Shown: piece after piece, positions 1 to 20,960 of the stretch | How the letters are laid out: every line of letters begins with the position of its first letter | Numbering within the stretch: position 1 is the stretch's first letter | Source: a virus | DNA: 20,960 nt | Strand: one strand, 5' to 3' | IMG/VR virus record: IMGVR_UViG_3300009165_000049 | Span: 1-20,960 of that record | Made by a program: the position numbers and the translations under genes | The notes under the pieces: generated by a model | Seen by the model: the letters and a program-made list of their open reading frames with translations, nothing else | The model's database searches: none | What the model was told of the DNA's origin: nothing

Positions 1-141
1 AGACAGGTGAACAAGGGTGTAGGCCTCGGAATCCAGCGCAGACTCCTGCAATTCAAACGCAAGCGTCTTTGCCTCTTCAAAAGTCTTGGCGGTTGTCTGT
101 CGCCAAATTCCACGGCTGCGGTGTGTCGTTACGGTGTACAT
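1..141 (-). CDS. Hypothetical leftward protein, 5' part only (runs off the left edge)
   Basis: Read leftward from ATG at 141, 47 codons stay open to the window edge, so the C-terminus is missing. The visible protein begins MYTVTTHRSRGIWRQTTAKT and continues with an acidic, helix-prone stretch (FEEAKTLAFELQESALDSEA). The start was chosen because a Shine-Dalgarno-like GAGAGGAC lies just upstream, in an 11-base block (GAGAGGACTGA) identical to the one before the other leftward gene. I do not recognise the family. The pattern of a short strand, a basic patch and a helix is seen in many small phage early proteins, but no function should be assigned. It is probably co-transcribed with the leftward gene to its right, 88 bases upstream. 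Confidence 0.6.
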   Translation of the reverse strand, partial: MYTVTTHRSRGIWRQTTAKTFEEAKTLAFELQESALDSEAYTLVHLS

Positions 142-143
142 GG

Positions 144-154
144 TCAGTCCTCTC
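144..154 (-). promoter_or_regulatory. Ribosome binding site block shared by the two leftward genes (copy 2)
   Basis: On the minus strand this reads GAGAGGACTGA, two bases before the ATG at 141. An identical 11-mer is at 639-649, four bases before the ATG at 634. The AGAGGA core is the likely ribosome binding site and decides both starts. Confidence 0.5.
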
Positions 155-195
155 GTACTAGGTGCGTTGCGTCGGTATCGGCCGTCGCATCCCGC

Positions 196-211
196 CCACC
201 CCGAAGGGTGG
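196..211 (-). promoter_or_regulatory. UUCG-capped hairpin between the two leftward genes
   Basis: CCACCC (196-201) pairs perfectly with GGGTGG (206-211). On the minus-strand transcript the loop is TTCG closed by C-G, the very stable cUUCGg tetraloop. It sits 18 bases past the stop of the leftward gene 230-634 and before the next leftward start at 141. No T-run follows, so it is better read as an mRNA processing or stability element, or a weak terminator, than a classical terminator. Confidence 0.35.
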
Positions 212-229
212 ACAGGTGCGCGGTCGAAG

Positions 230-634
230 TCAGACGGCACGTTTGGCGGCAAGGAGAGATTCCCGCTTCTCAGCAGCTTCGGCGGCGCGACGATTCTTGC
301 GCGTGCGGCAGTCATCGGCGGCGGTGCGAACGTCATGGTGCATTTCTTTCCACTCATTGAAATCAATCACGCCAAGTTCATCCAGCACGTTGATTAGCAA
401 GGCCGCTTGGTTTTGCGCGTTCCGAATCGTTTCCAAAGGCGGCTGAGTCGTTGACCATTCTCCGGTATAGCCACGGTTCATGTCAGTAACCAGTCGATTG
501 ATTGTGGCTACCGTTCGTTCAGCAAACGCGGCAACCTTTGCGGAGTCAGCGGTGGCTAGGCGCGGCATGGTGATGACGGGCGGGTTGATAGCAAATTGGT
601 TGGCGGTGATGGCGGTGTAAATGGTGTCGGTCAT
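230..634 (-). CDS. Hypothetical leftward early protein, 134 aa
   Basis: The protein starts MTDTIYTAITANQFAINPPV and ends in a lysine/arginine/alanine-rich helix (RKNRRAAEAAEKRESLLAAK). The frame stays open upstream to about 760, but the start at 634 is preferred because GAGAGGAC lies at the correct distance and the longer version has no ribosome binding site. The middle is mostly helical (residues 28-75), and the basic C-terminal helix could bind nucleic acid or be a coiled coil; that is inference. The family is not recognised. It is transcribed away from the replication and packaging genes, so it likely belongs to a separate leftward early operon with the partial gene at the left edge. Confidence 0.65.
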   Translation of the reverse strand: MTDTIYTAITANQFAINPPVITMPRLATADSAKVAAFAERTVATINRLVTDMNRGYTGEWSTTQPPLETIRNAQNQAALLINVLDELGVIDFNEWKEMHHDVRTAADDCRTRKNRRAAEAAEKRESLLAAKRAV

Positions 635-638
635 GGCT

Positions 639-649
639 TCAGTCCTCTC
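639..649 (-). promoter_or_regulatory. Ribosome binding site block shared by the two leftward genes (copy 1)
   Basis: The minus strand reads GAGAGGACTGA, four bases before ATG 634. It is the same 11-mer as at 144-154, and AGT occurs a few bases further upstream in both copies. It fixes the start of the 134-aa gene. Confidence 0.5.
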
Positions 650-692
650 AAACTGGGTGTGTTTGTCAGCGGCACGCGCCTCTGACATCGGA

Positions 693-721
693 AAGATACT
701 GACAGGTACATCGGCACGCAA
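693..721 (-). promoter_or_regulatory. Candidate sigma70-type promoter for the leftward genes
   Basis: On the minus strand TTGCGT (716-721) is followed after 17 bases by TATCTT (693-698). This would start RNA about 50 bases before the ATG at 634. Only 4 of 6 consensus bases match in each box, so this is a weak call supported mainly by the position. Confidence 0.3.
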
Positions 722-831
722 GGGGTCAATCCGTAAGTTTGTTGACGGATTTCCACACAATCGCAGATTCCTAGCATCAAACCCGCATCAAATAAATTGA
801 CACCCAGCCCGATTATGATGCCGCTCGGTGT

Positions 832-966
832 GCCAGCCGCGCTGGTGGTCGGCTGGCGCGGTTGGTACGCCAAAAACAAACGCGGCGCGGATCTTTCGAT
901 CAACACGCCGCGCTTCCGGGGGTGAGGTAAGGAGCGGTCAAGACCGCCCCGCCACATGGTGGCGGG
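832..966. promoter_or_regulatory. Cluster of four inverted repeats in the divergent control region
   Basis: Between the leftward and rightward units (635-1103, no convincing gene) there are four dyads: GCCAGCCG/CGGCTGGC (832-839 with 850-857); CGCGGCG/CGCCGCG (881-887 with 906-912); GCGGTC-AA-GACCGC (934-947); and directly abutting it CCCGCCAC-ATG-GTGGCGGG (948-966). The last ends five bases before the extended -10 at 971-979, so it covers the -35 position. Operators for a repressor are one reading; back-to-back hairpin terminators are another, but T-runs are absent. Confidence 0.45.
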
Positions 967-970
967 TTTA

Positions 971-979
971 TGGTATCAT
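971..979 (+). promoter_or_regulatory. Candidate extended -10 promoter for the rightward early genes
   Basis: TGGTATCAT fits the extended -10 pattern TGN-TATNAT. No good -35 box is present; the expected place is occupied by the palindrome at 948-966. RNA would start near 986, giving a leader of about 118 bases before the ATG at 1104. Confidence 0.35.
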
Positions 980-1010
980 GTTTTCAGCGACTCCCAACGT
1001 GGGGATAGCC

Positions 1011-1074
1011 GAGCGGCTGCAACTGCTCAAATTCTCGACAACTGTAGGTGGGGCGGGTCAGCCCGCAGCCGCTC
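1011..1074 (+). promoter_or_regulatory. Long dyad in the 5' leader of the initiator-like gene
   Basis: GAGCGGCTGC (1011-1020) pairs perfectly over 10 bases with GCAGCCGCTC (1065-1074). Inside the loop GCGGG and CCCGC flank TCAG, a second short stem. It lies between the candidate promoter and the ATG at 1104, so it would be part of the leader RNA. Control of initiator translation or a small structured RNA are possible; the fold is seen, the role is not. Confidence 0.35.
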
Positions 1075-1103
1075 CCCGCCCTACCTGCGGCCTTGGTAAA
1101 GAC

Positions 1104-1505
1104 ATGGCACGACTACGACCATCCGACATCTGGGCAACCGTCCAAGACTTGAGCGCCGGGGAGCTTCTGGTCATCCTCGCCCTCGCCGACTACGGCGAAG
1201 TGGCGTACCCCAGCCAGAAGAAACTGGCGGCGAAATGTCGCATGGCGCGGACGATCGTAAACACCATAATCAGCAACCTCCGCAATCGCGGAATCTTGAC
1301 CACCAAAGGTACGGGGAAGTCTCTTACCTACACCATTCACCTGTCCGAAATCCGGACACCTACCTGTCCGAAATCCGGACATCAGATGTCTGAAATCCGG
1401 ACAGGAGATGTCCGGAATCCGGACAGGGATCCTAACTCGTCCATTCAACTAACAAAACGAACTCGGAATTCGGCGGCGGAAAAACCACAACTAGCACCCT
1501 TTTGA
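1104..1505 (+). CDS. Winged-helix replication-initiator-like protein (lambda O-like arrangement)
   Basis: A 133-aa protein. Residues 17-80 match the pattern of phage winged-helix domains (HTH_36 type): helix SAGELLVILALADY, then YPSQKKLAAKCRMARTIVNT as the helix-turn-helix, then SNLRNRGILTTKG leading to the wing. Such domains occur in phage replication initiators and some regulators. The C-terminal third (81-110) is written by four 17-bp DNA repeats read in all three frames, so this part of the protein is dictated by DNA-level sites. ATG 1104 was chosen because the HTH domain follows at normal distance; the frame is open back to 828, but that part overlaps hairpins and reads as low-complexity non-protein. 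The ribosome site is weak (GGTAAAG). The next gene follows with essentially no gap. It is shorter than lambda O, so a pure regulator binding its own gene remains an alternative. Confidence 0.7.
   Translation: MARLRPSDIWATVQDLSAGELLVILALADYGEVAYPSQKKLAAKCRMARTIVNTIISNLRNRGILTTKGTGKSLTYTIHLSEIRTPTCPKSGHQMSEIRTGDVRNPDRDPNSSIQLTKRTRNSAAEKPQLAPF
1342..1425 (+). repeat. Four 17-bp dyad iterons inside the initiator-like gene
   Basis: Copies: 1342-1358 and 1365-1381 are identical, TGTCCGAAATCCGGACA; 1387-1403 has one change (C to T at its fifth base); 1409-1425 has one change (A to G at its seventh base). Each is a hyphenated dyad, TGTCCG-N5-CGGACA. Start-to-start spacing is 23, 22 and 22 bp, about two helical turns, so bound proteins would line up on one face. 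The repeats fall in three different reading frames of the host gene, showing selection on DNA rather than protein. Confidence 0.85.
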
Positions 1506-1530
1506 GCGAGCGAATTTTCAATATGCAACA
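1342..1530 (+). other. Candidate replication origin (iterons plus A-rich flank)
   Basis: The iteron array is followed at once by a locally A-rich stretch (about 1437-1475, roughly 59% A+T by hand count, and again around 1508-1560), in a genome that is otherwise GC-rich. Iterons inside the initiator gene followed by an unwinding region is the known layout of lambda ori within gene O. This is inferred from layout only. Confidence 0.5.
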
Positions 1531-1999
1531 GACAACATCAACAACGTGGATCGACAACAAAATCTACCTCTGCAAACTGTGGCCAAAATACAAGCCCACC
1601 CCGGAAGAAGGCAACCTCCTGAACGAACGCTGGGGATCGCTGAAGCAGGACATCCTGCGCGAGTGCATTAAGCAACACCGCTTCGAGCGCGATAGTCGCC
1701 CCGACCTGTCCGCCATTCACAAGGCGTACTGCAAGATCACCGCCACCGCGCACACCGCCGGGGTAGCGAGTACGGAAATCGAGGACACCCGCGCACAGGT
1801 CTGCGTCCCTCCAAGCGCGAGCGAGCTCGCAGATTGGGACACATGGGCAGCAAAGATCCTCGAAACCGTCACGGACGAGGAGATCGAAGCCGTGCGCGAA
1901 ACCATGACCTATGTCCCCACGACCAGCCGAGTGCTAGCCGTGGCGGTCGAACACGTTCGCTTGCAGGGCGGCAGGATTGCCCGTAGGGGCGCTCGGTAA
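1523..1999 (+). CDS. Hypothetical protein, possible helicase-loader-like replication partner
   Basis: A 158-aa protein directly after the initiator-like gene. Residues 10-72 read as helices ending in RPDLSAIHKAYCKI, resembling the pattern (Y-P..F...W...L......A...H.....FPPSIADI) of phage helicase loaders/inhibitors such as the G39P type; this is a pattern-level resemblance, not a firm family match. In lambda-like and SPP1-like phages the loader follows the initiator, so the location agrees. The C-terminal half is acidic then helical (DTWAAKILETVTDEEIEAV) and ends RIARRGAR. A TTG at 1502 overlaps the previous stop (TTGA) and would add 7 residues; ATG 1523 is preferred as the better codon, though neither has a strong ribosome site. 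Confidence 0.6.
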   Translation: MQQTTSTTWIDNKIYLCKLWPKYKPTPEEGNLLNERWGSLKQDILRECIKQHRFERDSRPDLSAIHKAYCKITATAHTAGVASTEIEDTRAQVCVPPSASELADWDTWAAKILETVTDEEIEAVRETMTYVPTTSRVLAVAVEHVRLQGGRIARRGAR

Positions 2000-2026
2000 T
2001 GATTTTGGCATCTCTGCCCGTCCAAG

Positions 2027-2064
2027 CCCAAGGGACGCGGCAGGGAGCATTCTAGAGCCTTGGG
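2027..2064 (+). promoter_or_regulatory. Small hairpin in the gap after the loader-like gene
   Basis: CCCAAGG (2027-2033) pairs with CCTTGGG (2058-2064) across a 24-base loop. It occupies the 91-base gap 2000-2090. A+T-rich DNA (GATAAATC) follows, but there is no clear T-run, so terminator activity is doubtful. Confidence 0.25.
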
Positions 2065-2090
2065 ATAAATCAGGATAATTGAGGATAAAT
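2061..2090 (+). repeat. Three tandem 10-bp repeats ending in a ribosome binding site
   Basis: Successive decamers TGGGATAAAT, CAGGATAATT and GAGGATAAAT share the core GGATAAWT. The last supplies the Shine-Dalgarno GAGGAT just before the ATG at 2091. Tandem binding sites or simple slippage expansion are both possible. Confidence 0.55.
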
Positions 2091-2429
2091 ATGAACTACG
2101 CCAGTAAACCAATGAAGAAGAAACTCGACCAACTCGCTCTCTACCTCGCGCACGAGGGTTTTACGGTCGGACGAACCGCGACCGGGATGGTCGCCGTCGA
2201 TGACGATGGGATCGTCATTCAGGTCAGCCCCTTCCGCACCAGCGCACAAGTCCGACACACCATCCACGGCCGCTTCCGCGAGGAGTACGTCAAAAAACTC
2301 CCTACCACCGACTGGTTCACTACCCGCATTCCCGTCCTGATGAAGTGGGCGAAAGACCCCTTCAGCAAGGAAATGCCTCGCTTTGTCTCCGTCTCGCGCC
2401 GACCTGTTCCCTCGCAGGTCAAGCCATGA
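2091..2429 (+). CDS. Hypothetical early protein, 112 aa
   Basis: Begins MNYASKPMKKKLDQLALYLA. A short helix is followed by strand-like segments (FTVGRTATGMVAVDDDGIVIQVSP) and a helix with HTIHGRFREEYVKKL, an alpha/beta small-domain pattern. The ATG at 2091 is set by GAGGAT five bases upstream. The stop overlaps the ATG of the next gene (ATGA at 2426-2429), so the two are likely translated together. I do not recognise the family. It lies between replication-like genes and terminase, where phages often carry small regulatory or recombination proteins. Confidence 0.7.
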   Translation: MNYASKPMKKKLDQLALYLAHEGFTVGRTATGMVAVDDDGIVIQVSPFRTSAQVRHTIHGRFREEYVKKLPTTDWFTTRIPVLMKWAKDPFSKEMPRFVSVSRRPVPSQVKP

Positions 2430-2692
2430 ATGCTATACTCGACCGTATGAACGACTACGATGACTTTAAGTCTGCCATCCGTACCGCGCTGGAGGCGCGA
2501 GGAAGTACGCGAGGGGAACTTGCCCTGCGCATGGAAGCCGATGGCATCCTCCGCGCCCATACCGTCCGCTGCCTCCTTGGGACACCGGGGACACGCAACG
2601 GGCGCAGGAAGCCTGCGTTCGACTCCGCTCTAGCAATCGCGCACGCTGCCGGATTTGAGTTGATTCTGAGGAAACGGAAGGTACGATCATGA
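2426..2692 (+). CDS. Small putative DNA-binding (HTH-like) protein, 88 aa
   Basis: Starts at ATG 2426 overlapping the previous stop, with AGG at 2416-2418 as ribosome site; an in-frame ATG at 2447 (MNDYDDFKSAIRTALEARGS) is an alternative start. The sequence STRGELALRMEADGILRAHTVRCLLG followed by SALAIAHAAGFELIL resembles small Cro/XRE-like phage regulators, in which the ELA..M segment and the HTVRCLLG segment would be the two HTH helices. The final AIAHAAGFELILRKRK is typical of short HTH regulators and antitoxin-like proteins. The resemblance is moderate. Its stop overlaps the next start (ATGA at 2689-2692). It could regulate the packaging operon that follows, by inference from position. Confidence 0.6.
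   Translation: MNAILDRMNDYDDFKSAIRTALEARGSTRGELALRMEADGILRAHTVRCLLGTPGTRNGRRKPAFDSALAIAHAAGFELILRKRKVRS
2431..2439 (+). promoter_or_regulatory. Extended -10 element positioned for a leaderless transcript
   Basis: TGCTATACT matches the extended -10 pattern and ends 7 bases before the in-frame ATG at 2447, the spacing expected if RNA starts at the A of that ATG. The -35 region is poor. It would give the small HTH-like gene a second, shorter, leaderless product. Confidence 0.3.
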
Positions 2693-3111
2693 CAGAAGAC
2701 GCGCCCCTCGATAGGGGGAAGGGGGATGTCCGCGACCTCGTCACGCGCCGCGACAAGACCCTGCACCTCTCTTGCCTTGAGCGAGCCGTCTACGGCGGTT
2801 GGGACATTCCAGCCGAGGCCGCTAAGTCTGCGCCCGCCTTCCTACAGGACGTGATGAACGATCCGAACATGGATACCCGCACCCGCGTGCGAGCCGTGGA
2901 AGTCCTTGCGTCCCTGTCCCGTGATCGCGTAGACGCGACCGTGCAGCTCGACCGCATCTTGCGCCTTGACGCTGGTACGGCAACCGACCGCGTGGAAGTG
3001 ATCCACGACCTTGGAGATCAAGCCCTTGATGCCGTCGCTCAAAGCCTCAACCAGATCCAGCCCCCCAAGTGCCTTCCAAAGCCAAAGCGAAAACCAAAGC
3101 GCAAAGCCTGA
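2689..3111 (+). CDS. Putative terminase small subunit
   Basis: A 140-aa protein immediately before the large terminase and overlapping it by 43 bases. Residues 29-80 (LERAVYGGWDIPAEAAKSAP, then a D-M-x-T-R-x-R-V-R-A-V-E-V-L helix ending SLSRDRVD) follow a pattern I associate with small conserved proteins preceding terL: a W-x-I-P helix, a short linker with a nearby tandem-helix repeat, and a helical middle (97-121). The C-terminus is strongly basic (PKPKRKPKRKA), suited to DNA contact. TerS recognises phage DNA and loads TerL. No canonical N-terminal HTH is evident, so the call rests mainly on size, basic tail and position. ATG 2689 overlaps the previous stop by 4 bases (ATGA). Confidence 0.55.
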   Translation: MTEDAPLDRGKGDVRDLVTRRDKTLHLSCLERAVYGGWDIPAEAAKSAPAFLQDVMNDPNMDTRTRVRAVEVLASLSRDRVDATVQLDRILRLDAGTATDRVEVIHDLGDQALDAVAQSLNQIQPPKCLPKPKRKPKRKA

Positions 3112-4535
3112 CCCCGGAGCAGGCGGTCGCCGCAGCGCGGGAGAACCCGGCGGCGTTTCTTGCCTTGTGCCTCGGAAAGCCCGTCTCCGACCTGCAACGC
3201 AGTCTGCTCGCGCACGGGTTGAAGCACCATAGTTGGTACGCGGAACTACCCCGAGGACACGCCAAGACCTCGACCCTCACCTACCTTGCCGCATGGTGGC
3301 TCGGTCGTCGCCCAGCAACGCGCTTTAAGCTCATCGGGCAGAACGACGAAGCCGCGTCGGCAACCTCTCGATTCCTGCGCGACATCATCCGCAGCCCCAT
3401 CTACCGCGCCACCTTCCCCCACGTTGAACTCAAGCCCGGGGAAGATACGGTCATGGCGTGGTCGATCACCGCGCCCGGGGTAGGGGCAAGGCGTGACCCG
3501 TCCGTCCAAGCCTCCGGCATCTTCGGGCGCACGGGCGGACGCGCCGACGTTCTTTGGCCGGATGACATTTGCGACCTACGCAACGCCGTCCTCCAACCGA
3601 CCCTCCGCGCACAGGTCAAGGAGGCGATGAACAACATCTGGCTCCCCATGCTTGACCCGTCCGCCAAGCACCCCGCCCGCATTTGGCGCACGGCGACCCC
3701 CTTCCATACGGACGACATTACCGCCGACTGGCGCAGGGAATGCGAACGCGCTGGCACGCTCCTACGCGAGCCTTGCCGGGGACTGATTAGCCCGTGGGCA
3801 AGCGTGTTCACGCCTGAGATCCTCGACCAGAAGCGCCGCGAGATGGGGCCGATGGCATACGCCCGCGCCTATGAACTCGTACCGCTGTCCTCCGACCTCC
3901 TGATCTTCCGACCGGAGTGGACGCGTTACTACCGCTCCGGCACGGTTCCCCTTGGTACGCGCACAGTTGCCGCTATCGACTGGGGCTACGGAAAGAAGCG
4001 CCAAGAGCGCGACGACCCCGACTACTCGGTCTGCATCGTGGGCGAGGTCGATCAAGCCCGCAACCTGTACCTCACCGACATCCTTCGCGTCCGCGAGTCG
4101 TTCCCCGACTTCGCCCGCATGGCGAAAGACCTCGTGGAGCGCCGAGGCGTGGGCATGGTTCTAGCCGAGGCGAACGGGCCGCAGAAGGGCGTGTTCGACC
4201 AATTCCGCCAAGACTGCCACCAGCCCGTCATTGCCGTCACCCGCACCGCCGACAAGCATTTACGAGCCGCCGCCGCCCAGCCGTTCGTTGAGCAGGGCAA
4301 GCTCCTGTTCCCGCAGAACCATGACGGGCAAGTTCACGCCGATTTCCGTTCCACCCTTGACGAAATGCTTGCCTTCCCCGCTGGCAGTCACGACGATACG
4401 GTGGACTGCATCGTTGACCTCTGCACCGCAGCGTCGAGCGGGACGGTAGTGACATCAGGCGGCGCGGTCACCGTGGCGACCGACACGAGCAGGATGTTTG
4501 ATTCTCGCGCAGTCAAGCGCAGAATGTTCGGTTGA
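3069..4535 (+). CDS. terL: Terminase large subunit (ATPase and nuclease)
   Basis: A 488-aa packaging motor. The N-terminal ATPase shows a Walker A-like loop PRGHAKTS (61-68), Walker B VLWPDDI (161-167; Asp165/166), and a coupling motif RTATPF (207-212). The C-terminal RNase H-like nuclease shows the acidic residues of AIDWGYG (Asp304), LAEANG (Glu367) and GSHDDTVD (Asp442/443). Length is normal for the family. The protein drives DNA into the prohead through the portal and cuts the concatemer. The start is a GTG at 3069, with poor ribosome site, overlapping the TerS-like gene by 43 bases; translation coupling is likely, and no ATG offers a better fit upstream of the ATPase core. The C-terminal segment (456-488) is a loose Ser/Thr/Gly tail with a basic end. 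Confidence 0.95.
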   Translation: MPSKAKAKTKAQSLTPEQAVAAARENPAAFLALCLGKPVSDLQRSLLAHGLKHHSWYAELPRGHAKTSTLTYLAAWWLGRRPATRFKLIGQNDEAASATSRFLRDIIRSPIYRATFPHVELKPGEDTVMAWSITAPGVGARRDPSVQASGIFGRTGGRADVLWPDDICDLRNAVLQPTLRAQVKEAMNNIWLPMLDPSAKHPARIWRTATPFHTDDITADWRRECERAGTLLREPCRGLISPWASVFTPEILDQKRREMGPMAYARAYELVPLSSDLLIFRPEWTRYYRSGTVPLGTRTVAAIDWGYGKKRQERDDPDYSVCIVGEVDQARNLYLTDILRVRESFPDFARMAKDLVERRGVGMVLAEANGPQKGVFDQFRQDCHQPVIAVTRTADKHLRAAAAQPFVEQGKLLFPQNHDGQVHADFRSTLDEMLAFPAGSHDDTVDCIVDLCTAASSGTVVTSGGAVTVATDTSRMFDSRAVKRRMFG

Positions 4536-4575
4536 ATCGGTACGATGCTTGCGGACTACTCAACAAAGGAACCAC

Positions 4576-6312
4576 ATGAGCAAGCAAGACATAGAGAAGC
4601 GTTTGGGATTCGCGGCGCAAGGCGTGAAATCCGAGTTTGGTTCTAACGATCCGTATATGCAAGAGCGCACGGTCAAAACCCGCAAGGGCAAGACTACTGA
4701 CCTCGTTGCGGAAATTGGGCAAAACGGTGGCGGTGGCGACTATATCGCTACTTTGATGCTTGTGCATTCAAACGGAGAACCACAGGTTTTGCAATCAAAG
4801 TACGGTTACAAAACTCCTGAAAGCGCAACGCGTGCGGCAATCCGTTTGTTTGATGCTCATGTTTCTCGCGGTGGCTACGCTCGCTCTGGCTCGAAAGCAA
4901 AGATGGCCGCCCCAAAAAAGAACGTAGGTTACCTAGCCGTTACTAATTCCGAATACGCCGCCTTGGCGGCTAGTGACGCAGCAGGCAAAAGGATTTCAAG
5001 TAACTCGCAGTATCAAATTACCAGCGAAGACCGCGCAATTATGGCAGCAGGTAAAGCAGCCGCGAAGTCCGCGCTGGCACGACACGACGCATGGGACAAG
5101 GCTTGGCGCAATGCGCCAAACGATGCCGCTCGCGCAAAGGTTGAAGCTGAAGCGGAAAAAGCCGAATCCGGAATGAAGAAATATCCAGTCACAAGACTTC
5201 ATTTTGCCCGCACCAGCGCGAAGGCGAAGTTTGCAAAGCCTCAGTTCCGCACGAAAAAACTGCACAACGGATATATAGCCGTAGAGGTAAATCAAGGGAA
5301 CGGCTGGGAGAGGTACGACACTACGCACGAAGAATCTTGGAACGGAATTGAAGAGTACGAACGCGGATACCAAAAGGCGTATGACCGAGGACTTCGATAC
5401 AGCGGAGGCTCATGGCGTATTCCTAGCACCAACGCCGCCCGCCCCGGCGTGAAAGCGAATATGGGGCTAGAAATGAATATGCTGGATTTTCGGCATAAGT
5501 TTTTCACCGCATTTGGCACGGCTATTCGGGATGCAAAGAGCAATCCCAACACGGCGGAAGCGCAGTCAGACGAAACCGTGCTTCGTGAGTCATGGGCTTC
5601 CATGTTCGCGCAGGGATACTCCGACGCAATCAGCGATCTGAACGGTTTATCGGCGACAATGAAGTCCAAGACTTCGGTTGGTCAGATGCGTAAGGCTGCT
5701 TCAGACGCGATGGAAGCTTACCGTCAGGCAAAGGCCGCCGTCCGCTCCTCCCGCCCCGGCGTGAAGGCTACGTTTGGTCTTCGGGTTCCTGAATTAGAAA
5801 CCCTGTATTCGTCGCTGGGCGCAAGTGGGCAAGCCATTACAGACAAGCCATCCGCAAGGAAAGACCGCGCCTTGTTGCTTAAATTGGATGCTGAGTATTC
5901 GCAACCAACCGACACGGTGATGGTGGCATTGAATGCCGCAAAACTTTACCGTCAACTTTCCGCAGGTTCAAAAGCAACCCCGCAGGGTCAAAAGTTTCAG
6001 CAAAGGCTAGAGATTGCAGGGGGTCATAGATTTGCCCGCCCCGGCGCGAAGGCGAAGATGGCGGCGGAAATCGCATCCGATCCAAGAGACAAAGACTTTG
6101 AGAAACTCAAGACCTTGAAGGGCGTGGTACATCAGGGCAAAGGGTTTTACATCATTCCCAATAAGCTGATGACCCCCGAACGCCGAACCAAGGTGAAGCG
6201 GTCAACACAACGCTACGAACTGTCCAACATGGGCGACCTTGTCGGCTGGGGAACCAATCACCCAAACGTAAACGACTACCGCTTGAAAGACTGGGCAGAG
6301 GCTTTCGCGTGA
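4576..6312 (+). CDS. Modular repeat protein with recurring RPG-KA linkers (unknown function)
   Basis: A 578-aa protein between terminase and portal. It begins MSKQDIEKRLGFAAQGVKSEF. The tag-like GFAAQGVKSEFG (11-22) recurs as a linker: YARSGSKAKMAA (101-112), FARTSAKAKFAK (210-221), AARPGVKANMGL (287-298), SSRPGVKATFGL (391-402), FARPGAKAKMAA (486-497). The linkers separate about six dissimilar modules of 65-100 residues: some beta-like (VAEIGQNGGGGDYIATLMLV; KLHNGYIAVEVNQGNGWERYDT), some helical (369-388). Start ATG 4576 has AAAGGA eight bases upstream; earlier in-frame starts lack one. The gene looks lower in GC than terL and portal. I do not recognise modules or linker. A packaged internal protein, polyprotein or virion decoration is possible; see findings. 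Its stop overlaps the next start (GTGA). Confidence 0.85.
   Translation: MSKQDIEKRLGFAAQGVKSEFGSNDPYMQERTVKTRKGKTTDLVAEIGQNGGGGDYIATLMLVHSNGEPQVLQSKYGYKTPESATRAAIRLFDAHVSRGGYARSGSKAKMAAPKKNVGYLAVTNSEYAALAASDAAGKRISSNSQYQITSEDRAIMAAGKAAAKSALARHDAWDKAWRNAPNDAARAKVEAEAEKAESGMKKYPVTRLHFARTSAKAKFAKPQFRTKKLHNGYIAVEVNQGNGWERYDTTHEESWNGIEEYERGYQKAYDRGLRYSGGSWRIPSTNAARPGVKANMGLEMNMLDFRHKFFTAFGTAIRDAKSNPNTAEAQSDETVLRESWASMFAQGYSDAISDLNGLSATMKSKTSVGQMRKAASDAMEAYRQAKAAVRSSRPGVKATFGLRVPELETLYSSLGASGQAITDKPSARKDRALLLKLDAEYSQPTDTVMVALNAAKLYRQLSAGSKATPQGQKFQQRLEIAGGHRFARPGAKAKMAAEIASDPRDKDFEKLKTLKGVVHQGKGFYIIPNKLMTPERRTKVKRSTQRYELSNMGDLVGWGTNHPNVNDYRLKDWAEAFA
5440..6046 (+). repeat. GC-rich DNA blocks encoding the RPG linkers (first locus)
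   Basis: The block CGCCCCGGCG occurs at 5440-5449, 5752-5761 and 6037-6046, each continuing with a closely similar YGAARGC segment and coding for R-P-G-[AV]-K-A. DNA between the blocks is unrelated and more AT-rich. Earlier linkers in the same gene have diverged at DNA level. Confidence 0.75.
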
Positions 6313-7121
6313 GCCAACGCAAGGACATCATGCGCCGACTAGGCATCTTCGCCCTGCCGACAAGCAAGCGCAAGCTGACCATCGACCAAGCCGAAGCGGC
6401 GCTCAAGCGCCTTGGGTATACGCTTGACTTCCGCAGCGGGCAGACCAACCCGCCAACGTGGCAAACCTCCTACGAGGTGAAGCAGCCGAACGGCGTTGTC
6501 AAGCGCATGACGGTAGACCAGATTAAAGCCCTGATGCAGCGGTCGAGGTTCGATAGCAACTGCGGCATTGGTAAGGGCGGGTTCAAACCCGGCAACACCT
6601 GCGGCGCTGAAAGCGGCGGCGGCGGTTCGTCATCGAAGCCAAGCGACACCGTGCGCGGCATTGAAGACCGCGCCAAGGCGGCTGGGAAGTCGTTCACGGA
6701 GCAATGGCTATCGGAAACGCGCTCGGACATTACCCGCCAGTACGACCAACGCGATGCGCGGGAGGCAAAGAAGGCGGCGGACACCATTCGCAAGAAGGAA
6801 GCCGAACTCGCTGAAGTGAAGCGACAAGGCCCACAGGCACGCGCTGGCGGGTTGCCTGAAAAGGCAAAGACCATCCGCGCCCTTGAAGGTCAACTCGACA
6901 AGGCAAAGCAGGACGTGGAAACCCTACGCAAGCAGCATGAAGCCGCTGCCAAGGCAAGCGAAGCCGCAATGCGTACTATGCGCGAGAAGCGTGCAGCGCA
7001 GAACACCCCAGAGGCTAAACGCGCTGCCGACATTGCACGCTCCAACAAACAAGCCCTCAGCATGGTGAATCGAGAGCGCAAGCAGCGCGGGCTTCCACCA
7101 CTCAACAAACTCCCGGACTAA
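6309..7121 (+). CDS. Tagged coiled-coil protein with a Cys-flanked GGFKPGNT motif
   Basis: A 270-aa protein starting at GTG 6309, overlapping the previous stop (GTGA). The N-terminus MSQRKDIMRRLGIFA resembles those of the two modular repeat proteins. Residues 22-78 form a small alpha/beta domain (TIDQAEAALKRLGYTLDF... YEVKQPNGVVKRMTVDQIKALM). Then NCGIGKGGFKPGNTCG (84-99), a motif with two cysteines I have the impression of seeing in other phage head-module proteins, and a Gly/Ser linker. Residues 145-260 are a long charged coiled coil rich in Ala, Lys, Arg, Glu. It may be a structural or DNA-associated head protein; function is not assignable. Directly upstream of the portal with a 6-base gap. 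Codon choice is closer to the core genes than that of its modular neighbour. Confidence 0.8.
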   Translation: MSQRKDIMRRLGIFALPTSKRKLTIDQAEAALKRLGYTLDFRSGQTNPPTWQTSYEVKQPNGVVKRMTVDQIKALMQRSRFDSNCGIGKGGFKPGNTCGAESGGGGSSSKPSDTVRGIEDRAKAAGKSFTEQWLSETRSDITRQYDQRDAREAKKAADTIRKKEAELAEVKRQGPQARAGGLPEKAKTIRALEGQLDKAKQDVETLRKQHEAAAKASEAAMRTMREKRAAQNTPEAKRAADIARSNKQALSMVNRERKQRGLPPLNKLPD

Positions 7122-7127
7122 GCCAAG

Positions 7128-8621
7128 ATGCCCGACCCGATCAACAACCCGCTCTCGCAACGTCAGTCGATCCCCGGCGCAGGATTGCCACCAACCAAGC
7201 GACCGCGCAAGCCGCTGCCGCCTCCGATTGATCGTGGACTGACCGGGCCGCTCGCCATGCCCGTGGAAGTGCAGCGGACGTTCTTCCGTACCGCCAGCCT
7301 GATGCTGCGGAACTCCAGCCTCGCGTACCGCCTTGACCCGAACTATCAAGCGATGATGCGGGCAGATGCGGACATCGAGGGCGTGCTGCGCTCTTTGCTT
7401 GTGACCCTTGCCGGGTTGGAGTGGAACGTCCTTTCCGACGACGAATCAGATCCGCGCCTCGTCAAGCTCGCCGAGCGCATTGCTGAGATCATCAGCGCAG
7501 CCCCGCGCCGTAGCGATATGTTCCGCTCCCTGCACGAAGCCGTTTGGTATGGGTGCAGCGCCGTGAACGTGGTTTACGACCGCGACCCGCGCCTTGGGGT
7601 ACGCATCCGCGAATGGCTTCCGCTCGCCTCCGATACCCTCGCCTTTGACCAGACCGGGAACGTGGCGATGCGCGTTGGTAGCGCCTACATCAACGAGGCA
7701 TCCGTCACCGACCTCGGCTTTGACTCGCTCGTCCACCTGTTTGACGACAACGAACGCCGCGCCATCGTCTTGCACCGCGTCTTTACCACCGCGCCAAACT
7801 TCATCGACCCGAACAGTGCCGAGACGGTTTACCGTGGCGTAGGTGCGCGAGATGTCTGCTGGTACATCTGGCTCTTGAAGCAGGAAGTCCTACAGAACGC
7901 CGCCGCCTATGTGGAGCGGTACGCGCTCGGCATCCGCGTTGGGTACTACCCAGCAGGGAACGATGCCGCCAAGAGCGAGATGATGACCATCTTGCAGAAC
8001 TTGGTCAATGACAACTCGGTCGTTCTGCCCCGTATTTCGCCGACCGAGTCCATGTACGACATCGACATCAAGGACGCGAACGGTGGCCGCGCCCAGATCT
8101 TCATGGAGTTGGTCAACTGGCTCTCGGGCAAACTCAAGGAAGCAATCCTCGGTCAGTCGCTCTCTAGCGAGGCTGGCGGGACGGGTATGGGGTCAGGCGT
8201 TGCCGACCTCCACGCCGATACCCTTTCCCGCGTTATCCGCTATCACGCGGATTGCCTCGCGGAGAGCCTGACCACCGACCTCGTCCGCATCATTGCCGGG
8301 ATGCTCGGAGCCTCCGAAGAGGATGCCCGCCGTATTCGGTTCGTCTTTGCCCCGGAGCGCCCGAACCCGAAGGAGCGGCTCGAAGCAATTCAGACGTTCA
8401 TCCAAATGGGTGGCCGCGTCAGCGAGCGCGAAGTCCGCGACCTCCTCGGTCTGTCCGACCCGGAAGACGGAGAATCCGTCCTCGGCGGTCAAGCCGCAGG
8501 CAGCGCGGGCGCATCGTCAAACCCGCTCTCCGCCATGCTCGGGCAGGGCAACGAGAGCGAGGGCGACGAGCCAGCCCCTGAAGCGCCGAAGGTAGCCGCC
8601 GTCCGTAAGCGCAAGCGATGA
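7128..8621 (+). CDS. Portal protein (Mu gp29-like, DUF935 family)
   Basis: A 497-aa protein forming the DNA entry ring at the head vertex. The order fits DUF935/Mu gp29 portals: a proline-rich N-terminus (18-35), DADIEGVLRSLLVTLAGLEW (80-99), a central region with WYGCSAVNVVYD (140-151) and EWLPL, then the family block GQSLSSEAGGTGMGSG (342-357) followed by VADLHADTLSRVIRYHADCL. The C-terminal tail (465-497) is Gly/Ser/acidic then basic (VRKRKR) and likely disordered. It is located after terminase and just before MuF, and overlaps that gene by ATGA (8618-8621). The start ATG 7128 has a poor ribosome site (AAGCCAAG). Confidence 0.9.
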   Translation: MPDPINNPLSQRQSIPGAGLPPTKRPRKPLPPPIDRGLTGPLAMPVEVQRTFFRTASLMLRNSSLAYRLDPNYQAMMRADADIEGVLRSLLVTLAGLEWNVLSDDESDPRLVKLAERIAEIISAAPRRSDMFRSLHEAVWYGCSAVNVVYDRDPRLGVRIREWLPLASDTLAFDQTGNVAMRVGSAYINEASVTDLGFDSLVHLFDDNERRAIVLHRVFTTAPNFIDPNSAETVYRGVGARDVCWYIWLLKQEVLQNAAAYVERYALGIRVGYYPAGNDAAKSEMMTILQNLVNDNSVVLPRISPTESMYDIDIKDANGGRAQIFMELVNWLSGKLKEAILGQSLSSEAGGTGMGSGVADLHADTLSRVIRYHADCLAESLTTDLVRIIAGMLGASEEDARRIRFVFAPERPNPKERLEAIQTFIQMGGRVSEREVRDLLGLSDPEDGESVLGGQAAGSAGASSNPLSAMLGQGNESEGDEPAPEAPKVAAVRKRKR

Positions 8622-9700
8622 CAAAAGCCGACCTCGACAAGCACCTCCGCAAAGTCCTGCGCCAGTCGCAGCAGGCGTACCGTAGGGCGGTCGCGGCTCA
8701 GGTTAGGGGCGAAGATGCCCTTGCCGCGTGGGCGGAGTTCCACGAGGCAACGGCGGCGCTCCTGATGGCATCGTGGCTCTTTGGGGCGCGTGACACCGTG
8801 GACACCGCCAAGATCCCAGACGGGGCTATCGAGGGAATGCTGGACGATGGGGACGCGGTCAAGTTCGACCGAGACGTACCGATCTCTCTTGAGGGCTTCG
8901 GGACGAAGTGGATGGCTCCAATCACGGGCTGGTTCCGTAAGCGCGTCCCGATTACCCGCGCCGACTGGGATTTACTCATCAAGGCAGCAGCCGCTAGCGC
9001 TGGGGACGTGACCGATCACGAGCGCGAAAACGCCCTTCCTGACCTCCGCAAGCAGTCCCCGATCCTCGACTCGTTGTTACGTGGTGTTACACGAGGGCCG
9101 CAAGGGGCTATCTCCCGGGTCAAGCGGATCGTTGATACCACCTTCTTTGTGACCGCCATGCCTGTCGCACAGGCGCGGATGGTGCAGGAACTGATCGCGC
9201 AGGTCATCGAGGAGCGCCCCACCAAGAGCGTGGTCGGCAAGCTCATCAAGACCATGAACCTCGGCGACTTCGTGACCACCGCCCAACTGATGACCGGGAC
9301 AGGGCTAACGTCCTCCCGCCTTGAAACCGTCCTGCGGACGAACACCAACCGCGCCATGACCGAGGGCAGCGCCGAAGTCCTACGCGACGAGCGGGTGCAG
9401 GCTTTCGTCCCGCTAGTGCAATTCAGCGCCACCAAAGACCCGCGCACGCGGGACACGCACCGAGCCTTTGACGGCTACGTCGGGACGATGGCAGACTTCG
9501 ACCGCCTTGGAATTTCACCCCCATTGGGCTTCAACTGCCGCTGCGCCATCATTCCCGTCCCTGCCGCCGAGGCTATGCGCGAGCGATGGACGCGCCCGAA
9601 CGGGACGATAGACCCAGCCGCTATTGCCAAGCACAACGGAGCGCGTCAGCGCCTAGTGGACACGCGCCAAGTTCCTGACCCCGGTTTCGTAAACGCATAA
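8618..9700 (+). CDS. MuF-like head morphogenesis protein
   Basis: A 360-aa protein. The C-terminal half carries the phage Mu F domain (about 205-315): LETVLRTNTNRAM (235-247), then F-S-A-T-K-D-P-R-T-R-D-T-H (269-281), FDRLGISPPLGFNCRCAI (294-311) with the paired Cys307/Cys309 that close these domains. MuF proteins attach to the portal and act in head assembly, sometimes being ejected with DNA. The N-terminal half is helical, with WLFGARDTVDTAKIPD (53-68). No toxin or enzyme extension is fused downstream. ATGA overlap with the portal gene (8618-8621) indicates coupled translation. Confidence 0.9.
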   Translation: MTKADLDKHLRKVLRQSQQAYRRAVAAQVRGEDALAAWAEFHEATAALLMASWLFGARDTVDTAKIPDGAIEGMLDDGDAVKFDRDVPISLEGFGTKWMAPITGWFRKRVPITRADWDLLIKAAAASAGDVTDHERENALPDLRKQSPILDSLLRGVTRGPQGAISRVKRIVDTTFFVTAMPVAQARMVQELIAQVIEERPTKSVVGKLIKTMNLGDFVTTAQLMTGTGLTSSRLETVLRTNTNRAMTEGSAEVLRDERVQAFVPLVQFSATKDPRTRDTHRAFDGYVGTMADFDRLGISPPLGFNCRCAIIPVPAAEAMRERWTRPNGTIDPAAIAKHNGARQRLVDTRQVPDPGFVNA

Positions 9701-9725
9701 ATAAATCGCAATGGAGATCGCTACG

Positions 9726-10724
9726 ATGCACGACATGAGCAAGGAGACATTTCTTCGGCCGGATCAACTGAAGCGCGGAGTCGAGATTGAGCTGACGCAG
9801 CGCCCAGAATGGGGAACGGCATTCATCCGTGGCCGGGTTCAAGGAAAACCCCAATTATGGGATGTCTCAAAGAGCATGGACAAGCGCGGCAGATTCATTG
9901 ACGAGGATGAGCTTCTACAACATTGGAGAACACCGAATATGAGCAACACACGCAAGGAAATTGCCGCCCGTCTTGGATTTGCTGCTGGCAACGGCGCGAA
10001 GATGGCGTTTGCCCCTCAAATTGACGAAGCTGAGCAAGAATTAAAGGCTTGGACAAAGAAGCTCGGGTATTACCCTGATATGGCAAAGGTCAATATCAGA
10101 CCTAATACCGTAATGCTTTGGTTTTACGACCAAAAAGGCAAGGCAACGCAATTAGCATCAAAGCTTCGCAGCGTTGCGGCAAGCATGAATCTTTCGCCAT
10201 CCGCAATTACTTCAGAAGAAGGACGACACCCAGCGTATGACGGCGGGGCTGCTCGGGATGTTGGACAGGTGACGGTTGATTACAACCGTAGTACGAAATC
10301 CTCCCGCCCCGGCGCGAAGGCAAAATTTGAAATTTCTTCATATGAGCAAGCGGAATATCAAATTGCATTAAGTGAAGAACGCATTGCGTCTTATCGCAAG
10401 GCACTTGCAAACACCGAAGCAATGATTAGAAACGCTAACAGTTTGATGCGTACCGCTGATTCAGGTGACAAGAAAGCAATGAAAGAAGTCATTGGCATTG
10501 CGCGAATGTTGGAATCAACAATGAAATCTCGCGGTTTCTCGCGCCCCGGCACAAAGACCAGCATGACCCGCGAGCAGACCGAGGAGCAGAAGGCAGGGCT
10601 GAAGATCATGTCCGCCGCTGACCCAGCCGTCGGCGAAAAAATAGCCACCCTCATCAAAGAAGGCAAGCCACAAGACCAAGCGGTCGCAATCGCGCTCGAC
10701 ATGAAGCGCAGAGGAGAGATCTGA
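9726..10724 (+). CDS. Second modular repeat protein with RPG linkers
   Basis: A 332-aa protein. Start ATG 9726 has GGAG (9713-9716) at good distance; ATG 9711 has none. Residues 1-71 are a small domain (LKRGVEIELTQRPEWGTAFI...). Residues 72-95 (MSNTRKEIAARLGFAAGNGA and on to KMAF) match the N-terminal tag of the gene at 4576. Linkers SSRPGAKAKF (192-201) and FSRPGTKTSM (271-280) separate further modules: a charged helical module (202-270) and a C-terminal one ending VGEKIATLIKEGKPQDQAVA with IALDMKRRGEI, a short phage motif (K.GKP..QAVAIAL, similar to the end of DUF6496-type proteins). Unknown function; same family logic as the 578-aa protein 4 kb upstream. It looks lower in GC than the core head genes. 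It ends one base into the next ATG (TGATG). Confidence 0.85.
   Translation: MHDMSKETFLRPDQLKRGVEIELTQRPEWGTAFIRGRVQGKPQLWDVSKSMDKRGRFIDEDELLQHWRTPNMSNTRKEIAARLGFAAGNGAKMAFAPQIDEAEQELKAWTKKLGYYPDMAKVNIRPNTVMLWFYDQKGKATQLASKLRSVAASMNLSPSAITSEEGRHPAYDGGAARDVGQVTVDYNRSTKSSRPGAKAKFEISSYEQAEYQIALSEERIASYRKALANTEAMIRNANSLMRTADSGDKKAMKEVIGIARMLESTMKSRGFSRPGTKTSMTREQTEEQKAGLKIMSAADPAVGEKIATLIKEGKPQDQAVAIALDMKRRGEI
9925..9941 (+). promoter_or_regulatory. Internal ribosome binding site and start within the modular gene
   Basis: GGAGAA (9925-9930) lies 8 bases before an in-frame ATG at 9939, which begins exactly at the tag MSNTRKEIAARLGFA. In the two other tagged genes this tag is the true N-terminus. 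A 261-aa product from here is plausible beside the 332-aa one. Confidence 0.5.
10305..10551 (+). repeat. GC-rich DNA blocks encoding the RPG linkers (second locus)
   Basis: CGCCCCGGCG at 10305-10314 and CGCCCCGGCA at 10542-10551 code for R-P-G linkers and match the blocks at 5440, 5752 and 6037. The first is followed by CGAAGGC, as at 6037. Confidence 0.7.
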
Positions 10725-11875
10725 TGCCACAAGCATTTCTATCAACTAGTGTCCCCGCCTATTCGCTGCTTGACTACTCAGCAGCAAGTGCGTCCTACGC
10801 ATCAGTCGCTCCAACGGCGACCAAGCCCACCACAGGAGTGATCTACGATTCTCCGAGCAGCTTGCCAAGCTTGCTTCGTGTCCTCCCTTTCAGCAGCGTA
10901 AACAACGCTACTACGGTTGGTCTTCGTGTTGTTGGCTGGACGCAAGGGTCAATTCCAAGGCGGTATAGCAATCGTGTGCCATACTCGCAGCAGTTTGACA
11001 ATGCAACGTGGACAAAATCCGCCGTCACCGTATCTGCAAATACTGAAACAGCACCAAACAGTACGACTACGGCAGACGTGTTGCTTGAAACTACTGCAAA
11101 TTCAGGTCACAACACATATTGGAATACTTCTGATAGCGGATGGGCAACCGGAACCTATGCGTTTTCGGTACATCTTAAAGCCGGAAAGGGGCGCGATTTT
11201 GCCACCGTCACTCTTGGAAATAGCCCTTCCACTCAATACTACCGAGTTTGCTTCAATCTTTTGACTGGCGAGGTTACGCAAACAGACACTCAAACAGGTG
11301 GCGGAAGTGTCGGCTCGGTTGGTTACGCGGTAACCAATGCAGGAAATGGATGGTGGAGAGTTACCATCTATGGCAATGCCATGCAGTTCTATTTGATTGC
11401 CCCGAGCCGCACAGGCACACCGCCAACGGCTGGAGGTTGGGGCCAAGATAGTTATGCCGGGGACATCACAAAGGGTATCGTAGTATGGGGCGCACAAGCC
11501 GAATTCGGAACTACAGCGTCTCCTTATGTGGAAACGACTGCTCCTGCATCTGGCAACATTGCAAATGTGACGGCAATTGATTCGACCGTAGCGGCAACTC
11601 CGGTTTGGTTCTCAACGATCTTGGGCGATTTCACGCTGACGTATACGTCTGGAACCGTCCCTAGCATTGTCGTCAACAACAACTCAACCTACATCTTCAG
11701 CACGTTGACACAAATAGCAATTAGCCCAGACGCAAGTCTGTATCAACCCGCCAAGGTGACCGCATCGGACTTGGGGACAACATCGGTTCTCATTGACCCT
11801 ATTGGGAACCAGCTTGTGCAATTGCAGTTCAAGGCAAATAGTGGAAACATGGGCGCGTTTTGGTGTTCGATCTAA
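10724..11875 (+). CDS. Carbohydrate-binding-module-like adhesin or head fibre
   Basis: A 383-aa secreted-type virion protein without a signal peptide. Residues 84-272 follow the pattern of a common phage beta-sandwich binding domain: NRVPYSQQFDNATWTKSAVT, later YAFSVHLKAGKGR, FNLLTGEVTQ, GNGWWRVTIYG and the closing IVVWGAQAEFGTTASPYVET. The domain is inserted between an N-terminal beta region with VGLRVVGWTQGS (65-76) and a C-terminal Ser/Thr/Asn-rich beta region, so it looks like a graft in a host protein. Rich in Thr, Ser, Asn, low in charge, as in fibres. GAGGAGAG gives a strong ribosome site before ATG 10724. The next gene (an esterase) starts inside its stop (TAATG), suggesting the two act together on a surface glycan. 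It lies in the head module, so a head fibre is as likely as a tail one. Confidence 0.7.
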   Translation: MPQAFLSTSVPAYSLLDYSAASASYASVAPTATKPTTGVIYDSPSSLPSLLRVLPFSSVNNATTVGLRVVGWTQGSIPRRYSNRVPYSQQFDNATWTKSAVTVSANTETAPNSTTTADVLLETTANSGHNTYWNTSDSGWATGTYAFSVHLKAGKGRDFATVTLGNSPSTQYYRVCFNLLTGEVTQTDTQTGGGSVGSVGYAVTNAGNGWWRVTIYGNAMQFYLIAPSRTGTPPTAGGWGQDSYAGDITKGIVVWGAQAEFGTTASPYVETTAPASGNIANVTAIDSTVAATPVWFSTILGDFTLTYTSGTVPSIVVNNNSTYIFSTLTQIAISPDASLYQPAKVTASDLGTTSVLIDPIGNQLVQLQFKANSGNMGAFWCSI

Positions 11876-12906
11876 TGAGGAATCGGCTTTCAAATGTCAT
11901 TCGGAGATTCCGTAGACCCGGATTAACGGGTGGAGGATATTTCTATGACTTATACGCGCCTAACACGGCTGCTTTGACGGTTTCGGACTATCAAGCAATT
12001 CAGCAACGCACCGCGCAAACGCTTGAATTCCGACGCACCATTGTCGAAAACAACCGGATGCAATACGCGTCGCCGGGATCTCGTGTTTCGTTCCAGACGA
12101 ACGCCGAAAGGCTACGGCTGAATCTGTACTGGAACGCTGAGGTTTACAACGTCATCAGCGGAAACGCCACATTTAATGGGGTGGGATCGGTTCTATCCAA
12201 TGGAACCGAGATCGGTACATTTGATTGGTCGCAGCCCCTTGTGAAGGGATATTCAACTCCGACCTATCCTCTTGCAACGGGAACCAAGACGGTCACGATT
12301 GTTTGGCCGTACAGCGCGGGACTTCAATTGCAATCGGTAGATTTGCAGCGCGGCGCAAGCCTAGTAGCAGCAACACGGCCAGCGAACAAGATTGGCATCT
12401 GTGGAGACAGCATTTCCCAAGGCTTTGAATCTAGCAAAATCACTACGACATGGGCTTATCTTCTCGGCAACACGCAGAGCAGACAGGTCATCAACTTGGC
12501 GAATGCGGGAGTGCCAGCAGACGCAAGCCATGCGACTGCGCTTACAGGAACAGGCTGCGACCGCGTGACCTATATGATCGGGTACAACGACTTTGCATCT
12601 CAAACGGCGCTAGTGACATTTCAGAACGCCGTTCAGGGCTGGATTACCAATGCGCGAGCGGCTTTGCCTTCTGCGCGGATATATGTGATCTCGACCATCT
12701 ACTCGCCAAACACAAATACAATCACGCTAGCGCAGTATCGAAGCGCGGTGCAAGCGGCTGAACTGGCGGCTGGTGACGCAAATACGTTCTACATTGATGG
12801 TTTGTCGATTATGACAAACAACACCAATCGACTAAGCGGAACGATTCATCCAAATGACCTTGGCGCGTCCGAAATTGCTACAAACTTGCAGCCATTAATT
12901 ACATGA
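11875..12906 (+). CDS. SGNH/GDSL-family esterase of the virion
   Basis: A 343-aa protein. The C-terminal domain (about 168-343) has SGNH blocks: ICGDSISQGFES with catalytic Ser179 (block I), a glycine in NLANAGVPAD (Gly212; block II), YMIGYNDF with Asn238 (block III), and GTIHPNDLG with His325 (block V). The usual Asp three residues before the His is Gly322 here, so the triad may be a Ser-His dyad or use another acid. Residues 40-165 form a beta-sandwich that probably binds substrate. SGNH enzymes on phages deacetylate or cleave ester bonds in host surface polysaccharide. ATG 11875 lies in the preceding stop (TAATG); no ribosome site is visible, so reinitiation is likely. GTG/TTG codons at 11863/11860 are alternatives. 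It ends with ATGA overlap to the protease gene. Confidence 0.8.
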   Translation: MRNRLSNVIRRFRRPGLTGGGYFYDLYAPNTAALTVSDYQAIQQRTAQTLEFRRTIVENNRMQYASPGSRVSFQTNAERLRLNLYWNAEVYNVISGNATFNGVGSVLSNGTEIGTFDWSQPLVKGYSTPTYPLATGTKTVTIVWPYSAGLQLQSVDLQRGASLVAATRPANKIGICGDSISQGFESSKITTTWAYLLGNTQSRQVINLANAGVPADASHATALTGTGCDRVTYMIGYNDFASQTALVTFQNAVQGWITNARAALPSARIYVISTIYSPNTNTITLAQYRSAVQAAELAAGDANTFYIDGLSIMTNNTNRLSGTIHPNDLGASEIATNLQPLIT

Positions 12907-14399
12907 GCAGCATTGATCTCAAACCAACCACCGAGATGGCATCCAATGCAACCCGTGGCCTTGAGCTGCGCGAGAAGCACGGCAGGGGTGGCACGGAGAT
13001 CGGCGTAGCGCGGGCGCGTGACATCAAGAACCGGGCGAACCTGTCACCCGAAACCGTGCGCCGCATGGTGTCCTACTTCGCTCGGCACGAGGTTGACAAG
13101 CAGGGCGAGGGCTGGGGCAAGGATTCCGCTGGGTATATCGCGTGGCTCCTGTGGGGCGGCGATGCTGGCAAGGCATGGGCAGAGCGCAAAGACAAGGAAC
13201 TCGACCGCAAGGAGGAGAAGACCGTGAACGCAAAGACATCTCACACAGTCGCCGAGGATGGCGACAAGGTAATGATTGAGCGCGTCGAACTGTTCATGGC
13301 GTTTGACCCAGCCATCGACGACGGCGAGGCTGACCCGGAACTCAAGCGTTTCAACAACAAGCGCCTCAAGGACATCGTTGCATCAACGCGCAAGCACATG
13401 GCTCGCGGCTCGTTCCCCCGCCTCGTCATCATGCACGAGAAGGACGGCAAGGAACCGAAGTCCGCTGTCGGTCGATTCCCCACAATTTCCTACGAAGAAC
13501 GCGATGGAATTGGGTACATTGTGGGCGACATGGAAGTCAACCGCGATATTTTCGACCGCTTCATTGCCACCAACGCCTTCCCGCGTCGGTCGGCTGAGAT
13601 CTGGTCAGGCTCAAACCATCTATCCGAGGTGGCGTTGCTCGGGCGTGAAACCCCGCGCCGTCCCCTCCCGGACACCCATTTCACCCGCAAGGGCGAGAAG
13701 ATCACTTGTTCAAAGTCCAACCATGACCTCGTCGGGGCTGGTGGCGGACTCAATACATTCATCCCGACGACTACCAAGGAGGAGGCCAGCATGGCATCCA
13801 GCGACGATATGCGCGAGGAGTTGGAGGCCATGAAGTGCGCCATCTCCGAACTCTCGGACATGATGAAGAAGAAGTTCGCAGACGACTCGGACGACAAGGA
13901 CGAGATGGCTGAGGACGACGATGAGATGAAGGACGAGATGGCCGAGGAAGACGGTCAAGTCCACATCGACATCGAGAGCCATGACGTTGAGGCAGGCGAA
14001 GACGAAGACGAGGCGGAGCCGGTGGTCGCTAGCCGATCCACCTACGCGCTTCGCTCTGAGAACGCCCGTCTCAAGTCCCGGTTCGCTCGGCTTGAAGCCG
14101 AGTTGAAGCGCGAGAAGTTTGAGCGCGAAGTGGAGATCATGGAGCAGGAGGGCTACCGCATCCCAGACTCACAGCGCGAGGCGCTTGTTGGTCAGTTGCA
14201 GGCTTCCCGCAACCCAGTTGCTCTCCTTGAGTCATGGCGCGACCTGTTCGCCCGCGACCCAATCGGAACCAAGATTGATATGAGCCGAGCAGCCCTGCCG
14301 CGTGGCATGGACATTGGTGACGTTGGCTCACTCGTCAAGCAATTTGCTGGCAAGCCTGAAGAGTTTGCCCGTGCAATCAACTCCCGAATGAAGGGATAA
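12903..14399 (+). CDS. Prohead protease-scaffold fusion protein
   Basis: A 498-aa protein with three parts. Residues 15-95 are a conserved phage domain (TRGLELREKHGRGGTEIGVA, NLSPETVRRMVSYFARHEVD, IAWLLWGGDAGKAWA). Residues 122-257 resemble assembly proteases of the herpesvirus-assemblin/Mu gpI kind: LVIMHEKDGK with candidate His178, VGRFPTI, FPRRSAEIWSG with candidate Ser230, and the closing HLSEVALLGRETPRRPLPD (239-257). Residues 297-498 are an acidic then coiled-coil scaffold (D/E-rich 326-372; helix 383-417). The junction has GGGLNTFIP (280-288), matching the capsid protein N-terminus. Such fusions template the prohead and are then proteolysed. ATG 12903 overlaps the esterase stop. Catalytic residue assignment is by pattern only. 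Confidence 0.8.
   Translation: MSSIDLKPTTEMASNATRGLELREKHGRGGTEIGVARARDIKNRANLSPETVRRMVSYFARHEVDKQGEGWGKDSAGYIAWLLWGGDAGKAWAERKDKELDRKEEKTVNAKTSHTVAEDGDKVMIERVELFMAFDPAIDDGEADPELKRFNNKRLKDIVASTRKHMARGSFPRLVIMHEKDGKEPKSAVGRFPTISYEERDGIGYIVGDMEVNRDIFDRFIATNAFPRRSAEIWSGSNHLSEVALLGRETPRRPLPDTHFTRKGEKITCSKSNHDLVGAGGGLNTFIPTTTKEEASMASSDDMREELEAMKCAISELSDMMKKKFADDSDDKDEMAEDDDEMKDEMAEEDGQVHIDIESHDVEAGEDEDEAEPVVASRSTYALRSENARLKSRFARLEAELKREKFEREVEIMEQEGYRIPDSQREALVGQLQASRNPVALLESWRDLFARDPIGTKIDMSRAALPRGMDIGDVGSLVKQFAGKPEEFARAINSRMKG
13791..14399 (+). CDS. Nested free scaffold protein from an internal start
   Basis: AAGGAGGAGG (13776-13785), a near-perfect ribosome binding site, precedes an in-frame ATG at 13791 (residue 297 of the fusion). 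It would make a 202-aa protein (MASSDDMREELEAMKCAISE...) consisting only of the scaffold part. The layout matches lambda C/Nu3 and herpesvirus UL26/UL26.5, where the scaffold is made in excess from within the protease gene. The acidic segment and coiled coil support the scaffold role. That it is expressed is inferred. Confidence 0.7.
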   Translation: MASSDDMREELEAMKCAISELSDMMKKKFADDSDDKDEMAEDDDEMKDEMAEEDGQVHIDIESHDVEAGEDEDEAEPVVASRSTYALRSENARLKSRFARLEAELKREKFEREVEIMEQEGYRIPDSQREALVGQLQASRNPVALLESWRDLFARDPIGTKIDMSRAALPRGMDIGDVGSLVKQFAGKPEEFARAINSRMKG

Positions 14400-14411
14400 A
14401 AGGAAACAACA

Positions 14412-14801
14412 ATGCTTCAATTCTCTCCAAATCTCATTGCTACCGCTGACATCAACCCCTATGCCATCGTCAAGATGTCAACGACCGCGTTCTCAGGTTC
14501 TGCCTCCACGGCAGCGGCTGACTACGTTGTCGGCGTTGCTGACGGCTCAACAAGCCGATTCAATACCACCGTTCACGCAGCAGCAGGCGACCCAATCAGT
14601 CTCCAGCCGTCTAACTGCGTCCAATTGAAGTGCGGCGCATCGGTCGCTATTACTGCGGGTCTTGGCTTGATCGCCGGGACTGCGGGCGTAGCGATTACTG
14701 CGGCTGGTAGCGGCAATGTTCCGCTGTTCGTGGCTCTTGAGCCAGCAGCGGTTGATTCCATCTTCTGGGCATACCGCCTGCCCTCCGTCAAGGCTCTGTA
14801 A
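14412..14801 (+). CDS. Head decoration/stabilisation-like protein
   Basis: A 129-aa protein just before the capsid gene. It has the light, Ala/Gly/Val-rich beta pattern of capsid decoration proteins of DUF2190 type: ADINPYAIVKM, AADYVVGVADGSTS, AAGDPISLQPSNCVQLKCGA and GNVPLFVALEPAA. In these the order is V-G-V-A...A-A-G-D...G...A-L-E. They bind the capsid outside at local symmetry axes. No tail or enzyme features are present. AAAGGAAA gives a good ribosome site before ATG 14412. A 25-base gap with AT-rich TAATTAATTAT separates it from the capsid gene. Confidence 0.65.
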   Translation: MLQFSPNLIATADINPYAIVKMSTTAFSGSASTAAADYVVGVADGSTSRFNTTVHAAAGDPISLQPSNCVQLKCGASVAITAGLGLIAGTAGVAITAAGSGNVPLFVALEPAAVDSIFWAYRLPSVKAL

Positions 14802-14811
14802 TTAATTATCG

Positions 14812-14820
14812 AAAGGAGGT
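14812..14820 (+). promoter_or_regulatory. Consensus ribosome binding site of the capsid gene
   Basis: AAAGGAGGT, fully complementary to the bacterial 16S 3' end, six bases before ATG 14827. It is among the strongest sites in the window, as expected for the most abundant virion protein. Confidence 0.9.
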
Positions 14821-14826
14821 CATCAA

Positions 14827-15864
14827 ATGGCCTATGTGACAGTCGGAGGCGGTCTAAACACTTACGTCCCCTCCACCAACGCGCTTGCAACCGGCGCTCT
14901 TCAGGTTGAGTTCACCCGTGCGGTGAATTCGTTTGCCATCACCCGTTACGCCCAAATCGTCGCCTGCAATCAAATGACGGGGTACTACCTCCGTCTTGAT
15001 TCGGACGACAACGTCCGCGTCTCAAACGAAAACGAATTTATCTGGCCTCTTGGCAACGACCGCCCGGTCGGCAAGATGAACCAGCACGACTTCGTTACGT
15101 TCACCGCGCAGCGTTACGCGTTCCCGTTCTACATCCCAAACGAAACCGTCAAGCAAGCCGCGTGGGACATCGTTGCCCAGCACGCTCGCAGTAAGGCGCA
15201 GCTCGCTATGACCGCTCGCTCCATGCGAACGGCTACCGCGCTGACCAACTCCACAGCTGTGGCCGCATTCACCTTAGCGGGCAACTATCAGGCTCTTGGT
15301 AGTACTTGGAAGGGCGTTTGGACGGCTTCGTCCACTAACGTCATTCAGGCAAGCATCCAAGACGCGCTCCAGCGCATCTCGCTTGCTACTGGTGGCGCGG
15401 TTCGTAGTGAAGACATTTGCATGGTCATTAGTCCGACCGTTGCAAATATCATCTCACAGGCGGACGAAATCCGTAACTATGTGAAGAACTACCCAGCGGC
15501 CTTGCCGTTCCTTCAGGGTTCGGACATCTTCTCCCGTTACGGCCTCCCGCCGAATCTGTTCGGCGTTTCGGTTGTCGTTGACGACTCGGTCAAGGTGACA
15601 AGTCGCAAGAACAACGCAGTTGCAGGTACTCGTTCGTTCGTGTACGGCAACTCGGCAATCTTCGTGAGCCGCCCCGGTGGCTTGGTTGGTGTCGAAGGTT
15701 CGACCTCGTTTAGCACCTGCCAGATCTTCGCCTTTGAAGATATGACGGTCGAGAACTGGGACGATCCGAAGGATCGCCGTATTGAAGGTCGCGTCATTGA
15801 CACAAGCACCTCGGAATTGGTTTCCCCAATCTCTGGGTTCCTGTGCGCCAACGTCACGGGCTAA
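14827..15864 (+). CDS. Major capsid protein
   Basis: A 345-aa protein in the expected place after scaffold and decoration genes, with a consensus ribosome site. Features consistent with a HK97-like capsid protein: FTRAVNSFAITRYAQIVACN (29-48), EFIWPLGNDRPVGKMNQHDF (70-89), RYAFPFYIPNETVKQAAWDI (96-115), a helical AMTARSMRTAT, and a C-terminal domain with FGVSVVVDDSVKV and FAFEDMTVENWDDPKDRRIE, as in unusual capsid proteins of several environmental phages. Residues 7-17 are GGGLNTYVPST, repeated almost exactly at the protease/scaffold junction. The protein has no long delta-domain before it, so separate scaffold is needed, agreeing with the upstream gene. Followed by a strong hairpin. Confidence 0.85.
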   Translation: MAYVTVGGGLNTYVPSTNALATGALQVEFTRAVNSFAITRYAQIVACNQMTGYYLRLDSDDNVRVSNENEFIWPLGNDRPVGKMNQHDFVTFTAQRYAFPFYIPNETVKQAAWDIVAQHARSKAQLAMTARSMRTATALTNSTAVAAFTLAGNYQALGSTWKGVWTASSTNVIQASIQDALQRISLATGGAVRSEDICMVISPTVANIISQADEIRNYVKNYPAALPFLQGSDIFSRYGLPPNLFGVSVVVDDSVKVTSRKNNAVAGTRSFVYGNSAIFVSRPGGLVGVEGSTSFSTCQIFAFEDMTVENWDDPKDRRIEGRVIDTSTSELVSPISGFLCANVTG

Positions 15865-15883
15865 TTCTTCAGCCTCTCAGGAT

Positions 15884-15917
15884 GAGGGTGGTGGGGACTT
15901 CGGTTCCCACCACCCTC
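15884..15917 (+). terminator. UUCG-capped 15-bp hairpin after the capsid gene
   Basis: GAGGGTGGTGGG (15884-15895) pairs with CCCACCACCCTC (15906-15917); three further pairs (one G-U) close a TTCG loop at 15899-15902 with C-G. It starts 19 bases after the capsid stop. After it comes TCTAGG, not a T-run, so it may be a partial terminator or a 3' stabiliser giving extra capsid mRNA relative to tail genes. Confidence 0.65.
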
Positions 15918-15931
15918 TCTAGGCGGAACCT

Positions 15932-16426
15932 ATGACCGCATACGCCACCTACGCCGATTTGGAGTCCGCGCTCGATGCCCAGATCATTGCACAACTGTGC
16001 AGCGACCTCGGTAGCCCTATGCTCGGCTCCAACCCGGTCACGACGCACGCGCTAGAACGCGCTACAGGGATTGTGCAGGCGTACACGCGTGTAGGCGGCA
16101 TCTACACCGATTTGGATTTGACGACGCTCTCAGCGGCTCGTGACCCCCTGCTGATGACGCTCGTTGTTGACTTGGCGGTTGAGGCGCTCTTTCAGCGTCG
16201 CGCCATGAAGATTACCCCAGCCGTTGAGCAGCGCTTAAAGCAGGCGTACTCCATGCTGGAAGCACTCCGGGACGGGAAGATGATATTCGGGGCGCTTGCT
16301 AAGGCAGCAGAAGCAGGCTTGCCAGCGGTGCAGGCTACCCCGGCGATGACCAACGCTTGGTATAACGGCGTCAGCACGAGCGCCTTCTTCCGCCCTCGCC
16401 TCCCGAACACGATGCCGGGGAGCTGA
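15932..16426 (+). CDS. Head-tail connector protein (Mu gp36-like, DUF1320 type)
   Basis: A 164-aa protein. The pattern MTAYATYADLESALDAQIIA, then ALERATGIVQAYTRVGGIYT, DPLLMTLVVDLAVEALFQRR and VEQRLKQAYSMLEALRDGKM is that of Mu gp36-like (DUF1320) or gp6-like connector proteins, which form a ring below the portal. The C-terminal 40 residues are looser. Position after the capsid gene and before the tail completion gene agrees. AGGCGGA before ATG 15932 serves as ribosome site, just beyond the hairpin. The stop is one base from the next start (GTG 16428). Confidence 0.75.
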   Translation: MTAYATYADLESALDAQIIAQLCSDLGSPMLGSNPVTTHALERATGIVQAYTRVGGIYTDLDLTTLSAARDPLLMTLVVDLAVEALFQRRAMKITPAVEQRLKQAYSMLEALRDGKMIFGALAKAAEAGLPAVQATPAMTNAWYNGVSTSAFFRPRLPNTMPGS

Positions 16427-16427
16427 C

Positions 16428-17117
16428 GTGGAACCGTGGCGCAAACGCGTAGCCAAGGCGCTCGCTAGCCCTGCTGTCCAAAAGGGCATAGCAACGGCAA
16501 TCTCATCGTTTGCGAAGCAGCACATTGCACAGAGCCAAGGACGCGGCCCGAATGGGGAGACGGTCGCCCTCGCAGCGCTGAAGCCGATGTCGGGCGAGTT
16601 CTGGACGACCAAGAAGCCACGCGCTGGCGATACTGCAAGCGCCACCCGTCAAGTCCTCAAGGCGGTCAGCCGCAAGAAGAAAGACGGCTCGGTCGTTGTG
16701 AAGAACGTCATGGTGACCGAGTACAAGATGTCCGGGCAGTCCTACCGAAACGGTGGTCAGCCGCTCCGCGACACGGGAAACCTACTGCGGTCGATTGGGG
16801 CGAAAGCCGAGCAGGTCGGTCCGTCCCGCCTCTCCGTGACCATGTCCGGAGCCATCTACGGCATCTACCATGAGAAGGGCTTCTCAACCGACGGCCCGAA
16901 CTTCATCCCGCTGACGCGCAAGGGCAAGCGCACCCATGCGACTGGGGCGAATCCCTATAGCGAAGGACTGACCCCCGGCAAGGATTTCACGATGGCATGG
17001 AGCGGCGTGGACGTTCCGGCTCGTCCGTTCCTTGTCCCGACTAACACCGAATTCGTAAGTATCGGCAAGACGATCAAAATCGGGCTTGCCAAAATCCTCA
17101 AAGGAAAGGCGCAATAA
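16428..17117 (+). CDS. Tail completion / virion morphogenesis protein (Mu gpG-like)
   Basis: A 229-aa protein starting at GTG 16428. It has the family signature of head-tail joining proteins of Mu gpG/HK97 gp10 type: PLRDTGNLLRSIGAKAEQ (112-129), AIYGIYHEKGFS and, near the end, VDVPARPFLVPTNTEF. The N-terminal half is basic (WRKRVAKALASP, SRKKKDGSVVVKN). Between them an alkaline insert with YKMSGQSYRNGG makes it longer than many members (about 150 aa). Such proteins join heads and tails. It precedes tail tube by 0 bases (TAA then ATG). Confidence 0.75.
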   Translation: MEPWRKRVAKALASPAVQKGIATAISSFAKQHIAQSQGRGPNGETVALAALKPMSGEFWTTKKPRAGDTASATRQVLKAVSRKKKDGSVVVKNVMVTEYKMSGQSYRNGGQPLRDTGNLLRSIGAKAEQVGPSRLSVTMSGAIYGIYHEKGFSTDGPNFIPLTRKGKRTHATGANPYSEGLTPGKDFTMAWSGVDVPARPFLVPTNTEFVSIGKTIKIGLAKILKGKAQ

Positions 17118-17606
17118 ATGGCAACGGCAATCTTTGTAGCAGGGCCTACATCAATCTACGTCAATGTGGGATCTGGCTACGTCGAGCTCGGGCAGACCGA
17201 CAACGACAGCCTGCCGCAAGTCTCCTACTCGGACAACATTCATGAGATCAAGACCGTTTCGTCGGGCGCGACCCCGGAGGAGATGGTGGTCCAGAATACG
17301 AGCGCGACCATCACCGTCACGCTGGTCAAGTGGGATGCGTCGGTATTGACAAGCCTTCAGGCGCGGCAGCGTGGCGCGGCGTTCACGTCTACCGTTGGCC
17401 GTCTCTTGGTCGGCGACAGCGGGACGTTCGGGGTTCAAATCGACCCAATAGCGGTAGGTAAGACGGGCTACACCTTCGGGCGTTGCTTCCTGATGGGCGA
17501 CGCCATCACTCACTCGCAATTCGGCAACGTCGAGCAGCGCATGGGTTTGACCTTCCGCGCCATCCCAGACGGCAGCAATATTCTCGCCGCCTCATATACT
17601 TCCTGA
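17118..17606 (+). CDS. Probable tail tube protein
   Basis: A 162-aa beta-rich protein: YVNVGSGYVELGQTDND, VSYSDNIHEIKTVSSG, VQNTSATITVTLVKWD, and FRAIPDGSNI at the end. Size, beta content and location (directly before the frameshifted tail chaperone genes) fit major tail tube proteins, which polymerise as hexamer rings around the tape measure. No specific family signature is recognised. AAAGGAAAGG ends 8 bases before ATG 17118. It may also include the capsid-decoration-like G-V-Q-I-D-P segment, but that is not specific. Confidence 0.65.
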   Translation: MATAIFVAGPTSIYVNVGSGYVELGQTDNDSLPQVSYSDNIHEIKTVSSGATPEEMVVQNTSATITVTLVKWDASVLTSLQARQRGAAFTSTVGRLLVGDSGTFGVQIDPIAVGKTGYTFGRCFLMGDAITHSQFGNVEQRMGLTFRAIPDGSNILAASYTS

Positions 17607-17607
17607 C

Positions 17608-17862
17608 ATGATCGACCTAGCACTAGACAACGACCCGCTTCTCTTCCGCGTAGAAATCCCATCCGGCGCGCTGGTGGTGCAATGGAACGAGGCACTAGCC
17701 GCATTAAGCGGAAAGCAAGACGCCGCTCCGCAAGTCGCGGATGTCGCCGCAGCTTTACGAAAAGTAGCACGCACGCCGGAGGTTGCTGCTGGCGCGTCGG
17801 ATGAGATCCTCTTTGCAGTCTTTGCACGCATGGGCAAGGCGGTTGAACAGGCGGGAAACTGA
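17608..17862 (+). CDS. Tail assembly chaperone, upstream product (G-like)
   Basis: An 84-aa protein, MIDLALDNDPLLFRVEIPSG..., with a beta-start and helices (AQ/ALA rich: VADVAAALRKVARTPEVAAG, DEILFAVFARMGKAVEQAGN). It lies between tail tube and tape measure, the usual place of lambda G. These chaperones coat the tape measure during tail assembly and are absent from the virion. The stop TGA follows directly on a slippery heptamer, so a part of the ribosomes will produce the longer fusion. ATG 17608 is one base past the tail tube stop; no strong ribosome site. Confidence 0.75.
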   Translation: MIDLALDNDPLLFRVEIPSGALVVQWNEALAALSGKQDAAPQVADVAAALRKVARTPEVAAGASDEILFAVFARMGKAVEQAGN

Positions 17863-18116
17863 CAAGGGGAGTTGCCCAATTCTTGGCAACCTACGGACGG
17901 CTCCCCTCAGACTTTGACGAAAGTACAGCGATGGGACTAGCGCAGAACATCCCCATGATTGAAGCGCGTCAGTCTCTTGTATTCGCGCAAGGCATTGCCA
18001 TTGCTTTCGGATCGCCAGAACTGACCGAACACACCATCCGCATGGCGACAGGAAATAGCGACCTCGCGTTCCGTGTTCGCATGAGCATGGAACACCAAAA
18101 GGCGGCAACGCTATGA
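17608..18116 (+). CDS. Tail assembly chaperone fusion by -1 frameshift (GT-like)
   Basis: Translate 17608-17859 then, after a one-base backward slip, from C17859: total 169 aa, with the junction ...VEQAGN-LTRGVAQFLATYG. The second frame has no ATG near its beginning and no stop between the slip site and 18116; its only nearby start (TTG 17883) has no ribosome site, which argues that it is reached by slippage. The T-like part (LPSDFDESTAMGLAQNIPMI, then an amphipathic helix) recruits the tail tube in lambda-like systems. The end overlaps the next ATG (ATGA at 18113). Confidence 0.8.
17853..17859 (+). promoter_or_regulatory. Slippery heptamer for -1 frameshifting
   Basis: G GGA AAC, in register with the zero frame (GCG GGA AAC TGA), a canonical X-XXY-YYZ site close to lambda's G GGA AAG. 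Both tRNAs can re-pair in the -1 frame (GGG, AAA). The stop codon follows at once, which usually raises the slip rate. Confidence 0.88.
17865..17907 (+). promoter_or_regulatory. Stem structure downstream of the slippery site
   Basis: AGGGGAG (17865-17871) pairs with CTCCCCT (17901-17907), and inside it GTTGCC (17871-17876) with GGCAAC (17885-17890); G17871 can serve only one of them. The outer stem begins 5 bases after the heptamer, the spacing normal for frameshift stimulators. Pairing is seen; stimulation is inferred. Confidence 0.65.
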
Positions 18117-18577
18117 CCGTTCAAAGCAATTCAGGAATTTGGATTGAGCTGCGGAATCAAATTCGCAACTGGATGACGGCTCGCGGCTACGGCGATCAGG
18201 TCTACTTGGCTGAGAAGCCAACGGATGACATGGTTGCGCAGTACGCAGTACAAATCGTCCCATCAGGCGACGCGGCTCTACACCCCCGTAGTGGCGTTGG
18301 TCTGCTTGAGGCAACGATCAATATAACGGTCTGGTGGCGCGGGCTACTCGATCACACGAGCCAAGCGACCGAGCGCATTGCCGGGGAAGAAGGCATTGAG
18401 CAGTTTATCGACGGGCTGCGCACGCTCTTGATCCAGAACACGCTCGGCGGTCGCCTGACCATCCCGCTCACATGGCGCAGCGGTGGGCAGATCGAAGCGG
18501 TAGACGAAGCGGTCGGCTGGATGCGCGGCACGGAGACTTTCCTGTGCGCCTTTGAAATGACGTGGGAGGTTCAGTAA
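18113..18577 (+). CDS. Tail-joining protein, possibly tail terminator
   Basis: A 154-aa alpha/beta protein: SGIWIELRNQIRNWMTARGY, DMVAQYAVQIVPSGDAAL, GLLEATINITVWWRGLLDHT and ETFLCAFEMTWEVQ. The order helix, strand, strand, final strand resembles tail terminator proteins (lambda gpU-like) and other tail completion folds. In most siphoviruses the terminator is upstream of the tube; here it would be between chaperones and tape measure, so the role is tentative. The start overlaps the chaperone stop (ATGA), the end overlaps the next ATG (TAATG). Confidence 0.5.
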   Translation: MTVQSNSGIWIELRNQIRNWMTARGYGDQVYLAEKPTDDMVAQYAVQIVPSGDAALHPRSGVGLLEATINITVWWRGLLDHTSQATERIAGEEGIEQFIDGLRTLLIQNTLGGRLTIPLTWRSGGQIEAVDEAVGWMRGTETFLCAFEMTWEVQ

Positions 18578-19341
18578 TGCAAGACCTCGGCAAAATCACC
18601 ATTGACATCAACGAGGGCGGAAACTCTTCTGCGGGCGGCGCTCCCGGCGGCGGCGGTGATAGTGGTGGAGGGGGAATTGATGTGTCTAAAATGATCTCAG
18701 CGGCCGGAAGTGCTTTGTCCTTTGCCGCTGGGGTAGTCAAAAAGGCATTTGACGAAATCGCAAAGGCGGCTCGATATATCTACGACTCCTTGATGAAGCT
18801 GCATTCGTTCATCATGGAATTTGCAAACGATATTCGGGAGTACAGCCCGACCATTCAAATTGCAGAAATGACGAACGAGATAGCAAGCATGATGCAGAAA
18901 CTGCGTCTCGGTGCTATTACGGGTCCGTTTGTAGCGGCGCAAATGCTCCAGTCGGGTCGAATCGAGCGAGCCATGTTTGAAATCAAGGGCTATACGGCTT
19001 CGCTTGGAGCCATATTCCTTGAGCCAATTACCAAAGCAATAGCGGACATTTTGGAAAATATCGTTGTTCGGCTTCCGGAAATCATTCAAGCCATTTATGA
19101 GGCCGCCAAGACGACCGGAAGAATAGCCATGCAATTTGGGCAGGCGCTGACCCAAAACTTTGCCATGTTTGGAATGCCCGGTATGGCGCTTGGTATGTGG
19201 CTGATTCAGTTCGGAGCAATGGCCACGAACATCAGCAAGAATGTTCAGAAGCTTGCCAATGCGGCATCAACAAACGCGTCGATGGTTGACATAAACAAGC
19301 CATTCATGGCAGACCTACGCCTCATGGGAGCAAAGATTTAG
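18577..19341 (+). CDS. Very short tape-measure-like protein
   Basis: A 254-aa protein with strong ribosome site GGGAGGT (18564-18570). The first 35 residues hold a Gly/Ser-rich linker (EGGNSSAGGAPGGGGDSGGG). The rest is almost wholly helical with amphipathic and hydrophobic segments: ISAAGSALSFAAGVVKKAFD, ITGPFVAAQMLQSG, ASLGAIFLEPITKAIADILE, and MFGMPGMALGMWLIQFGAMA as a membrane-like segment near the C-terminus. Hydrophobic helical proteins directly after frameshifted chaperones are normally tape measures, but those are usually 600-1500 aa. A separate minor tail or membrane-penetrating protein is the alternative. The next gene starts two bases after its stop. Confidence 0.55.
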   Translation: MQDLGKITIDINEGGNSSAGGAPGGGGDSGGGGIDVSKMISAAGSALSFAAGVVKKAFDEIAKAARYIYDSLMKLHSFIMEFANDIREYSPTIQIAEMTNEIASMMQKLRLGAITGPFVAAQMLQSGRIERAMFEIKGYTASLGAIFLEPITKAIADILENIVVRLPEIIQAIYEAAKTTGRIAMQFGQALTQNFAMFGMPGMALGMWLIQFGAMATNISKNVQKLANAASTNASMVDINKPFMADLRLMGAKI

Positions 19342-19343
19342 CC

Positions 19344-20960
19344 ATGCCAGCGCCAACAGGTAATACTTACGTCGCGTTTGTTTACGACTCAACCATCTAC
19401 AAGCTTCAGTACGCAAACATTTCTTCATACGAGCATCGACCGATTTACGCGGAAGATGGGTTTACCCTGATTCGTTATGAGGTTCATGTAGCCGGAAGCG
19501 CCTTGATTTCGGACGGACTATCGACCTACACCGAACTGGCTAGCCGCTTTCAAAACGGAACCGGGCGCGTAGATAACGTATTGGTAAGCGTTACTACCCC
19601 GGAAGGCTCAGAAAACTTGCTAGACATTGGTCACCCGGACGCGCTGCGCGGTCCGCTCATGTCTATCAACGTGACGGAAATAAGTGGACGCCGTGCGTGC
19701 GTTGTGAACTTTACGATTTCGGCAGCGCTAGCCGTTACGCCAACATCAAACTATCCAATCCTGTCGCACCGATGGACGTCTCGGTTTTCTCTTGACGCTG
19801 CTGGGCATATCACCCGCACGGTGTCGGGCGTTCTTGTCGTTAACTTAGCCGCGACGGGTACAACCGCGACAGCGGCGCTAGGCGGAACGTCTGGGCAAGT
19901 ATCCGGCAAAGCGCCATTTGCGGATTTGTTTCGTCGCGCCATTCTTCCAATCCTCAACGTAAGTGGAATTTGGAGACGCGACTCACAGACCTTTGCATAT
20001 AACGAGGCTGGCAATTCGCTGATTTACGAAATCACGGATTCAAACGCTCGCACGTCTTTGCCAGATAGTTCTTTCTCGGGATCGGCAGAATTCAGTTACG
20101 AGCGCAATCGCCAGCAGTTGGCATGGGCAACACTTCGGTTTTCGTGTGACCTAGAAGGCGACGTTACGGGAGATGTCCGGCACATGATTTGGTCGGCGGT
20201 TGTGCTATCGCAATCGCGCATCAGCTTCACGCGCAGCAAGATCATGCGGATGGTTGTGACTGAGCAAGATATGCTCAAGAAGGCAAAGATTAGGTTTGAA
20301 ATTGAAGCCCTTGCCCCGGCGGTTGGCACGGATATCGTTGGGGTTTCAAACGCTTCTGTCCCCTTGGCTCAATTTGTCGGCAAGTATTTTTCCGTAGGTC
20401 GAAACTGCCCGGCGCTTGTACCACCCTACGGACCGTACTACGGAGTGGCTGGTGTTCCGCATTGGTTTGATAATGAAACAAGCGCAAAATCTTCAACGGC
20501 GCAAACCATTGCGGTCGCGTCTTGTATTCAAGTCATTACGGACTATTGCAGCCCGACAACCCCAACCATTTCTATCGGAATCCCTGATACGGACTTTGCG
20601 GCAGCAAATGCCACTATTGAAGTCGGCCCATTTGATACCCCGCTAGCCGAATTCAATGGAGACGGTCAATGTGCAACGGTCGATCAGGCATCTACAACTA
20701 CAAGCGTAAACACCAAAACGCGTATGCACCGCCTGCAAACGCTCTACACCGAAGGCTCTGATTTCGTCTTCCAGACTGGCAAAGCAAGCATCACGCTTGA
20801 AGAAACGACCATCGTCAAGCGGACGAACATCCCGCCCATACGGACGTTCCGACCAATTCCCGCTGGCTTCATGGTCGTCAAGGACGATTGGAAAGTCAAT
20901 CACGGAGACGTAGACGCGGGCGGTCACCGCACCTTTATCGGGATCTATACCCGGACGCTC
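19344..20960 (+). CDS. Large beta-rich tail or baseplate protein, 3' end outside the window
   Basis: From ATG 19344, 539 codons remain open to the window edge. It begins MPAPTGNTYVAFVYDSTIYK. The beta-rich, low-Lys composition, with segments such as ISSYEHRPIYAEDGFTLIRY, PLMSINVTEISGRRACVVNF, AEFSYERNRQQLAWATLRFS and TYTR-like closing strands, is typical of virion structural proteins. Region 455-539 contains MHRLQTLYTEGSDFVFQTGK. I recognise no family. Position after the tape-measure candidate suggests a distal tail, tail hub or baseplate component. The codon use is rather AT-ending and mixed in the first part. Opposite-strand open frames here are shadows. Confidence 0.75.
   Translation, partial: MPAPTGNTYVAFVYDSTIYKLQYANISSYEHRPIYAEDGFTLIRYEVHVAGSALISDGLSTYTELASRFQNGTGRVDNVLVSVTTPEGSENLLDIGHPDALRGPLMSINVTEISGRRACVVNFTISAALAVTPTSNYPILSHRWTSRFSLDAAGHITRTVSGVLVVNLAATGTTATAALGGTSGQVSGKAPFADLFRRAILPILNVSGIWRRDSQTFAYNEAGNSLIYEITDSNARTSLPDSSFSGSAEFSYERNRQQLAWATLRFSCDLEGDVTGDVRHMIWSAVVLSQSRISFTRSKIMRMVVTEQDMLKKAKIRFEIEALAPAVGTDIVGVSNASVPLAQFVGKYFSVGRNCPALVPPYGPYYGVAGVPHWFDNETSAKSSTAQTIAVASCIQVITDYCSPTTPTISIGIPDTDFAAANATIEVGPFDTPLAEFNGDGQCATVDQASTTTSVNTKTRMHRLQTLYTEGSDFVFQTGKASITLEETTIVKRTNIPPIRTFRPIPAGFMVVKDDWKVNHGDVDAGGHRTFIGIYTRTL

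Follow-up and report, generated by a model that had tools for sequence, protein, structure and literature searches.

The window, by which we mean the whole stretch of DNA analyzed here, consists of the 20,960 bases of virus record IMGVR_UViG_3300009165_000049. Near its start, a short initiator-like gene containing four regularly spaced palindromes is located between a conserved leader and a second gene that is retained among the relatives. The coordinates of these features are collected in the table.

Features of the locus, in window coordinates unless a contig is named
Feature	Position	Strand	Remarks
Conserved leader, covarying H-type pseudoknot	1011–1090	+	Kept with both initiator types
Exchangeable cassette	1092–1531		Replaced in eight relatives, homology on either side
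Initiator-like gene, 133 codons + stop	1104–1505	+	Winged helix at residues 6–78, disordered tail at 84–133
Putative iteron 1	1342–1358		TGTCCGAAATCCGGACA
Putative iteron 2	1365–1381		Same sequence as iteron 1
Putative iteron 3	1387–1403		Single change, TGTCTG
Putative iteron 4	1409–1425		Perfect odd palindrome TGTCCGGAATCCGGACA = TGTCCGGA-A-TCCGGACA
Candidate unwinding element	1480–1580		Least stable in this part of the window; putative function
Constant downstream gene, 158–165 aa	1502–1999	+	Candidate partner or helicase loader
-PF C-termini	Window 1497–1502; L100 2450–2977; L142 14965–15795	L142: minus	Two initiator types and ERF

A sequence-only reading of the window had described four 17-bp palindromes at periods of 22 to 23 bp, two of them identical. 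We confirmed the arrangement, with start-to-start distances of 23, 22, and 22 bp, and found the identity of copies 1 and 2 to extend over 20 nt. With at most one mismatch allowed, the window contains four matches; among 100 dinucleotide-preserving shuffles, the mean was 0.12 and the maximum two, and none reached four. With up to three mismatches, the signal is drowned by chance matches (12 found, 11.8 expected). Counting palindromes of any sequence was uninformative for the window because copies 1 to 3 are imperfect (19 of 200 shuffles reached the window), and a count of palindromes with the same arms was of no use either (627 of 1,000). Measured from the ATG at 1104, the copies begin at offsets 238, 261, 283, and 305 and thus fall in frames 1, 0, 1, and 2. 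The repeats do therefore occupy all three reading frames of the gene, as had been claimed, and the conserved thing is the DNA and not the protein.

The 133-aa protein matched the Pfam family HTH_36 (PF13730) over residues 15–65 (28.3 bits, cut-off 25), and its AlphaFold2 model had a pLDDT of 76–92 over residues 11–80 and below 50 from residue 84; the winged helix that had been read from the sequence is supported by both. In PHROGs, a database without curated cut-offs, the protein matched the replication initiation family phrog_270 (2.4e-9) and the O-like family phrog_345 (2.1e-7). A fold search with the model gave mostly MarR/ArsR-type regulators, and a search of the Protein Data Bank (PDB) with the profile and the model returned general winged-helix proteins only, mostly regulators; a sequence search with lambda O found no match there. 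The first repeat begins at residue 79, directly behind the predicted winged helix, and the repeats therefore encode a linker-like disordered tail. Only 26 residues follow the repeats before the gene ends, the phrog_270 match is restricted to positions 35–162 of 383, and the C-terminal part contacting the helicase loader is absent from the protein. As the length of 133 aa and this short tail are shared by ten contigs, the suggestion of a minimal version of a lambda-O-type initiator holds.

To compare the locus with known origins, we used a repeat detector based on 11-mers with two mismatches and a spacing of 15–50. In lambda O, it recovered the four annotated iterons, spaced by 20, 24, and 23 with the first at residue 116, and in the window gene, the four repeats from residue 79 with the distances given above. 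Lambda O thus resembles the window gene in having four palindromic iterons, 20–24 bp apart, behind an N-terminal DNA-binding domain. The two differ in iteron sequence and in size (133 aa versus 299 aa), and the window initiator lacks the C-terminal half with which lambda O contacts P, there being no recognizable P either. According to PMC4488673, the lambda origin comprises four 19-bp repeats inside O, to which the N-terminal half of the protein binds, and a strand-asymmetric A-T rich part beside them. PMC7466680 reports in-gene iterons for the Stx phages P27 and 933W, with an A-T rich tract midway through O, and describes their O proteins as dimers; these close kin of lambda differ from the window in having six iterons. 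For repL/oriL of phage P1, an origin inside the initiator's own gene has been postulated, with an A/T-rich region needed (PMC9948254); the initiator is of a different family, and the text of that paper does not contain the word "iterons".

We then selected 16 phage initiators by protein similarity to the winged helix of this family, with the repeats not looked at; these represent about one per genus or group and were hand-picked among 60 listed of 84 matching records. Behind the winged helix, at least three in-gene repeats were present in 14 of the 16 and at least four in 9, while among 68 neighboring genes the corresponding numbers were 7 and 0 (Fisher's exact test, 4e-9 and 3e-8, P values that overstate independence because there are related phages among the 16). 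Three repeats were lacking only in the Salmonella phage SI8 gene and in the gene for a protein of 87 aa. Such HTH_36 or PHROGs O-like initiators (RcBaka, Labrenzia V1, PPF1, RothD, ZF40, mEp460, and others) share the winged helix and the in-gene repeats, which are located at residues 82–145 and mostly 20–25 bp or about double that distance apart; their iteron sequences vary from one phage to the next and are unlike those of the window, and the sampled proteins are 210–446 aa long, except for the 87-aa protein without repeats. Among four further genes reached from the window protein, three repeats were found in LASTA, Pavtok, and a Piscirickettsia plasmid, and not in an Azospirillum plasmid. 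In-gene iterons are thus usual in this initiator family, to which the window adds a further case.

The A-rich stretch that had been read behind the repeats is not pronounced. The segment 1437–1500 is moderately A-rich (23 A in 64 positions, 52% A+T; 4.6% of the 64-mers of the window have as many A), and an A+T-rich segment immediately next to the repeats is not borne out. The minimum of nearest-neighbor stability is instead at 1512–1571, a stretch of 60 bp 87 bp off the last iteron, and just 0.4% of the window is less stable; the 60-bp segments starting at 1480–1520 are 60% A+T, corresponding to the 98.5th percentile. In this the locus differs from lambda, in which the low-stability segment adjoins the iterons. 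A cumulative GC-skew minimum near 1400, also predicted, was absent in the window and in a relative of 33.7 kb.

The same gene was found in nine viral contigs with 95–99% identity, all of which keep four copies at unchanged spacing, one of them (L013) with an extra change in copy 2. Across the ten contigs, 2 of the 68 repeat positions vary and 27 of 327 elsewhere in 1111–1505 (P = 0.09), in the expected direction but no more than a trend toward better-conserved repeats. A wider viral search and a second alignment gave no further initiator lineage of use.

A search with the downstream gene returned 17 contigs, consisting of the nine relatives with the HTH-type gene and eight more (L100, L101, and L109–L114). 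In the eight, blastn homology to the window breaks at 1091 (1075 in L109) and restarts at 1532–1540; the initiator gene is the sole gene exchanged, and the flanks are kept in all of them. The replacement, in the same position between the leader and the downstream gene, is an unrelated gene of 175–186 aa. The three replacement genes scanned gave matches to DUF1376 and to "primosomal protein" PHROGs, the Pfam scores of two being slightly below the cut-off, and no homology was detected between the DUF1376-type and the HTH_36 proteins. The palindrome of the window was absent from the three DUF1376-type contigs searched whole. In its place, seven of the eight DUF1376-type genes contain another palindrome, TGGCTNAGCCA (GGCT-N-AGCC), four to five times, a number reached by none of 1,000 codon shuffles; the eighth, of L109, has one long palindrome and imperfect repeats, not clearly above chance (29 of 1,000 shuffles). 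The copies of TGGCTNAGCCA are mostly 12 bp apart, and as this period is in frame, protein repetition remains a possibility in those genes. The phrog_9327 match of the DUF1376 proteins covers about the first 124–139 of 276 positions, and given the similarly partial phrog_270 match, both types of initiator resemble amino-terminal halves. The initiator and its repeats thus move together as a single cassette. Such a joint swap is a prediction of an initiator–origin pair, and the classical lambda/phi80/82 O hybrids are a parallel to it. In one contig (L011), an HNH endonuclease gene at 146–742 separates the leader from the start of the initiator, at the cassette junction, and might be a driver of the exchange.

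Scanning genomes and viruses for the palindrome, we examined 80 loci. Outside the clade of the window, the host protein was scanned at nine loci and had an initiator-type or HTH_36 match in eight (L016, L028, L031, L043, L057, L069, L082, and L085); that of L081 had neither. The scans also picked up unrelated features, including repeats in Corynebacterium, clusters located between genes, and a par-like site. In L017 and L024, TGTCCGGTTTCCGGACA occurs in triple clusters that are intergenic or at gene starts, with a further single copy about 3 kb off, all in apparent structural-gene regions, resembling dispersed operator-like sites. Pairs of TGTCCGC..GCGGACA, 43–45 bp apart and several per genome, were seen mostly in Clostridia bins (L025, L026, L032, L039, L042, L044, L047, L051, L072, L074, and L080) and look like a family of dispersed repeat elements.

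The arrangement in L017 and L024, together with the regulators dominating the fold search, speaks for the repeats being operators, through which the winged-helix protein would act as a transcription factor and control the early operon from inside its own gene. We nevertheless consider this unlikely. The sequence-only reading had proposed a search for the same repeat in related phages, and in all five HTH-type contigs examined (22–36 kb), the copies were found inside the initiator gene and none elsewhere. Moreover, the best family matches of the protein are replication initiation proteins, and phage O-like genes as a rule carry repeats at this position.

The repeats could also work at the RNA level, folding into four successive hairpins of the initiator mRNA that control its translation or stability. 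Each copy can form a stem-loop with a stem of 6 bp (only 5 bp in copy 3) and a loop of 5 nt, and just upstream lies a covarying RNA leader. The leader is predicted to consist of two helices of 10–11 and 16 bp, A pairing 1011–1020 with 1065–1074 and B pairing 1042–1057 with 1075–1090. In eight distinct leader sequences, 209 of 209 cells were paired and seven pairs showed double changes, the structure having been drawn by eye from the window and L100, which biases this count in its favor. In L109, one more base is inserted in each strand of one of the helices, and shifting the partner by one to three columns reduced the pairing to 41–55%. No Rfam family matched the leader at gathering score; microRNA and sRNA models hit both the repeats and the leader, but always below their gathering scores, and these hits were dismissed. 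The leader may control the expression of the replication operon. For the repeats themselves, we regard a role in RNA as very unlikely: palindromes of this kind are the usual form of protein-binding DNA sites, their regular spacing of 22–23 bp is a property of the DNA helix, and the Rfam matches to the inverted repeats were of microRNA type and subthreshold only.

A centromere or partition site is extremely improbable. A similar triple palindrome, TGTCCGGACTCCGGACA, does lie in L038 (7317–7423) between a parA-like gene and the next gene, which by eye looks like parB, and may possibly be a plasmid partition site, but no ParA- or ParB-like neighbors were seen in the window or among the genes scanned in the relative of 33.7 kb, and the gene containing the repeats is an initiator. 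Mere repetition at the protein level or a functionless recent tandem duplication, as the 20-nt match of copies 1 and 2 might suggest, is hardly credible, given that the three frames yield differing peptides and that all ten contigs retain the copies, most of the changes falling outside the 17-bp units.

The constant downstream gene, kept at 83–99% with both initiator types, is perhaps the natural candidate for the helicase-recruiting role. Its product had no Pfam match over the cut-off (only SnoaL_2 below it, E = 0.02), no PHROGs match, and no PDB profile match; the AlphaFold2 model had a pLDDT of 48, and hhalign comparisons with lambda P and with 14 other downstream genes gave a best probability of 0.9%. 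The L005 record (G001, 33,686 bases) is circularly permuted relative to the window: window positions 1–13796 and 13629–20960 map to its two parts. As the two overlap by 168 bp, the genome is about 33.5 kb long, of which about 21 kb are contained in the window. L005 contains ERF, Gp157, RusA, and Dam, and the window a Mu-type portal and head gene and a terminase. No DnaB match was found in any of eight related contigs and no integrase in eight; the search for a Mu transposase in eight contigs was likewise empty, which proves nothing because the control also gave nothing in 14 genomes. ARAGORN found no tRNA. The gene set fits a phage that supplies an origin-binding protein itself and relies on the helicase of its host. 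In the structural region, we noticed by eye repeated "RPG.KA" motifs (such as ARPGVKA, SRPGVKA, and SRPGAKA) in the genes at 4498–6312 and 9711–10724, possibly repeated processing or linker motifs.

The two unrelated initiator types share one further feature. Their C-termini, LAPF, LVPF, WVPF, and WTPF, all end in -PF, as does the ERF protein (EVPF), a similarity noticed after the fact; among 38 phage proteins checked, the ending was found in the initiator and ERF only, and in none of 24 other initiators. The -PF end resembles the C-terminal tip of bacterial SSB. We make no claim of a common ancestry for these tails, as the alignment of the last 30 residues of the initiators is not significant beyond PF (with 5,000 shuffles, 357 for L007 versus L100, 823 for the window versus L100, and 1,648 for L007 versus L112). 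The shared tail points to a common docking partner, as a lead and not a result.

Taken together, the four palindromes are very probably the start site of replication of this phage, as predicted from the sequences. Because the palindrome sequence is used elsewhere and alone proves nothing, this verdict rests on its place, its gene, and their joint exchange. The proposal of a lambda-O-style origin is supported by the initiator family, by the lambda-like layout, and by the repeats being confined to the gene and exchanged with it, and we consider it highly likely that the repeats are iterons of a lambda-O-type origin inside the gene of their own initiator, acting as follows. Dimers of the 133-aa winged-helix protein would bind the four palindromes, which, being about two helical turns apart, share one face of the DNA. 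The resulting complex of initiator and iterons would distort the helix and open the unstable stretch at about 1480–1580, and a partner, perhaps the product of the constant downstream gene, would bring in the replicative helicase of the host; the origin would thus fire from the repeats.

A more far-reaching model, which we offer tentatively and hold to be rather doubtful, is that of a split, plug-in initiator. An exchangeable DNA-binding half would carry its origin within its gene, as HTH_36 with TGTCCGRAATCCGGACA or as DUF1376 with TGGCTNAGCCA, and the constant downstream gene would be the helicase-recruiting half; the unrelated initiators would dock through an SSB-like "-[VAT]PF" tail to the product of that gene or to a host replication protein that binds SSB, and one pseudoknot leader would serve them all.

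An in-gene origin is ordinary in kind, and the interesting part is the minimal form and the natural swap. New here are the very short initiator without the lambda-P-binding half, the exchange with DUF1376 genes, the shared -PF end, and the pseudoknot leader. Searching for regular palindromes just behind a winged helix offers an easy method of origin calling in uncultured phages. The locus suggests that a winged helix of 133 aa can suffice as a complete origin-binding initiator, with a very small origin inside its gene, and, with unrelated initiators and unrelated repeat sets at one locus whose flanks are kept, it provides a natural test of the pairing of origin and initiator.

Follow-up and report, generated by a model that had tools for sequence, protein, structure and literature searches.

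Two genes of the window (the whole stretch of DNA analysed here, a 20,960-base virus record) are arrays of small protein modules joined in frame by a recurring linker, and it is well supported that whole modules are exchanged as cassettes at these linkers. With somewhat better than even confidence, it is proposed that such in-frame exchange at linker DNA builds a multi-effector chain that is associated with the phage head and probably ejected. In this mechanism, genes A and B would be arrays of in-frame cassettes, each a small module joined by a linker, and the near-identical linker DNA at each joint would let co-infecting phages recombine there. Annealing at the linkers, most likely by the phage ERF protein, would swap, add or drop whole modules while keeping the reading frame. 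The array product would be made alongside the head proteins and would reach the head through an N-terminal tag or through end domains of PHROG 2859 or 2423; packaging, and ejection together with the DNA, would probably follow, and a host-takeover or counter-defence chain would then be first to enter the cell.

If this is true, these phages carry a stock of small, exchangeable host-directed proteins that a single recombination event can re-set, and the fast turnover of phage cargo would be tied to a concrete, testable DNA feature. The linker would represent a natural standard in-frame joint for protein modules, and the 194 module families would form a large candidate source for phage counter-defence, with the domain borders already marked.

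Architecture of the arrays

Gene A is an uninterrupted ORF (4576-6312, 578 aa) that comprises an N-terminal tag, six modules and five linkers (Table 1), and its N-terminal GFAAQGVKSEFG is related to the linkers. The earlier note had described this gene as modules split by a recurring linker and had placed the same linker twice in a second gene; both descriptions hold, the second gene being gene B (ORF 9711-10724), an array with a tag, two modules, a C-terminal domain and two linkers. The linker pattern did not occur in 2000 shuffles of the gene A protein; since it was drawn up after the linkers had been seen, and thus defined from the linkers themselves, recurrence in relatives is stronger evidence than the shuffle test. 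Genes A, B and C have similar N-terminal tags, that of the gene B array being also given as MSNTRKEIAARLGFAAGNGAK.

Table 1. Positions of array and head-gene features in the window; M numbers are families of the first clustering (160 families, 135-protein set)
Feature	Position	Strand	Remarks
Terminase	3069		
Gene A N-terminal tag MSKQDIEKRLGFAAQGVKSEF, half-linker at its end	4576..4638	+	kept in IMG/VR relatives with differing next modules
Gene A module 1, M41	4639..4878	+	also in L006, L007
Gene A linker 1, ARSGSKAKM	4879..4905	+	
Gene A module 2, M38	4906..5205	+	also in L004, L100
Gene A linker 2, ARTSAKAKF	5206..5232	+	
Gene A module 3, M8	5233..5436	+	seven copies, seven contexts
Gene A linker 3, ARPGVKANM	5437..5463	+	CGCCCCGGC at 5440
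Gene A module 4, M63	5464..5748	+	also in L154
Gene A linker 4, SRPGVKATF	5749..5775	+	CGCCCCGGC at 5752
Gene A module 5, M64	5776..6033	+	also in L004
Gene A linker 5, ARPGAKAKM	6034..6060	+	CGCCCCGGC at 6037
Gene A module 6, M100	6061..6309	+	sole member in the set; gene ends without a closing linker
Gene C	6309..7121	+	start RLGIFA (6336-6353) like the tags of A and B; rest varies among relatives
Mu-type portal	7128		
MuF-like protein	8618		
Gene B tag MSNTRKEIAARLGFAAGNGAKMAF	9939..10010	+	from internal Met at 9939 (ORF opens at 9711)
Gene B module 1, M3	10011..10301	+	predicted compact helix-strand-strand-helix-strand-strand domain; AF2 pLDDT 87.7, pTM 0.80
Gene B linker 1, SRPGAKAKF	10302..10328	+	CGCCCCGGC at 10305
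Gene B module 2, M11	10329..10538	+	six copies, six contexts
Gene B linker 2, SRPGTKTSM	10539..10565	+	CGCCCCGGC at 10542
Gene B C-terminal domain, PHROG 2423	10566..10721	+	closes many other arrays too
GDSL-like protein	11860		
Putative head protease/scaffold	12903..14399	+	N-terminal domain PHROG 2859
Putative major capsid protein	14827		name, like that of the protease/scaffold, from context and partial or weak matches

In predicted secondary structure, four of the five gene A linkers lie in coil and the fifth is partly helical. An AF2 model of the whole gene A protein, made from 13 sequences, gave no single continuous fold, and with a pLDDT of 38.8 it is too poor to count or to judge domain independence. 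Alignments A1, A2, A3 and A5 were left out of the models because fragments were misplaced at linkers. For gene B module 1, neither PDB nor BFVD had a fold match with E ≤ 0.001 as the threshold (the best VIA Z was 7.7), and no function is therefore assigned to it.

Several smaller features accompany the arrays. In gene B of the window, L003 and L023, about 68 in-frame residues (9711-9938 in the window) stand ahead of the tag Met, and the other gene-B relatives in the comparison have MEIATMHD or a near variant immediately ahead of MSNT. Gene C occurs in two forms, of 80 and 270 aa; an insert of about 95 aa follows its RLGIFA tag immediately in L012 and L023, and L022 stops after it, an arrangement that resembles a third slot. 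Met ends 182 of the 327 counted linkers (e.g., 4879-4905 and 6034-6060), one scan having selected for Met, and the consensus ahead of the linker-final ATG is AAGGCGAAG; it is conceivable that translation starts internally at modules from this ATG.

Relatives and module families

A scan of IMG/VR by protein found 22 loci, 14 of which aligned over the first 18-24 residues only because the downstream sequence differs. Two scans with linker patterns, in which Arg was fixed as CGN and any third base was allowed for Pro, Gly and Ala, yielded 65 and 117 stretches that partially overlap with the protein-scan set, and one scan of GTDB genomes yielded a single contig, L088, which is phage-like and belongs to the genome assembly of a member of the Nitrospiraceae. 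The linker motif, which the earlier note suggested looking for in related phages, is therefore present in many of them rather than absent. A 33,686-base IMG/VR contig (L003) has an identical gene A; it was removed before counting together with the other window copies (L001, L002, L068) and contained duplicates, which left 135 non-redundant linker proteins (from 205 raw) with 447 modules. At least two modules are present in 118 of the 135 proteins (range 1-9, some proteins being cut by contig ends). The array phages are freshwater phages with one or two arrays each, among head genes. In INPHARED, neither gene A (E up to 1) nor gene B from the tag onward had a match, the nearest cultured portals are 22-28% identical (10 records), and these INPHARED and portal searches found no close cultured relative.

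The largest family of the first clustering (81 members) was over-merged via a common C-terminal domain, so the modules were re-clustered at 75% coverage. This stricter clustering, which left out 24 of the 447 modules (<30 aa after trimming), grouped 423 modules into 194 families, 111 of them with a single member, and Chao1 puts the module pool at about 385 families. In 42 of the 52 families with at least three members, every copy has a different pair of neighbours, and 267 of 288 ordered module adjacencies are distinct. The species group of the window has 35 families in slot A (16 phages) and 22 in slot B (17 phages), with seven in both. Redundancy between arrays A and B of one genome is not avoided (1 shared family vs 1.0 expected, 13 phages).

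Exchange of whole modules

The portal gene is nearly complete in 15 relatives; over their 105 pairs, the median portal identity is 94.6%, and yet on average just 21% (0.21) of the smaller gene-A family set is in common. For example, the window has six gene-A modules and L004 four, with three in common. Where copies of one module have unlike neighbours, their nucleotide identity is 88-99% as far as the linker and 21-35% past it; within the linker, identity is mixed to high. This edge test covered 82 right and 188 left edge pairs from a 69-protein set, pairs within a family not being independent, and a pair qualified if the 60 nt of module beside the edge were at least 85% identical and the neighbours came from different families. 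Since different neighbours were required, low identity beyond the linker is expected; what is informative is the position of the change, i.e., homology between module copies stops at the linker. That whole modules are exchanged there is nearly certain.

The linker DNA

The linker unit is about 27 nt long with the consensus TCC CGC CCC GGC GCG AAG GCG AAG TTT/ATG, and 24 positions of its profile carry one bit or more. Arg-Pro-Gly is written as CGC-CCC-GGC (CGCCCCGGC) in 155 of 192 cases, vs 5.5% expected from the module codon use of the same genes, and the Pro codon is CCC in 92% of RPG linkers vs 26% in modules. Because only CGN was allowed for Arg in the scan patterns, the count is somewhat biased at Arg; no constraint was placed on the third bases of Pro and Gly. 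Counted by lineage bin with one linker per junction, the CGC-CCC-GGC shares are 83/98, 72/80, 63/79, 76/85 and, in the window, 5/5, with 3.6-11% expected over the five bins. For the control peptides RLG, GKPQ, PNCVP and QAVAIAL of these same proteins, which differ in length, the commonest codon string accounts for 16, 39, 25 and 21%, respectively.

Within the window, this 9-mer is found only at its five linker positions (Table 1), and the opposite strand of the window has no copy. The 183 kb of linker genes contain 364 sense and 4 antisense copies and the 792 kb outside them 50 and 43 on the two strands, a density about 32 times higher inside than outside. A Chi-like genome-wide hotspot was rejected since the 9-mer is rare and strand-symmetric outside linker genes. 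The distant L088 (portal identity 40%) has linkers with another continuation, among them SRPGEPDRF and SRPGKPDTF, both of which retain TCCCGCCCCGG. The uniformity of linker DNA could come from selection on the DNA or from homogenisation via repeated exchange; alternatively, it could arise as a side effect of linkers being carried along with the modules.

The modules as proteins

Internal modules are mostly 55-170 aa long, and they have a median pI of 9.2 and lack Cys in 93% of cases (n = 342). The median dN/dS is 0.25 (337 usable pairs, 59 families), with 54 of the 59 families below 0.5 and none above 1, i.e., the modules are under purifying selection.

Some modules equal stand-alone phage proteins. 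When 20 array proteins, covering 90 of the 160 families of the first clustering, were searched against PHROGs, near full-length matches besides the end domains were found to PHROG 9437 (3-98 of 98) and 7884 (3-63 of 66), and a weaker one to 29181 (7-56 of 59); the remaining matches are to parts of larger families, and the majority of the searched modules had no match. The last residue of a 100-aa protein of Rhizobium phage RHph_Y52 aligns with the residue preceding a linker, and the first Met of a 66-aa protein of PspYZU08 aligns with a linker-final Met. Homologues of the PHROG 7884 type are gene 1 or gene 3, upstream of the RNA polymerase, in the T7-like phages PspYZU08 and UFJF_PfSW6; in T7, Ocr is encoded at the corresponding early position ahead of the RNA polymerase. 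Not all homologues of this module are early genes, some lying elsewhere and one carrying the annotation of a putative lysis protein. For two other modules, homologues are found among small unannotated genes of RHph_Y52, RcPeripeteia, Paride and Milano.

No Pfam match above the curated cut-off was obtained for ten array proteins (57 of the 160 families of the first clustering), and PADLOC gave no more than two marginal matches with ten array proteins; accordingly, no searched module has a known counter-defence function. In a separate observation, residues 615-661 of the protein at L016:1667-4108 form a short module (CWEGYEAVGTKKKDGKTVPNCVP) like segments of cyanophage and other phage proteins, and the whole L016 query has matches in 268 INPHARED records and several PHROGs.

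Head-gene context and fate of the array product

At least one head gene is present in 110 of the 112 linker-gene loci, the remaining two being only 1.5 and 2.2 kb long. The usual order is TerL-[array]-portal-MuF-[array]-protease/scaffold-MCP, i.e., there are two slots; exceptions are L034, L070 and L144, with two array genes in one slot, and L029, with an array beyond the terminase gene. The head association that the earlier note had favoured for gene A from its location is thus supported, the arrays lying mostly in two slots of the head cluster. The PHROG 2859 domain of the protein encoded at 12903, which we take to be a protease/scaffold from its sequence appearance and not from a library match, also opens linker proteins in several other lineages, and it stands at the start of a Roseobacter phage protein that carries a major capsid annotation. 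The L088 portal terminates in a PHROG 2859 domain and a EGYPQDQAVAIA segment like PHROG 2423. The sequence GGGLNT(F/Y)(I/V)P(T/S) is common to the putative protease/scaffold (13740-13769) and the putative major capsid protein (14845-14874), a pair that also occurs in L088 and is possibly a scaffold-capsid contact.

The placement among head genes, together with modules that are like stand-alone proteins (one of them early), would be best explained if the arrays were virion cargo. The array product is likely an ejected, head-associated cargo, which the tag or the end domains may target to the head, and host takeover or counter-defence is a plausible function of the modules.

For the linker, the earlier note had put forward sites for the prohead protease, a docking sequence or hinges of a packaged cargo protein, and each of these may hold. 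The cargo reading is compatible with a prohead-protease polyprotein, in which the linkers are cleavage sites and the head protease frees separate internal proteins at maturation; cut sites being safe places to join modules, exchange at the linkers would then be expected. We regard such cleavage as a real possibility, though less likely than not: the slot B arrays adjoin the protease/scaffold gene and some share its N-terminal domain, gene-A arrays of relatives usually finish with a closing linker, and the module size is close to that of mature T4 IPI* (76 residues, according to the available part of PMC3012670), but several residue positions of the linker vary and its fixed synonymous positions are left unexplained. 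The latter also weighs against a role in docking or capsid targeting, for which repeated basic RPG-KAKF copies would bind a head protein or DNA and retain the chain in the prohead. Although the motif and most modules are basic and genes A, B and C have similar tags, docking appears rather unlikely, the tags varying among lineages while the linkers stay similar. Finally, the arrays may encode a structural filler, an inner scaffold or core protein with changing modules that have no action in the host, as their position in the head cluster and the lack of known module functions would allow; purifying selection inside families and the identity of modules with stand-alone proteins of other phages, one early in two T7-like phages, make this improbable.

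Comparison with known phage systems

The cargo reading invites comparison with polyvalent proteins, which occur in phages and conjugative elements, have 2 to 15 domains per polypeptide and are likened to polyproteins by the authors, who propose packaging and injection (Iyer et al. 2017, PMC5512222, in the excerpts available). The arrays likewise are multi-domain single chains (118 of 135 with at least two modules), and the phage members of the polyvalent proteins are encoded beside portal, terminase or MuF genes as the arrays are beside head genes (110 of 112 loci). Unlike polyvalent proteins, for which the same excerpts list recognisable activities (peptidase, ART, RNase, 2H, InPase and others), the arrays have small unannotated modules and a single linker whose DNA hardly varies; neither 'linker' nor 'shuffl' occurs in PMC5512222.

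T4 internal proteins are described in the accessible parts of PMC3012670 and PMC12373910 as small, highly diverse and injected, with a conserved N-terminal segment, and each of Ip1-3 inhibits one GmrSD subtype (PMC12373910). The arrays likewise carry small, diverse units, and the similar starts of genes A, B and C may be a counterpart of that segment. T4 internal proteins are encoded by separate genes and mature by proteolysis, whereas the array modules are fused via linkers and swapped inside one ORF. Since the arrays fail or leave open defining features of both T4 internal and polyvalent proteins, they are not filed as members of either; they may represent a variant that would work like both, as one chain with exchangeable links.

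The arrays also resemble domain mosaicism, the ongoing exchange of protein fragments between phages, with anti-defence proteins among those named in the available part of PMC10684548. The terms 'linker', 'internal virion', 'ejection' and 'recombination sites' have no occurrences in that text, so a common joint sequence appears undescribed there. A literature search with limited subscription and bioRxiv coverage did not turn up this linker or arrays of this kind.

Recombination at the linkers

Recombinases were surveyed in 12 long records picked from the loci, some of which may be fragments. ERF, an annealing recombinase, is present in 10 of the 12 and RusA in 11; both are common in phages, so their presence is circumstantial. 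For the two other recombinase families covered, neither a tyrosine integrase nor a serine resolvase was found in the 12 possibly incomplete records. According to the accessible parts of De Paepe et al. (PMC3945230), Rad52-like phage recombinases, an Erf among those tested, tolerate divergence, and the minimum homology for Red-beta is 30 bp. As the linker length is near this minimum, annealing by ERF could suffice, and the phage ERF annealing protein is the most likely agent of exchange.

Integrons and MARTX toxin effectors are also arrays of exchangeable units behind a constant part. In integrons, separate genes are exchanged and an integrase is involved; MARTX are long toxins with their own protease, and neither is known to have a fixed in-frame DNA linker. 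The exchange pattern of the arrays would fit units that move singly at a common sequence, as in integrons, if the linker is the recombination site, but the 12 records, possibly fragments, were without a tyrosine recombinase. A bolder proposal, which is held only tentatively, is that the linker DNA is a selected recombination sequence and that an integron-like pool of several hundred modules supplies a combinatorial in-frame chain that is loaded into the virion and delivered before gene expression.

A dedicated site-specific, integron-like system, in which a further recombinase acts at the linker, seems distinctly improbable in view of the negative survey of those two families in the 12 possibly incomplete records and of a linker near the 30-bp Red-beta minimum (PMC3945230, in part), at which annealing could suffice. 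It would account for homology stopping within the linker and for the near-invariant core with its short dyad CGCC-CC-GGCG, which was noticed by eye. Fusion of modules from different strains by assemblers at a short repeat is a very improbable cause of the arrays: the linker repeat is common to many strains and all arrays but L088 are from metagenome-derived virus contigs, but a 27-nt repeat is shorter than the usual sequencing read, 21 arrays in 17 contig groups are identical from first to last linker in at least two IMG datasets (samples possibly shared), and the arrays of L088, which was assembled separately as part of a genome, are built in the same way.

In L175, the contig of L003, ERF, RusA and a Dam-type DNA methyltransferase are encoded within about 3.5 kb (14965-15744, 15837-16391 and 17920-18432).

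Follow-up and report, generated by a model that had tools for sequence, protein, structure and literature searches.

A nine-residue motif shared by a protease-scaffold fusion and the major capsid protein of an uncultured tailed-phage family, probably read by one partner during head assembly

Introduction

Why would two head proteins of one phage, a protease-scaffold fusion and the major capsid protein, carry nearly the same eleven residues? The question arises from a 20,960-base virus record (IMG/VR IMGVR_UViG_3300009165_000049, positions 1 to 20,960; hereafter the window), and it touches on a process understood for few phages, namely how a prohead protease enters the shell and which sites it cuts once there. 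A sequence-only reading of the window had pointed out the two strings and proposed a shared recognition or cleavage site, or a shared docking motif. Here we analyze the pair in the window and its relatives.

Results

Two copies of one motif in a Mu-like head module

The window holds a Mu-like head module comprising terminase, portal, Mu F-like protein, the fusion, a cement-like protein and the capsid protein, with neck and tail genes downstream of the capsid gene (Table 1). The two strings and their residue numbers, as originally reported, are exact; of the span given for the pair, 13742-14877, the end is right, whereas copy 1 begins 2 nt earlier, at 13740. Eight of the 11 residues are identical between the copies, which makes this the best 11-mer match between the fusion and capsid proteins. 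We found no third copy in the window, and neither the portal nor the cement-like protein encoded between the two motif genes carries one.

Table 1. Coordinates of the fusion, cement-like and capsid features in the window
Feature	Position	Strand	Basis
Whole fusion gene (N-terminal module, protease and scaffold)	12903-14399
N-terminal module of fusion, residues 1-107	12903..13223	+	phrog_2859-like; PHROG 8e-16 over residues 3-114
Prohead-type serine protease domain and linker	13224..13739	+	invariant His178, Ser230, His239; AF2 core; Foldseek
Motif copy 1, GGGLNTFIPTT, fusion residues 280-290	13740..13772	+	sequence and relatives
SD-like AAGGAGGAGG ahead of internal scaffold start	13776..13785	+	sequence; relatives
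Predicted internal scaffold from Met297	13791..14399	+	acidic middle; conserved C-terminal FAGKPEEFARAI
Decoration/cement-like protein between both motif genes	14412..14801	+	Pfam Phage_cement_2 0.0043 (below Pfam cut-off); PHROG 673 1.1e-6
Major capsid protein, HK97 fold	14827..15864	+	AF2 model and Foldseek
Motif copy 2, GGGLNTYVPST, capsid residues 7-17, flexible N-arm	14845..14877	+	residues 1-35 pLDDT <50

At the DNA level, the two copies differ in 11 of 33 bases (67% identity, counted by eye), mainly at third positions, which argues against a recent duplication, and we rejected this origin. Among relatives, several or even all of the synonymous third bases are in use at the motif codons of either gene (73 and 89 distinct contexts). 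Because silent changes occur throughout, selection acts on the protein, and the earlier proposal that the likeness is kept at the protein level despite codon differences is borne out in both genes and in all four clades described below. The same silent changes led us to reject a DNA or RNA element as the cause. A ribosome site was likewise rejected as the cause of copy 1, since the ribosome site lies downstream of the motif.

Other recurrent motifs occur elsewhere in the window. Three accessory proteins (4498-6312, 6309-7121 and 9711-10724) have a common N-terminal motif around RLG[FI] (MSKQDIEKRLGFAA, MSQRKDIMRRLGIFA and MSNTRKEIAARLGFAA), and in two of them linkers matching [FSA][AS]R[PST][GS][AV]KAK[MF] recur, at nucleotides 4882, 5209, 5440, 5752, 6037, 10305 and 10542; the stricter RPG form of this linker was found in 130 of the collected loci. 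The RLG[FI] motif and the KAK linkers may act, between small domains, as tags for packaging or processing.

Copy 1 lies between a protease-like domain and a nested scaffold

His178, Ser230 and His239 of the fusion correspond to invariant columns (H66, S118 and H127) among 37 diverse relatives and are, on the strength of this conservation, candidate catalytic residues. In the AF2 model, which like that of the capsid protein is a monomer computed from a shallow alignment (16 and 37 rows for the two), the protease core has a pLDDT of about 70-95 and is followed by a low-confidence tail, beginning at residue 142 of the modelled segment, that includes the motif. The tail bearing copy 1 is thus apparently disordered and accessible. 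A Foldseek search against predicted viral proteins returned annotated prohead proteases and scaffolds at moderate E-values (~5e-4 to 2e-3), while the PDB yielded no match at E <= 0.001 and Pfam no protease match; sequence profiles of the protease and the capsid protein also found nothing in the PDB. We therefore base the label of prohead-type protease on the three invariant residues, the position of the gene and the moderate fold similarity.

Behind the motif, an in-frame ATG follows within 5-11 codons in 72 of 72 distinct contexts, which places copy 1 directly before an internal scaffold start, and in 65 of the 72 the first such ATG is preceded by an SD-like string. A free scaffold is accordingly predicted to be made from the internal ribosome site and the Met297 start. 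Since this start lies downstream of the motif, the free scaffold would lack it and only the protease form would carry it. None of the relatives' contexts examined had a stop codon between motif and scaffold that would split the gene.

A second nested start appears further upstream in the fusion gene, with SD-like AAGGAGGAG at 13209-13217 ahead of a GTG at codon 108. Several relatives match the fusion only from residue 108 or 112, the N-terminal module being absent from their protease ORF. Together, the SD-like string with its GTG and these shorter relatives suggest that a protease form lacking the N-terminal module is produced as well, and the gene may encode three products, namely the full fusion, a protease-scaffold and the scaffold. 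The module itself (phrog_2859, ~105 residues) occurs in many unrelated phages, including those of Roseobacter, Vibrio and Synechococcus.

For the capsid protein, the AF2 model has a mean pLDDT of 64, with residues 1-35, and hence copy 2, below 50. Its Foldseek matches, among them 3bjq (E 2.6e-8) and the DT57C and T5 capsids, fall in the range of E 1e-8 to 1e-7, and by this model the major capsid protein has the HK97 fold.

The pair is conserved in four clades and confined to two proteins

Querying viral contigs with either protein provided the best 80 of 113 and the best 80 of at least 595 confirmed loci, and alignment-based and clade-specific searches contributed further ones. Loci overlap between searches, so that locus counts are not counts of independent phages; the independent set consists of 77 non-redundant representatives sharing <97% identity over both cores. 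All 77 carry both copies, counting the shortened form of clade IV, as do nearly all fetched loci with both genes, even where the protease is ~40% identical. A tree of both proteins, computed with the motif removed, resolved four supported clades with 34 (I, including the window), 15 (II), 9 (III) and 19 (IV) members (Table 2).

Table 2. Commonest form of the two motif copies in each clade
Clade	Protease copy	Capsid copy
I	GGGLNTF[IV]P	GGGLNT[FY]VPST
II	GGGLNTF[IV]P	GGGLNTF[IV]PTFS
III	GGG[LIQ]ST[FY]VP	GGG[LNQ]S[TPA][FY][IV]PST
IV	PG[VA]GNVF[IV]P	GGGL[NS]TF[IV]PTFS

In most clades the consensus is about G-x-G-x-[NS]-x-[FY]-[IV]-P, nine residues long. Three glycines are invariant in the capsid copy, and in the protease copy the position after the proline is unconstrained, occupied by T, A, S, G, D, N or E. 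Across clades, copy 1 forms an island of conservation within a linker variable in length and sequence, whereas in the capsid N-arm conservation runs unbroken from the motif on to EFTR. The protease copy of clade IV has drifted to PGVGNVFVPG, while its capsid copy still reads GGGL[NS]TFVP. Most clade IV proteases (L112, L208, L213-L241) also have a C-x-x-C pair in the linker directly before the motif form, for example CSSCFEAAPGVGNVFVPG. In clade II, adjacent head-region proteins of six loci (L107, L121, L122, L125, L126 and L127) share a different motif, similar to [KT][VIT]ED[RK]FYFGK, which is N-terminal in some proteins and internal in others.

A gene-blind scan for the motif as a DNA pattern mostly returned contigs with exactly two matches ~1.1-1.2 kb apart. 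Across 385 viral loci, 617 regex matches were distributed over the capsid protein (317), the protease (297) and other places (3, one of them a protease fragment), as sorted by protease and capsid profiles trained on the same phage family; exactly one copy in each of the two proteins was found in 269 loci. A scan of genome contigs yielded two loci, both with the motif pair or its clade IV form, and because one comes from an actinobacterial and the other from a Nitrospiraceae bin, no clear host emerges. When the window, clade II and clade IV versions of the capsid protein and the protease were compared by tblastn with 50,697 phage records, the N-terminal module was all that matched. Among other protein pairs in loci with that module, a search for shared 9-mers found no such protease/capsid pairing in unrelated head gene sets, and a literature search for GGGLNT found no paper.

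These distributions bear on whether two unrelated conserved stretches resemble each other by chance, or are what an old duplication left behind, with no shared function. Conservation of the capsid N-arm extends past the motif in any case, and for the window pair alone, shuffling both proteins produced a best 11-mer with 8 matches in 4 of 2000 trials, which leaves such a reading some room. However, the likeness is kept in four clades, with serine replacing asparagine in both copies on one branch, copy 1 stands out from its variable surroundings, and a duplication relic would not stay at the protein level with silent codon changes. We therefore disfavour chance or a relic and consider either improbable.

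Co-variation of the two copies amounts to one joint event

Looking for co-variation across relatives, as had been suggested at the outset, gave a weak signal. In clade III, serine takes the place of asparagine in both copies of all nine representatives, and a clade III search found it in both copies of 40 of 40 two-copy loci, some on contigs already counted. On the tree, this site changes once in the protease and six times in the capsid protein; the I/V position changes ten times in each copy, and of 9 independent pairs ~3 show a joint shift. Elsewhere there were several changes in the capsid copy alone (clade IV and loci L245, L297 and L377), and the clade IV protease copy changed without a matching capsid change. 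Judged from these sequences, tree-aware co-variation comprises one joint event, with too few independent changes to choose between cleavage and docking, and should be read as under-powered rather than negative.

Discussion

With the pair, its conservation, exclusivity and placement, and the capsid fold class established, we conclude that both proteins probably carry a tag recognized by a common partner during head assembly. The sequence-only reading had named the right class of explanation, as the pair is specific to the two proteins and maintained at the protein level in four clades, and copy 1 lies in a variable disordered linker.

We propose that the motif is a short linear motif read by one partner in both proteins during head assembly, the most likely partner being the prohead protease that the phage itself encodes. 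Copy 1 would mark where this protease frees itself from the scaffold, and copy 2 would be a trimming site at which roughly 9-17 residues would be taken off the capsid N-terminus. We put the chance of such a processing site just short of even and slightly prefer it to a docking peptide; a host protease, chance and other causes share the remainder. Activity of the protease, cleavage at the motif and the bond that would be cut are points we infer. Both copies lie where characterized prohead proteases cut, in a disordered accessible tail and a disordered N-arm, respectively, and the head module shows no protease other than the one bearing the motif. A cut at copy 1, 5-11 residues before the scaffold start, would release a scaffold almost identical to the one that internal initiation would produce, and the joint Asn/Ser difference of clade III would fit a shift in specificity.

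The closest layout is that of phage P2, where gpO, an N-terminal protease fused to a C-terminal scaffold, cleaves itself and trims the capsid protein gpN between residues 31 and 32 (PMC7552001). In the accessible part of that account, a shared nine-residue motif is not described; the P2 capsid protein loses 31 residues, as compared to at most about 17 here, and the window fusion, unlike P2, has its own scaffold start. Self-cleavage and cleavage of head proteins at one motif, as proposed here, is also found for T4-type prohead proteases and for gp245 of SPN3US, which cleaves nine head proteins, itself included (PMC10052503). The motif of the window differs in being long and confined to two proteins, whereas the SPN3US and T4-type motifs occur in many head proteins.

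Several observations argue against cleavage. Prohead proteases usually read few residues, and the SPN3US and T4-type motifs are short, whereas nine residues are constrained here. The position after the proline is unconstrained in the protease copy, and conservation of the capsid N-arm continues without a break beyond the motif, as if the arm were retained. The portal is without a copy, and clade IV combines a drifting protease copy with a stable capsid copy. Weak evidence in the same direction is that AF2 does not put the protease tail into the active site. In the Mu-like phage JBD30, moreover, residues 6-25 of the capsid N-arm are retained and hook over the neighbour's spine helix (PMC11445458).

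The retained JBD30 arm also supports the alternative that the motif is a docking peptide, which anchors the capsid N-arm in a groove of a neighbouring subunit or of the scaffold and is mimicked by the protease tail. The protease would thereby be tethered inside the growing shell, with any cutting done elsewhere. Length, hydrophobic anchors ([FY] and [IV]) and a proline behind flexible glycines at the end of a disordered tail fit an anchor of this kind, as do the three invariant capsid glycines, the free residue after the proline, the conserved run to EFTR and the presence of the motif on the protease product but not on the free scaffold. Nevertheless, the partner groove is putative, and docking gives no particular reason to expect a copy at the border of protease and scaffold; we regard docking as a real possibility at clearly less than an even chance. 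As far as the accessible part of the source goes, encapsulins load cargo via short terminal peptides that tether an enzyme to an HK97-fold shell, the peptide being on the cargo and a copy on the shell protein not described (PMC11190991); tethering in the present case is a proposal.

Phage 80alpha is, by analogy, instructive for both cleavage and docking. A short N-terminal sequence common to its capsid and scaffold proteins is cut 13-14 residues in, a precedent for motif-guided short trimming, yet cutting is dispensable while the shared sequence of the scaffold is required for assembly (PMC5744158). The cut is made at F|A, in another motif, by the host protease Prp, and the scaffold is described without an attached protease (PMC5744158). 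Although this similar layout might suggest that a host protease reads both copies here as well, the motif reads ...[FY][IV]P and lacks the F-A junction of Prp sites, and the phage has its own protease-like protein on the spot; we consider a host enzyme very improbable.

Whichever way it is read, a wide family of uncultured tailed phages advertises a strong candidate for the entry or cut sites of its prohead protease, one nine-residue motif in exactly two proteins. A specific form of docking, which we deem somewhat unlikely, is that the protease bears a copy of the shell protein's N-arm anchor, docks inside the procapsid and loses its grip as the arm moves on expansion. If true, docking via the shell's own anchor would be the phage parallel to cargo loading by encapsulins, with the difference that the shell would carry the peptide too. 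The motif also supplies a DNA signature by which head genes of this family can be located in unannotated sequence.
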